Virus record (IMG/VR): IMGVR_UViG_3300048815_000006
Coordinates: 1 to 39,469 of that record
DNA from: a virus
Reading direction: 5' to 3' (one strand)
DNA: 39,469 nt
In this document: one piece after another, positions 1-39,469 of the stretch
How positions within the stretch are numbered: the first letter of the stretch is position 1
How the letters are laid out: each line of letters starts with the position of its first letter
Notes under the pieces: generated by a model
The model's database searches: none
What the model was told of the DNA's origin: nothing
The model's input: the letters and a program-made list of their open reading frames with translations, nothing else
Translations under genes and position numbers: made by a program

Positions 1-2
1 AG

Positions 3-2372
3 ACTGCGGCCAGCCAGCATCTCCAGGACATTGAGGCCGGCACCGTTCGCGGCGATCTCGGTTTGGTCGCCAGTGGCGCGGCAGGCTTGACCGATGCCCG
101 ACTGAAGCAAGCGCAACTGCTGTACGGCACCATGTCGCCACAGATGGCCGATGCGGTGCGGGGGAAGGCTGCGGCTGAGGCAATCGAGACCCAAGTCAAG
201 ACGTTGATCCCGACCGATCCCGCAAGAGCATCGCGGATTCTCCAAGCCAATTCGGACAAACTGCCGGCAGCAGCTTATGAGGAACTGAGCCAGCGGACCA
301 AAGCCTACGCCGACGACATGACCCTGACGGGCGATGTGGGCGGCTACATGCGCGGCCAGCCGCCGCCGCGTGCATCTGGAGGCGCGGGGCCAGCGCCATC
401 GGCGAACACGATCCCCGAGCCGCAGCGCGCCGCGCTGTTGCAACAAGCCGTGGTCGGAACACCGATCCCGCCCGCAACGCTCGATGCTCTGGTCAAACAG
501 GAAAGTGGATGGGACGCGGGCCAGCGTGGTTCGGCCGGCGAGATCGGGTTAGCGCAGATCAAGCCGAGCACGGCGACGGCGCCCGGCGTCGGGATGGCCG
601 GCGTGGACCCTACGACACTCAATGATCCCGCTGCCAATCTGAGGTTTGGCGCGCAATATCTGTATGCCCGCGGCAAAGCGGCCGGACTGACGGATGCAGA
701 TTGGAAAGACCCTGCGAAAGTCGCTGTTGTGCTGAAGGAGTACAACGGCGGCGGCGATCCCGATTACGTGCAGCATGTGACGAGCCGTATGGCGCCCGGC
801 GGCGTGTTGCCTGCATCGTATTCCGGCGGTGCTGCACCAGAGATCGGAGCGACGCCGGTCGCCGCACCAGGCACCTCTCCACCAGTCGCGTCTGCGGGCG
901 TCGTCGCGCACAACCCGGCCGGCGTGGACATGCTGGCGCAGAAATACATCGGGGCGAGGGACGAGGCTGCGCGGCTCTACCCGGGCAACTCGGTCATGCA
1001 GGACCGTTTCGTCCAGCGCGTCCATCAGGATGTAAACGAACTGATGATGCTGCAAAACCGCGACGAAGCGGTCCGCGAGAAGGCCCGGAAGGACGCATCG
1101 GAGGCGGCCGGGCAACAGGTCTTGACCACGCTACACAAGAACCCGGGCCAGTTCGATCCGGCGCTGATCTGGAACCAGCCAGACAATGTGATGACGTGGG
1201 AAGAGAAGCAGCATCTGGCCGAGGTCGCCAACTATCAGTTGACGCAGGCCGGCATCGATCCGGTCCATCATGCGGCCGGTTACACCAAAGTGCTGGCCGG
1301 CATCACGGCAGACCCGAGCGCCCCGAACTACATCAATTCGATGCGCGATATCTACAGCCGAGCCGGGGAGGGTGGCGATCTCAACCGCCGCGACGCGGAT
1401 GAGTTGTCCCAGATATTCACCAGGGTCCACAAGGACCCGGATTACGCGACACTGAAGACGCGCGAGGCGTCGATGCTGAAAATAGCCAACCGCGCGCTCA
1501 TGTTCACCGACCCGGAAGTTCCCGACAAATTCCAGACCCCTGATCGCGTGGGCCAGGACATCTTCGACGGACAGTTTGTGCAGACCTATTTGCCGATGGT
1601 CGACAGGGCTGCGGCGACTGGCAAGCCGGACGAACTCGAAAAGGTTCTGAACAAGGATTTCGTGCTCAATCTGGCGCACAGCATGCGGTCGCAGGCCGAC
1701 ATCGACCGAGCCCGGATGGAAGCGACGGGGCAATCCGCCCCGGGCGACGTGGAGAAGCCGGGGACGCCGTTGCCTCCGGTGCCGACGATCCAAGACAAAG
1801 ACGGCAAGCCGGTAACGATCAATCCTGGGGGTTGGGGGACTGTGATGGTGCGCCCCCCAGTTGCAGAGAGCGGCCAACCCTACACGCACGCCGCATGGGC
1901 GACGTATCTCTCCCGGCTCGTGCAGAACCCGGACCCGAAGACGATCCAGTATTTCGACCAGCACTTCGCCGCGCAGGGTTACAGCGGAGCCGACATCGTG
2001 AAGGCCCTCACGACGCCCGCCGGGGGCGCTGCACTGCTGCCGGCGACCGACGAGTTCGGCGGCGGCGGTCCTGCTCCGGCCGCAGGGACGCCCGCAGCAG
2101 TGGCGCCGGCGACCACACACCAACCGACCGGACCCTACACGCTCGAATCCATCGGTGGCGGAGGTGCGTATCGTGGCCAGTTCAAAGTCCTCGACGCCGC
2201 CGGACATGATACCGGCTTCAAGGGCACGCACGATGAAGCACAGGCCGAACTGGCGCGGCTCAATGCGGTGCGGGCCGGCGGGTGGAACCTGCGCCTGCCT
2301 GACCTGGGCATCCACATGCACCACACGCCGGGCGTGATGAGCGGCCTGCCAACGGACCAGACCAAGCCCTGA
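3..2372 (+). CDS. Lytic transglycosylase virion (ejection) protein, 5' end cut by window
   Basis: The frame is open to the left edge, so the gene starts outside the window; the first in-frame start seen (TTG at 63) continues a coding stretch and is not a convincing start. Counting from that TTG, residues about 125-245 form a soluble-lytic-transglycosylase domain. The catalytic Glu is E147 in KQESGWD, followed by GEIGLAQIKPSTA, NLRFGAQYL and KEYNGG. The rest is long helical and Pro/Ala-rich sequence without a recognised domain. A transglycosylase embedded in a large protein just before a membrane-active giant protein suggests an internal virion protein that opens peptidoglycan during DNA entry, by analogy with T7 gp16. 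The stop overlaps the next start (TGATG), so translation is probably coupled. The domain is secure; the virion role is inference. Confidence 0.85.
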   Translation, partial: TAASQHLQDIEAGTVRGDLGLVASGAAGLTDARLKQAQLLYGTMSPQMADAVRGKAAAEAIETQVKTLIPTDPARASRILQANSDKLPAAAYEELSQRTKAYADDMTLTGDVGGYMRGQPPPRASGGAGPAPSANTIPEPQRAALLQQAVVGTPIPPATLDALVKQESGWDAGQRGSAGEIGLAQIKPSTATAPGVGMAGVDPTTLNDPAANLRFGAQYLYARGKAAGLTDADWKDPAKVAVVLKEYNGGGDPDYVQHVTSRMAPGGVLPASYSGGAAPEIGATPVAAPGTSPPVASAGVVAHNPAGVDMLAQKYIGARDEAARLYPGNSVMQDRFVQRVHQDVNELMMLQNRDEAVREKARKDASEAAGQQVLTTLHKNPGQFDPALIWNQPDNVMTWEEKQHLAEVANYQLTQAGIDPVHHAAGYTKVLAGITADPSAPNYINSMRDIYSRAGEGGDLNRRDADELSQIFTRVHKDPDYATLKTREASMLKIANRALMFTDPEVPDKFQTPDRVGQDIFDGQFVQTYLPMVDRAAATGKPDELEKVLNKDFVLNLAHSMRSQADIDRARMEATGQSAPGDVEKPGTPLPPVPTIQDKDGKPVTINPGGWGTVMVRPPVAESGQPYTHAAWATYLSRLVQNPDPKTIQYFDQHFAAQGYSGADIVKALTTPAGGAALLPATDEFGGGGPAPAAGTPAAVAPATTHQPTGPYTLESIGGGGAYRGQFKVLDAAGHDTGFKGTHDEAQAELARLNAVRAGGWNLRLPDLGIHMHHTPGVMSGLPTDQTKP

Positions 2373-5300
2373 TGGCTGACCCCGCTACTCTCGACGCGCC
2401 ACCGACCGGACGCTTGCCGGCGAGCGGAGACCCGTTTGCCGGGATCGACCCCTTCATGGCTGCGGCACCGGCTGCCGCGACCGCGCCTGACCCTGACGAT
2501 CCGTTCGCGGACGCGCCGCCGCTGGCGAAGGGCGAGACCGGCGCCCCTGGTGCCTTCATCTCCCACGCGGCCCGAGGCGTGCTGCCGATGGTCGGCGGGA
2601 TGGCTGCGGCTGGTGCTGGCGCTGAGATCGGCGCCGGAATTGGCGCTCTCACCGGACCATTTGCGCCCGTAGCGGCACCAGTCGGTGGCTTCATCGGTGG
2701 GTTGGCGGGGTTCTTTGCCGGCTCCGCCGCGACTGAGACCGCCCAGGATTGGGCGCTGAAGCAACTCCCGATGGCTGCCCAGGAGGCGGCCGGGCAATCC
2801 GAGCGCGCCCAGCGCGAGCAGGAGATCGAGCACCCCTACGCCTCGTTCATGGGCGGGATCGCCCCATACGCGATCACGATGTCGCCCGGCGGCTGGACCA
2901 AGGGCGCCGCATCGCTGCCTGAGAACGCGACGACGTTCCAGAAGATCATGGCGAACCCGTTGACGGCGAAAGCCTTCAGCGGCGCGATGATGGGCGGCAT
3001 GGAACTCGGCAACGAGTGGACCGAGGGCCAGCCGACCGATTGGGCCAAAGTCGGGATATCGACCGGGTTTGGGTTGATCTTTAGCCACCCCTACCAGCAC
3101 GGCGAGTACCTGACGAATCTTGGCGCCCAGCCTGTCGTCCGGCTGTTCTCGCGAGGCATGGAGGTTCCGCCGGCGGGAGTACTGAACCCCGAGGAGCCAA
3201 CCGTCGCCCAGGCTGGCGATGTCGGCGTGATCGGCCCCGGCATCACCGAACACACCTTTCGTGGCGGCGAGCAGCAGAGCGATGCGACCCGAGCCTCGGC
3301 ACAGAACGCCGCGGCGGATGAGCAAGCCGCGCTGGGACCGCTGCCGACGCCGGACCTGGACGCGATCGCGCGTCGGCTCGACCCCGACACATTCGCGCAG
3401 AACGATGAACTGCTGGCGCAACGGGACGCGCTGCGATCCTGGATCCAGACCGAAAGCAACCCGACCGACGACATGATCGCGCAGGCGACCGCGGCTCGGC
3501 AGGCGATCGACGATCAGTTGGCGGAGACGAAGAACCGGGCTGAACAGCGCCGGCTTCGTGTGCAGCAGCGCGCCGCGCAGGCGGACCTGGATGACCTGAC
3601 CAACCGCAGAGAAGCGTGGGAGAACGGCACGCACGTCGATACGCCGGACATCTCAATGGCCCGGCAGCATCTGTTGGATACCGAGCACGCGCTGTGGGAC
3701 TTGGCGCCGGACATCTCGGCGGCGCGGAGGCGGGCGGCGGATCATGTGGGGGAGGAGCCTGAACCGGCCGCGCAAGAGGTTGCGGCCGGTCACGAGCAGC
3801 CGGCGGCCGAGGTTCCGGAAAAAGGGAGGGTTATTTCGGAACCCGCCGCGCCGGCTGAGAAATCCCCCGACGCGCAACGCGCCTTCATCGCCCAGGACCG
3901 CGCGACGCAACTCATGGCCGCCGGCCTGTCCAAGGCCACGGCAGAGGCGTCCGCAGCCGTTGAGGCTCACTACTACGCGACCCTGGCGGCGCGGTTCAAC
4001 GGCGCCCTGGGGACGGCGGAAGACCTGTATCGAGCGCGAGCCGCGCGTGTCATCGGCCCGGGGCAGACCGCACCGGCCGAAGGTGCGCCGCCGGCGCCGA
4101 TTACCCGCACGGAACCCCTGCGTTCGGCTGCGATCCGGTCCATCGCGGACATCCAGGCGCAGGATGGTGTCGGCGCCAAGCGGGCCAAGGCGATCCAGGA
4201 GCAGGAGATACTGGCACGCGGGCGGGTGATTGAGCCGGGCACCCCGAGGGGCGAGCCGGTTGTGCCGGCCGTCCCTCAAGTTCCATCAAATCCATCAACC
4301 TCCATCAATCCCGCGCCAGTCGAGCGCGCCCCAGAACTCGCCGAAGCCGCGCAAGTCGCCCCGCCAGTGCCTGAACCCCGCCCGCGCCTCCGCAGCGCCG
4401 CCGACATCATGCGCGAGGACCGCGTTCCCGAGAGCCGCGTCAAGGCGGTCCAGGACGCTGAATTGGCGGCCTTGGCCGACTGGCAGGCCCGACACCCATC
4501 CGGGGAGCCTCGCCCGAAGCGCAACCGCGCCGCTGATCGGTTGGCCGAGACCGCCGGCATTCCGACCGCCGGGGTGCCCGAGCCTGCCGTCCTGACCGAG
4601 ATTGTGGACCGGTTGCCGGAAGAACGGGTTGTCGAGGAAGTCAACGCTGCTGCGGAAGCCGGCGAAATCGAGTATCGGGAGGCGGAGGCTGAGGCGCCCG
4701 AAGCGACCGAAACCCCCGACGCCTTCTACGACGCCGACCAGTCCCGCAGCCTGGAGGAATTGGAGAGTGAGCATCGACCGGCAGCGCAATCAGTTGCCAG
4801 CACCCCAGAGCCGGCGTCTCTTGCGGCGCTGATCCCAGAACCAGAGCGCAGGGAGAGTGCCGCAAAAGGGGAGGCGTTGGCAAAAGAAGGGGAGGCATTC
4901 CTCGCACGCGCAGCGGCAGTCGAACGCGAGAAGAACTATCGGGTCGGCGGTCTGACGCGAGAAATCCAGCATGACGCAAACCTACTTCGCGATCTGGCGG
5001 CGGAGCATGCTGCCGGCGATGACCGGCTACTCGAAAAAACACTAGACCGACTGTCACCGCTGCGCGTCGGGAAAACGGCGTACCAAGAAATCGGTATGCC
5101 CGAGGTGCGAGATTGGGAGAACAAGGCATACGAGTGGGCCTATGGCCTGGAAGAGAGGATCGAACGTGCTCGACCGGCGAACGAAGCTGCTGCACCTGAG
5201 CAACGCGAGGGCGGCGGCGGGGAACCAATCGTTGCCACAAGCGACGAGGGACAAGTACCAGAGGGCGGCGGACCAGTTGGGACTGTCGGTGGGACTGGAG

Positions 5301-8300
5301 AACGCGTTGCAGACGAAGGCGGAGAACGAGGCGATGTCGAGCACGCCGTCGCAGCCGCAGGGGTTGGGCCAGACTACCGGCCAGAGCCTGCTGCCGAGCA
5401 GCCCCCCGAGCCAGCCGGAGCAGAGCAAGGAACTGGCGTCCCCCAGCAACCTGCTGGCGTAAGGCGCACAGACGCCCGCGGCAACCCGATCTTCGCCAAG
5501 GGTGAGCGGGTTGTCATCCCGGATGGCGAGCATCTGGCCGGGCGGCATGGGACGGTCGAGGAAGCCAACGGGCTGGTGTTCCAGTCTCTGTATGGCGGCC
5601 AGAAGACGGAGCCGACCTACACTTATCAGGTCCGCACCGATGCCGGCGAACTGGTCCATTCCAATGCGCCGGTAGCCGAGACAGGCGAGCGCCCCGAGGT
5701 CGTGCCCGACCCGATCTACCAGGGTCACGCACGCAACCCGGCGGAACTGCTGCGGCACATCGGCCTGGATGAACGTGCAGCCACCGGATATGTGACGCGC
5801 GGCGCGCGGGCGCGTACCCCGAAGATGAAGGCCGAATGGGCACGCGAGGCAGCCAACTCACGGGACAAGGCTGCGGCGCAGCGGGCCGTGCTGGACGCAT
5901 GGGCGACGGAACATCCCGAGGAAGCCGCCAAGGTCCTGCCGGCGCGGGCCGCCGTTCCCGAAACCCCGAGCGCCGCATCGACTACTCCGGTCGGCGGCAT
6001 GTCCATCGTCGAGACCCGCCACACCAAGCACGGTTACCCGCTGTGGTCGGTGACGCTGAGCGGGGAACGGCTGCCGTTGGATCGATTCAACGAACTGCGG
6101 GGCGCGGCGCGCGAGGGCGGCGGCGACTGGTCATCGTGGCGCGGGCGCGGCGCTGTGCCGGGGTTCCAGTTTCGGACGCGCGAGGCGGCGGAGGCGTTTC
6201 GGGAACGGTTCGGTGGGGAGGGGCCGGCGGCAGAGGCCCCCGCACCGGCTACATCGGCGCGGCCTGAGTGGACCGAGGCCGGCCAGAACGACCGCGGCGA
6301 GACGATCTATACCAACGCGGAAGGCGCTCACTCCGTTATCGAGAACGGCGTCCGGGTCATTGAAGGCGTCGCGCTACGGCCGGTGCGCGATGAGCGGACC
6401 GGGCGGATTTCCTACGTGCCGCAGATCAAGGCGCCCGGGTCCAAGGAACTCCGGTATGAGGTGGTTCCCGAGGCGCCGACCGTTGCTGAGGTGACAGAGC
6501 AAGCCGGCGGAAGCGAATCGCTGCCTCCGCAGCCAGCACCGGCTCCGGAAACTCCGAAGGTCCGCACCATCTCCGACGCGCTCGCCCCCGCCGAGGGGAA
6601 GGGGCCGGCGCCGGTTACGAGTGCGCCAGAGGAAGCCCCTCGCGCATCCAAGGACGTGCAGATCGAGCACGCCGAGCAGATGCCGTTCGAGGACGCGCAC
6701 GACCTTGCAACCGCGCGCCGGATGCTCAACGCCTATCGTGGCGACAAAGGCGTCGAAGCGGCGGTTGCGCGCATTGAGGCGGGCGAGCCGTGGCAGGACG
6801 TGTTCCGCACCGCCAACACGCCGTTCACCGCGTTTGAGACACGCTCAATTGCCGAGGTGGCGCGCGCGGATGGCCGGATCAGGCCACGCGAGGAAGCGCC
6901 AACGCCAGCGCCCCCAGCAGAGGGTTCGGCATACGGCGCCAACAACAAACTCGTCACCCAAGCCGACCGCGAGGCGATCCGCGCCCGGCTCCGCGCAAAA
7001 TCTGGTCAACTCCGCACCGGCATTGACCCGGAAATGATGCTGGATGGCGCCCGTCTCGCCGTCTTCCACATCGAGGCTGGCGCGCGGGCCTTCGCCGACT
7101 ACGCCCGCGAGATAGTCGCCGACATCGGCGTCGAGTTCCGACCCTACCTGCGGTCCTGGTATGAGGCAGCCCGGCATTGGCCGGGCGTCGATGCTCGCGG
7201 CATGACCGCGGCGGGAGAGATTGAGGAAGCCCCCCATGTCGCCGAACGCACCCCGGAAACCCCCGAGGACGTGGCCGACATCGACCAACTGCTTGACACC
7301 CATCGCAACGACCCCATCATCAATGAGATCGCTCGCCTGACCGGGGCCGGCTGGACTCCCGAAGAGATCGAAAACGGTCCGGCTGGCGACCGCTTCTCGC
7401 TCGATGAGATCGAGAGCATCGTTCGTGCCCAGGAACGCCGGGGCGAGATCCCGGAACTCGATGAGGCGGAAGGCCAAGGCGACCTTTCGTTCGAGGAGGA
7501 TGAGGGTGGAGTTCAAGGGGCCGTACCTGTTCGCGATGAGGGAGCAGGACCCGAAGATGTTCATGGAGCTCCGTCGCTCGGGGAAACTGGACGCGCACCT
7601 TCAGGAGAAATCGGTGGAGGCGCACGAACTGCTGAACCAGCTGCTGGCGAAGAAGCCCAAGGACAGGTTCGGGGAGCACAGCCAGGCGGACGTGCGGGAG
7701 GCCGAGGAACTGGTGCGGGCGCAACTGATCGAGTTCCCAACACCGGAGAGGGATCAGCGGCCGGAGCCACCAGACGATTTGCCGACCGTCCGGATGCGGG
7801 CGTCGAAGGATCGAACTTCAGCATCGAGCCAGGCGACCTAGCCGAAGGCCGTGGCCGCACCACCAAGGCGCGGGACAACATCGCGGCCATCGAACTCGCG
7901 AAGCGGCTGATCGACGAAGGCCGGCCAGCCACCAAGGCTGAGCAAGCCATCCTTGTGAAATACACCGGCTGGGGCGGCATCAAGAACGCCTTCCCGGACG
8001 CGCGTGGCGAGTTCCGTCCAGAGATGGAGGACATCGGCCGCCGCCTTCGTGCAGCACTCACCGACGAAGAATACCGCACCGCGCAACAATCGGTGCAGTA
8101 CGCCCACTACACGGCCGAGCATGTCGTCCGCTCAATGTGGGATGCGGTGCGGCAGATGGGCTTTGACGGCGGCCTGGTGTTCGAGCCCGGCCTTGGGGTC
8201 GGGCATTTCCTTGGCCTGATGCCTGCCGATCTTGCCGAAAAGAGCGAATACCAGGGCATCGAGCGCGATCACCTGTCGGCGCAAATCGCGAAGCTACTGT

Positions 8301-11300
8301 ATCCCGAGTCCGGCATCCGCGAGGCCGACTACATCCGAACGCCGGTCCCGGAGGGATCGTTTGATCTGGTGATTGGCAATCCGCCGTTCGGCGACATTAT
8401 CATCAACGGTGATCCGAAGTACGCCGCCCGCGGCTTCATGCTGCACGATTATTTCTTTGCCAAATCGCTCGATAGCGTGCGGCCCGGCGGCCTCCTGGCC
8501 TTCATCACGTCGGCCGGCACGATGAACAAGCTGGACGCCTCGGCCCGGCTATATCTCGCCGACCGCGCCGATCTGGTTGGCGGCATCCGGCTACCGAACA
8601 CGACGTTCCGCCGCAACGCCGGGACTGAGGTGACGACCGACATCCTGTTTTTTCGCAAGCGCGCCCCGGGCGAGGAGGGGATTGAGCCGGCCTGGACCGA
8701 GACCGTCCAGCGCACATTGCCGAGCACAAAGGGCGGCGAGCAAGAAACGAATGTCAGCCGCTATTTCTCCGACCATCCCGAGAACGTGCTCGGCACCGAA
8801 GCGTGGGGCGAAATGCAGGCCGCTGGCCGCTACGAGGTCCAGCAGGTGCCCGGCACTGATCTTGAGGCTGATCTCCGCGCCGCTGTGGATCGCCTGCCGC
8901 GCGATGTGATGACCGCCGCCCCAACGCCGGAAGAACGTGCCCGGCTTGATTTTGCCTCCGGGCAGCGGAAGGACGGCAGCTTCTACGTCGGCGCCGATGG
9001 CAAGCTGATGCAGTACCGGGATGGCGCAGGCCGAGAAGTTCCGGCCTACGGCAAAGGTGGTGGCGGCCTGACCGGAGCGGCCCGCGAGCGCGTCGAGCAC
9101 CTGATCCCGATGCGGGACGCGCTGCGGGACGTGTTTGCCGCGGACCTGGCGCGAGATGATGCCGCCGGCGCAGAGGCGCGGGCGCGGCTCAACGAGCACT
9201 ACGATCGCTTCGTCCAGAAATTCGGCCCTATCAACAAGGCGGAGTTCACCTATCGGCGGCCATCGATCATCCAGCAGGAAACCGCCCGGCTGGAAGCGCG
9301 CGAGGAAGCGCGCATGTCGGACCAGCGGTTCGATGACGGCGAGTTCGATCCGAGTTCCATGCTCGCGAACAAGGCGAAGGTCAGCGAGATCGCCAGGGCG
9401 CGGCAACAGGCCCGCGAGGCAGCAAAGGCCGCAGGACGCGAGTTCGACGAAGGCACATTCGACCCGTCCGCAATGCCGGATGAGGTGTCGGAGAAACGTC
9501 CGAACATCAAGCCGTTCATGTCGGACCCAGAGAGTTACCGGCTGCGATCGATCGAGAATTACAACGATGCCACCGGGGAGGCATCCAAGAAGGCGATCTT
9601 CCGCGAAAACATCCTGAAGCACGAGGAAGAGCCGGAACTGAAATCGGCCAATGACGGCGTGCTCTGGTCGATGAACAAGCTGGGCCGGTTCGACGTTGAC
9701 GCCATCGCCAAGAAGATGAGGCGCGAGCCCGCCGATATCGTCGCTGAACTGGGCGATGCGGTCTACAAGGTGCCTGGCACCGAAGACACTTACCAGACCA
9801 AGGACGAGTATCTGTCGGGTGATATCGTGTCCAAGCTGGAGACGGCGCGGGCCGAAGCTGAAACAGACCCTGACGTGCGGCGCAACATTCCCGCCCTGGA
9901 GGCCGCGCTACCGCCTCCGCTGCCGCCCTCGGAAATCTCGATGGTCCTCGGGATGCCGTGGATACCGACCGACACCCTGCGCGAATTCGTCCGCGATCAC
10001 ATGGAGATGGGCGAGCCGCATATCAGCCACAGCGCCATCACTGGGACATGGTTCGTCAATGGCGGCCGCGCCGCACAGGAAGCCGGCGTCCAGCGATGGA
10101 GCACACCGGACCGCAACGCCTTCGAGTTGCTGTCTGACGCGATGAACCGAACGCCGCCCCGCATCTACGCCGAAGAGCGCGGCCCGCGGGGTGAGAAAAT
10201 CAGGGTGTTCGATCCCGTCGCCACACAGGCGGCGCAGGACGTGACCGACTCCATGAAGGCAGCGTTCACCGATTGGGTTGCCGCCGATCCAGACCGCGCA
10301 AACAGGCTGGCAGACCTCTACAACGATAAGCTGAACAGGACCGTGCTACGTCAGTTTGACGGCAGCTACATGACCACGCCTGGTGTTGCTGCGACATGGA
10401 GTTGGCGCCCACACCAGACGCGGGTGGTGTCCCGCATTGTTCAGACCGGCAACACCTATATGGCGCACGCTGTAGGGGCCGGAAAGACGAGCGCGATGAT
10501 CGGCGCAGGGATGGAGATGCGCCGCCTCGGACTGGTGCGGAAACCGCTCTACGTTGTGCCCAACCACATGCTCGGGCAATTCACCAAAGAGTTCTACGAG
10601 CAGTATCCAACCGCACGAATTGCTGTCGCCGACGAAGATCGGTTCCACACCGACCGCCGCAAGCAATTCGTGGCCAATGTTGCGCAGGACGATCTCGACG
10701 CGATCATCATGACGCATTCGAGTTTCGGCAAGATCGGGATCAGCGACGAGTTCCAGCGCCATTTGATCGATGAGCAGATCGAGATGCTGGACAAGGCGCT
10801 TGAAGAACTGGACGAGCAGGCTGATCGCATCGCTCGGGGCCGGATCGAAAACCAGAAGGAAAAACTTGAGCAGAGGCTGTCTGGCCGCAGCGACGGGCAG
10901 GATCAGACGCTCACGTTCGAGCAGCTTGGCGCCGACTTTTTGTTTGTCGATGAGGCCCACCAGTTCCGCAAATTAAGCTTCGGGACCAAGCAGGGGAACT
11001 TGAAGGGCATCGCGCCCGAAGGGTCCAATATGGCTTGGGACCTCTATACGAAGGTCCGCTATCTCGACAGCCAGAAGCCCGGACGCTCCGCTGTGTTCGC
11101 CTCTGGGACGCCGGTCACCAACACGATGGGCGAACTCTACAGCCTGAGTCGGTTCATGCAGCCCGAGGCCCTGGCCGAGCGCGGATTGACGCACTTCGAT
11201 TCGTGGGCGCAGACTTTCGGCGATACTAAGACAGGTCTGGAAGAAACCGCCGCCGGCACCTATCAGCCGGTCACGCGGTTCGGCCAGTTCGTCAACCTTC

Positions 11301-14300
11301 CTGAGTTGTACAAGATGGTCGGCGAGGTGATGGATATCGTCACCCCGAGCCAACTTGAGCAGTACGTGACGCGGCCAAAGTTGAAGGGCGGCGAGCGCGA
11401 CTTTCACCTCGCCCCGCGCACCGAAATCCTGGATCGCTACCAAGCCGACCTCGCGGCCCGGATGCAGGCCATCAAGGACCGACGCGGGCCGCCGCAGAAG
11501 GGTGACGACATCCTATTGTCGGTCATCAACGACGGGCGGCACGCAGCCATCGACCCACGTTTCGTTGAAGAAACTGACAACGATCCGCGGTCCAAGCTAA
11601 ATGTGATGGTGCAGAACGTCGCGCGCATCTACCACGAAACCGCCGACAAACAGTTCTACGATCCGGCCAGCAACTATGAGCGGGAGAGTTTCCAAGGTCC
11701 GGCGACGCAGATGGTTTTCGCCAATCTGGGCGTGAACGGTCGCGGCCCGATGGGCTTCTCGTCATACCAGTGGATCAAGGAAGCGTTACGCCGAGAGGGC
11801 GTGGCGCCCGAACACATTGCGTTCATCGGCGACTATCCCGGCACGCTTCAGCGCCAAGCCTTGTTCAACGACATGAACGAGGGGAAGGTCCGCATCCTGG
11901 TCGGCTCGACGCAGAAGATGGGCACCGGGGTCAACGCACAGCGGCGCCTCGTCGCGCTGCATAATCAGGACCCGCTCTGGTTCCCAGCCGACGATGAGCA
12001 GCGCGTCGGGCGCATCTTGCGCCAGGGCAACCACAATCCCGAGATCGAGGTCCACGACTACTCGACCAAGGGCACTTACGATTCCGCCATGTGGAAGATG
12101 ATGGGCAACAAGGCCCGGTTCATCGAGCAGTTCTTCCGGGGCGACCCGAGCCTGCGGAACATGGAGGATGTCGGCGAGGCCAGCATGTACGAGCAGGCGT
12201 CGGCGATGGCGACGACCGATGAGCGGATTATCACGCTCACGCAACTCAAACAGGATTTGGACAAGGCCCGGCGACGGGAGTCGGCACACAACAGCGGCCA
12301 GTATGCGCTGCGCTCGCAACTGAAAAACAAAGAGTGGTGGGCCGACTTCGAGGCCAGGTCCGCGGCGTCCATCCAGGAAGATATTGAGAAGCGCGAGGAC
12401 ACCCGAGGCGATAACTTCGCGATGCACGTCGGCGGCGAGAAATTCGACAAACGTAAAGAAGCGGAGGCCGCGCTTAGCGAATTGACCGCAGACCGCGCCG
12501 AGGGCCTAGGCAAAGGCGGTGAGACGCCAGTCGGTCGCATCGGCGGCTTCCCGATCATCATGTCACGGAACACCAAGGGCGCGCTGTCCTTCAACCTCCG
12601 CCTGTCCGGGGGCAACGCCCGTGAGTTAAATTTCAACTGGTACGGCAACAAGTCGGTGCATGACGCCTTTGTGGAGGCCCAGCGCAGGGAGAACGGAGAG
12701 GAGGCTGCTACGAAGGCGGCGGCTTCCCCAATGGGTGCCAAGGGCCTGATCCAATCCGCGGAGCACACACTGCGCCAGTTCGAGGACCGGCTCGCCGCCT
12801 CCGAAGCATCGCGCGCCAGGGCGCTTCGCGAGGCCGACAACATCCGGCCTCTGCTTGGTCAACCTTTCACCGGCGGCGACGAAATCCTGCGTCTATCCAA
12901 TGCCGTACGGGACCTGGAAGGCCAGTTACGGCGCGAGGCGGAGGCCAAGGCCAATCCCGATGCGCCCTCCCCTGAACCGACGCCGGGTATTCCAGCCGAA
13001 CCCACCTCCGCGCTGCCCCGCTGGGAAGGCCCGACACCGGAGGCTGTCTCCGGTTTCATGGCTGGTGGTGGAGATCTGTTCCAACGTCTCCGCCAGTCCA
13101 TCCAAGGCAAAATCCGCATATCCCCCGGCGAAACACGCTCCATCATCACCCTGGCCCGCAGCGCCGACGCCAGCACCTTCATGCACGAGACCGCGCACGA
13201 CTGGCTGAAGCAACTCCTGATGGACGCGGCGCACAATCTCGCCCCCCAGGCCCTCCGAGACGATGCCGCCACGGTGCGTCGCTGGCTGAAGCGTCCCGAC
13301 GCATGGACAGGATTTAAGCGCGATGGTACACCCGATGTAGCGCCCCAAGAGCGTTTCGCCCGTGCGTTCGAGCAATATCTACGCGAGGGTCATGCTCCAA
13401 GCCGGGCGCTGGATGGTGTCTTTGCGAAGTTCAAGTCGTGGCTGACCACGATCTACCGGACGTTGCGCGGACTTGGCGCTCCAATCTCGGACGACATCCG
13501 CGGTGTGTTCGACCGGATGCTGGCGATCGAGCCGGAGCGGATCACCCACGGCGAGGTGCCGGAACGCGGGCCGAGCATCGCGGACATCCACGAGGCCGAC
13601 GCAGCGGAGACGCCGCCGCGCGAGGCCGAGGTAGTCGCGGATCGGATCGCCGCCGAACGTGCCAGGAACCAGCCCCCGCCAGAGGTCGCGCATGAAATCG
13701 CCGCAGTCCAGCCAATCGAGCCAGCCGGCGCCACTCAACCCGGAGCAGAAGCTGCAACTGGCCCAACAGGACGCGGAGAAGTGGCGCCAGGCGGCGGCCA
13801 GCCCGAATCTGTCACCGATGGCAGCGGCGTGGGCGCTGGGACAGGCGCGGTCGGCGCAGGCGGAGGTGAAACTGCGGCAGAAGGGACTGGCGTATCAGGC
13901 GGAACAGGACAATCCAGTGACGCAGGGGGACGACGCGGCACTGAACGTGCTGCTGGGTCTCCCGCTGAACAACTCGCCCCAAGGCCAGCCGAATCCCTCG
14001 ACGACACCGGCGATACAACCGCCGTCGACCTCGCCGGGAATATCCGCGTCGAAAACCTCACCGACGTAGAGAGCATCGCCCAGGCGATTCACGATTCGGC
14101 GGATCGCAACGACGAGTTCCGTCAGGTCCGGGGCGGAATGACCAAGGGCCAGATGCTCGATCTGGCCGAGGCAATGGGGTTAGACCCCAACAAGATCGAC
14201 GAGGCCGGGCTTGCCAGACTGCTCGGCGGCACATCCGAACTTGGGCCGCGCATTTTGGCTGCACGTCGGCTCGTGGTGCAATCGGCCGAGATCGTGTCCA

Positions 14301-16537
14301 ACATCATGAAGCGGGCCGCGCAATCCTGGACCGATGCTGACGGCGCCGAACTCGGGTTGGCGATTGCCCGGCATGACATGATCCAATCGGCGCTTGCTGG
14401 CGTCACTGCCGAATGGGGTCGGGCCGGTAACGCGTTCCACAATCTGCTGGAGGGATGGGGGAAGGCGCAGGACCTGAACCAGTTGCTGCGCGACAATACG
14501 GGGCGCGATCTCTATCAGCTCCAGGTGATCGCCAAGATGGGGTCGCGACTGGACACCCCCGGCAAGGTCTCGAAATACCTCCGGGACGCGAAGAGTCGGT
14601 CCTTTGGCGGCATGATCCTCGAGTACTGGATCAACGGGCTGATCTCAGGCATCGCGACGCATGCCACCTACGTGGTCGGCAACACCATCCTGGCGGCGGA
14701 GAAGGCCGGTCCCGAGACTGCGGTCGCGGCGGCGATCGGCGCCTTCCGGGCCCGGATGGGACGGGTCGGAACCCGGGTCAGGCTCGGGGAGGTGGGCGCG
14801 CAGTTCGGCGCGGCCTTCCGTGAGGCCCCTGCGGCGGTTCAGGCCGGCATCGAGGCGTTGCGCAGCGGCGCCACCACCCAGCTTCCAGGCGAGGCCGCAA
14901 GGCCACTGGTGCCGTTCCAGGGCGATACCTCCCTCACTACAAGCCGGGGCATGACGAACCAGCATGTCACGTGGCGGGAGGTGGGTGCAGACGCCTACGG
15001 GTTGGTGCAGGGGATGCGTGACGGCATCGTGGCGGCCGGCGAATTGGTGCGGGCCGGTGGAGTAGAGGGCGCTCCGACGTGGGGCTGGCAGTCGTCACCG
15101 CTCGGGCAGATACCGGGCTTGGCCTACAAGGGTGTGGAAGTCGCACCCATCGGGCACATCCTGCGCTTGCCGAGTCGGAACGTGGCCGCGATCCATTCGA
15201 CGTTCCGCGCCATGAACTATTCGATGGAGATCAACGCGCTCGCCTTCCGTCAGGCGGCCGATGAAGGATTGGCCGGGGAAGCCTTTGCGGCCAGGGTTTC
15301 CGAACTCCGCCAGAACCCACCCGAGGAAATGATGGACGCGGCGCGGGGTAAAGCAACCGACCTGACCCTGATGGGTCAGGGCGGCAAGCTGACCGAGGCC
15401 CTGAGCCGACTGTTCAACACCACGATCAACCTGCCGGTCCTCGGCGAAACCGCGGTCCTGAAATTCGTCGACCCTTTCGTCCACATCGCCGGCAACATCA
15501 TGAACCAGTCGCTGCTACAGCGGACCCCGGTCGGGCTGCTGTCGCGCGAGATCAGGGCGGACCTGGCCGGCAAGAACGGCAACGTCGCCCAGGATACCGC
15601 GGCGGCGAAGATGCTGGTCGGAACCGCGATTGCGGTCACGTTCGGCGGTCTCGCTGCTCAGGGCTTGGCATCCGGCTCCGGTCCCGCCGATCCAAACAAA
15701 GCCGCGATGTGGCGTCTTGCAGGAAACCAACCGCATAGCGTTCGCATCGGGGATATGTGGTACGCGGTGAACCGGCTCGGCCCGATGGGGCTGCTGCTCA
15801 GTGTCGCGGCCGACATGTACGATGTCGCGCACATGATGGGCACCGAAGACGCCGGGACGATTGGGTCCGCGTTGATGCACGCCTTCACGCAGAACATCCT
15901 GGATGAATCCTTCATGCGCGGGCCGTCAGACTTGATCCGCGCCACCACGGAGTCGGATCGGTACGGGGCGGCCTACATCCGCAACCTGCTGCCGTCGTTC
16001 CTACCGTTCTCCGTCCTGCAAGCCCAGATGGCGCGGGCCACGGACCCTTATTCCAGGCAGGCCCGCACCATCATGGACGCGATCCGGGCGCGGGTGCCAG
16101 GGTTGTCCGAGAGCCTGTTTCCACGCCGGGATATCTGGGGGGAGCCGATGCCGAGTGGCGATGCCCTGATAGCCCCTGGCGTGACGGCCATCTATGCGCG
16201 GCAGATGAGCACTGACCCGGTGAACCTCGCCATGCTGGCGCTCGGCGTGTCGCCGGCCCCGGTCGAGCGGACGATCCGCAACGTGAAGCTGACCGATCAG
16301 GAATATGACGACTACGCAAGGCTCGCCGGCCGGGCTGCGAAGATCAGGCTGGATGCCATTGTGAAATCCCCGCTTTGGGCAACGATGCCGAACGCGAGTC
16401 GCTATGAGGTGATCGAGGAGACGATCAAACAGAACCGTGAGGCGGCTCGTGGCATGATGATGATGAAGTACCCGCAGATTCCGCGCGATGCGGCCAAGGC
16501 GCAGATTGCCCGCAAGACGGGCGAAACGGTGCACTGA
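2372..16537 (+). CDS. Giant polyvalent protein: methyltransferase, SF2 helicase, metallopeptidase, ejection-like ends
   Basis: A single uninterrupted 4721-codon frame. Residues 60-140 are a Gly/Ala-rich hydrophobic segment likely to meet membrane. About 320-460 is charged and helical. About 1210-1290 and 1518-1612 are modules (HTK..., GANNK...IEAGAR) that recur in DarB-like giants. Residues 1817-2090 are an adenine-N6 methyltransferase (SAM loop FEPGLGVGH near 1937, NPPF at 2003-2006). About 2670-3260 is an SF2 helicase (Walker A GAGKT 2702-2706, DEAH 2860-2863, QRVGR from 3210). About 3590-3720 is a metallopeptidase with HETAH at 3605-3609. The C-terminus (3900-4721) has hydrophobic stretches near 4080-4110, 4413-4434 and 4468-4490. 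P1 DarB, a packaged methyltransferase-helicase that protects incoming DNA, is the closest functional model. Virion packaging and ejection are inferred. Three linkers (about 932-1031, 1712-1823, 3774-3900) are low-complexity and overprinted by small genes. Confidence 0.9.
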   Translation: MADPATLDAPPTGRLPASGDPFAGIDPFMAAAPAAATAPDPDDPFADAPPLAKGETGAPGAFISHAARGVLPMVGGMAAAGAGAEIGAGIGALTGPFAPVAAPVGGFIGGLAGFFAGSAATETAQDWALKQLPMAAQEAAGQSERAQREQEIEHPYASFMGGIAPYAITMSPGGWTKGAASLPENATTFQKIMANPLTAKAFSGAMMGGMELGNEWTEGQPTDWAKVGISTGFGLIFSHPYQHGEYLTNLGAQPVVRLFSRGMEVPPAGVLNPEEPTVAQAGDVGVIGPGITEHTFRGGEQQSDATRASAQNAAADEQAALGPLPTPDLDAIARRLDPDTFAQNDELLAQRDALRSWIQTESNPTDDMIAQATAARQAIDDQLAETKNRAEQRRLRVQQRAAQADLDDLTNRREAWENGTHVDTPDISMARQHLLDTEHALWDLAPDISAARRRAADHVGEEPEPAAQEVAAGHEQPAAEVPEKGRVISEPAAPAEKSPDAQRAFIAQDRATQLMAAGLSKATAEASAAVEAHYYATLAARFNGALGTAEDLYRARAARVIGPGQTAPAEGAPPAPITRTEPLRSAAIRSIADIQAQDGVGAKRAKAIQEQEILARGRVIEPGTPRGEPVVPAVPQVPSNPSTSINPAPVERAPELAEAAQVAPPVPEPRPRLRSAADIMREDRVPESRVKAVQDAELAALADWQARHPSGEPRPKRNRAADRLAETAGIPTAGVPEPAVLTEIVDRLPEERVVEEVNAAAEAGEIEYREAEAEAPEATETPDAFYDADQSRSLEELESEHRPAAQSVASTPEPASLAALIPEPERRESAAKGEALAKEGEAFLARAAAVEREKNYRVGGLTREIQHDANLLRDLAAEHAAGDDRLLEKTLDRLSPLRVGKTAYQEIGMPEVRDWENKAYEWAYGLEERIERARPANEAAAPEQREGGGGEPIVATSDEGQVPEGGGPVGTVGGTGERVADEGGERGDVEHAVAAAGVGPDYRPEPAAEQPPEPAGAEQGTGVPQQPAGVRRTDARGNPIFAKGERVVIPDGEHLAGRHGTVEEANGLVFQSLYGGQKTEPTYTYQVRTDAGELVHSNAPVAETGERPEVVPDPIYQGHARNPAELLRHIGLDERAATGYVTRGARARTPKMKAEWAREAANSRDKAAAQRAVLDAWATEHPEEAAKVLPARAAVPETPSAASTTPVGGMSIVETRHTKHGYPLWSVTLSGERLPLDRFNELRGAAREGGGDWSSWRGRGAVPGFQFRTREAAEAFRERFGGEGPAAEAPAPATSARPEWTEAGQNDRGETIYTNAEGAHSVIENGVRVIEGVALRPVRDERTGRISYVPQIKAPGSKELRYEVVPEAPTVAEVTEQAGGSESLPPQPAPAPETPKVRTISDALAPAEGKGPAPVTSAPEEAPRASKDVQIEHAEQMPFEDAHDLATARRMLNAYRGDKGVEAAVARIEAGEPWQDVFRTANTPFTAFETRSIAEVARADGRIRPREEAPTPAPPAEGSAYGANNKLVTQADREAIRARLRAKSGQLRTGIDPEMMLDGARLAVFHIEAGARAFADYAREIVADIGVEFRPYLRSWYEAARHWPGVDARGMTAAGEIEEAPHVAERTPETPEDVADIDQLLDTHRNDPIINEIARLTGAGWTPEEIENGPAGDRFSLDEIESIVRAQERRGEIPELDEAEGQGDLSFEEDEGGVQGAVPVRDEGAGPEDVHGAPSLGETGRAPSGEIGGGARTAEPAAGEEAQGQVRGAQPGGRAGGRGTGAGATDRVPNTGEGSAAGATRRFADRPDAGVEGSNFSIEPGDLAEGRGRTTKARDNIAAIELAKRLIDEGRPATKAEQAILVKYTGWGGIKNAFPDARGEFRPEMEDIGRRLRAALTDEEYRTAQQSVQYAHYTAEHVVRSMWDAVRQMGFDGGLVFEPGLGVGHFLGLMPADLAEKSEYQGIERDHLSAQIAKLLYPESGIREADYIRTPVPEGSFDLVIGNPPFGDIIINGDPKYAARGFMLHDYFFAKSLDSVRPGGLLAFITSAGTMNKLDASARLYLADRADLVGGIRLPNTTFRRNAGTEVTTDILFFRKRAPGEEGIEPAWTETVQRTLPSTKGGEQETNVSRYFSDHPENVLGTEAWGEMQAAGRYEVQQVPGTDLEADLRAAVDRLPRDVMTAAPTPEERARLDFASGQRKDGSFYVGADGKLMQYRDGAGREVPAYGKGGGGLTGAARERVEHLIPMRDALRDVFAADLARDDAAGAEARARLNEHYDRFVQKFGPINKAEFTYRRPSIIQQETARLEAREEARMSDQRFDDGEFDPSSMLANKAKVSEIARARQQAREAAKAAGREFDEGTFDPSAMPDEVSEKRPNIKPFMSDPESYRLRSIENYNDATGEASKKAIFRENILKHEEEPELKSANDGVLWSMNKLGRFDVDAIAKKMRREPADIVAELGDAVYKVPGTEDTYQTKDEYLSGDIVSKLETARAEAETDPDVRRNIPALEAALPPPLPPSEISMVLGMPWIPTDTLREFVRDHMEMGEPHISHSAITGTWFVNGGRAAQEAGVQRWSTPDRNAFELLSDAMNRTPPRIYAEERGPRGEKIRVFDPVATQAAQDVTDSMKAAFTDWVAADPDRANRLADLYNDKLNRTVLRQFDGSYMTTPGVAATWSWRPHQTRVVSRIVQTGNTYMAHAVGAGKTSAMIGAGMEMRRLGLVRKPLYVVPNHMLGQFTKEFYEQYPTARIAVADEDRFHTDRRKQFVANVAQDDLDAIIMTHSSFGKIGISDEFQRHLIDEQIEMLDKALEELDEQADRIARGRIENQKEKLEQRLSGRSDGQDQTLTFEQLGADFLFVDEAHQFRKLSFGTKQGNLKGIAPEGSNMAWDLYTKVRYLDSQKPGRSAVFASGTPVTNTMGELYSLSRFMQPEALAERGLTHFDSWAQTFGDTKTGLEETAAGTYQPVTRFGQFVNLPELYKMVGEVMDIVTPSQLEQYVTRPKLKGGERDFHLAPRTEILDRYQADLAARMQAIKDRRGPPQKGDDILLSVINDGRHAAIDPRFVEETDNDPRSKLNVMVQNVARIYHETADKQFYDPASNYERESFQGPATQMVFANLGVNGRGPMGFSSYQWIKEALRREGVAPEHIAFIGDYPGTLQRQALFNDMNEGKVRILVGSTQKMGTGVNAQRRLVALHNQDPLWFPADDEQRVGRILRQGNHNPEIEVHDYSTKGTYDSAMWKMMGNKARFIEQFFRGDPSLRNMEDVGEASMYEQASAMATTDERIITLTQLKQDLDKARRRESAHNSGQYALRSQLKNKEWWADFEARSAASIQEDIEKREDTRGDNFAMHVGGEKFDKRKEAEAALSELTADRAEGLGKGGETPVGRIGGFPIIMSRNTKGALSFNLRLSGGNARELNFNWYGNKSVHDAFVEAQRRENGEEAATKAAASPMGAKGLIQSAEHTLRQFEDRLAASEASRARALREADNIRPLLGQPFTGGDEILRLSNAVRDLEGQLRREAEAKANPDAPSPEPTPGIPAEPTSALPRWEGPTPEAVSGFMAGGGDLFQRLRQSIQGKIRISPGETRSIITLARSADASTFMHETAHDWLKQLLMDAAHNLAPQALRDDAATVRRWLKRPDAWTGFKRDGTPDVAPQERFARAFEQYLREGHAPSRALDGVFAKFKSWLTTIYRTLRGLGAPISDDIRGVFDRMLAIEPERITHGEVPERGPSIADIHEADAAETPPREAEVVADRIAAERARNQPPPEVAHEIAAVQPIEPAGATQPGAEAATGPTGRGEVAPGGGQPESVTDGSGVGAGTGAVGAGGGETAAEGTGVSGGTGQSSDAGGRRGTERAAGSPAEQLAPRPAESLDDTGDTTAVDLAGNIRVENLTDVESIAQAIHDSADRNDEFRQVRGGMTKGQMLDLAEAMGLDPNKIDEAGLARLLGGTSELGPRILAARRLVVQSAEIVSNIMKRAAQSWTDADGAELGLAIARHDMIQSALAGVTAEWGRAGNAFHNLLEGWGKAQDLNQLLRDNTGRDLYQLQVIAKMGSRLDTPGKVSKYLRDAKSRSFGGMILEYWINGLISGIATHATYVVGNTILAAEKAGPETAVAAAIGAFRARMGRVGTRVRLGEVGAQFGAAFREAPAAVQAGIEALRSGATTQLPGEAARPLVPFQGDTSLTTSRGMTNQHVTWREVGADAYGLVQGMRDGIVAAGELVRAGGVEGAPTWGWQSSPLGQIPGLAYKGVEVAPIGHILRLPSRNVAAIHSTFRAMNYSMEINALAFRQAADEGLAGEAFAARVSELRQNPPEEMMDAARGKATDLTLMGQGGKLTEALSRLFNTTINLPVLGETAVLKFVDPFVHIAGNIMNQSLLQRTPVGLLSREIRADLAGKNGNVAQDTAAAKMLVGTAIAVTFGGLAAQGLASGSGPADPNKAAMWRLAGNQPHSVRIGDMWYAVNRLGPMGLLLSVAADMYDVAHMMGTEDAGTIGSALMHAFTQNILDESFMRGPSDLIRATTESDRYGAAYIRNLLPSFLPFSVLQAQMARATDPYSRQARTIMDAIRARVPGLSESLFPRRDIWGEPMPSGDALIAPGVTAIYARQMSTDPVNLAMLALGVSPAPVERTIRNVKLTDQEYDDYARLAGRAAKIRLDAIVKSPLWATMPNASRYEVIEETIKQNREAARGMMMMKYPQIPRDAAKAQIARKTGETVH
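5166..5462 (+). CDS. Overprinted small gene A inside the giant gene (+1 frame), 98 aa
   Basis: Start GTG at 5166 is preceded by GAGAGG with a 7-base spacer; an ATG at 5142 in the same frame lacks such a site. A hand count gives G or C at about 90 of 98 third positions in this frame. The overlapping giant frame here reads as Gly/Ala/Glu/Pro-rich filler. The product begins with a helical segment (about residues 2-50, LDRRTKLLHLSNARAAAGN...) and ends in a Gln/Ser/Pro-rich tail. The TAA stop at 5460-5462 lies where the giant frame again becomes ordinary domain sequence. No family is recognised. The reading frame is well supported by codon bias and ribosome site; expression is untested. Confidence 0.7.
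   Translation: MLDRRTKLLHLSNARAAAGNQSLPQATRDKYQRAADQLGLSVGLENALQTKAENEAMSSTPSQPQGLGQTTGQSLLPSSPPSQPEQSKELASPSNLLA
7506..7841 (+). CDS. Overprinted small gene B inside the giant gene (+1 frame), 111 aa
   Basis: GTG at 7506 follows AGGAGG (7494-7499) with a 6-base spacer, an excellent ribosome site; an in-frame ATG at 7500 touches the site and is less likely. About 84% of third positions are G/C by hand count, against about 36% in the giant frame over the same bases. The product is a normal-looking helical protein: EFKGPYLFAMREQDP, then LRRSGKLDAHLQEKSVEAHE, then REAEELVRAQLIEF and an acidic Pro-rich tail. The segment with SGKL...L followed by an EAEE-type helix loosely recalls small TnpV-like proteins, but this is only an impression. 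TAG at 7839-7841 lies exactly where the methyltransferase domain begins in the giant frame. Confidence 0.8.
   Translation: MEFKGPYLFAMREQDPKMFMELRRSGKLDAHLQEKSVEAHELLNQLLAKKPKDRFGEHSQADVREAEELVRAQLIEFPTPERDQRPEPPDDLPTVRMRASKDRTSASSQAT
13692..14069 (+). CDS. Overprinted small gene C inside the giant gene (+1 frame), 125 aa
   Basis: ATG at 13692 has AGAGG 6 bases upstream. A GTG at 13659 is in frame but has no clear ribosome site. About 79% of third positions are G/C by hand count. The encoded protein has a Ser/Gln-rich start, a helical centre (NPEQKLQLAQQDAEKWRQ, then MAAAWALGQARSAQAEVKLR) and a Pro/Ser/Thr-rich tail. The giant frame over the same bases is a Gly/Ala/Thr repeat-like linker. 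The TAG stop at 14067-14069 immediately precedes the start of the C-terminal ejection-like part of the giant protein. Its layout (short helical region plus disordered Pro/Ser/Gln tail) resembles overprinted gene A. Function unknown. Confidence 0.72.
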   Translation: MKSPQSSQSSQPAPLNPEQKLQLAQQDAEKWRQAAASPNLSPMAAAWALGQARSAQAEVKLRQKGLAYQAEQDNPVTQGDDAALNVLLGLPLNNSPQGQPNPSTTPAIQPPSTSPGISASKTSPT

Positions 16538-17844
16538 TGTCCTATTCGGACCAGAACGGCCAGACGCCGGCGAACGCGACCGGCGCCTACGTCCTGAGCG
16601 CGCAGGAATTGCAGGGCGCCCAGTGGATTGTGGTCGTCTCCGACAACTCGCAGTTGACCGTTACGACGCTGGACTTTCTCGGGGAATTCCTGGGTAGCGG
16701 CACGGTGATTGCGCTGGCCGGGGATGTGATCGGGACGACCGGCACGAATACGGTTCAAGCCATTGGCGGCCACACGGTTGATCTCGGTGGATCGCTGACG
16801 ACAGGCGGCCCCGTTGCTTTCGAGGGCGCGTTCTCGTGGGTCGGTAATGTCACCGGCCCAACGAACGTCACCTTCCCGGAAGGAACCAACGACCTCGGCA
16901 CGATGTCGAGCTTCACGGTGATTACCAATTCCGGCACCCAGGTCGTCACGCAAGGGGAGACATTCGACGCGACGGCCGGCACCGGATCGATGTCGGACTG
17001 GGTTGCCGGGACTGGGTTCCTCAATTCCGGGACCATCACGAACGGCCAGACGGCGAACGTCGCGGCCCTGAGTGGCGATGTTACCAGCATCAATACCGAT
17101 GGCACGATCGCGACGACTGTTACGGCGGTTGGGGGCCATTTGCTGACCCTCGCTGGGACGGCGGTTCTTCCGGCCGGGACCATGCTGGCGAACGGACTGG
17201 CGTCCGGGGACATCTTCGTCGGCAACGGCTCTGGGGTGGCGACCGCAGTCGCGATGTCAGGCGATGCGACGATCTCGAATACTGGGGCGATCGCGGTTGG
17301 CAAAACCAACGGCGTCTCCTTCGGCACCCTAGCCACCCTCAACGCCGCGCCAGCCGGGACGCTCACGGGGACCACACTGGCGTCGAATGTGGTGTCGTCG
17401 TCGCTGACGAGTGTGGGCACGATTGGCACCGGGACGTGGCAGGGAACTGCCATCGGATACCCCTATCTGCCGGCTTCGGCTGATATCGCGACGATCCCGT
17501 TCCCGCTGATCGGCTCTCCGCTTGGCGGCCAGTCCTTTATGGTTCCCGTGACGCAAGCCGGCACGTTGCTGGCAAATGGCGGCTCTGGGTTCACTTGCTT
17601 CAAAAACCCAGCCGGCGGCGTCAACCCAACAGCCACCTGGACGCTGCTTGTGCAGGAAATCACTAACGCCGGCAGTGTCACGACGCTTGGGACGATATCG
17701 ATCAGTTCCGCCGGATCGGTGACCGCGCCGACGTTCTCCAACACCGCCATCGCGGCGGACAGCGGTATAGCTATTACTAACCAGGCGACTGCCGACGCGT
17801 CCGCTGCCTACTGGTCAATCGGCTTCCAGTTCCAGAAGACCTGA
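16537..17844 (+). CDS. Tail-fibre-like structural protein
   Basis: 435 residues, starting at an ATG that overlaps the stop of the giant gene (TGATG). Composition is dominated by Gly, Thr, Ser, Val and Ala in short beta-strand-like repeats, with few charged residues. Phrases such as LTSVGTIGTGTWQGTAI and GNGSGVATAVAMSGDATI are typical of phage tail-fibre and spike proteins, in which many such repeats trimerise into a beta-structured shaft. The last 80 residues or so look like a globular tip. It heads a run of three or four surface proteins, so it most likely belongs to the host-recognition device at the tail end. Fold and position in the virion are inferred. Confidence 0.75.
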   Translation: MSYSDQNGQTPANATGAYVLSAQELQGAQWIVVVSDNSQLTVTTLDFLGEFLGSGTVIALAGDVIGTTGTNTVQAIGGHTVDLGGSLTTGGPVAFEGAFSWVGNVTGPTNVTFPEGTNDLGTMSSFTVITNSGTQVVTQGETFDATAGTGSMSDWVAGTGFLNSGTITNGQTANVAALSGDVTSINTDGTIATTVTAVGGHLLTLAGTAVLPAGTMLANGLASGDIFVGNGSGVATAVAMSGDATISNTGAIAVGKTNGVSFGTLATLNAAPAGTLTGTTLASNVVSSSLTSVGTIGTGTWQGTAIGYPYLPASADIATIPFPLIGSPLGGQSFMVPVTQAGTLLANGGSGFTCFKNPAGGVNPTATWTLLVQEITNAGSVTTLGTISISSAGSVTAPTFSNTAIAADSGIAITNQATADASAAYWSIGFQFQKT

Positions 17845-17847
17845 CGC

Positions 17848-18594
17848 ATGCCTTATCAAATGACCCCTGTTCAACTGACGGAGTCCGGAGGTCACGCAAC
17901 TCTAGAGAACACAAGTGTGTCGTTCGGAAGCTCGTTCAGGTATGGGGGGACAAGTTTTTGGGTGAATCTGGAGACTCTGAACAGTAACAGTGTTGGTGTA
18001 TTCTGCGAGGACACCGCATCCAACGAGATATCCTTCACCTTCGAGTCCACAAGTGGCGGCGTCTTCACGATCCAGCTATACATCACATCCTCTGGTGGTG
18101 TTCTAAGTCAGACGTACGACTTGTCAGGGATATCAATAGACACCTGGTACAATTTCGTATGGGCGTGGGACACAGTCGGACAGACATCGAATGTCTGGAT
18201 GAATGGGTCGATTTTGACTCCGGCATCCTCCACGTGGACTAAGACGGCGACGCTCCCGTCGGGAGGCTGGATTGTGGAGTTTGGTTCCACGCAGAATATT
18301 TGCGCAGGGGATGTCTGGCTTGAGACTGGAACGGATCTGTCGTCAGCTCCAGCCGCGTTCTACTCGGGCGGATACCCAGTCAGTCTGGGAACAAATGGAT
18401 CCGTTCCAACCGGAGTGGAACCCCAGGTCTTTCTGACCGTGCCGTATGGCGATGCGGCCAGCACCTTTCTTAGCAACAGCGGGAGCGGTGGAAGTTTTAT
18501 ACAGTCGGCAGGAACCATAGCTCTCTGCTCCAGCGGACCGTATCCGCCTTCAACGCCTTCTGGACCATACTTCATGAACGCGGGGATGTTCTGA
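17848..18594 (+). CDS. Lectin-like (LamG/concanavalin A-type) tail-associated protein
   Basis: 248 residues beginning MPYQMTPVQL, three bases after the preceding stop. Alternating beta-strand sequence with many Trp, Phe, Ser and Gly, and the pattern DTWYNFVWAWDTVGQTSNVW followed by MNGS, matches the laminin-G/concanavalin A-like jelly-roll used by phage adhesins to bind glycans. Base composition falls to about 45-57% GC over its first 180 bases and codons use more A/T thirds than the neighbours, suggesting more recent acquisition. Probably a receptor-binding or decoration protein. The fold assignment is moderate and the ligand unknown. Confidence 0.65.
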   Translation: MPYQMTPVQLTESGGHATLENTSVSFGSSFRYGGTSFWVNLETLNSNSVGVFCEDTASNEISFTFESTSGGVFTIQLYITSSGGVLSQTYDLSGISIDTWYNFVWAWDTVGQTSNVWMNGSILTPASSTWTKTATLPSGGWIVEFGSTQNICAGDVWLETGTDLSSAPAAFYSGGYPVSLGTNGSVPTGVEPQVFLTVPYGDAASTFLSNSGSGGSFIQSAGTIALCSSGPYPPSTPSGPYFMNAGMF

Positions 18595-18598
18595 TGCC

Positions 18599-18760
18599 CT
18601 ACATCGCCGCCTTCAACTGGTCCCCCAGCGCGCTGAACGCCGCTTGCAGGTCGGTGCTGAAGATGCCGATGGCGATAGTAACCGCGGCGATGATACCCAC
18701 GGCGAGGATGCCGTATTCGATCGAAGCGACGCCACGGCGGTCACGAAGCAGAGCAAACAT
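18599..18760 (-). CDS. Flp/Tad-type prepilin (type IVb pilin), 53 aa
   Basis: On the strand opposite to the tail genes, an ATG at 18760 encodes 53 residues: a charged leader (MFALLRDRRG), then VASIEYGILAV, a long hydrophobic helix and an amphipathic tail. The leader ends in Gly10 and is followed by Glu at +5 and Tyr at +6, the exact Flp prepilin-peptidase (TadV/CpaA) site. Length and layout match Flp major pilins of the tight-adherence secretion system. AAAGG lies upstream of the ATG. It is the second gene of a two-gene minus-strand unit with its own promoter, so it is a moron. No tad assembly genes are nearby, so it would depend on the host machinery, either as a functional pilin or as an interfering decoy. 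Confidence 0.85.
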   Translation of the reverse strand: MFALLRDRRGVASIEYGILAVGIIAAVTIAIGIFSTDLQAAFSALGDQLKAAM

Positions 18761-18772
18761 GAAACAACCCTT

Positions 18773-18943
18773 TCAGTTGGATATGCGGGCCGACACAGCC
18801 AGCATGACGAACGCATAGGCGGCAAACTCGCTCCGCGCCGGCTCCGCCCAGGGGAACCAGAGCAGGAACGTCGCAACGCAGCGCAGGAACCGCGCGACCA
18901 GCGACAGAACGTAACGTGCGACAGTGTGCAGAATTTTGGACAC
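18773..18943 (-). CDS. Small hydrophobic protein upstream of the Flp pilin, 56 aa
   Basis: GTG at 18943 encodes MSKILHTVARYVLSLVARF followed by more hydrophobic sequence with Trp-Pro-Trp, an acidic turn and a second hydrophobic stretch. One or two membrane-inserting helices with Arg residues on one face are likely. Third positions are mostly G/C, as expected for a real gene here. There is no Shine-Dalgarno, but the predicted transcription start of the promoter at 18950-18979 falls at the GTG, so the message may be leaderless. The stop lies 12 bases before the Flp prepilin ATG, and the pilin ribosome site sits in that gap, so the two are cotranscribed. No family recognised; a role with the pilin is only suggested by linkage. 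Confidence 0.55.
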   Translation of the reverse strand: MSKILHTVARYVLSLVARFLRCVATFLLWFPWAEPARSEFAAYAFVMLAVSARISN

Positions 18944-18949
18944 GCCGGG

Positions 18950-18979
18950 ATGCTATCGGGGGTTGCGAGGATGTGTCAA
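18950..18979 (-). promoter_or_regulatory. Sigma70-type promoter of the pilin moron
   Basis: On the minus strand a perfect -35 TTGACA (18979-18974) is followed after 18 bases by TAGCAT (18955-18950), which matches four of six -10 positions. The expected start, seven bases on, is the first base of the GTG at 18943, which fits a leaderless transcript. It faces away from the plus-strand gene at 19064. Confidence 0.6.
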
Positions 18980-19031
18980 GGATTTCCGAACGTTTCCATG
19001 CAGCGCTTGCTACCTGCTGTCCAGTGATCTG

Positions 19032-19040
19032 TGTTATACT
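19032..19040 (+). promoter_or_regulatory. Extended -10 promoter candidate for the 19064 gene
   Basis: TGTTATACT fits an extended -10 element (TGnTATAnT) 24 bases before the ATG at 19064. No good -35 lies at normal spacing (a TTGCTA is 22 bases upstream). It would restart late transcription after the minus-strand moron. Confidence 0.4.
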
Positions 19041-19063
19041 CTAATCCGACCGGAGACCAATCC

Positions 19064-20449
19064 ATGCTCAGACGGCTCGTTCTCGCCGGCGCGCTGGCGT
19101 TCCTGACACTCGCGTCCGCGCATGCCCAGGTCGGCGGTCCCTTGTGCGGAGGTGGCGGTACGTCGCCGGACTGCAAGATCCAGGGCGGCTCCGGCTCCCC
19201 GGTCACCGTCACCGGCACAGGAACGGCGGGCACGCCAGCAGCTGGCATCATCACGGTGCAGGGCAACCCGTCCGGCACCCCGGTCCCCGTCAGTGGCACG
19301 TTTTCCGCCACGATTGGTGGGTTCGACCCGACTGCGGTTGGCACGCCGATCACCGCAACGACCGGAGGCGCTACCGGAACCCTTCCGAGCGGTGCGGTCG
19401 TGGTCGCAACCAACGTCGGGAGCACCAACGGCGCATTCTGCGCGCTCGGAGCGTCATCCTCGACATCCTGGCAATACATCGCGCCAGGCGGCGGGTGGTT
19501 CGCATTCACGGTCGGCGCCGCCACGCAACTGACGTGCCTCACATCGGCGAGCACGACCACCATCAACATGGTCGGCGGTGCTGGTCTGGCGACTGGTGTC
19601 AGCGGTGGGGGAGGGTCGTTTTCGGGAGCGGTCACGCTCAATTCATCGCCCTCCTTGGCAAACGGAAACGGCGTCGTGCCCACCCAGGGCGGCACGGTAC
19701 TGAGCGCGACGAATGGGATGTATGTCAACCTGCTGCAAGGAAACGCGGTCCTTTCGTCCGGCAACCCGATCTTTGCTTCGATCACCAACATCCCGGCGGT
19801 CACGCAGTCCGGTGGGCCGTGGACGTTCAATCAGACGCAGCTTGATAGCGTAAATCTTGGGGCGCCCTCGAACTATGGCACGTCGCCCGGCGCTGTGGAG
19901 GTTGCTGGCGTCAATGCGTTTGTGACGAATACCCCGACCGTGACGGCCGGACTCTCTGCTACCCTCACAACGCCCACAGGCACGCTGACACGACCTTCCA
20001 ACACGACGGCCTACGCCGGCACATCGACCACCCCACAGCTTATCGGCAGCAGCACGACGGCGGGTTCGGTGGTTGTGCCGAGCTTCGCTATCGCCACGTC
20101 AGGCGGCGCGGCGGCAATCCCGCTTGTCACTTTGGCCACCAACAAGACGAGCGGGTGGGGTTCGGTATCAATCATTGCCACGCTCTGGACCGCGGCGCCA
20201 ACCTATACGAACGGAGATGGCGGAACGTATGCGGTGGCGACCGGAGCGGCTGGACAGCGGGCGCAGTACAGTTGCACGCTGATCCAAGACGGCGACGGGG
20301 CGGTTTGTCAGGCCGCACCGCTCAATGGGACTGCTCCGATTGTCGCGCCGTCCAGCGGAACAACGATCTACTGGGACTTGCAGATACAGTCCTCGGCAAC
20401 GCCAGCTTCCGGGCAAACCTTCACGTTGACGCCGCAGGTTTGGAACTGA
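19064..20449 (+). CDS. Tail/spike-like protein with N-terminal signal sequence
   Basis: The ATG at 19064 has GGAG 8 bases upstream. The frame opens upstream at 19031, but this start gives a clean N-terminus. The first 22 residues (MLRRLVLAGALAFLTLASAHAQ) are a classical Sec signal peptide with an AHA-Q cleavage site. The remaining 440 residues are low in charge and rich in Gly, Thr, Ser, Val and Ala, with beta-repeat character. The C-terminal 130 residues look like a jelly-roll tip (SGWGSVSIIATLW, ending FTLTPQVWN). Context and composition suggest a tail-fibre or surface-attachment protein. A Sec signal is odd for a virion part; export to the periplasm or outer surface of the infected cell is an alternative. 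Confidence 0.65.
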   Translation: MLRRLVLAGALAFLTLASAHAQVGGPLCGGGGTSPDCKIQGGSGSPVTVTGTGTAGTPAAGIITVQGNPSGTPVPVSGTFSATIGGFDPTAVGTPITATTGGATGTLPSGAVVVATNVGSTNGAFCALGASSSTSWQYIAPGGGWFAFTVGAATQLTCLTSASTTTINMVGGAGLATGVSGGGGSFSGAVTLNSSPSLANGNGVVPTQGGTVLSATNGMYVNLLQGNAVLSSGNPIFASITNIPAVTQSGGPWTFNQTQLDSVNLGAPSNYGTSPGAVEVAGVNAFVTNTPTVTAGLSATLTTPTGTLTRPSNTTAYAGTSTTPQLIGSSTTAGSVVVPSFAIATSGGAAAIPLVTLATNKTSGWGSVSIIATLWTAAPTYTNGDGGTYAVATGAAGQRAQYSCTLIQDGDGAVCQAAPLNGTAPIVAPSSGTTIYWDLQIQSSATPASGQTFTLTPQVWN

Positions 20450-20458
20450 TCTGTGCTG

Positions 20459-21502
20459 ATGGTTCCTCGCCGCTCGCTGCTGCTGGCAACGCCTGCGCTG
20501 ATCCTGCCACATCGCCGCGCGCTGGCGACATCGGCGCGTGATCTGCTGCTGTTCGGAGCGCAAGGGCCATCGCTCTCGGCCAATTTCCTCTCAATCGCTG
20601 GGACGACACCGCCGAGCGGAACAATCAACGTCGGCCCGAACTGCCCTCCGATCACCTTCACCCGCGCCAGCACAGCCACAAGCCTGCTCTACACCGCAAC
20701 GTCAGGTAGCTTCACGTCCTACTCGTCGGGGGTGGCTCGGCTACTGAGCAACGGGCTGCTGGTCGAGCCACAGTCAACAAACTTCTTTCTTAATAGCGGG
20801 TCTCCAGCAACACAAACGGTTACCCTCATAGCTGGAACATACACGGTTTGGAGCGTCGGCACAGGCAGTGTCGCAACGGTGGCCGGCACAGCAACTGGAA
20901 CAGGCTTCGGCACCGCGTCGCAGGGAACGCCAAATACGTTCACCCTTACCGTTGGCGGCACTGTTGTCAGCACCGTCACCGGCACCGTTCTGGTATTCCA
21001 GCTTGAACCGCTCGCCTTCCCGACCTCCTACATCCCGACGAGCGGCAGCGCGGCGACGCGGGCGGCGGACAGCGCGACGCTTGCCACTGGATCGTGGTTC
21101 AATCCTCAGAACTATGGAACGATGGCCGCGACGTGCGTTGTACCTGCGTTGTCGAGTGCGACAGTTGTTTTGTTTGAACTTGATAACGGGACGACGACCC
21201 ATTTTTGGCAAGTCGACCTGCTAGGGACCGGCAATGCATACGCCAGACTCAGCAGTAGCACATCATACTTCACTGCAAACACCACAGGTGCAAATACTGT
21301 TTTTGGTATTGGTAGCGTGCTTACACCAAACTCTATCGCCGTTTCGCTTAATGGCGGAGCGATAGTCCAGGGAAGTGGGGTGCCATTTTCACCGTTCACC
21401 CGACTTAACCTCTCCCCAGGAGGTTCTTATTATCTTCAAACTTTCCAGTATTGGCCACGCGCTCTTAACGCAGCGCAATTTCGAGGGGCGACAGCACCAT
21501 GA
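20459..21502 (+). CDS. Tail spike/head-fibre-like protein with RR signal-like N-terminus
   Basis: ATG at 20459 is chosen over GTG 20453 in the same frame; neither has a strong ribosome site. The N-terminus MVPRRSLLLATPALIL resembles a twin-arginine or Sec signal, with ALA near residue 24. The rest is beta-rich: FTRASTATSLL, then LLSNGLLVEPQSTNFFLNSG, and TSYIPTSGSAATRAADSA. This phrase set recurs in phage spike/fibre proteins with a concanavalin-like fold. The C-terminal part (DNGTTTHFWQV ... SVSLNGG ... YYLQTFQYWPRALNAAQ) looks like a lectin-type jelly roll. It follows another signal-bearing structural protein. Likely a receptor-binding component; export is unexplained. Confidence 0.65.
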   Translation: MVPRRSLLLATPALILPHRRALATSARDLLLFGAQGPSLSANFLSIAGTTPPSGTINVGPNCPPITFTRASTATSLLYTATSGSFTSYSSGVARLLSNGLLVEPQSTNFFLNSGSPATQTVTLIAGTYTVWSVGTGSVATVAGTATGTGFGTASQGTPNTFTLTVGGTVVSTVTGTVLVFQLEPLAFPTSYIPTSGSAATRAADSATLATGSWFNPQNYGTMAATCVVPALSSATVVLFELDNGTTTHFWQVDLLGTGNAYARLSSSTSYFTANTTGANTVFGIGSVLTPNSIAVSLNGGAIVQGSGVPFSPFTRLNLSPGGSYYLQTFQYWPRALNAAQFRGATAP

Positions 21503-21885
21503 CCACACCAGCGGGTTTTGTGGACCTGACCTACTCCTTCCCTATCACCGGCCTGGCAACAGCCCTCGGCGGCCTCGCGGCGCTACAACAGGCCGGCATC
21601 CTCGCGGACGGCACGACGATCACCAACGAGATCGGTGACGCATACGCCGCTGACGGCACGCCAGCCACAACCGACGCCACCGGCAATTCCAACATGGCGT
21701 TCCGGGGCAAGCCGGGCGATCCGTCGACCAACCCGCCAACCGACCCGACGCAGATGTATGTAGCGTTCCGCGCGACGGATGCGCAGGCTGCTCAGGTGGC
21801 CGGTGCTGGTATCAACCCCGCGACTTATGGGCTGACGGTGACGACGCCGCAGGAGAGCGCGGCTGTTCTTGGAGTTTGGGCTTGA
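21499..21885 (+). CDS. Small structural-type protein after the tail spike gene
   Basis: 128 residues; the ATG overlaps the previous stop (ATGA), implying coupled translation. MTTPAGFVDLTYSFPITGL begins a moderately hydrophobic, low-charge protein with Asp/Pro/Thr-rich middle and a C-terminus ending VLGVWA. No transmembrane helix or catalytic motif is evident. Position and composition suggest a tail-tip or assembly accessory protein, but no family is recognised. Confidence 0.6.
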   Translation: MTTPAGFVDLTYSFPITGLATALGGLAALQQAGILADGTTITNEIGDAYAADGTPATTDATGNSNMAFRGKPGDPSTNPPTDPTQMYVAFRATDAQAAQVAGAGINPATYGLTVTTPQESAAVLGVWA

Positions 21886-22001
21886 TGCAAGAGAGACCCC
21901 GAGCGCCCTCTGCCGAGAGCGCCCGGCGCCGACCACCCCAGCGCAAGGAGCGCGCCGCAGTGCAGACGGATTACGCCGAACTGATTCGCTGTTGCATGTG
22001 A
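21885..22001 (+). CDS. Small basic hypothetical protein, 38 aa
   Basis: ATG overlaps the upstream stop (TGATG). The product is Arg/Glu/Pro-rich (MQERPRAPSAESARRR...) and ends DYAELIRCCM. Its only support is the tight junction and reasonable codon use; it may be spurious. It helps fill the gap before the membrane-protein chain. Confidence 0.35.
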   Translation: MQERPRAPSAESARRRPPQRKERAAVQTDYAELIRCCM

Positions 22002-22016
22002 CCGGCAGCACACCCC

Positions 22017-22310
22017 TTGACCGACGCGCGCAATAGTGATGACGCTGACGATGAACCGCGTCTACATCCATATCCAAAGGCCCATCGTGACAGGGGCGTG
22101 AATGGTCGATCGACGCAGCAGCGCGAGGATACCGCGAATGAGACGCTCCAATACGTCATCGACCTGGGACAAAGGAGACTAGCATGTCTCATGGCGAAGA
22201 TGGCGTGGTGGGCGACGGTGGCAGCCCTGACGTGGGGCGTGTTCCACGGGGAGGCCGTCATCTACTGGGTGCGTGTCCTCTACCGGGCGGTCCGCGACAA
22301 TGCCCGCTGA
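22017..22310 (+). CDS. Single-pass membrane protein
   Basis: The frame runs from a TTG at 22017 (97 residues) to TGA at 22310. The first 60 residues are hydrophilic, including REDTANETLQYVIDLGQ, and the last 40 (MAKMAWWATVAALTWGVF...) hold one transmembrane helix with a basic end. Start is uncertain: TTG 22017 has no ribosome site. ATG 22191 would leave a 39-residue membrane peptide 13 bases after AGGAG. A competing frame starting at ATG 22184, ideally spaced from AGGAG, reads as Gly-rich shadow over this region. Codon bias favours the frame given here at least from 22191. It could be a holin-like or lysis accessory protein. Confidence 0.5.
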   Translation: MTDARNSDDADDEPRLHPYPKAHRDRGVNGRSTQQREDTANETLQYVIDLGQRRLACLMAKMAWWATVAALTWGVFHGEAVIYWVRVLYRAVRDNAR

Positions 22311-22420
22311 TGGTGCAGCCGCGGATGGCCGTGGTGCGTAGGTTGATCCATGTGGGGTGGGTGCCGCTGACGGTCTCGGCGGTGGCTTTTGGCGCGCTGG
22401 TGGCGCTGGTGGTGGCCTGA
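22310..22420 (+). CDS. Tiny membrane protein, 36 aa
   Basis: ATG overlaps the preceding stop (TGATG). MVQPRMAVVRRLIHVGW is followed by one hydrophobic helix ending ALVALVVA. Third positions are nearly all G/C. Short basic N-terminus plus one helix suggests inner-membrane insertion with the N-terminus inside. Unknown function; one of a run of membrane peptides. Confidence 0.5.
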   Translation: MVQPRMAVVRRLIHVGWVPLTVSAVAFGALVALVVA

Positions 22421-22428
22421 GACAGAAC

Positions 22429-22447
22429 CGGCGCCACGAGGGCGCCG
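22429..22447 (+). terminator. Hairpin after the membrane-peptide gene
   Basis: CGGCGCC and GGCGCCG form a 7-bp stem around a 5-base loop, starting 9 bases after the stop at 22420, followed by ATTTGT. The T-run is weak, so termination is only partial or doubtful. A second hairpin (GCGGGG/CCCCGC, 22463-22480) follows. Confidence 0.35.
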
Positions 22448-22717
22448 ATTTGTGCCGAGAGGGCGGGGCGTCATCCCCGCGTTGTGAGACCGGCCTGTCG
22501 ATTGCCAAAGAACCGTCGCCTTGCGGCAAACGAGAACCTACGCACCGTGCCGCCAAAGGCTTTGCTTTCCCCTTCATTCGGATACCGTTTCCGTCGCCGG
22601 CAAAGGCCACGCCCACCGGGAGTTACGGGGCACTCTTGGCAATGTTCTGCGCGTTGAGCCTACCATCCTACCCACGCCATGCTATAAGCGCAACCACCCC
22701 ACCACGGGACCGCGCCC
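22448..22717. other. Gene-poor spacer with hairpins
   Basis: No convincing gene on either strand. It holds a GCGGGG/CCCCGC hairpin (22463-22480), a longer-range GCGGCA/TGCCGC pairing near 22523-22553, and an extended -10 at 22680. A minus-strand frame is open across most of it but lacks a ribosome site. An untranslated structured RNA is possible but unproven. Confidence 0.3.
22680..22688 (+). promoter_or_regulatory. Extended -10 promoter candidate
   Basis: TGCTATAAG matches TGnTATAAT at eight of nine bases counting n as matched; it lies 29 bases before the ATG at 22718 and has no good -35. It follows a gene-free spacer and a hairpin, so it plausibly restarts transcription for the small-gene chain. 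Confidence 0.4.
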
Positions 22718-22891
22718 ATGCCACGCCGCGCCGCACTCCTGGTCCTGCTCCTCGCCGGCTGCTGTGCGCCCGCACCAGAGCCGCTGGCGACGCCGCCCGC
22801 GCATCTGATGCACGCGGCACCCCCGGCAGTCGTGGCGCTTCCTGAGCCGCCACCGGAGGCGCCGGCACAGCCGGGGTTTTGGGAACGATGA
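22718..22891 (+). CDS. Proline-rich lipoprotein, 57 aa (o-spanin-like)
   Basis: MPRRAALLVLLLAGC forms a signal peptide ending in a lipobox (LLAGC, Cys15), so the mature protein would be a 43-residue lipoprotein. The rest is extremely Pro/Ala-rich (APAPEPLATPP, LPEPPPEAPAQP) and ends GFWER. Size, lipobox and proline content resemble Rz1-type outer-membrane spanin subunits, which disrupt the outer membrane at lysis. However, the usual order (Rz before or around Rz1) is not met; the partner candidate follows instead. The stop overlaps the next ATG (ATGA). Lipoprotein assignment is firm, spanin role tentative. Confidence 0.6.
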   Translation: MPRRAALLVLLLAGCCAPAPEPLATPPAHLMHAAPPAVVALPEPPPEAPAQPGFWER

Positions 22892-23151
22892 ACGCGGTCA
22901 TCTTCAGCGGCTCCTTTCTCACCTTCCTGACGGCGCTGTTCACCCTGTTCAGCGTCCTGGTCGGCGTGTTCATGTCGTTCCGCAACGCTCGGCGGATTCA
23001 GACAATGACCGTGGCGATGGACGGCAACCTCGCAAAACTGCTCGCGGCGGTAGAGGAAGCGGCGCTGGCGCGAGGCGCTGTGGGCGAGCGGGACAGGCGG
23101 GATGCGATGGATGCGGCTCATGGCGCGGCTGGGCGCGAGAACGATGGGTGA
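22888..23151 (+). CDS. Membrane-anchored protein with cytoplasmic/periplasmic helix, 87 aa
   Basis: ATG overlaps the stop of the lipoprotein gene. Residues 4-30 (VIFSGSFLTFLTALFTLFSV...) are a strong transmembrane helix, followed by a charged alpha-helical segment (MDGNLAKLLAAVEEAALARG) and an Arg/Asp/Gly tail. One N-terminal anchor plus a helical domain is the layout of an inner-membrane spanin subunit. Pairing with the adjacent lipoprotein makes that possible, but no sequence family is recognised. Confidence 0.55.
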   Translation: MNAVIFSGSFLTFLTALFTLFSVLVGVFMSFRNARRIQTMTVAMDGNLAKLLAAVEEAALARGAVGERDRRDAMDAAHGAAGRENDG

Positions 23152-23260
23152 GTGGCTCGTCGAACCCCGGCGCTTCCGCCTGCATCATCTGGTGTGGATC
23201 GTGGCTGGCATCGCGGGCTTGGTGTTCGGCTGGTGGCTTGCGGTGCGGTTTCGTGGGTGA
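23144..23260 (+). CDS. Tiny membrane protein, 38 aa
   Basis: Overlaps the previous gene by 8 bases. MGEWLVEPRRFRLHHLVWI leads into a single Trp-rich transmembrane helix ending FRG. Codon third positions are strongly G/C. Unknown; part of the membrane-peptide chain. Confidence 0.5.
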   Translation: MGEWLVEPRRFRLHHLVWIVAGIAGLVFGWWLAVRFRG

Positions 23261-23348
23261 CTACCTCTCCAACCCCTGGCACGTCGCTGCGCTGTGGGGC
23301 GCGCTGATCGCTGGGGCGGTGGTTTGGTGGGTTTGGGGGCGGGATTGA
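23253..23348 (+). CDS. Tiny membrane protein, 31 aa
   Basis: Starts at GTG 23253 inside the end of the previous gene. MGDYLSNPWHVAALWGAL continues into a helix with WWVWG and ends RD. One membrane span with high Trp content, similar in style to the preceding peptide. Coding support comes from codon bias and the overlap chain only. Confidence 0.45.
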   Translation: MGDYLSNPWHVAALWGALIAGAVVWWVWGRD

Positions 23349-23563
23349 TCGACTACATCACCATCGCCAGCCAGCGAGCCTACATAGGCGGTTGCGTGAT
23401 CCGCAACTTGATCGTGGTGCCCGAGCAGCTATCCCGGTCCGCGCATCGCTATGCGTTCTCCCACCCCGACCGACCAACCGTGACGTGTCCGTTCTGGGTG
23501 CATCAAGCCGAATTGGTGGCTGGGTTGGAACGATGGCGCGCGAGTGTGGTGCCGGTGCCGTGA
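23345..23563 (+). CDS. Hypothetical protein, 72 aa
   Basis: Likely start is TTG 23345, which overlaps the stop of the previous gene (TTGA). The product is soluble-looking: MIDYITIASQRAYIGGCV, then PEQLSRSAHRYAFSHP, and LVAGLERWRASVV. The next gene begins inside its 3' end in another frame. No domain is recognised. Codon use and overlap junctions support reality; the start codon is inferred from the junction. Confidence 0.55.
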   Translation: MIDYITIASQRAYIGGCVIRNLIVVPEQLSRSAHRYAFSHPDRPTVTCPFWVHQAELVAGLERWRASVVPVP

Positions 23564-23709
23564 CCTGGCGCGTCACCGGCGTCAAGGACGGCAAGATCCG
23601 CCGCCGCACCGCTGATACGCCAGCACAGGCCGCGCTCATGGCTGCGACTTGGCGGCGCGAGGGGTATGAGAACGTGGTGATCGAGCCGGTGGAGGAAGAG
23701 CAGGAATGA
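23533..23709 (+). CDS. Hypothetical protein, 58 aa
   Basis: ATG 23533 lies within the 3' end of the preceding gene. MARECGAGAVTWRVTGVKDG, then KIRRRTADTPAQAALMAA, then WRREGYENVVIEPVEEEQE suggests a compact alpha/beta fold: a beta hairpin, a helix and a final strand. This shape is common in small phage proteins of unknown role. Its stop overlaps the next start by ATGA. Confidence 0.55.
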   Translation: MARECGAGAVTWRVTGVKDGKIRRRTADTPAQAALMAATWRREGYENVVIEPVEEEQE

Positions 23710-23876
23710 TCCTCGTCCGCGCCACCCTCGACCCGCACCTCCCCCGCCGGCAGGAATGGGCGGAGGACCTCCGCGCCGCGTTGGAGATTCAGGCCCGGTG
23801 GATGCGAACCGGGTGGCCGGAGCCGGAGTTGATTGATCCGGTGGCGGGGCCGATAGCTGTTGGGGAGGGGCCGTAA
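23706..23876 (+). CDS. Hypothetical protein, 56 aa
   Basis: ATGA overlap with the preceding stop. The sequence (MILVRATLDPHLPRRQEWAE, then LRAALEIQARWMRTGWPEPE) predicts one amphipathic helix flanked by strands, with a flexible Gly/Pro end. No family is recognised. It ends the first soluble part of the small-gene chain, with a 66-base gap before the next gene. Confidence 0.5.
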   Translation: MILVRATLDPHLPRRQEWAEDLRAALEIQARWMRTGWPEPELIDPVAGPIAVGEGP

Positions 23877-23942
23877 GTATTTCCCGATACTGGCGCCACC
23901 CCGGCAGAGCGCGCACGCTGCATTTTTGTGGAGCGTGTGGCG

Positions 23943-24098
23943 ATGGGCCTGATCCTCATAATCTTGCTGGTCTGTCTGTGCCTCGGCGCTTTCGGTGGCA
24001 GCTATGGCGGATACTGGCCGGCGCATTATGGCTACGGCGGCGGCGGCATCGGGCTGATTTTGCTGATTATCGTCCTCGTCGTTTTGTTCGGGAGATAG
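23943..24098 (+). CDS. DUF3309-like small membrane protein, 51 aa
   Basis: MGLILIILLVCLCLGAF is a first hydrophobic segment, followed by a Gly/Tyr/Trp turn (GGYWPAHYGYGGGG) and a second segment (IGLILLIIVLVVLFGR). This two-segment hydrophobic hairpin with a Trp-Pro/Tyr-Gly loop is the DUF3309 layout, a family of about 50 residues common in Alphaproteobacteria. Its function is unknown. In this setting it is probably a membrane peptide acquired from the host lineage. Family match by recollection of the pattern, not by search. Confidence 0.6.
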   Translation: MGLILIILLVCLCLGAFGGSYGGYWPAHYGYGGGGIGLILLIIVLVVLFGR

Positions 24099-24100
24099 CC

Positions 24101-24271
24101 ATGTCCATCGGTCTGTTGTTCTGGGTGTTGATGGTCATCTGGGCCGTGTTCTGGGCATGGGGGCGCACTCCGGGTGGCTCGGCATACTGGCCGATCTACA
24201 GCGGGTGGCTGCTGTGGATTTTGTTCTTCTTGGTCGGTTGGCGGGTGTTCGGTTTCATCCTGCATGGGTAA
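24101..24271 (+). CDS. Two-helix membrane protein, 56 aa
   Basis: Starts two bases after the previous stop. Residues 4-20 (GLLFWVLMVIWAVFWAW) and 35-54 (SGWLLWILFFLVGWRVFGFI) are transmembrane helices separated by GRTPGGSAYWPIY. Trp-rich throughout. A two-span topology with short ends resembles small holins or pinholins, though nothing else supports this. Its end overlaps the next start. Confidence 0.55.
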   Translation: MSIGLLFWVLMVIWAVFWAWGRTPGGSAYWPIYSGWLLWILFFLVGWRVFGFILHG

Positions 24272-24512
24272 TGCCGCCCATGCTGCAATGTCGGATAGTC
24301 AGTTGCAAACCGACATTTCCGACCCCCACACCCCCGCCATAATCGCAGCCCACCGCGACGCAGCCGAGATGCTGTCCGGCCTCCCCGAACCGGCGCGGGC
24401 GGTGTGCGCTGCTGTGGCTCGGCGGTTTGCGGAGAGGGCGGCGGAGTTGGAGCAGAGTGAGGGATTCGAACCCATCGACCCTTCGCTTGGAAGGCGAACG
24501 CTCTACCGCTGA
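24264..24512 (+). CDS. Hypothetical protein whose 3' end is antisense to a tRNA gene
   Basis: ATG 24264 (or 24288) overlaps the previous gene. Up to about residue 64 the product is a normal small helical protein (IIAAHRDAAEMLSGLPEPAR, VARRFAERAAELEQ). The last 20 or so residues are simply the translation of the complementary strand of tRNA-Gly, and the TGA stop lies in the tRNA D-arm region. This suggests that the tRNA was inserted or recruited at the gene's 3' end, replacing the original tail and stop. Function unknown. Confidence 0.5.
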   Translation: MGNAAHAAMSDSQLQTDISDPHTPAIIAAHRDAAEMLSGLPEPARAVCAAVARRFAERAAELEQSEGFEPIDPSLGRRTLYR

Positions 24513-24523
24513 GCTAACCCTGC
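24448..24523 (-). tRNA. tRNA-Gly (UCC), CCA encoded, one extra base in the T stem
   Basis: Read on the minus strand, the acceptor arms GCAGGGT and ACTCTGC pair over 7 bp (one G-U). The D arm is GCTC AGCGGTA GAGC. The anticodon arm is TTCGC CTTCCAA GCGAA with anticodon TCC. The T arm carries TTCGAAT and the discriminator T is followed by encoded CCA. With a standard 5-base variable loop, the 5' T-stem strand is GATGGG against CCCTC, so one U is bulged. The fold is otherwise complete. It lies downstream of two minus-strand genes and is probably cotranscribed with them. The bulge raises doubt about aminoacylation or elongation competence. Confidence 0.85.
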
Positions 24524-24605
24524 GCGGAAGTGCTGCGGCGCCATCGCAGACCAGCAGAATGTGGCGCACCCTACGCCGGAAGTTCTTGCGCCGCAGCGGG
24601 ATTAT

Positions 24606-25178
24606 CTAATCCTTGCTGGGCCTCGTCGGCAAGCCCCGCACAAACACCGGCTTCCCCTCCCCCTCGATCACCCGCTTGATAATCCGCAGCGCGTCGATCA
24701 GCGTCGCCTTGCGCGCCGCAGCATCCTCGGTGGAGATCGCCCCGGCAGTCTCGGCGCGTTTCGTCTCTCCGATCATGGCGGCAACAGCCTTATGCGCAGT
24801 CTGGAGGCCGTGTAGTCTGGCGCGGGCAAGCGGGCCGGGACGTTCCTGAGATACCATCCCGGCCCTTGTGGTGGAGGTCGCTAACTGCCCTCCGCCACCC
24901 GCTTGCGCGTCATCCGGCTGCCCGCAAGCGCCGCTGGATGCGCTAGAGAATGACGCATCCAACTTGGCGACCATCCCGGCTTTCGCTGCGATGGCCGACA
25001 GTCGCGGCCAATCCGCCGCGACCGTTCCTGCCACGCGCTTTGCCACCGAGCGCGCGGCTCTATCCGTTGCTTTGATACCCCAGTCGGGATGGTCGTGGAA
25101 AGCGGCGCGGGCTGAGCCTTCCGTGATGCGTAGGAGGGCGGCGCCGAATGGGGTGGGGCGGCGGTAGAGACTGGACAT
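24606..25178 (-). CDS. Hypothetical phage protein, 190 aa
   Basis: Starts at ATG 25178, 55 bases after the upstream gene of the same unit. The N-terminus (MSSLYRRPTPFGAALLRITE) is followed by a helical region, a Gly/Gln-rich linker around residues 80-110, a second helical region (LHGLQTAHKAVAAMIGETKR) and a C-terminal helix-strand (LIDALRIIKRVIEGEGKPVF). No catalytic motif is recognised. Domain order, two helical blocks and a disordered linker, could fit a small DNA- or protein-binding factor, but no function is claimed. It is followed by the tRNA gene about 80 bases on. Confidence 0.65.
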   Translation of the reverse strand: MSSLYRRPTPFGAALLRITEGSARAAFHDHPDWGIKATDRAARSVAKRVAGTVAADWPRLSAIAAKAGMVAKLDASFSSASSGACGQPDDAQAGGGGQLATSTTRAGMVSQERPGPLARARLHGLQTAHKAVAAMIGETKRAETAGAISTEDAAARKATLIDALRIIKRVIEGEGKPVFVRGLPTRPSKD

Positions 25179-25233
25179 TTACGCTCTCCACTCCCGCCGC
25201 GTCACGGCGATCCAGCAGGCGACTGTGGCGGGG

Positions 25234-25806
25234 CTAAACAGGCAGAGCAACCCGCAGAAATGTCCGCCGCGTCTCTGCCTCGAAAATCATCGACTCGTGA
25301 ACGCAGTCTGGTGACAACAAGTAGCCGATGTTGGCCGATAAGACTTCGCCTTCGCCGAGTTGATCGGCGATGTGCGACAAGTCCCCGTCAGGTTTCGGAT
25401 TGCCGTCGAACATCCCGCGCCAAGCCCGACACCCAGGAGCGGATGCCGCGACGATAACAGACATCCGAGGGATTGGGCTGGCGCCGATATTATTGCAGTA
25501 GTGCGCCCACGTAGGCCCGGTAGGTTCGTGGCCCCACGACATGCGTTCCGGCATGAAGCATCCGTCCACGTGCGGCCTCGGTCGTCGCTGCGACATGCCG
25601 GATTGGATGACCTTTTCATCAACTGTCATGTGGGCGATGCCGCTGATAGCGTTCGCCGCTTGGCAGAGCGCAACTACGGGTTCGAGATAATCCTCGAACC
25701 CGTCCGCCATGACGGGCGCGGCGAGATTGAAGGAGTGCATATATTTCTGTCGTCCGCGCCACGGAAGCGCGATTTGGCAGAGTGGTCGATATCGGCTGTC
25801 CAGCAT
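25234..25806 (-). CDS. Protein with HxD...H...R arrangement, possibly 2OG-Fe(II) dioxygenase-like
   Basis: ATG 25806 has AGGAGG 8 bases upstream. The 190-residue product has His79-Val-Asp81 in RRPRPHVDG, His170 in DCVHESMIF, and Arg180/181/185 shortly after, within beta-strand-like TRRTFLRVALP. An HxD, a distant His and a following Arg is the metal- and 2-oxoglutarate-binding order of the double-stranded beta-helix dioxygenases. Trp/Gly/Pro-rich sequence between them fits a beta-barrel. Phages use such enzymes for DNA base or protein hydroxylation, but the substrate here is unknown and the assignment rests only on motif spacing. It is the first large gene of a minus-strand unit with a leader region. 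Confidence 0.5.
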   Translation of the reverse strand: MLDSRYRPLCQIALPWRGRQKYMHSFNLAAPVMADGFEDYLEPVVALCQAANAISGIAHMTVDEKVIQSGMSQRRPRPHVDGCFMPERMSWGHEPTGPTWAHYCNNIGASPIPRMSVIVAASAPGCRAWRGMFDGNPKPDGDLSHIADQLGEGEVLSANIGYLLSPDCVHESMIFEAETRRTFLRVALPV

Positions 25807-25818
25807 GACTTGGTCCTC

Positions 25819-25893
25819 CTACCAAACGCAAAGCGCCGCCAGCAGAGCCGGCGGCGCGGGAGCTTTCGTATCGCATGGGAGCGGAGCGGTCAC
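25819..25893 (-). CDS. Leader peptide candidate, 24 aa
   Basis: GTG 25893 follows AGGAGG with a 7-base spacer. The peptide is MTAPLPCDTKAPAPPALL with a short AALCVW end, and its TAG stop overlaps the ribosome site region of the 25806 gene. The second half of the ORF contains the terminator-like hairpin at 25833-25857. A ribosome on this ORF would block the hairpin, so it could control readthrough. Inference from arrangement. Confidence 0.4.
   Translation of the reverse strand: MTAPLPCDTKAPAPPALLAALCVW
25823..25857 (-). terminator. Terminator-like hairpin in the leader (possible attenuator)
   Basis: On the minus strand GCGCCGCC and GGCGGCGC form an 8-bp stem around a 9-base loop, followed by TTTGCGTTT. 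It lies between the promoter at 26018-26047 and the large gene at 25806, so it could attenuate that unit. Confidence 0.5.
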
Positions 25894-25969
25894 ATGGCGG
25901 CCTCCTGGGAAAGAGGGGTAGGCGTTCCATCAGTCCTGGCAATCGTCGGTCGACTCAGTTCATTTCAGG

Positions 25970-25993
25970 TCAGCAGTTGCTGGGCGGTCCCAT
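25970..25993 (-). CDS. Seven-residue leader ORF
   Basis: ATG 25993 is preceded by AAAGGAGG with a 5-base spacer, one of the best ribosome sites in the window, yet the frame is only MGPPSNC before TGA. Such a strong site before a minimal frame suggests a regulatory upstream ORF rather than a functional product, or a remnant of a longer gene. Expression untested. Confidence 0.35.
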   Translation of the reverse strand: MGPPSNC

Positions 25994-26017
25994 GGCTACC
26001 TCCTTTGCGACGGACGC

Positions 26018-26047
26018 ACGATAAAGACTTGCGCTCGCGGGTGTCAA
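26018..26047 (-). promoter_or_regulatory. Sigma70-type promoter of the 25.8-24.4 kb unit
   Basis: Minus-strand TTGACA (26047-26042) and, after 18 bases, TATCGT (26023-26018, four of six). Same -35 and spacing as the pilin-moron promoter. It overlaps a plus-strand promoter candidate for the RHH gene. Confidence 0.55.
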
Positions 26048-26057
26048 TCGCTAAAAG
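26029..26057 (+). promoter_or_regulatory. Promoter candidate for the RHH gene
   Basis: TTGCGC (26029-26034), 17-base spacer, TAAAAG (26052-26057); each hexamer matches four of six consensus bases. The predicted start falls at the ATG 26064, giving a leaderless message. It overlaps the opposing promoter, so binding at one would exclude the other. Confidence 0.4.
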
Positions 26058-26063
26058 TGCAAC

Positions 26064-26264
26064 ATGAGCGCAACCCCGGACGGTACCACCCGCATCTTCG
26101 CCGCCATCCCAAAAGACTTGGTGGCGCGCGTGGATGCGCTGACCACACGCGCGGACGGCAGCCGGATCAGCAGCAGGACGCAGGCGATTGAGTATCTGTT
26201 GCGCCGTGGGTTGAGCACGGTGCCGGTGGCACAGAATGAACAGAACGGGGACCGCGCGGCATGA
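26064..26264 (+). CDS. Ribbon-helix-helix-type regulator candidate, 66 aa
   Basis: MSATPDGTTRIFAAIPKDLV reads as a short beta strand (TRIFAAIP) and a first helix (KDLVARVDALTTRA). After a turn (DGSRISS), RTQAIEYLLRRGL makes the second helix. Strand-helix-helix with an R-T/S-x-A-I helix is the RHH (Arc/CopG/MetJ) fold, in which dimers bind operators through the strand. A Gln/Asn-rich tail follows. It is divergently transcribed from the minus-strand unit across overlapping promoters, which fits an autoregulatory repressor. The ATG has no ribosome site and may be leaderless. The stop overlaps the next ATG (ATGA). Confidence 0.6.
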   Translation: MSATPDGTTRIFAAIPKDLVARVDALTTRADGSRISSRTQAIEYLLRRGLSTVPVAQNEQNGDRAA

Positions 26265-26536
26265 GCGACACCACCCCATCCCCAGTCGCACCGAGCAAGC
26301 CCGGCACCGTGACCACGGTCAGCGTAGACTTCGATGCTTTCACCGCACCGATCGTGCTGACATCCCGCAAGATGGGTGGCACGATGATGCCCGTTGGCGG
26401 GACCGGCGAACACGCGATGTGCTACAAGGCGCAGCAGTGGTCGTCGGGTGCGGAGGGCAATCTGAATGCCCGCTGGCGACGCAGGATGCGCCGGCGCAAG
26501 TCCGGGGTCAGTTCTGCGCGAGGGACAACGACATGA
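26261..26536 (+). CDS. Hypothetical protein, 91 aa
   Basis: ATGA overlap with the RHH gene. The first 25 residues are Pro/Ser/Thr-rich and flexible. A beta-rich middle follows (VTTVSVDFDAFTAPIVLTSR, KMGGTMMPVGG) and a Trp/Arg-rich end (RWRRRMRRRKSG). The basic C-terminus might bind nucleic acid or lie next to the following membrane protein gene, with which it shares an ATGA junction. No family recognised. Confidence 0.55.
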   Translation: MSDTTPSPVAPSKPGTVTTVSVDFDAFTAPIVLTSRKMGGTMMPVGGTGEHAMCYKAQQWSSGAEGNLNARWRRRMRRRKSGVSSARGTTT

Positions 26537-26934
26537 GCGCGACGACCAATCCCGCCACAATCACCACCGCAGCCGGGGCGATCAACGCCTCATCCGGTGT
26601 CAGTAGCCTCCGGGCGAACCTGGAGACGGCCACACGCAACGGGGCAAACGATGTGCCCGACGTGGTGCAGGCCGTGGCGCCGTTCTATCCCGGCCTGCAA
26701 GCCTTCCTTGATGGACAATCCGCGTTGGGGTCCAAGACGGTGTGGGCGCCGATCGCAACCTATGCCGTCACCTGGGCGGTCGGCGCGTGGGGATTGAATT
26801 GGGATGCGGCGTTCACCAATGAGGTCGCTGGATTGGTTGCGGTGGCGCTGATGTTGGCGTGCCGTTGGGTGGCAAGTGGTCCAATCACTTCGCTGCTGCC
26901 GAAGAAGGCGGCTGCTACGCCTGGGGCGAAGTGA
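26533..26934 (+). CDS. Holin-like membrane protein, 133 aa
   Basis: ATG 26533 overlaps the upstream stop (ATGA). About 65 residues are soluble (AINASSGVSSLRANLETATR ... QAVAPFYPGLQAFLDGQ). Then WAPIATYAVTWAVGAWGLNW and TNEVAGLVAVALMLACRW form two transmembrane helices, followed by VASGPITSLLPKK. A two-helix membrane domain ending in a CRWVASGPI-like segment recalls phage holins, where a conserved Arg after the last helix precedes a short Pro/Lys tail. The position about 4 kb before the endolysin is compatible. The holin call is reasonable but not proved by sequence alone. Confidence 0.6.
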   Translation: MSATTNPATITTAAGAINASSGVSSLRANLETATRNGANDVPDVVQAVAPFYPGLQAFLDGQSALGSKTVWAPIATYAVTWAVGAWGLNWDAAFTNEVAGLVAVALMLACRWVASGPITSLLPKKAAATPGAK

Positions 26935-27110
26935 TGGTCCTATCCGCCCCAATGTCCGATGCCGAGATCGCGGAGAACCAGCGCGCGGCGGATGCGTTCG
27001 GGCGCGAGTTCGATGCCGCTGTGTCCGATACGCTGTGGGCCGACATCGTGGCGATGTGGACGCGCGCAAATCCGACCGCCTCCCCCAAGCTGGCCGAGCC
27101 GCCGCCATGA
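26934..27110 (+). CDS. Hypothetical protein, 58 aa
   Basis: ATG overlaps the preceding stop (TGATG). After MVLSAP, MSDAEIAENQRAADAFGREF and DAAVSDTLWADIVAMW form a helical protein, ending Pro-rich. An internal Met7 could be the true start. No motif recognised. Its stop overlaps the next ATG. Confidence 0.5.
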   Translation: MVLSAPMSDAEIAENQRAADAFGREFDAAVSDTLWADIVAMWTRANPTASPKLAEPPP

Positions 27111-27292
27111 GCGCGACCCCAACCCCCACCGAAATCCGCGTCTACCTGGACGCAATGGACAAGCTCAGCGACTTCGAGGTTTCGCATCGCCACACACGCG
27201 GCTGGGGCGCTTTCGATCCGGCGTCTCTGCCGATCCCAGAGGCGGTGACGGTGAAGGCTTGGTTGGAGACGATGGCTGTGGCGGCCGACTAG
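27107..27292 (+). CDS. Hypothetical protein, 61 aa
   Basis: ATGA junction with the gene before. MSATPTPTEIRVYLDAMDKL begins a small helical protein with aromatic and acidic residues (GWGAFDPASLPIPEAV) and a C-terminal helix (TVKAWLETMAVAAD). No known domain. It precedes a zinc-knuckle protein 13 bases on. Confidence 0.5.
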   Translation: MSATPTPTEIRVYLDAMDKLSDFEVSHRHTRGWGAFDPASLPIPEAVTVKAWLETMAVAAD

Positions 27293-27305
27293 GGGAGGGT
27301 GACGG

Positions 27306-27512
27306 ATGCCTGAGACATACGGCACTGAGGCGGATGTGGACCTCGGTCGAAAGTTGCGAGTCGCACTGGGACACGACGACGCGCCGGGCACCTGCCACGA
27401 CTGCGGCGGTGTTGGTGTGGTCCCTTCGATTGAAGCTACCACTGAGGCTGGGCGGTCGCTGTGGCGGACTTGCCCTACGTGTCGTGGCGTCAAGGTCGGC
27501 GGCTGTGCCTAA
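27306..27512 (+). CDS. Small zinc-knuckle protein, 68 aa
   Basis: Residues about 30-66 contain two CxxCxG motifs, CHDCGG and CPTCRG, separated by about 27 residues. This is the spacing and style of DnaJ-like cysteine-rich knuckles that bind one zinc. The N-terminal half (DVDLGRKLRVALGHDD) is helical. Many small phage proteins carry such pairs and probably bind nucleic acid or protein. GGGAGGG precedes the ATG. The zinc site is clear; function is not. Confidence 0.6.
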   Translation: MPETYGTEADVDLGRKLRVALGHDDAPGTCHDCGGVGVVPSIEATTEAGRSLWRTCPTCRGVKVGGCA

Positions 27513-27539
27513 CCCCCACCTCGTGACGTGGCGCGTGAG

Positions 27540-27719
27540 ATGATGGAGATGGATGTGGACAAGAGAGAAAAAGTAGCGTTCGCGTTGTTCGCCCTGATCT
27601 ATGAAGGGGCCATCGCTGACGATCCCACGTTCCCTGAGCGGAACTGGAGAGCTATGGACGCGGCCAAGAGGCGCCTATGGTATCGGCAGGCCGACGTGGC
27701 CCTTGCAGCCGCAGCCTAA
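27540..27719 (+). CDS. Hypothetical protein, about 59 aa
   Basis: The frame opens at GTG 27528; ATG 27540, 27543 and 27549 are alternatives and the start is not settled. The body (DKREKVAFALFALIYEGAIA, then FPERNWRAMDAAKRRLWYRQ) is helical and aromatic, ending ADVALAAAA. The style, with small conserved-looking aromatic residues, suits a phage accessory protein with no enzymatic motif. Confidence 0.5.
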   Translation: MMEMDVDKREKVAFALFALIYEGAIADDPTFPERNWRAMDAAKRRLWYRQADVALAAAA

Positions 27720-27763
27720 CCCCCGACGCGGCGATCCCCGCGCAACCCAATGGAGTCAGATGA

Positions 27764-28015
27764 TTGCCCCTACCGAAGCGCGACCACCGAGGCCAGGAAG
27801 CCACCATCACCATGACGGAGTTGCGTGCGCAACCCGGTGACGTGATTGATCGGGTCTCGCACGGCATGACGGTCCATGTGGAGAAGAACGGCAAGCCAGT
27901 CGCGAGCATCGTTCCAAGCGACGACTCCGACGCGGATTGCGTCATCAACCCGGATGGGTCGTTTACCGGGCGCGTGCCGATCACGTTCCGCCGCGATCTC
28001 GGCGGCTATTACTGA
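27764..28015 (+). CDS. Phd/YefM-type antitoxin-like protein (orphan), 83 aa
   Basis: TTG 27764 with GGAG 8 bases upstream keeps the first beta strand ([20 protein letters not shown]); ATG 27812 would cut into it. The order [20 protein letters not shown] then [16 protein letters not shown] is the Phd/YefM DNA-binding fold, in which a dimer represses its own operon and the C-terminal tail neutralises a toxin. The tail here ([20 protein letters not shown]...) is unusual. No toxin reading frame of RelE, Doc or PIN type is adjacent on either side, so it is an orphan. It may block a host toxin or act as a regulator. Confidence 0.65.
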
Positions 28016-28037
28016 TCCCCCAACCCCGGAGTCCACC

Positions 28038-28388
28038 ATGCACACCTCCCCCACGCGCCGCTCCATGATCCGCCTGCTCGCGAGCACGCCGCTCGCCCTC
28101 GGCCTTCTGGCCTGCACCACCGCCGAGCAATCCGCCGGCATCAAAATCCTTGCCGGCGCGCTGCCCTGCTACAATGCTGTGGCAGCCTCAATCGCCACGG
28201 GCACCAACGCCACCAAGGCGTTGACCGCAGCTACCGTGCTCGCCACCAGTCCGGCGTGCGCGGCGGTTGACACGAACACCCTCACGCTGATCGCGTCGGC
28301 GCTGAACACCGGCGCGGTGGTGACTGCGGCGCCTCCGTCCGCCACGGCATCGACGGTGGCGGCTGTTCGGGCGCCGAAGCGGCCGTGA
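28038..28388 (+). CDS. Predicted lipoprotein, 116 aa
   Basis: GGAG lies 6 bases before the ATG. Residues 7-25 (RRSMIRLLASTPLALGLLAC) contain an RR pair, a hydrophobic core and a lipobox LLAC. The mature part is Ala/Thr-rich (KILAGALPCYNAVAASIATG, AATVLATSPACAAVDTNTLT) with two further Cys, and lacks a known domain. It is probably anchored to a membrane and faces the periplasm. It is followed at once by a second lipoprotein (GTGA overlap), so the two may act together. Confidence 0.6.
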   Translation: MHTSPTRRSMIRLLASTPLALGLLACTTAEQSAGIKILAGALPCYNAVAASIATGTNATKALTAATVLATSPACAAVDTNTLTLIASALNTGAVVTAAPPSATASTVAAVRAPKRP

Positions 28389-28597
28389 GGCTCGCGCTGA
28401 TCCTGGCCCCGCTCCTTCTCACCGGCTGCGGTCCTGGCTTCCTCGCTGGCCTGACCGCAGTCGGCGCGGTGGCTGGGACCATCGGCACGACGGAACAGCT
28501 TGGGATCACCGGCTTCACGGATATCCTGGCGTTGAAGAAGCCCACGGCTTGCGTGCTCCCGGCTGGGGCGCGGCTTGGGGTTGAGGAACGGCGATGA
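28385..28597 (+). CDS. Predicted lipoprotein, 70 aa
   Basis: GTG overlaps the preceding stop (GTGA). MRLALILAPLLLTGC is a signal peptide with lipobox LTGC (Cys15). The mature chain is Gly/Ala-rich and ends around KKPTACVLPAGARLGVEERR. Size resembles Rz1-type spanins, but proline is not abundant. The tandem arrangement of two lipoproteins in a lysis-adjacent region is noteworthy; function unknown. Confidence 0.55.
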   Translation: MRLALILAPLLLTGCGPGFLAGLTAVGAVAGTIGTTEQLGITGFTDILALKKPTACVLPAGARLGVEERR

Positions 28598-28890
28598 TCT
28601 GCGCGTCGCCGGGGCGTGGGGTGATGGGAGGGGTGGGGTCGGTCAGCCATCCCATGCGCGACGCCCTGACGGACGAAATCGAGCGTCAGAAGCGGATAGT
28701 TGAGACCGTCGAGGGAACGCTGGAAATTGCCCGAATCAAACTTGGGCAACTCTTGTTGGCAGATCGCCTGCGTCCGCTTCGTCCTTCATTGAGGCCCGTG
28801 GTCAGTCTCGTCTCCGACGCGAAAGGCCGCGATGATGAGTCGGTAGCCGCGTGGGAAAATGAAGGTGGTGGCGCGGGGCGAGCGGCATGA
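28594..28890 (+). CDS. Hypothetical protein, up to 98 aa
   Basis: ATG 28594 overlaps the previous stop (ATGA), but the first 20 codons lie in a 39-base element repeated downstream, so ATG 28654 (MRDALTDEIERQKRIVE) may be the real start. From there it is a helical coiled-coil-like protein (TVEGTLEIARIKLGQLL) with an Arg/Pro-rich middle and a Gly-rich end. No family recognised. Confidence 0.45.
   Translation: MICASPGRGVMGGVGSVSHPMRDALTDEIERQKRIVETVEGTLEIARIKLGQLLLADRLRPLRPSLRPVVSLVSDAKGRDDESVAAWENEGGGAGRAA
28601..28639 (+). repeat. 39-bp direct repeat, copy 1
   Basis: Identical to 28894-28932 except for one base (T at 28625, G in copy 2). It is G-rich and carries purine-rich ribosome-site-like sequence just upstream of a start region. 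Confidence 0.8.
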
Positions 28891-28893
28891 CCC

Positions 28894-28932
28894 GCGCGTC
28901 GCCGGGGCGTGGGGTGAGGGGAGGGGTGGGGT
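28894..28932 (+). repeat. 39-bp direct repeat, copy 2
   Basis: 38 of 39 bases match copy 1, 293 bases upstream. It contains the start region of the next gene (GTG 28931) and a 15-codon frame from ATG 28888. Confidence 0.8.
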
Positions 28933-29104
28933 GAGCGACGACAAGCTAACGCCGCAGCGCATCGATCTTCGGATCGCGCCAGACGGTAGCCGCACCCTGT
29001 TCCTGGCCGCGAACCCGCGCATCAAATATAAGGTCTGGGAAGAAGAAGAAATCTCGGACGCCATGCGTGCTTTCCATAAGCGGCTGGAAGGGCCGTCCCC
29101 ATGA
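28931..29104 (+). CDS. Hypothetical protein, 57 aa
   Basis: GTG 28931 follows GGGGAGGGG. The frame is open upstream to ATG 28859, but that part overlaps the previous gene and the repeat. MSDDKLTPQRIDLRIAPDGS, then RTLFLAANPRIKYKVWEEEE, predicts a beta-strand-rich start and a C-terminal helix. The stop overlaps the next ATG. No family recognised. Confidence 0.5.
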   Translation: MSDDKLTPQRIDLRIAPDGSRTLFLAANPRIKYKVWEEEEISDAMRAFHKRLEGPSP

Positions 29105-29844
29105 CCCGCGCGCTCGGGCGCCTCCCCCACGACCAGTCCGCCGTAGCAGCCGCGCCGCGCATCCGCTACGCCGCCGAGGCACCACCACCAGCAACGCTGG
29201 ATCGGAGCGGGGTGAATTACGCACCGCAACTGCTCGGGAACGACCTGTACCCCAATTGCCCGGTGGTCGGCCTGCTCAATGCCGCGTCCGCCGTCGAAGC
29301 CCTCGCTACCAACGGTCCGTTGGCGTTCGACCCCCAATGCTGGGTCGAGTTCTACGCCGCGTGCTGCCCATGCGCGCCAACCTCTGCCGCAATCGCCGCC
29401 ACGGACGGCCTCAACCTGCTGGACACGCTGCGGCGGCAGGGTAGCGCGGGGTTCGACATCGGGGCCGTGGCGCCGCTTACAGGGGATTTTGGGATGGTGC
29501 CGCTGGTGCGGGCCGATCTGGCAGCGGCTATGGCTCGGTTGGGGTGCCTCTACGTCGGCATTGACCTGGCGCCGGACGACATGGAAACGTCGTCTCCCGC
29601 CGTGTGGGACCGCGGCCAACCATCCCCGACACTGGGGCATTGCGTCGTCGCCTGGTCCTATACCGGACTGGCCGATACCGATCTGGTGACGCTGGCGACC
29701 TGGGGCTACCTGCAATGCGTGACGTGGCGGGGCTTTGAGGTTCGGTTGCGCGAAGCCTACGGCCTGCTGCTGCCGACGTTTGAGCCGGTGGGCGTGGACA
29801 TCGACGCCTTGAAGGCGGAGAATGCGCGGTGGCTCGGCGCATGA
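29101..29844 (+). CDS. Papain-like cysteine-protease-fold protein
   Basis: 247 residues. GNDLYPNCPVVGLLNAASAV places Cys53 at the start of a helix after a Gly-Asn-Asp turn. Much later LGHCVVAWSYTG places His180 at the start of a strand, followed by LVTLATWGYLQ (Trp201). Cys-helix, then His-strand, then a TWG segment and a final EAYGLLLP strand is the order of papain/C39-like peptidase domains seen in some phage proteins. The usual catalytic Asn/Asp is not obvious, and several extra Cys (CWVEFYAACCPC) are unusual. It sits about 1.7 kb before the endolysin, so cell-wall or virion-protein cleavage is possible. Fold moderate, activity uncertain. Confidence 0.5.
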   Translation: MTRALGRLPHDQSAVAAAPRIRYAAEAPPPATLDRSGVNYAPQLLGNDLYPNCPVVGLLNAASAVEALATNGPLAFDPQCWVEFYAACCPCAPTSAAIAATDGLNLLDTLRRQGSAGFDIGAVAPLTGDFGMVPLVRADLAAAMARLGCLYVGIDLAPDDMETSSPAVWDRGQPSPTLGHCVVAWSYTGLADTDLVTLATWGYLQCVTWRGFEVRLREAYGLLLPTFEPVGVDIDALKAENARWLGA

Positions 29845-30182
29845 GCGATCCCCTCCCCCACCTGACCCCTGTCCACGTCCTGGTAGACGCCGAGAGCACG
29901 TGGACCGGGCGCGTGGTGGGTTGCACGATGATGCCGCTGGTGTCGGCGTCGGATGCCGACGTTGAGGCTGTGGCGCGGGAGTTATGGGAGGCCGATGGCG
30001 AGCCAGACGAGTTCGATACCTACCGAGCCGAACTGACGGCAGAGGTTCGCGTCTTTCTCACGGCCCTCCGCAAGCGCCACCCAGGCGGCCTGCACTACAT
30101 CGTGGAGATCGCGGGGTGGCCGTGCGAGGGGCATCCTTATGGGTGCCATACCGTGGCGGCGGAGAGGGTGACCCCATGCTGA
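29841..30182 (+). CDS. Hypothetical protein, 113 aa
   Basis: ATGA junction with the preceding gene. The protein alternates strands and helices (HVLVDAESTWTGRVVGCTMM, DADVEAVARELWEADGE, LTAEVRVFLTALRKRHPGG, LHYIVEIAGWPCEGHPYG) and is acidic. This looks like a small alpha/beta domain. Cys and His near the end (CEGHPYGCH) could bind metal. No family recognised. Confidence 0.55.
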   Translation: MSDPLPHLTPVHVLVDAESTWTGRVVGCTMMPLVSASDADVEAVARELWEADGEPDEFDTYRAELTAEVRVFLTALRKRHPGGLHYIVEIAGWPCEGHPYGCHTVAAERVTPC

Positions 30183-30388
30183 ACCAAGCGCCTGGAGAAT
30201 GGACCATCGCCGGGTTAGCCGAGCATTTTCGGACTGGTCCGAAGACGAGCTACGACGGCAAAACGTGGGAACCCGCTCGGCCTTATGGGTTCTTCGGGTT
30301 TGGTTCGCGGTTTCGTCTCGCGTGGCTGGTGTTCACTGGTCGCGCGGATGCTTTGCGGTGGCCGGGTGATGGTCCCAAGGCTTATTGA
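30176..30388 (+). CDS. Hypothetical protein, 70 aa
   Basis: Starts at ATG 30176, overlapping the preceding stop by seven bases. MLNQAPGEWTIAGLAEHFRT, then GKTWEPARPYGFFGFGSRFR, then a hydrophobic LAWLVFTGRADAL. One partly hydrophobic helix; basic and aromatic. The Trp-Glu-Pro/Tyr-Gly segment is unlike common domains. Stop overlaps the next ATG (TGATG). Confidence 0.5.
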   Translation: MLNQAPGEWTIAGLAEHFRTGPKTSYDGKTWEPARPYGFFGFGSRFRLAWLVFTGRADALRWPGDGPKAY

Positions 30389-30579
30389 TGAGCGACGAGT
30401 TGGCAGAGCAACGCGCGCTAGAAACATTGAAACAAAGCGCGCGTCAGCTACGAGGCATTTCCCGCGTTCTCAAGCGGAGCGCTGCCGAGGGCGAGAAGGC
30501 TTTGCGCCAACCTGAGCGGTGCCCAGAATGCTGGGGTTGCGGCTGCCAGGACTGCGACTGGTTCGGTATCGCGCAATGA
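30388..30579 (+). CDS. Small zinc-ribbon protein, 63 aa
   Basis: The first 45 residues are helical and charged (ELAEQRALETLKQSARQL). The end, CPECWGCGCQDC, packs five Cys into twelve residues, consistent with a zinc site. A helix plus Cys cluster is common in small phage regulators and inhibitors. Overlaps both neighbours (TGATG before, ATGA after). Function unknown. Confidence 0.55.
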   Translation: MSDELAEQRALETLKQSARQLRGISRVLKRSAAEGEKALRQPERCPECWGCGCQDCDWFGIAQ

Positions 30580-30755
30580 CACACACCTACGCGCTCATGC
30601 CAGTCCCACGCGCCGTCTACGATCTGATCCGCGAGAAGTTGGAGAGCGCGGGTTATGGTTGCCAGGTGATCAGTGGCAGATCAGACGCCGCGCTGGATAT
30701 GCACGGCATCGCGTTGGTGCCGGTGAGTGCCGAGACGGATTTGACGGAGGACTGA
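30576..30755 (+). CDS. Hypothetical protein, 59 aa
   Basis: ATGA overlap. MTHTYALMPVPRAVYDLIRE, then KLESAGYGCQVISGRSDAAL, then DMHGIALVPVSAETD reads as strand-helix-strand-strand. The compact fold has no catalytic motif. It ends three bases before the endolysin start codon, so it is the last gene before the lysis enzyme. Confidence 0.5.
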   Translation: MTHTYALMPVPRAVYDLIREKLESAGYGCQVISGRSDAALDMHGIALVPVSAETDLTED

Positions 30756-30757
30756 CA

Positions 30758-31273
30758 GTGACCGCAGCGAACTTCCCCGCATCTCTCGCCTTCACGCTTA
30801 CGCAAGAGGGCGGCTGGAGCGACGACCCGGGCGATCCCGGCGGCGCAACACTGAACGGCATCACGCTCCAGACCCTGCGCGATTACCGTGGCGATCAGAC
30901 CGCCAGCGCGGACGACCTGCGGGCCATGCTGCCAGCCGAGCGCAACGCGATCTACCGTGCCTGCTATTGGGACATGGTGCGCGGCGACTCGCTGCCTGCC
31001 GGCGCCGACTGCATGGTGTTCGACTTCGGGGTCAACGCTGGTCCTGGCAGGTCCGCGAAGATGCTACAGACCGCGCTCGGCGTCACGGCGGACGGTGTAA
31101 TCGGTCCAGTGACGCTTGCCGCATGCTCTGCTGCCGATCCGTCAGACCTGATCGAGAAGCTGCGCCAGGCTCGGTTGATCTATTACGAGGGCCTGCCGGG
31201 ATGGTTGGAGTTCGGTCGCGGGTGGGCGGCTCGCGTCGCGGCTTGTGCGGAGGCGGCGGTGGGGATGCTCTGA
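30758..31273 (+). CDS. GH108-type endolysin (muramidase) with peptidoglycan-binding end
   Basis: GTG 30758 has GGAGG seven bases upstream. Residues 8-35 (SLAFTLTQEGGWSDDPGD, then PGGATLNGIT) carry the glycosyl hydrolase 108 signature. Glu17 in the EGG motif is the expected catalytic residue and cuts the glycan backbone of peptidoglycan. The middle (AIYRACYWDMVRGDSLPAG, DFGVNAGPGRSAKML) and the C-terminal LGVTADGVIGPVTLAA fit the family's second half, a peptidoglycan-binding helix bundle. There is no signal peptide or anchor, so a holin is needed, and the membrane protein at 26533 is a candidate. It is the last plus-strand gene; a strong terminator follows. Confidence 0.85.
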   Translation: MTAANFPASLAFTLTQEGGWSDDPGDPGGATLNGITLQTLRDYRGDQTASADDLRAMLPAERNAIYRACYWDMVRGDSLPAGADCMVFDFGVNAGPGRSAKMLQTALGVTADGVIGPVTLAACSAADPSDLIEKLRQARLIYYEGLPGWLEFGRGWAARVAACAEAAVGML

Positions 31274-31311
31274 CGCATAAGATCTGCATAATTTGCGTGT
31301 GATTTGGCAGT

Positions 31312-31351
31312 GGGCCACACTCGGGAAACCGGGTGTGGCCCTTTGTCGTTT
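31312..31351. terminator. Strong intrinsic terminator between convergent arms
   Basis: GGGCCACACTCGG pairs with CCGGGTGTGGCCC over 13 bp (one U-G) around a GAAA tetraloop, followed by TTTGTCGTTT. It lies 38 bases after the endolysin stop and 32 bases before the end of the minus-strand cluster. It serves the plus strand clearly; on the minus strand only a weak run (AATCACACGC) follows, so it is mainly one-sided. Confidence 0.85.
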
Positions 31352-31383
31352 CAGGCTACCGGGCGCGGCGTTGGGCGGTGGAT

Positions 31384-31560
31384 TTAGTCAGTCGACCCCA
31401 GCGCGCGCCGGATGCCATCGCTAATATCGCCGCCATACCAAGCCGCACGGAAAACCTCGCTCCATGTCAGTCCGTGCTTTGCCGCCCATAGATCGAACCG
31501 ATTGCCGCATTCGCGCTCAACGGCTCGGTGCAGCGCCTCGCGTTCTGGCGTATCAAACAC
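31384..31560 (-). CDS. Hypothetical protein after thyX, 58 aa
   Basis: GTG 31560 overlaps the thyX stop by eight bases (GTGTTTGA); ATG 31614 in the same frame would overlap thyX by 62 bases and is an alternative. MFDTPEREALHRAVERECGN, RFDLWAAKHGLTWSEVFRAA, WYGGDISDGIRRALGS is a helical protein with conserved-looking aromatic residues. The last gene of the minus-strand cluster; no family recognised. Confidence 0.55.
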   Translation of the reverse strand: MFDTPEREALHRAVERECGNRFDLWAAKHGLTWSEVFRAAWYGGDISDGIRRALGSTD

Positions 31561-32242
31561 CTGACCCTTCCCACGCAGCGACTGCTTCCGGCACAACGCT
31601 GCGCGCCAATTCACGCATCGCGTCGGCGTACACTCTGATCTCGTATTGAGCGTGCTCGTCGCAGCGGAGCGTCAGGAAGCGAAACAGATTGAGCAGATCG
31701 ACCGTCGCGAACATGTGGCTGTAGGTTGAGAGGGGCAGCACTGAGCGGGCAAGTTCGCGGGGCCACCCTTTCGCCAGCAGATTGCGGTAAAGTGCAAAGG
31801 CGCGCTCACAATGTTCGCGGACCAGTCGTGCCTCAAATCTCCGATCGGATAAAAGTTCATCGTCAATGTCGGTGGTGTCTCGGCCCTGCTTGTTGGCACT
31901 TGATTGGATGCCTATCACTTCGGGTTCCGGCACATAGAAAACTTCTGGCAACTCCCGATACCGAGCCGACAATTCGTTATAGCTCCACGTCCTGTGTCGA
32001 TGCCATTGCCGGAACGTCAGGATTGGAGCAGCGATCTCGAACGTCATCGCCACAGCCTCAAATGGCGTCGTGTGGTGATTGCGCCACAGATACCGGATCA
32101 GCCGCTTGTCACTGCCAGCATCTTCGCCAGCGCGCCACGCCGCGTCATAGGACACGCGGGCGGCGCGCACGATGGATAGGTCGGACCCCATGCTGTCAAC
32201 AAGGCGCACGAAGCCGTGGTCGAGCACGTCAATCTTTTCCAT
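31553..32242 (-). CDS. thyX: Flavin-dependent thymidylate synthase ThyX
   Basis: 229 residues with the diagnostic ThyX motif RHRxxSxNxxSxR at 82-94 (RHRTWSYNELSAR) and the downstream segment FRFLTLRCDEHAQYEIR that contacts dUMP and FAD. The enzyme makes dTMP from dUMP using methylene-tetrahydrofolate and NADPH, with FAD as carrier, in the cytoplasm as a tetramer. Phages carry it to raise the dTTP supply during replication. Length matches the family. The ATG at 32242 overlaps the end of the preceding DUF3310 gene by 14 bases, an association common in phage nucleotide-metabolism clusters. The strongest enzyme call in this arm. Confidence 0.95.
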   Translation of the reverse strand: MEKIDVLDHGFVRLVDSMGSDLSIVRAARVSYDAAWRAGEDAGSDKRLIRYLWRNHHTTPFEAVAMTFEIAAPILTFRQWHRHRTWSYNELSARYRELPEVFYVPEPEVIGIQSSANKQGRDTTDIDDELLSDRRFEARLVREHCERAFALYRNLLAKGWPRELARSVLPLSTYSHMFATVDLLNLFRFLTLRCDEHAQYEIRVYADAMRELARSVVPEAVAAWEGSGV

Positions 32243-32453
32243 TAGCCTTCTCCATGTTGGCGATCTCGCGTGCCAGATACCAAGCGGCTTTGCGGAGGTC
32301 GGTCAGCGTGTCGTCTTTCTTGCCGGCGCGGGAGATGTATTTCACTGCGTTGCCGAGGCAGAAGCCGAGTGACCACGCCTCGATAACCTTGATGGCTTCG
32401 TAAGGATTATCGGCGCCGCCGTAGTGGGCGGGGTGGTTGACCTGTTCTGTCAT
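32229..32453 (-). CDS. DUF3310 family protein, 74 aa
   Basis: ATG 32453 (MTEQVNHPAHYGG) with GGGAG 7 bases upstream. The sequence VNHPAHYGGADNPYEAIKVI, then GNAVKYISRAGKKDDTLTDL and RKAAWYLAREI is the DUF3310 signature, a small helical phage family of unknown biochemical role. It is often found with nucleotide-metabolism genes, as here with thyX. The upstream extension of the frame is Arg/Pro-rich and not part of the family. Family assignment is strong; function is unknown. Confidence 0.85.
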   Translation of the reverse strand: MTEQVNHPAHYGGADNPYEAIKVIEAWSLGFCLGNAVKYISRAGKKDDTLTDLRKAAWYLAREIANMEKANGKD

Positions 32454-32457
32454 CCCC

Positions 32458-32658
32458 CTACTCCCCTCCCGTCGGCGCGCTCGGCGGGGTGGGGCGCACA
32501 TGCGGAGCGTGGGCGTCGATCCCAAGATTCACCAGCCGCCGAATAATCTCACCCTTGCTGCGTCCGGTGAATGTCTGCGTCTTGACGTAGGCGATCTGCC
32601 GCTTCGTCAGGAGAACGTCCATCGCGGCGGCCACCTGTTCAACGGCGGGACGGGCCAT
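32458..32658 (-). CDS. RHH-like small protein, 66 aa
   Basis: ATG 32658 overlaps the preceding stop (TGATG). MARPAVEQVAAAMDVLLTKR, QIAYVKTQTFTGRSKGEIIR, RLVNLGIDAHAPH: a helix, then KTQTFTGRSKGEIIRRLVNLG, which resembles the second helix of RHH or CopG-type binders. The N-terminal strand is not clear, and a Pro/Thr-rich tail follows. Possibly a small DNA-binding regulator in the early cluster. Moderate to low certainty of fold. Confidence 0.5.
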   Translation of the reverse strand: MARPAVEQVAAAMDVLLTKRQIAYVKTQTFTGRSKGEIIRRLVNLGIDAHAPHVRPTPPSAPTGGE

Positions 32659-32906
32659 CACCGTCCCTCCTGCTCTGGGGTGCCGAGCGTGGCCAGGAGG
32701 GTGCGGGCGTCCTCCAACGCGTGCGGCCAGCGCTCCACGTGGTGCGGATTCTCTGCATCCATCTTCCGCAGAAACTTCTCCGCCGCATCGGCAAAGGCGA
32801 GGCGAGCGCGGACACGATTAGATTCGGCGTCGAGTTGAGCGCGTAACGCAGCGTCAACGCGAACGTCCTCCGCATATGCTGCGCCATCATAAATTCCCAG
32901 CGCCAT
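32658..32906 (-). CDS. Hypothetical protein, 82 aa
   Basis: ATG 32906 has GGGAGG 5 bases upstream. MALGIYDGAAYAEDVRVDAA, LRAQLDAESNRVRARLAFAD, AAEKFLRKMDAENPHHVERW is one long charged helix with a short end, probably dimeric coiled coil. No enzyme motif. It is coupled to the next gene by TGATG. Confidence 0.55.
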   Translation of the reverse strand: MALGIYDGAAYAEDVRVDAALRAQLDAESNRVRARLAFADAAEKFLRKMDAENPHHVERWPHALEDARTLLATLGTPEQEGR

Positions 32907-32907
32907 A

Positions 32908-33333
32908 TCAACCTCCCTCGATCTTCCGCAGCAGGGCGCGAGCCTCTGTGACCACGGCAGCCTCAGCCTCCCCACACATATGGACCAGCGCCTCGTCGTA
33001 TTCGCCGGCATAGAGGGCGAGCCAACGGGTCAACAGCGCCACCAGATCGCCCATACCGGAGGCGGCGAGGGCGGCTGACGCGCCTTTGTAGCAGATGCAG
33101 TGAATCGCCGGGCAGTTAGTCGCCACTTGGCTTGGATAGCATCGGCTGAGACCGGATTGCCCCTCCAAGTAGGCACGCGCCACCTTCTCCACCAGCGCGG
33201 GCGGCGGGGTGTAATTGCACCGCGGGCACGGCTCGGCTTGCCCAGAACCAGGGCCGCCGTCATAGCCGCCGACGAACCTCTGATCGCGGCAGTGGTGGCA
33301 TTTGTAGGGTGGTGGTGATGGGGTTTGGGTCAT
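32908..33333 (-). CDS. Zinc-ribbon hypothetical protein, 141 aa
   Basis: ATG 33333 with GAGG seven bases upstream. Near the N-terminus CHHC and, about 25 residues on, CPRC form a plausible four-Cys zinc site. After it come helices (PALVEKVARAYLEGQSGLSR), a second Cys-rich patch (NCPAIHCICYKG) and acidic helices (EYDEALVHMCGEAEAAVV). Its end matches the style of several other cluster members: EARALLRKIEGG. Many proteins in this arm carry short CxxC pairs. Function unknown. Confidence 0.55.
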   Translation of the reverse strand: MTQTPSPPPYKCHHCRDQRFVGGYDGGPGSGQAEPCPRCNYTPPPALVEKVARAYLEGQSGLSRCYPSQVATNCPAIHCICYKGASAALAASGMGDLVALLTRWLALYAGEYDEALVHMCGEAEAAVVTEARALLRKIEGG

Positions 33334-33560
33334 GGCGCTACCTCTACAATCAATCTCTTCAACCATTCGTTAATGCGGCGGTCGGGTTCATTATCCAACC
33401 GGACCGCGTGATTGAACGCTCGACTTAGCCGGCAGAGTTCATCATGCGACAAAGCCCAAGGCGGGGCGCCTAGAGATCGGTGCATCCGACCGCATTGCGC
33501 GCACTGGCAGAGTTTGTCGGTGGCTGCGGGCGGCTCGGTGTGGGTCAAGGGACACGCCAA
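33330..33560 (-). CDS. Hypothetical Cys-containing protein, 76 aa
   Basis: Probable start TTG 33560, overlapping the preceding gene by 16 bases. MACPLTHTEPPAATDKLCQC, AQCGRMHRSLGAPPWALSHD, ELCRLSRAFNHAVRLDNEPD. CQCAQCG may bind zinc with the earlier Cys. It ends with a helix (RINEWLKRLIVEVAP). The start codon is uncertain because no ATG is available. Confidence 0.45.
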   Translation of the reverse strand: MACPLTHTEPPAATDKLCQCAQCGRMHRSLGAPPWALSHDELCRLSRAFNHAVRLDNEPDRRINEWLKRLIVEVAP

Positions 33561-33898
33561 TCAGGAAACGGGACCTCGATCTCACGCGGCCACCACCTGA
33601 CGCGCAAGCCACGGAACCCAGTGATCGACTCCGGTATCGTGCAGGCAACACCGTTGCCACGGCGGCAGATAGCGCCGGCTTCGCGCATCATTGGCCGGTG
33701 GACGCGCGTGACAGGCGACCAGCCGCGCAGCTTGCCATGCGCCACGACGTAGAAGCGATCGCCAGGCCCGATTTTGGCGATGAGGCTGTGCTCGGTCCAC
33801 CATCCCCACTCCTCGCCGGTCTCGGGATCGCCGGCAGCATCGCCTTCAGCGATCCATTCAAGCCAAAAACTCTTTGGACAGGTGCCAACGAGGTCCAT
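33545..33898 (-). CDS. Hypothetical protein, 117 aa
   Basis: ATG 33898 overlaps the preceding stop (TAATG). MDLVGTCPKSFWLEWIAEGD, then EEWGWWTEHSLIAKIGPGDR, FYVVAHGKLRGWSPVTRVHR, and GFRGLRVRWWPREIEVPFPD is beta-rich and aromatic. The segment IGPGDRFYVVAHGKLRGWSP looks like an RNA- or nucleotide-binding beta barrel of the ASCH/PUA kind, though this is only a resemblance. Real by codon use and junctions; function not assigned. Confidence 0.55.
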   Translation of the reverse strand: MDLVGTCPKSFWLEWIAEGDAAGDPETGEEWGWWTEHSLIAKIGPGDRFYVVAHGKLRGWSPVTRVHRPMMREAGAICRRGNGVACTIPESITGFRGLRVRWWPREIEVPFPDWRVP

Positions 33899-34944
33899 TA
33901 CCCCTCCCCACCAGCCGCCCGGAGGCGGCCGAGAAAAGAGCGCCATAACTCATGGTCTCCGGTCATCACCGGGCCGTTGCTAAGTCGTCGCTTGACCGCC
34001 TCCCGCTCGTCCGCCGGCACCCGCGCAAGCGCCCCACCCCCACCAGCGGCGCCAAGCCGGCTGAGCAGCGAGTGCAGCGCGTCCTCTTGCGGCGACTGGT
34101 CTATTAGCGGCTCAAATGGCAGATGCTCTGTCAGGAAAGCGCGAAGGGCCTCTAGTTCGGATGGGGGCGCGTCCGCGAGGGTGGCGGGTGGCAACTCATC
34201 GTTGGTTGCGGGAAGCGGCAACAGTCGCACCCGCGCCGCAGCATCGGTCAACGCCAAGCCGACCGTTATTCCGTGTTCGTGACTTCGCCACTGGAACTTG
34301 TCGTCGGTGATACTCTGCGCCGCCGCATCTCGCATCGCCTTCGCTCCATGCACGCGCCCGTTGGCGAATGTGCCTGCCAAGTGGCGTGCCAATACGTCTC
34401 CTGGCGTGGCGCCTGGCATCGCGGCGATGGCGGCGCGGGCTTGGTGCAGGTATTGTTCCCAAGCAGGGTGCTCATGCGTCAGATCGGCGCGCCCAACAAA
34501 ACGCGGATCGGCATCTAGAGCACGATACATTGCTCGCGCAACGGCCTCCACGCTCCCCGCGTCGAGCTGCGAGCGGCTGGCCTCGGGGTGCCTACAACCA
34601 ACAAGCGCTGTGCGGGCGTACGTCAGCATCTTGTGGCATTGGGGTATGTCGTCGGTCGGCACACGTCCGTCGCGATGACAGACGCACTTGCCGGTCTCCC
34701 CCATCCACCGCGGTTCCGCCATGCACATGCGGATTGCCGCAGCTTTGATGCTGCCGGGGTCGATGGATGCTACAGCCTGCGCTCGGCTACCCTCGACGAA
34801 CTCGCGGAAGTGGCGGGCAAGCACCACCACAAGCGCATCCTCAGGGCCACCATCTTTCCAGTCGATGAACGCGCGTAGAACGCCGTCGGTGGATAGCATC
34901 TCCCTCGCGGCCTTCGTCGCGGGGTCGTCGGTGGGCGGCGTCAT
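33898..34944 (-). CDS. Hypothetical protein with internal repeats, 348 aa
   Basis: ATG 34944 has AGGAG eight bases upstream and overlaps the preceding stop (ATGA). An internal similarity joins SIDPGSIKAAAIRMCMAEPR (residues about 60-80) with LDAGSVEAVARAMYRALDAD (about 128-150), suggesting a duplicated helix motif. CVCHRDG and CHKMLTYARTALVGC give scattered Cys. The C-terminus (SELEALRAFLTEHLPF, ... DEREAVKRRLSNGPVM) is helical. It may have grown by fusion of short repeated helical units. No enzyme family recognised. Confidence 0.6.
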   Translation of the reverse strand: MTPPTDDPATKAAREMLSTDGVLRAFIDWKDGGPEDALVVVLARHFREFVEGSRAQAVASIDPGSIKAAAIRMCMAEPRWMGETGKCVCHRDGRVPTDDIPQCHKMLTYARTALVGCRHPEASRSQLDAGSVEAVARAMYRALDADPRFVGRADLTHEHPAWEQYLHQARAAIAAMPGATPGDVLARHLAGTFANGRVHGAKAMRDAAAQSITDDKFQWRSHEHGITVGLALTDAAARVRLLPLPATNDELPPATLADAPPSELEALRAFLTEHLPFEPLIDQSPQEDALHSLLSRLGAAGGGGALARVPADEREAVKRRLSNGPVMTGDHELWRSFLGRLRAAGGEG

Positions 34945-35222
34945 GATGCGTGCTCCTGTAAATACGCAACCCACTTAGTTTGCGCCTCCGGGCTGATCCA
35001 AATCTGAGCGCGACACATCTCGGCCGGCGGCAACTGACGAGGGTTGCACGCAACCACTTGAATGTTGTCGAGTCCGATAAATTCCAGCAATTCCAACCAG
35101 AAGTTCTGCGGCATGGGCCGAAAGTCTCGATAGACCCAGCCGGCATTCGGTGCTGGTGGCCCTTGGAGCAAGAACGGGTCGGTTTCGCTTTCGCGAAGAA
35201 CATCCACAAGCGTCGTGCTCAC
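34941..35222 (-). CDS. Hypothetical protein, 93 aa
   Basis: GTG 35222 preceded by GGGAGG. MSTTLVDVLRESETDPFLLQ, GPPAPNAGWVYRDFRPMPQN, FWLELLEFIGLDNIQVVACN, PRQLPPAEMCRAQIWISPEA. Mixed strands and helices with many aromatic residues. The open frame continues upstream but becomes Arg-rich there. No domain recognised. Confidence 0.55.
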   Translation of the reverse strand: MSTTLVDVLRESETDPFLLQGPPAPNAGWVYRDFRPMPQNFWLELLEFIGLDNIQVVACNPRQLPPAEMCRAQIWISPEAQTKWVAYLQEHAS

Positions 35223-35262
35223 CCATCCCTCCCATCCATACCCGCAATGGTCGCGCGCAGGG

Positions 35263-35595
35263 TCATGGCGCGCGGTCCTCCAATTCCCGTTCGAACCGCC
35301 GGTAGATCGCCTCAAGCGGCGCAATCGATGCCTCCCTCGCGGCAATGCGGCGGCTGTGCTTAGGGTTGATCGGACGGTAGCGCAGTCGCCCGATCTCGAT
35401 CTTGATTGCTGCCATGACGCTGACCGTGCCGGCCCGCGCGCCGATCAAGCGGTATTCGGCCTCGGTCGCGGCCAGTTGCTCGCGGGCCTTGTCGGCGCGG
35501 AGGTACTCGGTGGCGCCTTCGAGCGGAGTGGTTGTGGCGACGAGGCTACCGTTGCTGGTGATGCTGATCCACACTGGCGCACTCTGCTCAGACAT
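35263..35595 (-). CDS. Hypothetical coiled-coil-like protein, 110 aa
   Basis: ATG 35595 lies 8 bases inside the end of the upstream gene. A beta-strand start (PVWISITSNGSLVATTTPLE) is followed by a long charged helix (YLRADKAREQLAATEAEYRL, ... REASIAPLEAIYRRFERELE). A short strand module joined to a coiled coil suggests a dimeric adaptor. It lies in the minus-strand cluster and shares no recognised family. Confidence 0.55.
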   Translation of the reverse strand: MSEQSAPVWISITSNGSLVATTTPLEGATEYLRADKAREQLAATEAEYRLIGARAGTVSVMAAIKIEIGRLRYRPINPKHSRRIAAREASIAPLEAIYRRFERELEDRAP

Positions 35596-35767
35596 CCTCC
35601 ACACCCTCCCCGAGTAGGATGCCGTTCGCATCTTCCCAGCACTCGCGGGCTTGGTTTGATACGCGTTCGACCAACTCGGCCGGCAGCCTGGCGCAGAGAT
35701 AGTCGCACAACCCGCCACAGTTAGCGCGATGGTCGCAGCGGCAGGCTAGCGGCGTGTTATGTGGCAT
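35588..35767 (-). CDS. Small Cys-rich protein, 59 aa
   Basis: ATG 35767 with AAGGAG seven bases upstream; the start lies within the 3' end of the preceding gene. MPHNTPLACRCDHRANCGGL holds Cys at 9, 11 and 17, and CDYLC adds two more, a likely zinc site. A helical acidic end follows (LVERVSNQARECWEDANGIL). Too short for automated calling but strongly supported by the ribosome site and overlaps. Function unknown. Confidence 0.6.
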   Translation of the reverse strand: MPHNTPLACRCDHRANCGGLCDYLCARLPAELVERVSNQARECWEDANGILLGEGVEDV

Positions 35768-36500
35768 TTTCGGACTCCTTTTGGGCCGTCGGCGCGTTGG
35801 CGAGCGATGATCGCCGCGGGGCCGACCTAATTCCGCTGAACCGCTCTCTAGTTACATATTCGGTATAGACGCGAGGGCATCTGTCGCAGTGCCAGTTGAC
35901 GAAGGTGGCATAGCCATTCCAGCCGGCACCCCAGTCCCACAGCCAACCACCGCATTTGCAAGGGCGGTGTGCGCGATGCTCAGATTCGGCAACGCGATCT
36001 ACGCGTACCGGCCTGGAGTGCGGATAGAGTTTGTGGGGCAGCAGCCGATGAAACCGGGGGTCTGGCAATTTCCCGGCAAGAGCTGCCTCGACGTTTTGCA
36101 GCGCCCGGTGTGGATACGAAAATGCCCAATCCCAAACTGCGTGTGCAGCTCGCATGCTGAAGCCGGTTGCGCGCAGCCTGCTCTCAGCCCAATTCTGTGC
36201 ATAGGTCCAGCAGTATCGGACTCCCGTGGAGTTCCCTCCGTAGCCGACGTGGTAAGTTTCACCGCAGACCGTCAGGCGGTGGCGTGAACCAAGGCGTGGC
36301 ACGAAAGCGCCTTGGGGGTGATGATCGCAGATACGACAACCTTCCTCTACTATAACGGTTTTTATGCGGCGCCATGTCGGGCCTCGATAAGGATGGTCGA
36401 ACGGCGCGCGGATCGCAGCCTCTAACTGCTTCGCCGTCATCGCGCCACGCATGCCGTCGAGATAGTCGGGAAGGGTTGCGGGCTTGCGGGGGTCAGGCAT
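35757..36500 (-). CDS. Hypothetical zinc-binding protein, 247 aa
   Basis: ATG 36500 (MPDPRKPATLPDYLDGMRGA); upstream codons in frame lack support. After an N-terminal helix, CRICDHHPQGAFVPRLGSRH is a metal-binding-like patch, followed by aromatic sequence (YHVGYGGNSTGVRYCWTYAQ, AVWDWAFSYPHRAL). Near residue 180, CKCGGW and HCDRCP form a four-Cys zinc ribbon. The spacing CRICDHH with later His residues could suit an HNH-like fold, but the Asn/His pattern is not convincing. Partly overlaps the next gene. Function unknown. Confidence 0.55.
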   Translation of the reverse strand: MPDPRKPATLPDYLDGMRGAMTAKQLEAAIRAPFDHPYRGPTWRRIKTVIVEEGCRICDHHPQGAFVPRLGSRHRLTVCGETYHVGYGGNSTGVRYCWTYAQNWAESRLRATGFSMRAAHAVWDWAFSYPHRALQNVEAALAGKLPDPRFHRLLPHKLYPHSRPVRVDRVAESEHRAHRPCKCGGWLWDWGAGWNGYATFVNWHCDRCPRVYTEYVTRERFSGIRSAPRRSSLANAPTAQKESENAT

Positions 36501-37239
36501 CGATGTTCCCCAGCCGCACCGAGAATTGTGTGACGACGACATAGGGGTTCGCGTCCCAGGCTCCGGGGCCGTGGATGCGGTCCCAGAGCTTTTCGTATGC
36601 CGCGACGGGCCGACTCATGTGAAAGTCGCAGCTTTCGTCCGGGCCGGCGCCACTGGTCCACCCCTCGAAACCGTCGGACCAATAGATGCCCTCGGCCTTG
36701 GCGCCTTCCTCATCGATCTCCTGCAACCGCTCGACCCGCACGGCCTTGACCGTCAGGGTGATGCGGCTCGCCCAGCGCGGCATGTGGGTGGAAGGGCACC
36801 ACGACAGGCCAAACGTGCATCGGCCCTCATATTCAACGGGCTTCGGAAGCCATATTTGGGCGCCATCGGCTTGATACCAAACCATGTCGGCCGTCCAATT
36901 CGGGTGGGAACCGCACGCATTGATTTGATGCGTCTCGCGAACCCAGAGAGCGTCCCCCGGCACATGCGGCACCCTGAATGTCGGAAATCCCTGCCGATCA
37001 TCTCGCGTCCACCAGCACCAGGCATTGCTCATGCCGCGCGGATTGGCTGGGGTCATCGGATCGCCGCAATACGAGTCGAGATAGGGCGCCGGGTGGATAG
37101 CGGTGTTTGTGGGGTGGATTGCATCCATCGCTGGCGGCTCGGGCACCGGCCCCTTGCAAAGTCTCCGTGTCTCCGTCTTGTCACCACGGATCAGGGCTTG
37201 GACCATCGGGCCGCTGAACAGGATTGGGCGGTCAGGCAT
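36493..37239 (-). CDS. ASCH-domain-like phage protein, 248 aa
   Basis: ATG 37239 is eight bases inside the end of the upstream gene. The N-terminus MPDRPILFSGPMVQALIRGD then KTETRR is the recurring opening of phage ASCH-type proteins, in which the first strand and the KT-x-TRR motif bind RNA or a modified nucleotide. Later segments (VPGDALWVRETH, ASRITLTVKAVRVERLQEID) match the beta barrel of the domain. Proteins of this kind occur widely in phages with no proven role, possibly in RNA or nucleotide metabolism. The family call is good; the function is not known. Confidence 0.75.
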   Translation of the reverse strand: MPDRPILFSGPMVQALIRGDKTETRRLCKGPVPEPPAMDAIHPTNTAIHPAPYLDSYCGDPMTPANPRGMSNAWCWWTRDDRQGFPTFRVPHVPGDALWVRETHQINACGSHPNWTADMVWYQADGAQIWLPKPVEYEGRCTFGLSWCPSTHMPRWASRITLTVKAVRVERLQEIDEEGAKAEGIYWSDGFEGWTSGAGPDESCDFHMSRPVAAYEKLWDRIHGPGAWDANPYVVVTQFSVRLGNIDA

Positions 37240-38347
37240 CCGTCGCCTCCACCGTCTCGACACGCGCGGCGGACTGGGTGGCGGCTGGCATCTCGCGCAC
37301 CCGGAGGTCCGCAGGCCACTCGTCCATCGTGCCGCCCTTCTTGTCCCGCAGACGCACCCGCACCGGGGCGCCTTGGTAGCCGTCGAGCGTGCCGTCCAGG
37401 TCGTGCTCAATGTCTGACGGGTCCATGTCGGGCCACTCGTGCGGCTCGCACCCCTCGAAGCCGGCGTCGTTCCGGTCGCGGACGTTAGCCCCGAGTTGCT
37501 TGACGAACACAGCAACCCCGGCGCGCTGGCACTGGCGGACGAGTGAACGAATGTCGGGCGTCCAGCAGGGGCGCGAGCGCGGACCGGACTCGCCTCCAAT
37601 AATTATGAGATCTAGGCGGCGGATAGTTTCTAAGCCAGGGGCGAAATGGCCGCGCACCAAAAATCCGGCTCCAATATCAAGCACATTTCGCGATACCGCC
37701 CACTGCAGATCCACTGGCCCAAGCAGCGGTTCACATGACAGAAACCGCACCGCAGCAGGCGTCGCCAGCAGATGCGGAATGCGCTCATCGGCACGTTGCT
37801 GATCCTCGACACTTGTGCCCAGCCACACGTTCGGCAGAGGCCACGTAGGGTAATCGAATGAGATCGCGCGGATATCGACATCGCGTCGCTGATGCAGAAT
37901 TTCGGCGATCACGTCGTTCAAAGCCATGAAGCCTGCGCGCGAGCCGATGTAATCTCGCATCCGTTCCGGTCGTTTTGTCAGCACCTGAAACGTGTGCTGT
38001 GGACATAGCGCCATGACTGCGAAAGCGCGGTCGATCCACTCATCCTCGACGCCCTCTGCGAAAAGGTCCGCCATGCTGTCAACGAAGATGCGGCGCGGCT
38101 TCCGCCAATGCAGCGGGAGCGTCAGCATCTCGGGGATCAGCGCCAGCTTGCCGGTCCACGCGCCGCCATATTTCGTTCGCTTGGCGAAGCCATGGTACGG
38201 CTGGCCGGGGTCTGAAAACCTCGCGGCCATCTTCTCGGCGTAGCAGCCGCCTTCGTGGTTCGCGCCTCCGCAGCCGGGCGAGACGCGCGAGCATCCGCGC
38301 ACCGGGTTCCAAGTGAAGTCTGTCCATTCGATTTTACTCGCGGTCAT
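37232..38347 (-). CDS. Phage Gp37/Gp68 family protein (DUF5131-like), 371 aa
   Basis: ATG 38347 (MTASKIEWTDFTWNPVRGC). KIEWTDFTWNPVRGCSRVS with Cys19, Cys26 and Cys35 (GGCYAEKMAAR) is the signature of the phage Gp37/Gp68 family. Further matches are the RIFVDSMADLFAEGVEDEW segment, the LTKRPERM strand, and the closing IGGESGPRSRPC and AVFVKQLG. The Cys triad could ligate an iron-sulfur cluster, and the barrel-like strand order recalls radical-SAM enzymes, although activity is not demonstrated. The Arg-rich upstream extension of the frame is discarded. The start overlaps the stop of the HNH gene (ATGA). Confidence 0.85.
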   Translation of the reverse strand: MTASKIEWTDFTWNPVRGCSRVSPGCGGANHEGGCYAEKMAARFSDPGQPYHGFAKRTKYGGAWTGKLALIPEMLTLPLHWRKPRRIFVDSMADLFAEGVEDEWIDRAFAVMALCPQHTFQVLTKRPERMRDYIGSRAGFMALNDVIAEILHQRRDVDIRAISFDYPTWPLPNVWLGTSVEDQQRADERIPHLLATPAAVRFLSCEPLLGPVDLQWAVSRNVLDIGAGFLVRGHFAPGLETIRRLDLIIIGGESGPRSRPCWTPDIRSLVRQCQRAGVAVFVKQLGANVRDRNDAGFEGCEPHEWPDMDPSDIEHDLDGTLDGYQGAPVRVRLRDKKGGTMDEWPADLRVREMPAATQSAARVETVEATDA

Positions 38348-38931
38348 TGCATGATCCTGTGCCACTTGCCGTGCGAGATAGGCTCCGCAAGACCTTCGGC
38401 TCGTAGCTTGGTCAATCCCGACTTGATTGCGGCGCGCGTTGTCCCGACCGCCGCCTGTAGGGCGGCGATTGTGAGGCATCCACTCGTGGCCCCGAGAGCA
38501 TTGATGATGGCGTCCATAGTCGGGCGCGGCTGGACATTGTGGCCCGACACATAAGCCTTGGGGCGCCCAGTCGCGTCGTACTTCAAGAATTTCCTTCCGC
38601 ACCCGCACAAACAGACAATTTCAGGATTTTCCTCGCCGGGATCACGCAACTTGCTACCGGGCTTGCGGTGTCGCTTGCGATGCTCTGCGCTCGTAAGCGC
38701 CTCCAAGTTATCCGGTGCATTGTTTGACCTTACCTCGTCGTCATGATGCACATGCTTAGCCGTCACTTGCTGCCCTGCCGCCGCCGCCTTCAACCGATGC
38801 TCGTAGGCATAACCCCGACAGTCGGCCAGCGGATGATCTTTGCCGACTCGAATAAGAACGTACCCGCGCGGCTCAACCACCCTGCCGCCTTTCCAATTCG
38901 GGTTTAGTGGGCCTCTTTGCGACTTTCCCAT
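38344..38931 (-). CDS. HNH endonuclease, 195 aa
   Basis: MGKSQRGPLNPNWKGGRVVE starts with an NPNWKGGR element of the NUMOD3-like type, followed by YVLIRVGKDHPLADCRGYAY, EHRLKAAAAGQQV and HVHHDDEVRSNNAPDNLEAL, the HNH core (His-His, Asp, Asn). ALTSAEHRKRHRK follows. Downstream are a CLCGCG zinc-like patch and a winged-helix-like end (SGCLTIAALQAAVGTTRAAI). Homing or free-standing HNH nucleases of this build cut double-stranded DNA. Whether it spreads itself or processes phage DNA cannot be told. Confidence 0.85.
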   Translation of the reverse strand: MGKSQRGPLNPNWKGGRVVEPRGYVLIRVGKDHPLADCRGYAYEHRLKAAAAGQQVTAKHVHHDDEVRSNNAPDNLEALTSAEHRKRHRKPGSKLRDPGEENPEIVCLCGCGRKFLKYDATGRPKAYVSGHNVQPRPTMDAIINALGATSGCLTIAALQAAVGTTRAAIKSGLTKLRAEGLAEPISHGKWHRIMQ

Positions 38932-39133
38932 ACGCGCCGGTCTCCAACCACCTAAGCAGCCGCAGGTAATTCTCTACAGTCGGCGGCTTCCCGTTCGATA
39001 CTCCGAACACCGTCACGTGGTCAACACCTGTTTTTACCTGGACCTCTCGGAATGACTCGCCCCTCTTTCGCATCGTGCGTAGGACGCGGCTACCGAACGC
39101 TGCGGCGTCGAATAACGGCTTACCCTCACCCAT
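38873..39133 (-). CDS. XRE-like helix-turn-helix regulator, 86 aa
   Basis: ATG 39133 with AGGAG seven bases upstream; the longer open frame upstream is Arg/Ser-rich shadow. FGSRVLRTMRKRGESFREVQ, VKTGVDHVTVFGVSNGKPPT, VENYLRLLRWLETG is a Cro/C1-type helix-turn-helix. The scaffold helices place VQVKTGVDHVTVFGVSNGK as turn and recognition helix, and PTVENYLRLLRWL as the following helix. It probably represses or activates the early cluster. It overlaps the HNH gene start by 59 bases. Confidence 0.75.
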   Translation of the reverse strand: MGEGKPLFDAAAFGSRVLRTMRKRGESFREVQVKTGVDHVTVFGVSNGKPPTVENYLRLLRWLETGAYGKVAKRPTKPELERRQGG

Positions 39134-39461
39134 CCGCCCGCTCCTTCTCGGATGCAGGCGCGGCGGGGAGTAAGCGCGAGAGCGCCGTCTTCCCGACCGC
39201 GATCCAAGCCTCAGCCGGGTCGCGCGTCCGCGCCCATTGCAGGTTCCACAACACCATGCAGATGATGTGGATGTCTTCCGGGTCGGTGCTAGACTCGGGA
39301 TTATCCTCAAAATAGCAGAGTTCTTCGAAGCGGCAGTGATCAGTCGGCCGCCCGGCCAGAGTAATGCCGCATTCTGCGCAGCGCGGGATCGTGTCGTAAT
39401 TGCCGCCAGAATCGAGTGGGATAACTTCGCAAATCAGAGTCCCTGGGGTGTAAAGGTTCAT
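39126..39461 (-). CDS. Hypothetical zinc-binding protein, 111 aa
   Basis: ATG 39461 lies nine bases from the window edge; the true start may be here, but the ribosome site is only partly visible. TIPRCAECGITLAGRPTDHC then FEELCYFED provides four Cys for a zinc site. The rest is helical and acidic (PEDIHIICMVLWNLQWARTR, DPAEAWIAVGKTALSRLL). Its stop overlaps the start of the XRE-like gene. No family recognised. Confidence 0.6.
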   Translation of the reverse strand: MNLYTPGTLICEVIPLDSGGNYDTIPRCAECGITLAGRPTDHCRFEELCYFEDNPESSTDPEDIHIICMVLWNLQWARTRDPAEAWIAVGKTALSRLLPAAPASEKERADG

Positions 39462-39469
39462 GCGCTCGG

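Follow-up and report, generated by a model that had tools for sequence, protein, structure and literature searches.

Does a low-complexity linker inside a giant phage gene also carry, one frame off, a small gene of its own? The window analysed here, that is, the whole stretch of 39,469 bases, is a viral record (IMGVR_UViG_3300048815_000006) with one giant frame. This frame (2372–16537, plus strand) encodes a protein of 4,721 amino acids that is assigned to phrog_10089 (E 0). It meets the definition of a DarB-like protein, namely a very long protein in which an adenine methylase is fused to an SNF2/SF2 helicase, with the methylase at about residues 1890–2100 and the helicase at about residues 2670–3260. 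By this methylase-helicase pair the giant belongs to the DarB-like antirestriction polyvalent proteins, which include P1 DarB and the Bcep22-like gp75. Packaging in the virion and injection are expected of a DarB-like protein; presence in the virion has been shown by mass spectrometry for JC1 gp69 (PMC9144972), not for the giant of this phage. The window also has a predicted tRNA-Gly (tcc) gene on the minus strand at 24448–24523.

The putative nested gene, A, occupies positions 5166–5462 of the plus strand in the +1 frame of the giant ORF. It has a GTG start, 98 codons and a TAA stop, and a Shine-Dalgarno-like GAGAGG (5153–5158, plus strand) lies 7 bases 5′ of the GTG, exactly as the original prediction had placed them. 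The duplex energy of this site is −7.9, a value equalled by 5% of 1,612 background ATG or GTG sites in the +1 frame. A nested gene has to lie wholly inside another gene and be read in a different frame, a criterion that A meets, and an own start with a ribosome site is a further one, met at the sequence level only. An alternative ATG at 5142 would add eight in-frame codons (5142–5165, plus strand) and yield a product of 106 amino acids. This extension is absent in the homologue found in L025 (IMG/VR contig IMGVR_UViG_3300041955_000884), and the homology supports GTG 5166, not ATG 5142, as the true start. Across A the giant frame is a linker of low complexity, as had been described, and is rich in Gly, Ala, Glu and Pro. 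The downstream edge of the linker is a giant-frame domain directly after A (5480–5950, plus strand), which is 50% identical in L025 and 41% identical in L005.

Two further +1 nested genes are predicted in the same giant. The middle one of the three, B (7506–7841, plus strand), lies directly upstream of the methylase domain and would encode 111 amino acids from a GTG that follows GAGGAGGA (7493–7500). A form of B is recognisable in nearly every DarB-like giant examined, in phages of Burkholderia, Agrobacterium, Erwinia, Klebsiella, Vibrio and Pseudomonas, and always in the +1 frame. It is nested in this frame in all the closer relatives (L002–L007, L025, L048–L050 and L052) and likewise in Bcep22, BcepIL02, DC1, BcepMigl, CSP3 and JC1. 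A distant form occupies the same place in Atu_ph08, PBC5, Mwe-JY07, VvAW1, POI1126, Itty13, Pavtok, PEp14, Stean, SopranoGao and LASTA, and the sole annotation under the match in these 11 records is the giant or a giant fragment. The two forms are linked only through their position and a weak profile similarity. In six of these phages, stops are absent from both the nested and the giant frame, against 4–6 in the third, and the mean identity of nested B (0.56) exceeds that of the giant (0.38). When the whole giant was scanned in nine Bcep22-type phages, first codon positions varied more than third positions exactly in the B windows. A repeat with seven Bcep22-type giants again picked out B, with two other small windows coming close. 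Judged from these substitution patterns, B is under ongoing constraint in close relatives. Its product is predicted to be a small helical protein. No significant match to its fold was found in the PDB, and searches for B on plasmids and in a GTDB scan gave no match. B shares a weak profile similarity with TnpV (PF14198; E 0.013–0.04) but misses the Pfam gathering cut-off (15.9 versus 27 bits), so membership is not met.

The third predicted gene, C (13692–14069, plus strand), lies in a C-terminal linker and would encode 125 amino acids from ATG 13692, in a +1 frame that is open from 13635. Its core resembles the nested gene at the A position of L007 (shuffle z 7.9), a likeness which suggests that nested genes may move between linkers. 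Other giants also have small +1 genes upstream of B, mostly without sequence relation to A. A single common family of A and all the A-position genes was considered and is unsupported, as only weak pairs were found. Small +1 genes were also seen near the C-terminal end of the giants L002 (17697–17906), L004 (15070–15279), L028 (13672–13875), L029 (13657–13866), L036 (about 17558–17767) and L021 (7895–8119). The nested genes at this end of other giants fall into at least two sequence types. The B starts of relatives have a Shine-Dalgarno pairing of −9.0 kcal/mol against −3.5 kcal/mol for the background (p 3e-11), and ribosome sites are also stronger than background at the A-position starts (p 8e-7) and the C starts (p 0.009). 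These p values are optimistic, because the sequences are related and some of the A-position and C starts were picked by eye.

Is the protein encoded by A itself conserved? The L025 homologue (35% identity, E 1e-9, tblastn against the fetched loci) is likewise a +1 reading of a giant frame, which runs for 11 kb without interruption, and the giant domain that follows it is the one found in the window. Its ATG aligns with GTG 5166 and has GAAGAGGA upstream, a moderate ribosome site (−5.8, equalled by 20% of background sites). Since homologous DNA can resemble itself in every frame, the pair was assessed by a two-frame test, in which the residues of one frame are fixed and the synonyms resampled. 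With the giant residues fixed, the expected nested score was 55–56±14 and the observed score was 115 (z 4.2–4.3). With the nested residues fixed, the giant score was accounted for (z 1.3–1.4). The flanking giant domain after A gave the opposite result in the same test (z −0.7 nested, 10.1 giant). When the entire giant was scanned in 66 windows, the top ranks for conservation beyond the giant's amino acids went to B and A. The +2 frame was also considered as the coding one; it scores 164, but it has an internal stop in the window, and frames 0 and +1 jointly explain its score (z 0.2). Constraint on the nested protein beyond the host frame, a further criterion for a nested gene, is met, with one pair for A and many pairs for B. 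The conservation test that accompanied the original prediction could be carried out within the available data, and L025 keeps both frames unbroken as well as the start, with the higher conservation in the nested frame. The conservation case for A remains that of a single sequence pair. No homologue of A was found in INPHARED phages, and peptide patterns retrieved none beyond L025 from IMG/VR contigs. The giant domain adjoining A had no match in GTDB contigs, and L005 retains this domain without A at the junction. As far as these searches reach, A is lineage-restricted, while sites of this kind are commonly filled in giants.

This patchy distribution would suit a relic, namely a once-separate small gene that was overrun by the giant frame and is no longer translated. 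The nested frame is also normal in its codon composition, and it is the giant that bears the compromise. However, neither nested copy has acquired a stop, although 102 of 234 aligned positions differ between the window and L025, the start and the ribosome site of A have been kept, and B is still constrained in close relatives. Thus, a relic retains only a slim chance.

A frame that is open by chance in a GC-rich linker, with a composition dictated by the giant's amino acids, has to be weighed against the composition of the two frames. For this giant protein and the codons it generally uses, the +1 frame at A would be open with a probability of 0.67–0.74; permuting nothing but the codons of the region itself lowers the value to 0.07. 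With chance sufficing in about 70% of cases, openness proves little, and the length of the open frame was rejected as evidence for A. The GC content at nested third positions (GC3) was computed as 0.918, in agreement with the 92% noted originally. This observation holds, but it is weak evidence when taken alone. It is partly automatic, since the nested third position is the giant's first, which is G/C-rich in any such linker owing in part to the Gly, Ala, Glu and Pro codons. The informative figure is the giant's own GC3. It is 0.51 in the A region against 0.77±0.04 predicted by the giant's codon usage (z −6.2), and none of 20,000 resamples reached a value as low. A strong deficit of this kind coincides with a long open +1 frame in only three regions along the giant, which are A, B (7506–7841, z −9.8) and C (about 13659–14069, z −6.4). 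The giant's codon choice is also strongly atypical in L005 at 7848–8027 and in L014 at 10237–10416 (z −11.4 and −7.5), where there is no long open alternative frame. A chance frame explains neither the giant's synonymous choices at A nor the nested similarity of A to L025, which the conservation of the giant does not account for (z 4.2). The start and ribosome site common to the window and L025, and the recurrence of the same pattern at B, at C and in other giants, also speak against it. A mere chance frame is therefore highly improbable.

A could also be reached by programmed frameshifting, which would end the giant early and append A as its tail. The +1 frame is indeed already open 40 codons ahead of GTG 5166, and in PBC5 the giant frame leads straight into nested B. 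The PBC5 giant (L028) is split, and its front half enters B via a frame change just before B, around 7070–7114, which may be natural or a sequencing error. This is one record. The 40 codons 5′ of the A start have no similarity to L025 in any frame, so that the conserved unit starts at the nested start codon. In addition, for B an in-frame stop stands 2–3 codons ahead of the start in several relatives, and the nested starts bear strong ribosome sites. For these reasons independent initiation is favoured, and frameshifting is extremely doubtful. A constraint on an RNA or DNA structure or signal rather than on a protein is scarcely credible: the A linker shows more nucleotide conservation than the giant's amino acids account for, but the substitutions are conservative in the nested frame (BLOSUM 1.67 per residue versus 0.92 in the giant frame, window against L025), the conserved stretch opens with a start codon, and the giant gene has no match among Rfam families.

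The original proposal, an overprinted gene that has its own ribosome site, remains the best reading in view of the giant's GC3 deficit, the L025 homologue and the strong ribosome sites at the nested starts of related giants. I regard A as very probably a genuine nested gene, although there are no transcript, ribosome profiling or peptide data. That A is initiated independently and that its product is a small accessory of the giant is likely, with both the translation and the role inferred. Ribosomes would start at GTG 5166 of the giant's message and read the +1 frame where a linker joins two domains of the giant, and the 98-residue product would act in trans, for example as an assembly, head-loading or ejection helper. 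Sharing one message would tie the dose and the place of synthesis of A to those of the giant.

The predicted structure of the A product has a helical hairpin as its head (helices 4–18 and 25–56, pLDDT about 81–90) and a disordered tail rich in Gln, Ser and Pro, much as had been foreseen from the sequence. No family match was found in Pfam, PHROGs or NCBIfam, and the fold comparison against BFVD gave no significant match. P1 DarB needs separate small virion helper proteins, Ulx, DdrA and Hdf (PMC9024508), and the JC1 study failed to identify small helpers of the P1 type in Bcep22-like phages (PMC9144972). From this need and from the co-location of A and the giant on one message, it is tentatively inferred that A helps the giant antirestriction protein, a role rated as less likely than not. 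A might instead regulate how active the giant is, or do something unrelated, and nothing tested supports a physical link between A and the giant. The likeness to Ulx, DdrA and Hdf, which also serve a DarB-type virion protein, is one of suggested role only. Unlike A and B, these are separate genes, and the A and B profiles do not match Ulx, so membership is not met. P1 darB was also considered as a further nested-gene host and was rejected, since it has no match to A or B.

Nested phage genes in alternative frames are known, such as phiX174 E in D and lambda Rz1 in Rz. Like A, each is a small gene inside a larger one, in another frame and with its own initiation. Their hosts are ordinary single genes, often with a role in lysis, whereas here the linkers between the domains of one giant virion-type protein would house several unrelated small genes. 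Unlike the present reading of the window's giant, the known DarB-like proteins have no annotated nested genes in the records checked; in the GenBank records read at the region, no +1 nested gene is annotated inside an intact giant. Itty13 is annotated on the opposite strand at the nested region. No report of nested genes in DarB-like giants was found in the open-access literature, although a mention in the 2011 genome paper of Bcep22 and BcepIL02 is not excluded. A term search of the polyvalent-protein survey (PMC5512222) gave no mention of nested genes.

Which of the two frames is the older? Since the nested frame is gene-like in composition and the giant linker bears the compromise, the giant frame, not A, may be the later layer, laid over a small gene. 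It is even conceivable, though doubtful, that the giants were assembled across intact small genes. Their linkers would then be the one-frame-off reading of several small partner genes, and would serve as interchangeable bays for hidden, lineage-variable accessories that assist in loading, ejecting or controlling the giant. With several nested genes inside a single host gene, the direction of overprinting can be tested in a tractable case. The family-wide pattern is more important than A itself. The linkers of polyvalent proteins are usually taken as filler, and some of them here appear to be double-coding; at least one conserved nested family, B, was missed in well-studied cultured phages. If the nested products serve the giant, they would be candidates for the helpers that have yet to be identified for DarB-like antirestriction in phages other than P1.

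Follow-up and report, generated by a model that had tools for sequence, protein, structure and literature searches.

Long out-of-frame nested genes are usually held to be rare and young. Among phages, Rz1 is a small gene with its own start that lies out of frame within Rz, and Rz/Rz1 gene pairs are listed in the phage records that we examined. The systems closest to the locus described here are the DarB-type polyvalent proteins, which carry a methylase-SNF2 dyad, and TnpV (PF14198) of the elements Tn4451 and Tn6104. The darB gene of phage P1 begins at the methylase module, and no nested gene was seen upstream of it. The main text of the 2017 survey of polyvalent proteins contains neither TnpV nor the term "overlapping" (PMC5512222). 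TnpV of Tn4451 is described as a transposon gene whose role in excision was postulated from homology with lambda Xis, and TnpV is also known free-standing (PMC3158075).

A giant open reading frame with three small nested ORFs

The window analysed here is the whole stretch of 39,469 nucleotides of the IMG/VR virus record IMGVR_UViG_3300048815_000006, and all features described below lie on its plus strand. An ORF with a transglycosylase (SLT) domain (3..2372), open at the window edge, is followed by a giant ORF of 4721 amino acids (2372..16537). The giant joins an N6 methylase to an SF2/SNF2 helicase (Eco57I and ResIII both score above the Pfam cut-off), and a phrog_10089 match covers its residues 1286–3535 (E=0). 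By this methylase-helicase fusion and the phrog_10089 homology, both shared with DarB, it is a DarB-like antirestriction protein with added N- and C-terminal modules, predicted to act in the virion and shield injected DNA from restriction.

Four modules can be distinguished in the giant. Module 1 (2372..5165) has a relative in one other locus only (L054), while Module 2 (5463..7505) is common to many phage giants, where it shares an ORF with the methylase. Module 3 (7842..13691) comprises the methylase-helicase block and a further domain, and occurs as a gene of its own in P1 and several plasmids. Module 4 (14070..16537; phrog_6651) resembles the T7-like podophage internal virion protein D (best tblastn match at 25% identity, E 2e-26), which other podophages encode as a separate gene. 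It is at the seams that module content differs among relatives.

Three small ORFs were previously noticed, from the sequence alone, in the +1 frame over low-complexity linkers, and they do overlap linkers of the giant rich in Gly, Ala, Pro and Glu. N1 (5166..5462, 98 aa) starts with GTG at 5166, or alternatively with ATG at 5142, behind a weak Shine-Dalgarno-like AGAGGA (5154..5159) that matches 4 nt only. N2 (7506..7841, 111 aa), a putative TnpV-like helical protein, has an AGGAGG Shine-Dalgarno sequence (7494..7499) 6 nt ahead of its GTG start at 7506. N3 (13692..14069, 125 aa) starts with ATG at 13692, downstream of a Shine-Dalgarno-like GAGGT (13682..13686). Over all three, the GC peak moves from codon position 3 of the giant to its position 1, which is position 3 of the nested frame; the GC-position difference is 0.41 for N1, 0.44 for N2 and 0.26 for N3, while no more than 0.18 is reached in any of 382 other windows of the giant. 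Codon-usage scoring picks out the same three sites (LLR 7–8, 23–24 and 22.6, respectively). The number of off-frame ORFs of at least 60 aa with a Shine-Dalgarno start is not above chance in the window alone (3 seen, 1.95 expected, P 0.355), so the case for nested genes must be borne by conservation. The sequence-only reading also had the domain blocks of the giant restarting at each nested stop. This is true of N2, whose stop at 7841 is followed by methylase homology from 7901; at N1 and N3 the codon pattern restarts as described, but recognisable homology begins ~500 nt and ~900 nt further on, respectively.

Conservation differs between the three. For N1, one clear homologue was found, also nested in the +1 frame (in L054; 46% identity over 50 aa), and for N3 none; scans of the viral contigs with N1 and N3 returned nothing. 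By these searches, N1 and N3 are lineage-restricted, and N3 is a probable gene as judged by codon composition alone.

Conservation of N2 and its likeness to TnpV

An N2 homologue lies just 5′ of the methylase, in the +1 frame and with the methylase frame open across it, in all 45 loci with N2; these form 31 clusters at 90% identity and 26 at 70%. The loci, here and in the Firmicutes set below, are related to each other and do not give independent counts. The phages bearing them infect Proteobacteria and a cyanobacterium. Among them are the Bcep22-like phages BcepIL02 and JC1 as well as LASTA, Pavtok and VvAW1, whose giants are of the same kind, with N2 at the corresponding position and in the same frame, and whose records annotate the giant only. 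Plasmids searched with an N2-type query gave no match.

Window N2 scores 16.5 bits against PF14198 (E 0.0085), below Pfam's curated cut-off of 27 bits, and for this reason we regard N2 as TnpV-like and do not file it as TnpV. An alignment of N2 matches TnpV by hhalign over 64 columns (probability 89.5, E 2e-6), while the match of subgroup B to TnpV is weak (47%). The AlphaFold model of N2 (pLDDT 80) and that of TnpV have four helices in the same order, in a comparison of helix order alone, and the N2 model differs in lacking the N-terminal hairpin of TnpV. Fold searches of the PDB with both models gave no convincing match for either, searching the sequences of solved structures with the TnpV alignment brought up a single weak match, to a designed protein, and none of the nested proteins received a useful name from NCBIfam.

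In Firmicutes, TnpV is itself nested in a related giant. Of 573 loci in our genome scan the best 80 were retained, a selection biased towards Firmicutes that resemble the query. Among 86 loci that carry the related giant, 75 have TnpV, nearly all of these 75 being Firmicutes, and in 70 of them TnpV is in the +1 frame and fully spanned by the giant. It is not spanned in the other five, and several of the 11 loci with no TnpV match are on contigs ending within the giant. The nested TnpV loci range from 28 to 57% GC. Because the local TnpV model later scored loci from its own training set, its E-values are optimistic; PF14198 itself was used for the nested plasmid copies, three of which exceed its cut-off (67, 106 and 28.7 bits). 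Phages and Firmicutes mobile elements have the same nesting, in the same frame and the same relative order, and the Firmicutes nested gene is a bona fide TnpV. This arrangement recurs in many phages and bacterial mobile elements and is mostly missing from annotation.

Nested starts have a Shine-Dalgarno match of at least 5 nt in 15 of 22 phage loci and 43 of 67 Firmicutes loci, compared with 2.6% and 2.9%, respectively, of off-frame ATG/GTG controls. Over the same DNA, the nested identity is higher than that of the giant frame in 44 of 55 phage pairs (0.50 vs 0.42) and in all 21 Bacilli pairs (0.77 vs 0.65). As the nested frame is the better conserved, the giant's linker is the looser reading of this DNA. 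Frame openness was tested on loci with a full-length domain, 22 of the 45 N2 loci and 67 of the 70-plus Firmicutes loci. Given the nested protein, the giant frame would stay open by chance with a mean probability of 0.11 in the phage loci and 0.005 in the Firmicutes loci when codons are sampled; permutation keeping the nested gene's own codons gave the milder 0.33 for phages, and 0.10 for Firmicutes. The third frame is open in none of the 22 phage or 67 Firmicutes loci. On this comparative evidence, N2 is a conserved gene under its own constraint, wholly inside the giant and with its own Shine-Dalgarno sequence and start.

Origin and maintenance of the overlap

The giant is probably a DarB-like polyvalent protein of the virion type, with linkers that also encode small +1-frame proteins. 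Most likely, ribosomes initiate internally on its mRNA and would produce N2 as a separate helical protein of ~110 aa, while translation in the giant frame would turn this stretch into a disordered linker. It is less certain that N2 partners the giant, in folding, in packaging or in keeping it inactive within the cell that makes it, or that the overlap may hold the pair together during module shuffling. Tentatively, TnpV and N2 could be one ancient family that was +1-nested in DarB-like giants before their phage and Firmicutes lineages split and has remained so, with the free-standing TnpV of transposons as later escapees and the nesting maintained by the need of the small protein, as a dedicated partner, to travel with the giant.

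The sequence-only reading proposed that neighbouring genes had fused into the giant, with N1, N2 and N3 as old neighbours overprinted in the seams. We consider this rather unlikely and supported in part only. Several observations fit it: Modules 3 and 4 do exist apart in other genomes, modules change between relatives at the seams, free-standing TnpV exists, and the giant frame is less conserved in the linkers, where that reading had named giant-frame conservation as evidence against itself. The predicted relatives, with separate modules flanking a small gene, were not found among viral contigs, phages, plasmids or genomes, where the only finds were Module 3 as a gene by itself (P1, plasmids) and phage PBC5. 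Moreover, N2 is already nested in every phage locus that bears it, and TnpV in most of the Firmicutes loci. In PBC5, the one split-looking phage, the N-terminal half reads straight into N2; an ancestral split was rejected for small indels just upstream of N2 relative to Atu_ph08, and the split looks like a frame slip or a sequencing error.

Trees of TnpV, which are weak and weakly rooted, place the free-standing copies within the nested diversity, as if derived, and join the phage copies to the nested side, and so do not show the small genes to be remnants of a recent fusion. For the first tree, every other nested Firmicutes locus was taken and domains shorter than 95 aa were excluded; for the second, two long branches (L058, L098) and one phage copy (L056) were dropped as well, and phage rows were cut to 80 aa. 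Together with the lack of a split intermediate, this placement makes the overlap of N2 with the giant look old.

Ribosomes translating the giant could also slip into the N2 frame by programmed frameshifting, which would yield a shortened giant ending in N2. Slippage can be promoted by Shine-Dalgarno-like stretches, the nesting is invariably +1, and PBC5 shows just such a continuous reading. This is nevertheless improbable, as most loci have a start codon right after the Shine-Dalgarno sequence, at the aligned domain start, a stand-alone TnpV gene exists, and inspection of the upstream sequences by eye revealed no shared slippery site. That the open frames are by-products of high GC, in keeping with the chance-level ORF count in the window and with N3 having no homologue, is very improbable overall and is refuted for N2 by its conservation across 31 clusters, by nesting that persists at 28–38% GC, where the high GC invoked earlier to hold shadow frames open is not required, and by Pfam-level TnpV among the nested copies; it may apply to N3 and, with less likelihood, to N1.

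Implications for polyvalent proteins and TnpV

Like Rz1, N2 is a small gene in another frame of a larger gene and has its own start. Unlike Rz1, it has a giant of 2000–5000 aa as its host gene, which it overlaps in a linker between domains, and the two genes occur together in phages as well as in mobile elements from different phyla. Phages of Proteobacteria and of a cyanobacterium retain the nested gene, as do mobile elements of Firmicutes, over a GC range from 28% to 70%, and annotation tends to show one gene of the two. A hidden component is thereby added to the well-known class of polyvalent anti-restriction proteins, and TnpV gains a genomic partner. The overlap of N2 or TnpV with the giant offers a natural test of two frames staying open over very long times.

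The giant gene and its nested frames

The virus record, at 39,469 bases, coincides with the window, in which one uninterrupted ORF at 2372–16537 (+ strand) encodes a giant protein of 4721 aa, residues 1286–3535 of which match phrog_10089 (“DarB-like antirestriction”). The giant contains methylase and helicase Pfam domains and, near its C-terminus, a match to phrog_6651 (“internal virion protein”), while a transglycosylase domain is found in the preceding ORF. A tRNA-Gly gene (anticodon tcc) is located at 24448–24523 on the minus strand.

The sequence-only reading had assigned three small ORFs, N1 (5166–5462), N2 (7506–7841) and N3 (13692–14069), to the +1 frame of the giant, and this assignment is borne out for all three. 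GC by codon position turns to the nested frame over N1, N2 and N3 (0.41, 0.44 and 0.26, respectively), against a maximum flip of 0.18 in 382 other windows of the giant, and codon-usage scoring also singles them out. Within the window alone, the number of off-frame ORFs that have a Shine-Dalgarno start does not exceed chance (three seen against 1.95 expected), so the case for nested genes depends on conservation. N1 has one homologue, in L054 (L-numbers denote other loci bearing the giant or a nested gene), which is also nested in +1, shares 46% identity over 50 aa, and has a purine-rich motif and start resembling those of N1. No homologue of N3 was found. A further +1-frame ORF with a Shine-Dalgarno start (3744–4229, + strand, 161 aa), inside module 1 of the giant (2372–5165), lacks the strong GC3 flip seen in N1–N3 and may be a shadow ORF.

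Conservation of N2 in phages

N2 matched 18 of 21 giant-bearing viral contigs by tblastn; the remaining three (L007, L021 and L022) start inside the methylase. Its aligned start is ATG or GTG, mostly right after AGGAG(G), and it is present in the annotated phages BcepIL02, JC1, Itty13, Pavtok, LASTA, VvAW1, Mwe-JY07, POI1126, and Atu_ph08. A subgroup B query detected an N2-type gene in 21 phage records, and in USP_25 a +1 island unmatched by the seeds occupies the N2 position. All 45 N2 loci (31 clusters at 90% identity, 26 at 70%) are in +1, and in all 45 the methylase frame spans N2. N2 has no separate entry in the gene tables of the phage records examined. In PBC5, the N-terminal half reads on into N2, which forms the C-terminal end of gp22, with small indels there relative to Atu_ph08.

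The giant frame of L018 stops earlier than in its close relative L017, as if by an indel, and the coding signal goes on in +1. In Pseudomonas phage Itty13 (L024), the record places genes on the strand opposite to that of the giant along most of the giant's extent, which is probably a mis-annotation. Extra +1 islands occur in the N-terminal half of the giant in Burkholderia phage JC1 (L025, ~6694–6918) and Erwinia phage Pavtok (L026, ~5416–5700), and toward its C-terminal part in L002, L017, L019, L031, and L038. Those of L031 and L038 come after the helicase, have a common “LKQARQIIREK”-like end, and may constitute another conserved nested family.

TnpV nested in Firmicutes giants

Sub-threshold matches to TnpV (Pfam PF14198), together with an off-frame ORF carried by a Listeria plasmid, led to the Firmicutes. 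In a Cohnella herbarum plasmid, an annotated “TnpV protein” lies in +1 inside an open giant frame, the giant being missing from the gene table used; the Listeria plasmid table lists the giant alone, and the Enterococcus record is unannotated. The three nested copies score 106, 28.7, and 67 bits against Pfam. The best 80 of 573 loci from a methylase genome scan were kept and, with L058–L063, gave 86 loci, of which 75 have a TnpV match and 11 have none. TnpV is in +1 and spanned by the giant at 70 of the 75 and unspanned at five. At two unspanned loci (L067 and L138), TnpV and the methylase are the same or nearly the same distance apart as in an intact relative, suggesting that the giant frame broke recently. 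A TnpV-like protein is also nested in +1 in the giant (2228–11770) of a human fecal phage (L056), ~3.9 kb upstream of the methylase, and groups with a Blautia copy on the tree.

The phage and Firmicutes loci demonstrate coding constraint, start signals, and deep conservation of frame and order. Shine-Dalgarno matches of at least 5 nt precede 15 of 22 nested starts in phages and 43 of 67 in Firmicutes, the rate among off-frame ATG/GTG controls being 2.6 and 2.9%, respectively. Homology and, in part, the motif itself guided the placement of phage starts, which biases the phage figure upward; Firmicutes starts were set by distance to the domain. Resampling codons with the nested protein fixed left the giant frame open in a mean of 11% of trials for phages and 0.5% for Firmicutes; codon permutation left it open in 33 and 10%, respectively. 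At none of the 22 phage or 67 Firmicutes loci is the third frame open. Nested identity exceeds giant-frame identity in 21/21 Bacilli pairs and 44/55 phage pairs.

The TnpV profile matches that of N2 with 89.5% probability (E = 2e-6, 64 columns) and that of subgroup B more weakly (47%). AlphaFold predicts four helices in each protein, at residues 4–14, 16–25, 28–48, and 60–74 of N2 (pLDDT 80) and 26–38, 40–48, 52–77, and 87–110 of TnpV (pLDDT 89). The Pfam TnpV search reaches N2 in the record of L002 below the cut-off (E = 2.4e-4). N2 is classed here as TnpV-like, short of TnpV membership.

Origin and possible role of the nesting

The sequence-only reading also proposed that the giant may have arisen by fusion of once separate genes, with the small genes left overprinted in the seams. 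Module 3, the methylase-helicase block (7842–13691), exists as a stand-alone gene in P1 and in Agrobacterium, Rhodococcus, Lichenicola, and Aminobacter plasmids. Module 4 (14070–16537) is similar to internal virion protein D, which other podophages encode separately. In the set of loci compared, module 1 recurred only in L054 and module 4 was confined to the window. This distribution fits modular assembly, and the claim is supported to the extent that modules 3 and 4 occur apart elsewhere; no relative was found with separate modules and a small gene between them.

Thirty-five loci yielded 32 distinct located TnpV copies (two had no match and one was a duplicate), of which 19 are free-standing and 13 lie nested in +1; 17 of the 32 come from genomes reached via nested loci. 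The 15 from genomes drawn evenly across the phylum comprise nine nested and six free-standing copies. Free-standing TnpV falls in three places among nested copies in a 63-row tree, and the N2 group of the window, when added, joins the nested side. With 116 columns and long branches, these trees lean toward nested-first, and no further.

Internal initiation would produce a separate helical protein from DNA that the giant frame would read as a disordered linker. Our guess is that the nested protein is a partner of the giant, held in place by the overlap. A term search of a survey of polyvalent proteins (PMC5512222) returned neither “TnpV” nor “overlapping”, and this nesting did not appear in the titles and abstract openings of the open-access journal papers searched on DarB-like proteins and overlapping genes. 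A role in excision has been postulated for the TnpV of Tn4451 (PMC3158075); such a role does not obviously explain a place inside anti-restriction giants. In Streptococcus suis ICEs, insertion of TnpV-bearing cargo elements into the snf2 gene has been reported (PMC9815147), and these insertions may be linked to the TnpV nested in giants of the snf2 type.

Follow-up and report, generated by a model that had tools for sequence, protein, structure and literature searches.

Results

The giant gene and the ORF nested within it

The DNA analyzed here, a viral stretch of 39,469 nucleotides (positions 1–39,469 of the IMG/VR record IMGVR_UViG_3300048815_000006, hereafter called the window), carries on its plus strand a giant gene (2372–16537) for a polyvalent protein of 4721 aa. 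The protein is assigned as DarB-like by its ORF, by Pfam and by similarity to annotated DarB-like proteins from Bcep22-like and other podophages (about 35–46% identity). Pfam finds in one polypeptide, in this order, the domains Eco57I (aa 1992–2059), N6_Mtase (aa 1913–2098), ResIII (aa 2677–2867) and Helicase_C (aa 3160–3219), with the N6 DNA methyltransferase domain at 8108–8665 and the helicase part at 10400–12028 (both plus strand). It shares this composition, a methyltransferase followed by a helicase in a single giant, with the DarB-like/SNF2 polyvalent proteins such as P1 DarB and those of Bcep22-like phages (PMC5512222), and the DarB-like giant of phage JC1 (gp69) is a virion protein (PMC9144972). 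Directly 5' of the giant gene, and ending where the latter starts, lies an ORF with a lytic transglycosylase (SLT) domain (63–2372, plus strand); a transglycosylase is annotated within the same chain in some Bcep22-like DarB proteins.

Inside the giant gene, in its +1 frame, an ORF of 111 codons runs on the plus strand from a GTG at position 7506 to a TAG stop (7839–7841; the whole ORF 7506–7841), and a Shine-Dalgarno (SD) sequence AGGAGG (7494–7499) stands six nucleotides ahead of the GTG. The initial annotation had drawn attention to these signals, which are plainly seen in the sequence, and to a third-position GC content (GC3) of about 84% in the nested frame and about 36% in the giant frame. 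Our measurements are close to both figures: GC3 of the nested ORF is 0.84 (GC at codon positions 1/2/3: 0.67/0.40/0.86, i.e. a normal coding pattern), while in the giant frame GC3 is 0.40 across this stretch (0.33 in the best 91 codons), compared with 0.79 further downstream in the giant. A normal-looking, helical and charged product had also been noted, and AlphaFold2 indeed predicts four helices (residues 4–14, 16–25, 28–48 and 60–74), with pLDDT >90 over about residues 1–70 and a disordered tail. The giant frame reads these bases (7505–7840, plus strand) as a linker, so classified from its translation, a pN/pS above 1 and the avoidance of stops (see below); it is rich in Gly, Ala, Pro, Glu and Arg and poorly conserved in sequence, yet stop-free. 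As had been remarked, the nested gene stops just before the methyltransferase part: giant-frame homology picks up again at about 7841, and N6_Mtase starts at residue 1913 (nt ~8108). The openness of the nested ORF is by itself unsurprising, as the +1 frame stays open in ~82% of synonymous shuffles that hold the giant protein fixed, but its conservation, codon bias, start site and SD sequence exceed chance.

Conservation of the nested ORF and of its start site

A tblastn search of phage records with the nested protein of the window gave no match, and the wider family was reached through the position inside the giant and through profiles. No solved structure resembling the nested product was found in the PDB, either by sequence or by fold, and neither Pfam, PHROG nor PADLOC matched a nuclease domain in the nested frame.

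In four independent lineages, whose methyltransferase regions share 60–68% identity with that of the window, the nested protein is present at 52–59% amino acid identity, in the same place and always in the +1 frame of a giant that is itself open throughout; three further lineages have an ORF in the same place and the same relative frame. The +1-frame ORF is also found at this place in all Bcep22-like giants examined (BcepIL02, DC1, BcepMigl, JC1 and metagenomic relatives) and in phages of Erwinia (PEp14, Pavtok, Stean), Klebsiella (LASTA, SopranoGao), Pseudomonas (Itty13, USP_18), Microcystis (Mwe-JY07), Agrobacterium (Atu_ph08), Ochrobactrum (POI1126), Vibrio (VvAW1), Sinorhizobium (PBC5) and Pseudoalteromonas (Y7). 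With a PEp14-type nested protein as the query, so that loci were chosen by the small protein irrespective of whether the giant frame is open, 67 IMG/VR loci were retrieved. In each of them the nested ORF is covered by an open -1 frame up to the limits of the contig, and in 65 this frame forms a continuous giant; the two exceptions are a rearranged remnant (L066) and PBC5, where the N-terminal half lies in the nested frame. P1 darB possesses neither the N-terminal half nor the nested gene, no nested gene was seen in the gut contig L151, and no free-standing phage-type relatives of the nested gene were found on plasmids. In the GenBank phage records inspected, the nested gene is nowhere annotated separately, probably because gene-finding programs discard ORFs lying inside longer ones.

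Two further +1-frame ORFs at the equivalent place ahead of the methyltransferase, one in the Bacteroides phage BKO1-TP3 (L156, 4585–4917) and one in L022 (4651–4995), show no recognizable similarity to TnpV, the family discussed below. In the record of Itty13 (L046, NC_070969) three long antisense ORFs are annotated opposite the DarB-like giant; they are probably a misannotation of the latter.

The 94 nested genes collected from phages start with ATG (87) or GTG (7), and the start Met is invariant among the homologues. Each of the 94 starts is preceded by an SD match of 4 nt or more, versus 25% of 7280 control ATGs in the +1 frame, and in PEp14, Pavtok, LASTA, SopranoGao and Stean a nested-frame stop is located two codons upstream of the ATG. 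Judged by these sequence features, the nested gene appears to have its own translation start.

Relationship to the TnpV family

The nested protein of the window matches the Pfam family TnpV (PF14198) with 16.5 bits (E-value 0.0085), below the gathering cut-off of 27 bits. Scores are somewhat higher for the nested proteins of PEp14 (20.7 bits) and L018 (20.9 bits), and weak matches are found also in the close group (4 of 5 members, best E-value 1.4e-3), in LASTA and, over nearly the whole profile, in a Bcep22-type relative. Profile-profile comparison connected the window group with TnpV at 93–95% probability (E-values about 4e-7 to 4e-8, over 64–68 columns), while 40 column-shuffled controls reached at most 2.1%; the window group was also connected with the PEp14 group (92.7%). 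The Bcep22-type group shows 71% to the window group and a weak 9–47% to TnpV, and because this profile link is weaker, its homology rests partly on the identical position and frame. By profile comparison, then, the nested protein of the window is a remote relative of TnpV. The two have in common a length of ~110 aa and the core P..y..L...G.L...L......A..........AEE.V...LI; the window protein differs in its score below the Pfam cut-off, in the lack of the N-terminal TnpV segment and in being encoded within a phage giant and not on a transposon. TnpV is known from free-standing genes on transposons and ICEs of Firmicutes (Tn4451, Tn6104–6106) and from elements whose insertion targets are snf2 genes (PMC3158075, PMC9815147), whereas the window and most of the relatives collected here are phage records. 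An excisionase role has been postulated for TnpV (PMC3158075); it would fit poorly with those of the phages that carry no integrase.

In Clostridia, TnpV genes occur in both free-standing and nested forms. Starting from TnpV, the copies nested in ORFs of 2178, 2481 and 2905 codons turned out to lie in methyltransferase-helicase giants. Starting from the giants, we found 13 of them in 59 Clostridia genomes, of which 12 have enough upstream sequence to be testable (the 13th is on a truncated contig), and all 12 harbor a bona fide TnpV (E-values 8e-13 to 5e-51) in the +1 frame. These nested genes have SD sites and are situated ~1–4 kb upstream of the methyltransferase, i.e. farther than in phages. 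A dedicated partnership of TnpV with the giant is not required, because free-standing TnpV genes exist without such a giant within 10 kb.

Selection in both reading frames

Conservation of an alternate frame can be spurious where the giant itself is conserved, as exemplified by the +2 frame at 10396–10773; hence we used frame-specific pN/pS and not identity alone. The analysis comprised three phage groups with the 94 nested genes and a Clostridia group, with the methyltransferase region as the control. The pN/pS values in the nested and giant frames are 0.64/1.17, 0.79/1.09 and 0.72/1.31 (medians) in the phage groups, with the nested frame lower in 2070/2089, 79/101 and 27/27 pairs, respectively, and 0.55/1.33 in the Clostridia TnpV group, with the nested frame lower in 69/69 pairs. 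In the control region it is the giant frame that has the low values (0.37–0.46) and its +1 frame exceeds 1.1. For the five close lineages taken together, a dN/dS-type ratio is 0.4–0.7 in the nested frame and 1.2–2.0 in the giant frame. GC3 is higher in the nested than in the giant frame in all 94 genes.

The giant frame bears a different mark of selection. A stop can arise in it only from a nested-frame codon that ends in T and is followed by AA, AG or GA, and not one such codon stands at the 1531 sites eligible for it (72 non-redundant genes), versus ~184 expected from T-usage in other contexts. In free-standing TnpV genes, which do not bear the burden of a second frame, 75 of 320 codons before AA, AG or GA end in T. 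The locus thus shows selection in both frames of a same-strand nested gene, seen in the low pN/pS of the nested gene and in the avoidance of stops by the giant. Taken with the conservation of the start and SD sites, these results suggest that both proteins are made.

The initial annotation had proposed comparing frame-specific codon bias and dN/dS across homologous giants, and the outcome favors the nested frame; the situation it had named as contrary, with stops in the +1 frame and a conserved giant frame, was not encountered in the 94 phage homologues. Its view of the small gene as the primary coding frame is supported by the lower pN/pS of that gene, but to say that the giant frame merely passes through here understates the case, since selection keeps that frame open (0 stops versus ~184 expected).

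Discussion

Alternative explanations

We estimate at about 0.88 the probability that the locus has a dual-coding architecture and that the nested gene is kin to TnpV. The alternative that fares best, although we regard it as unlikely, is a selfish insertion, i.e. a mobile or homing-type gene that entered the giant in a frame-neutral manner, like the ShiLan domain, an out-of-frame HNH endonuclease in a mycobacteriophage DNA methylase (PMC11855218). The presence of TnpV on transposons and on elements inserting into snf2 (PMC3158075, PMC9815147) agrees with such a scenario, and so does the similar hidden-frame geometry: in both systems a small out-of-frame gene with a GTG start is housed in a phage methylase gene whose own frame is open. 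ShiLan, however, is a sporadic homing element without a ribosome-binding site, while the TnpV-like gene has an SD site, no nuclease domain and an almost constant presence across the giants examined, in two phyla. The avoidance of stops implies a long co-residence of the nested gene and the giant and therefore also argues against selfish insertion, which could still be the remote origin of the arrangement.

Classical overprinting, in which the small gene would have arisen de novo inside an older giant frame, is very unlikely. Viruses often contain overlapping genes that arose de novo (PMC8227390), and the small size of the nested product and its position in a linker would suit such an origin; however, this product has free-standing TnpV homologues in another phylum, which disfavors a de novo origin, and over these bases it is the nested frame that has the normal codon pattern and the giant frame whose sequence is less conserved.

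The chances are slimmer still that the small domain is translated by a programmed ribosomal frameshift near the nested 5' end, giving a shorter giant that ends in a TnpV-like domain. A product of this shape is encoded in PBC5 (L054/L057), where a one-base frame change, either real or a sequencing frameshift, splits the giant, and the N-terminal half (2185 aa) shares the frame of the nested TnpV-like domain, which forms its end. PHROG 938 appears to derive from this PBC5 product, and the best structural match in BFVD is a 1093-aa piece, probably the PBC5-type product. Against a frameshift speak the invariant start Met, the SD matches at 94/94 starts, the existence of free-standing TnpV genes and the nested-frame stops two codons before the ATG in five phages, which leave almost no room for a shift. 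The 'endolysin' match to PHROG 938 was considered as a clue to function and rejected, as it was traced to the PBC5 N-terminal half ending in the nested frame.

Finally, a chance ORF in GC-rich DNA or a product of sequencing frameshifts, for which the easily open +1 frame might speak, is ruled out by conservation over dozens of independent genomes together with codon bias, pN/pS and the SD sites.

Relation to known arrangements and further candidates

In many phages the spanin genes Rz and Rz1 form an embedded pair, with a small gene lying wholly within the other in a different frame and a single mRNA serving for the translation of both. The embedded Rz/Rz1 arrangement occurs also in JC1 (PMC9144972). 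The proteins considered here are unrelated to spanins, the host is a polyvalent protein of 2000–5000 aa, and it is the inner gene that is the constrained one. Each component was known before: the polyvalent giants (PMC5512222), the TnpV family, and genes hidden out of frame inside phage methylase genes (PMC11855218). We found no description of an overlapping gene inside a DarB-like giant in our searches of PMC5512222 and PMC9144972, and no earlier account of the nested gene or of its tie to the giants in the openly readable literature searched. Same-strand overlaps of more than 100 codons with selection in both frames have rarely been documented in bacteria and dsDNA phages. The overlap described here is conserved among phages that infect Proteobacteria or a cyanobacterium, and also among Clostridia mobile elements.

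The giant of the window contains two more +1-frame ORFs on the plus strand over which its own GC3 is low. The first (5142–5462) is likely to be another nested gene; it has a relative in a +1-frame ORF of L036 (6192–6470; 35% identity over 83 aa, E-value 6e-14 in a pairwise test). The second (13692–14069; MKSPQSSQSSQPAPLNPEQ...) has a coding-like codon bias and is a possible third nested gene; no relative of it was found. Further +1-frame segments with coding-like codon usage are located in different linkers of other giants (L116, 4072–4374; L017, 1750–1935), suggesting that nested genes in the linkers of DarB-like giants may be a recurring theme.

Origin and possible function

On the comparative evidence above, the locus appears to be a deeply conserved case of dual coding that spans phages and bacterial mobile elements of two phyla. 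According to the dual-coding model, translation of the nested gene would be initiated internally on the mRNA of the giant, independently and from its own SD site, while the giant would be translated normally through the same bases as a disordered, fast-evolving linker of Gly, Ala and charged residues, kept free of stops because the ribosome must pass through it. Most likely, it is this linker and not the small gene that is the younger frame, because the family of the small protein has free-standing members (TnpV). We infer that a separate N-terminal polyvalent part, a TnpV-like gene and a methyltransferase-helicase may have been joined into one giant ORF by the opening of the -1 frame of the older small gene, which would be easy, since a stop requires a T-ending codon before AA, AG or GA. 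The ancestral split gene order was not found among the relatives examined.

As to function, the nesting inside an anti-restriction giant whose JC1 counterpart gp69 is a virion protein (PMC9144972) hints at a small four-helix accessory protein that might aid the DNA-entry/anti-restriction module, either as a partner of the giant or as a separate counter-defence factor; we offer this role tentatively. Equally speculative is a broader proposal, that the TnpV family as a whole could be dedicated partners of the DarB/SNF2 polyvalent methyltransferase-helicases, locked to them by dual coding since before the divergence of phages and ICEs.

The findings connect TnpV, so far an orphan family, with an anti-restriction module, suggest that published virion proteomics has been searched without the nested protein, and point to a route by which giant multi-domain proteins may grow, namely by opening the -1 frame of a neighboring gene. 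If the dedicated partnership is true, the label 'transposon-encoded/excision protein' would be misleading, with TnpV acting instead in counter-defence or DNA entry, and -1-frame translation through genes lying in between would be a general source of the disordered linkers of the giants.

Follow-up and report, generated by a model that had tools for sequence, protein, structure and literature searches.

Phages are known to carry genes nested out of frame within larger ones, as phiX174 E lies within D and Rz1 within Rz. The gene described here, which we call gene C, is like these in that it lies fully inside a larger gene on the same strand, is read in another frame and presumably has its own ribosome-binding site. 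Unlike them, it is situated at a joint where domains of a giant multidomain protein are fused, in the linker between them; gene A, which represents a second nested family, occupies similar linkers here, and codon usage marks the linker, not the small gene, as the probable by-product. Overlapping viral genes have been reviewed (PMC8227390).

The giant protein itself resembles the polyvalent proteins that occur in phages and conjugative elements, since in it too a single long polypeptide contains methylase, helicase and MPTase-type domains (PMC5512222). It differs from them in being fused to internal virion protein D (IVP D) and in having hidden genes in its linkers; a word search of the same paper for linkers, overlapping genes or internal virion proteins came back empty. 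The T7 gp16-like IVP D (phrog_6651) is matched by the C-terminal part of the giant, whereas the IVP D proteins of Desulfovibrio phage ProddE and of loci L010-L014 have neither an MPTase fusion nor a nested gene C. Our search of open-licence papers found nested phage genes and polyvalent proteins to be known, and found no nested genes in linkers of this sort. Gene C belongs to a previously unnamed family.

Results

The window, a whole virus record of 39,469 bases, contains a giant polyvalent/virion ORF of 4721 amino acids (2372-16537, plus strand) with N6-methylase, SNF2-like helicase, MPTase-type HExxH and IVP D domains. The HExxH (HETAH) metallopeptidase-like domain spans 13124-13543 (plus strand), and the C-terminal part, which matches T7 gp16-like internal virion protein D, phrog_6651, spans 14099-16534 (plus strand), its conserved portion starting at about 14040-14099. 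Gene C (13692-14069, plus strand) sits exactly at the joint between these two domains, in the +1 frame relative to the giant. It begins with ATG at 13692, ends with TAG at 14067-14069 and would encode 125 amino acids; the distance from HExxH to gene C is 169 amino acids in the window and 163-187 in the other 21 loci of our main set. Over this stretch the giant's own frame reads as a Gly/Ala/Pro/Thr linker (13689-14069, plus strand) that is probably the overprinted partner of gene C. The original prediction, made from the window's sequence, had described a Gly/Ala/Thr run, and the linker is indeed of low complexity, composed of Gly, Ala, Pro, Glu and Thr, with no recognised domain. It had also placed the stop of gene C against the start of the ejection-like part, in agreement with our finding that the last ~10-13 codons overlap the first conserved residues of IVP D.

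The predicted start and composition held up equally well. A Shine-Dalgarno-like AGAGG(T) is present at 13681-13685 (plus strand), 6 nt before ATG 13692, and in the giant's frame the same AGAGG is part of a conserved PPE[V/I] peptide. GTG 13659 is an alternative upstream start, and relatives favor ATG 13692. The G+C content of gene C is 0.79 at codon position 3, matching the predicted figure of about 79%, 0.67 at position 1 and 0.53 at position 2.

Homologous +1 ORFs were found at the same joint in L002-L009, L016-L025, L027, L042 and L045, among loci retrieved with the IVP D part alone as query. Gene C is retained where the giant has fallen to 39-41% identity (L008 and L009), and all the near relatives that we found retain the nested frame, so the original prediction of a nested gene was not overturned. 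A search with the HExxH domain returned 80 loci, not all independent of the first set, of which 55 carry gene C; together with ten seen only in other scans, some 65 viral contigs besides the window have the gene, at the same joint, in the +1 frame and nested without exception. MPTase and IVP D are joined in one ORF at 64 of the 80 loci, and 62 of these 64 carry C and/or A, all nested and all +1. An A-type nested gene stands at the joint in place of C in L026 and L028, and eight loci from the HExxH-domain search have C after MPTase and A just before IVP D. Nested C is absent from distant IVP D genes that lack the MPTase fusion (L010-L015 and L029-L035), and 13 MPTase giants that lack IVP D, all with enough sequence downstream to judge, had neither C nor A. 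Gene C is strictly tied in position to the MPTase-IVP D fusion.

Gene C was also present in contigs of Rhizobiales metagenome-assembled genomes (L051-L053) and in the chromosome of Rhizobium sp. BK313 (L050). In the latter a phage of the L018 type sits within a 2.56 Mb contig, so these T7 gp16-bearing phages appear to include at least one that is integrated. The presence of this phage in a Rhizobium chromosome and of relatives in Rhizobiales contigs hints at Rhizobiales hosts. Wider scans added little. Translated searches (tblastn) with C gave no match among phages and a single match, at chance level, among plasmids; scans for C with single proteins or with alignments A1 and A3 found none or gave no usable pattern, and a genome scan with alignment A4 found none. 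Across genomes of the Rhizobium family and order, C occurred in no phage other than the one already known, and the cultured phages AF and CP2, which have MPTase relatives, showed no candidate nested gene near MPTase.

A high G+C content and a Gly/Ala linker could keep the +1 frame open by chance, with similarity among the nested frames inherited from the giant. An open +1 frame of 125 codons is indeed not very rare, arising in 23 of 200 randomisations of the window and in 166 of 200 of L025, and because low-complexity composition inflates identity in all three frames, pairwise identity alone was set aside as insufficient. We used instead a null in which the giant's synonymous codons were randomised and the +1 frame was scored against a leave-one-out family profile, at 22 loci. 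Gene C of the window scored 110 bits against a null of 4.1 ± 6.6 (maximum 28), and the 22 loci together spanned 28-128 bits, their null means lying between -0.3 and 8; even the weakest, L027, reached 28.3 against a null maximum of 14.8. The nested frame contained no stops in any of the 22, with null means of 0.2-2.9. Three neighboring control regions, although the giant is more conserved there, exceeded their nulls by only 5-8 bits on average and contained 1-7 stops per sequence, so shared ancestry of the giant cannot account for the score of C. Start codon, Shine-Dalgarno sequence, G+C phase and substitution phase all track C: G+C by codon position flips to the frame of C in nine of nine cases, and inside the overlap the giant diverges less at third positions (0.415, down from 0.58) and more at first positions. 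The leave-one-out null and the control regions rule out a chance open frame, to which we assign a negligible probability. Amino-acid-level selection acts on gene C. On this comparison with relatives we regard gene C as a protein-coding gene, infer that it is translated, and hold with high confidence that it is real and separately translated.

Both frames are open throughout the region, and phage structural genes do use frameshifting, so C could in principle be the tail of a frameshift product made by ribosomes that leave the giant's frame to yield a truncated MPTase-C protein. Inspection of upstream sequences, however, revealed an SD-like stretch of at least 4 nt before the ATG or GTG in 18 of 22 loci, with no clear SD before C in L019 and L025; a conserved start codon with an SD is something that a frameshift would not need. 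Moreover, a stop in the frame of C lies directly before the ATG in L007 and one codon before the start of C in L005, L017, L022, L042 and L045. These stops, zero to one codon upstream in six phages, argue for independent initiation, and we consider frameshifting very improbable. The sequences instead indicate that C has conserved start and SD signals of its own.

The product of C, which ranges from ~60 to 130 amino acids among the family, was predicted from 22 sequences (AlphaFold2) to be an alpha-helical hairpin with helices at residues 17-36 and 42-73 and disordered N- and C-terminal tails; mean pLDDT over residues 11-70 was 90-97. We found no relative of the family in Pfam, PHROGs or the PDB, just scattered hits to unrelated families from one or two of its 22 members, and a fold search of BFVD with the hairpin gave no match at E<=0.001, a search that is uninformative for so simple a hairpin. 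In L046, a free-standing ORF of 355 amino acids (5596-6663) includes a C-like hairpin segment (E about 1e-18). This segment is the sole non-nested one found and its context is unrelated: the stretch examined contains no giant, and the neighbors of the ORF include HTH and MT-A70 proteins.

Gene A (5166-5462, plus strand; GTG start with AGAGGA upstream, ATG 5142 also possible) is the second nested +1 hairpin gene of the window. Homologous nested ORFs were found in L003, L026, L028 and others, and the window's A scored 79.7 bits against L003 (null maximum 36.6) and 42.0 bits against L028 (null maximum 20.8). The original prediction likened the layout of C to that of A, and rightly: A too is conserved and nested in the +1 frame, and it is predicted to form a helical hairpin with a tail rich in Pro and Gln (a model built from four sequences only). 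The two models share a shorter helix, a turn, a longer helix and a disordered Pro/Gln-rich tail, a resemblance tempered by the fact that helical hairpins are not diagnostic. That the two share a frame is correct and does not single them out, since the +1 frame is used by all the conserved nested ORFs that we saw in these genes. The profile comparison of A and C that had been proposed gave a divided answer: hhalign returned a score of 19.8 (E 0.0068), beyond the maximum of 12.4 for a shuffled-column null (8.3 ± 1.5), at a probability of only 5.7%. This weakly suggests that A and C are homologous in sequence.

Other candidate nested ORFs were seen. Candidate gene B (window 7341-7841, plus strand, +1) shows the strongest codon-phase flip in the window; B-like nested ORFs in L020 and L024 score 32-36 bits with it (null maximum 22-24), and it has a sub-threshold match to Pfam TnpV (E 0.0086). 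Candidate +1 nested ORFs of other sequence types, also with a codon-phase flip, lie within the giants at 8124-8381 in L017, 8349-8564 in L008 and 8181-8408 in L003.

Discussion

Altogether our results support the model that a conserved gene is nested at the joint of a giant phage protein. The original prediction presented C as an overprinted gene; the nested gene is real, and codon usage suggests that the overprinting ran the other way. Within the overlap, synonymous codon bias is like that of the remainder of the giant when the frame of C is read (mean 0.14, with flanks at 0.20-0.22) and unlike it in the giant's own frame (-0.10), and it favors the frame of C in 20 of 22 loci, the exceptions being L022 and L042. 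Codon usage typical of C's frame suggests that the frame of C is older, or dominant, and that the giant's Gly/Ala linker is probably the partner overprinted on it. A second line of evidence comes from L109 and L117, MPTase-IVP D fusions that lack both a nested gene and a long linker and so serve as a natural control. Their joints (6412-6646 in L109 and 6409-6637 in L117) measure 228-234 nt between domain models, compared with 408-564 nt in fusions that carry C only, apart from L079 at 1173 nt, and C was found nowhere else in the two records. That the linker is missing where C is missing favors, without proving, a linker overprinted on C; L109 and L117 are divergent, and the absence of gene and linker could reflect either loss or the ancestral state.

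The opposite history, in which the Gly/Ala linker came first and C arose late by overprinting on it, would fit the orphan status of the family: searches outside these phages turned up no relatives, which is the pattern that genes made de novo by overprinting should show. It sits poorly with overlap codon usage that is typical in the frame of C and atypical in that of the giant at 20 of 22 loci, with phages that lack the linker when they lack C, and with the free-standing C-like segment of L046. We therefore consider a late birth of C to be on the unlikely side. We found no relative in which MPTase, C and IVP D are separate genes, and the history of the fusion is therefore approached indirectly. 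In the most economical version, C or an ancestor from its hairpin family would first have lain beside the IVP D gene, and reading through C in another frame would have produced the MPTase-IVP D fusion and its Gly/Ala linker together. More generally, we hypothesize, at a confidence just short of even, that the giants' linkers are wrong-frame readings of small genes that once lay between the now-fused genes and are still functional, the A and C families having been carried along and swapped with the domains.

What C does is suggested by where it lies. We envision a scenario in which the late transcript of the giant ejection/polyvalent gene also yields C, read in the +1 frame from an SD sequence and a start codon that belong to C itself, and in which the product is a late accessory that helps to assemble the virion or to eject the genome. 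That C keeps strictly to IVP D fusions and is missing from the 13 MPTase giants without IVP D points to such a late role, which, judged from location, is the most likely one; on the same ground, we raise more tentatively the possibility, which we put somewhat below even, that C partners with the IVP D part during assembly. An early counter-defense or host-takeover protein that rides on the transcript of a DarB-like polyvalent gene would also be conceivable, because methylase and helicase domains like those of the giant are characteristic of polyvalent proteins that act against restriction (PMC5512222). However, C and A were seen exclusively in giants with a fused IVP D, and in none of the 13 that lack it, and we judge an early role to be unlikely.

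Gene callers tend to drop small ORFs that lie wholly within larger ones, and the C family would be missed by them. If the history proposed here is true, fusion would have proceeded by straight read-through of intervening genes, so that a single piece of DNA serves as both linker and gene. These phages offer a concrete, testable case of how giant multidomain proteins gain their linkers, and a case of overprinting in which the newer partner may be the linker of the long gene and not the short gene itself.

Follow-up and report, generated by a model that had tools for sequence, protein, structure and literature searches.

Why would a phage carry a gene for a pilus subunit and none for the machine that builds the pilus? 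The question is raised by a small gene at positions 18599-18760 (-) of the window, by which we mean the whole 39,469-bp stretch analysed, a linear virus fragment covering all of its record. Surface sensing and attachment are driven by Tad pili, which several alphaproteobacterial phages also use as receptors; such pilin genes could therefore influence biofilm formation as well as competition among phages. The reading that we favor, at a probability of about 0.45, is that the gene provides a phage pilin matured and assembled by the host, mostly for phage exclusion.

The locus encodes a complete prepilin of 53 residues, as the preliminary description had it (Table 1). The sequence, MFALLRDRRG followed by VASIEYGILAVGIIAAVTIAIGIFSTDLQAAFSALGDQLKAAM, matches the Flp_Fap family PF04964 (E 4.6e-8; 33.2 bits versus a curated cut-off of 32.2; Pfam), the sole match to this family in the record. 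It has no match in NCBIfam or PHROGs, which marks it as a divergent PF04964 member. The cleavage motif described earlier is likewise present, with Gly10 at -1, Glu15 at +5, and Tyr16 at +6, and the invariant columns in an alignment with Caulobacter crescentus PilA and phage pilins are G10, I14, E15, Y16, and G17. AlphaFold2 predicts a single helix spanning residues 2-52 (mean pLDDT 89.2) and no globular domain. A Foldseek search of the PDB with this model gave no match, a result that is uninformative for one helix, and the nearest solved chain by sequence is C. crescentus PilA (8u1k), a weak match at E 0.1. GC content by codon position follows a gene-like pattern for the minus strand (0.61/0.44/0.80), which the same bases do not show on the plus strand (0.45/0.56/0.77). 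We regard 18599-18760 as almost certainly a genuine phage-borne pilin gene.

Table 1. Features of the window, of related records, and of viral records with a phage gene beside a lone pilin.
Record	Feature	Position	Strand	Basis or remark
Window	Flp/Tad prepilin gene	18599..18760	-	53 aa, ATG start, TAG stop 18599-18601; PF04964
Window	Prepilin leader, 10 residues, ends Gly(-1)	18731..18760	-	Sequence; alignment with C. crescentus PilA and phage pilins
Window	Mature pilin, 43 residues, V1-A-S-I-E5-Y6-G...	18602..18730	-	One predicted helix (AlphaFold2)
Window	Shine-Dalgarno-like GAAAGGG	18768..18774	-	Sequence; 7 nt 5' of ATG
Window	Predicted sigma-70-like promoter TTGACA-18-TAGCAT, directed at pilin	18950..18979	-	10/12 matches
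Window	56-codon GTG ORF between promoter and pilin, candidate leader ORF	18773..18943	-	TGA inside the pilin's Shine-Dalgarno site
Window	Left neighbor, probable tail or surface-binding gene	17848..18594	+	Convergent with pilin, 4-bp gap; no family match
Window	Right neighbor, Sec-type signal peptide protein	19064..20449	+	Divergent from pilin; 30-aa match, 87%, in relative L003
Window	4,721-aa DarB-like methylase/helicase and internal virion protein	2372..16537	+	phrog_10089, phrog_6651; Burkholderia phages CSP3, DC1, BcepIL02
Window	Signal-peptide ORFs	19064-20449, 20453-21502	+	Home-made rule
Window	tRNA-Gly (TCC)	24448-24523	-	
L003	Signal-peptide ORFs	13477, 14451, 16535, 20412		Home-made rule
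L004	Signal-peptide ORFs	13485, 14261		Home-made rule
L005	Signal-peptide ORFs	14120, 16466		Home-made rule
L007	Signal-peptide ORF	13556		Home-made rule
L010	Signal-peptide ORF	13465		Home-made rule
L053	Small terminase and portal			Same strand
L054	GpA-type large terminase			
L058, L059, L060, L069	Terminase_3 or PHROG large terminases			
L067, L068	Other large terminases			
L061	Another large terminase			

Neither the Tad ATPase (T2SSE/CpaF, PF00437) nor the prepilin peptidase (PF01478) is found in the linear fragment, in agreement with the claim that no assembly genes lie nearby. A solitary pilin gene without tad genes is unusual, yet it is compatible with membership of the Flp/Tad family. 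The placement between tail genes holds roughly: the left neighbor, convergent with the pilin, has no family match, and the divergent gene on the right begins at 19064. No terminator was found between the pilin and its convergent neighbor. The gene had also been credited with a promoter of its own. The promoter scan returns a single site, read from 18979 to 18950, where 0.3 sites are expected by chance in that stretch; as the pilin's promoter, this site is plausible, short of proof.

The 56-codon ORF between this site and the pilin has no family match in Pfam, NCBIfam, or PHROGs. Its third-position GC is gene-like, its GTG coincides with the predicted transcript start and is possibly leaderless, and it might encode a regulatory leader peptide for the pilin. 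Three further ORFs that overlap the pilin, 18594-18818 (+), 18644-19027 (+), and 18613-18876 (-), have no family matches either; 18594-18818 was considered as the real gene at these bases and is ruled out by its wrong codon-position GC together with this lack of a match.

The record is recognized as that of a phage by its giant DarB-like methylase/helicase and internal virion protein; neither a terminase nor a portal was identified in the fragment. Similar giant proteins (~41-46% identity over ~40% of the query) occur in the Bcep22-like podophages BcepIL02, DC1, BcepMigl, JC1, and CSP3, which differ from the window phage in that no Flp pilin was found in these isolates. Further relatives are 12 IMG/VR records that have the internal-virion region in common (26-61% identity), and in their retrieved stretches PF04964 and phmmer detect a Flp pilin in none. 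In L003, the closest of them, the giant gene is directly followed by a gene homologous to the one at 19064 in the window (30 aa, 87%), and both the pilin and the two tail-like genes found between these positions in the window are missing. The pilin is therefore accessory and sits in a variable region, and its absence from all 12 relatives, along with its opposite strand and predicted promoter, identifies it as a moron.

The preliminary description would have given up the gene had absence from all near relatives coincided with traces of misassembly; the absence is complete among the 12 relatives, whereas no trace of misassembly is seen. Bacterial DNA wrongly joined into a phage contig would fit a pilin known from a single record, but this explanation is highly improbable. 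The pilin is flanked by phage genes to its left and right, so a chimera would take two false joins, one falling exactly between stop codons 4 bp apart; GC takes no abrupt step around the pilin; and similar pilin genes are found in other viral records.

These records were collected by scanning IMG/VR with a back-translated Flp motif, G-[VA]-[TA]-[SA]-I-E-Y-G, which yields 37 records; PF04964 matches 36 of them, 33 above the cut-off; because the pilins were picked by this motif, its sharing among them is not independent evidence. Neither PF00437 nor PF01478 is present in any of the 25 pilin-bearing records tested, whereas control genomes were positive. We read the surroundings of the pilin (~10 kb) in 20 records. 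A terminase and/or portal lies within 5 kb of the pilin in nine, from about five phage groups (L053, L054, L058, L059, L060, L061, L067, L068, and L069), a count that takes in only records with phage genes beside the pilin, as the remainder may include bacterial prophage flanks. The pilin is upstream of the large terminase in all eight records with a TerL gene, at a distance of 0.7-3.4 kb, and on the opposite strand in seven of the eight. Two large phage-type records have pilins too, L055 (183 kb, with PhoH) and L065 (147 kb). The search of phage genomes for the same moron, proposed in the preliminary description, thus has a positive outcome: lone Flp pilins recur across many viral records, and several of them neighbor terminase genes.

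Some of these loci have further features. L068 carries tandem Flp pilin genes, at 4847-5092 and 5112-5300 (-), upstream of a Terminase_6C gene. A tRNA-Met lies within ~1 kb of the pilin in L058, L059, L060, L067, and L069, and downstream of the L058 pilin come a hairpin and a T-rich run, an arrangement that makes for a self-contained cassette.

Two further motif patterns gave 17 records, ~5 of them Flp-pilin-like, and none, respectively. Patterns for close relatives of the window pilin matched in viral and genome contigs with no stretch confirmed, and the degenerate pattern G[VA]A[S/T]IEYGILA is absent from the genome contigs. A tblastn search of the INPHARED isolate phages with four queries and E up to 10 detects no Flp pilin, and plasmids give a single weak match (38%); absences by tblastn are weak here because short hydrophobic proteins confirm poorly, with plasmid pilins of 60% identity scoring only E ~1.

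The pilins of L058, L059, and L069 diverge more than their flanking genes. Their TerL proteins are 97% identical (pS 0.27-0.34, pN 0.01-0.02) and their pilins ~76% identical (pS 0.51-0.55, pN 0.17-0.23), and DNA identity is 86-93% in the flanks versus 77-85% in the pilin stretch; the pilin figures come from ~60 codons and small numbers, and some of the divergence may predate capture. Since the excess is seen at both silent and replacement sites, it suggests allele replacement rather than mutation in place. At the same time, pN/pS values of 0.33-0.45 for these pilins (0.14-0.60 in the wider set) indicate that the viral pilin protein is under constraint, a measure taken on other viral pilins, as the window pilin is one sequence without a close homolog.

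These results bear on another possibility, that the window pilin is host DNA carried along by chance and of no function to the phage. Its absence from all 12 relatives and from the isolate phages (tblastn) would be accounted for in this way. However, the frame is intact and comes with a ribosome site and a predicted promoter, the 4-bp fit to the adjoining gene is unlike random debris, and the lone pilin recurs beside packaging genes in several unrelated phage groups, where it has been retained with pN/pS well below 1. We consider a functionless passenger quite improbable.

How, then, could a lone pilin serve a phage? In the reading that we favor, the phage would have captured, as its moron, a Tad/Flp pilin that is transcribed on its own and competent for assembly. 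Cleavage after Gly10 by the host prepilin peptidase would release the leader of 10 residues, and the CpaF-driven Tad machine of the host would assemble the 43-residue mature pilin, alone or mixed with host pilin. The phage subunit would alter the surface or dynamics of the pilus, turning infected or lysogenic cells into poor targets for pilus-dependent phages. Expression, processing, assembly, and exclusion are all steps that we infer, and the host Tad system is itself an assumption. Action through such a system is probable, and exclusion of pilus-dependent phages has a little less than an even chance of being the main benefit.

Assembly can be judged by comparison with the major Tad pilin of C. 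crescentus, PilA (8u1k/8u2b). The two proteins share Gly-1, Glu+5, Tyr+6, and one long amphipathic helix, with a mature length of 43 residues in the window pilin versus 45 in PilA; they differ in sequence (~31% identity) and in that the window pilin is phage-borne and lacks a tad locus. Within the Tad pilus core, Glu+5 and Tyr+6 make hydrogen bonds, and the corresponding Glu19 and Tyr20 of PilA are dispensable for expression and processing but required for assembly (PMC11067988). As both residues are kept and the mature length is normal, the window pilin should be assembly-competent. Intact assembly residues fit substitution better than poisoning, and the sequence suggests that the phage pilin mixes into or replaces host pilin, with poisoning as a weaker version of the idea.

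In that weaker version, a dominant-negative subunit would jam or titrate the Tad machine (peptidase, CpaF, or platform), depiliate the cell, and so exclude pilus phages, much as happens with type IVa pili under PfsE. A precedent exists in PfsE of Pseudomonas phage Pf4, like the window pilin a small phage membrane protein bearing on a type IV pilus, which achieves phage exclusion through pilus suppression (PMC8764522). PfsE, however, is no pilin subunit, its binding partner being the platform protein PilC, and a pure inhibitor would have no need of the Glu5, Tyr6, and mature helix length that are all kept here. We therefore regard a jamming pilin as unlikely.

How an assembled phage subunit could exclude other phages is illustrated by phage PhiCb5, which contacts exposed parts of four PilA subunits, much of this in the C-terminal half; a strain that differs from a PhiCb5-binding strain by four PilA substitutions, two at contact positions, shows binding no higher than that of a pilA knockout (PMC11067988). 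Because a Tad pilin is a bare helix and phages largely touch its outward C-terminal half, a changed subunit would mean a changed pilus surface or dynamics. When we map the polar PhiCb5 contacts of PilA onto the window pilin (our own mapping, offset 4), Thr33 becomes Ile, Asn43 becomes Gln, Lys48 becomes Ala, and Thr51 becomes Asp. With its contact residues differing from those of PilA, the phage subunit could spoil adsorption of a pilus phage while the pilus is kept.

The main rival to exclusion is changed adhesion, in which the phage pilin assembles and the benefit lies in altered attachment or biofilm formation of the lysogen. Both roles were put forward in the preliminary description, and both are plausible. 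Flp pili mediate adherence, and a gene opposed to the late genes and with its own predicted promoter would suit lysogenic conversion. Prophages phi345 and phiGANI1709 of Vibrio harveyi encode Flp family pilins that have been classed as adhesion factors (PMC12482185), and stable lysogeny is documented for JC1, which is related and likewise Bcep22-like (PMC9144972). On the other side, the window phage may be lytic, as its record, a fragment, has no integrase (one relative, G006, has one), and the two large records with pilins are possibly lytic as well, in which case a doomed cell would gain little. Adhesion as the chief benefit thus seems somewhat unlikely to us, although recurrence and allele replacement are equally compatible with adhesion and with exclusion.

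Exclusion through a substituted subunit could extend beyond the window. To our knowledge, the pilus interference described for phages so far relies on inhibitors that target the assembly machine. A phage-supplied pilus subunit would, if true, amount to receptor control by substitution, with the pilus staying useful to the cell. As many unrelated phages carry a lone pilin, phages may alter pili that they themselves and their competitors use. It is conceivable, though doubtful, that lone Tad pilins serve many unrelated phage groups as exchangeable receptor-replacement genes that exclude competitors, with infected cells making their pili out of the phage subunit and with alleles being swapped among near-identical phages to match or dodge the pilins of different hosts and the phages using them.

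Prophage-encoded Flp family pilins are also annotated in the phiLM21-like prophages of Sinorhizobium meliloti (PMC12429752); these and the V. harveyi pilins belong to other hosts and phages and are likened to the window pilin by annotation alone. We found no functional study of phage Flp pilins in the open-access literature. Prophage Flp pilins are thus already known as annotation; their recurrence, missing machinery, and fast divergence have apparently not been described, as far as we could find.

Two minor features of the surroundings deserve mention. An Rfam scan of the window returns nothing except tRNA (Table 1). In addition, ORFs just after the giant virion-protein gene carry predicted signal peptides in six of nine related phages, the window included; by our home-made rule these are Sec-type, one being Tat-like, in ORFs that are tail-like or without assignment. 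The structure predicted for the tail-like 20453 protein of the window has no confidence (pLDDT 32). In PHROGs, this protein matches solely the C-terminal part of the tail protein phrog_5939 (residues 557-761 of 801), and it also has a weak match to a head-spike fiber domain. A receptor-binding-like domain placed on a secretion signal rather than a virion anchor could act as an exported receptor mask.
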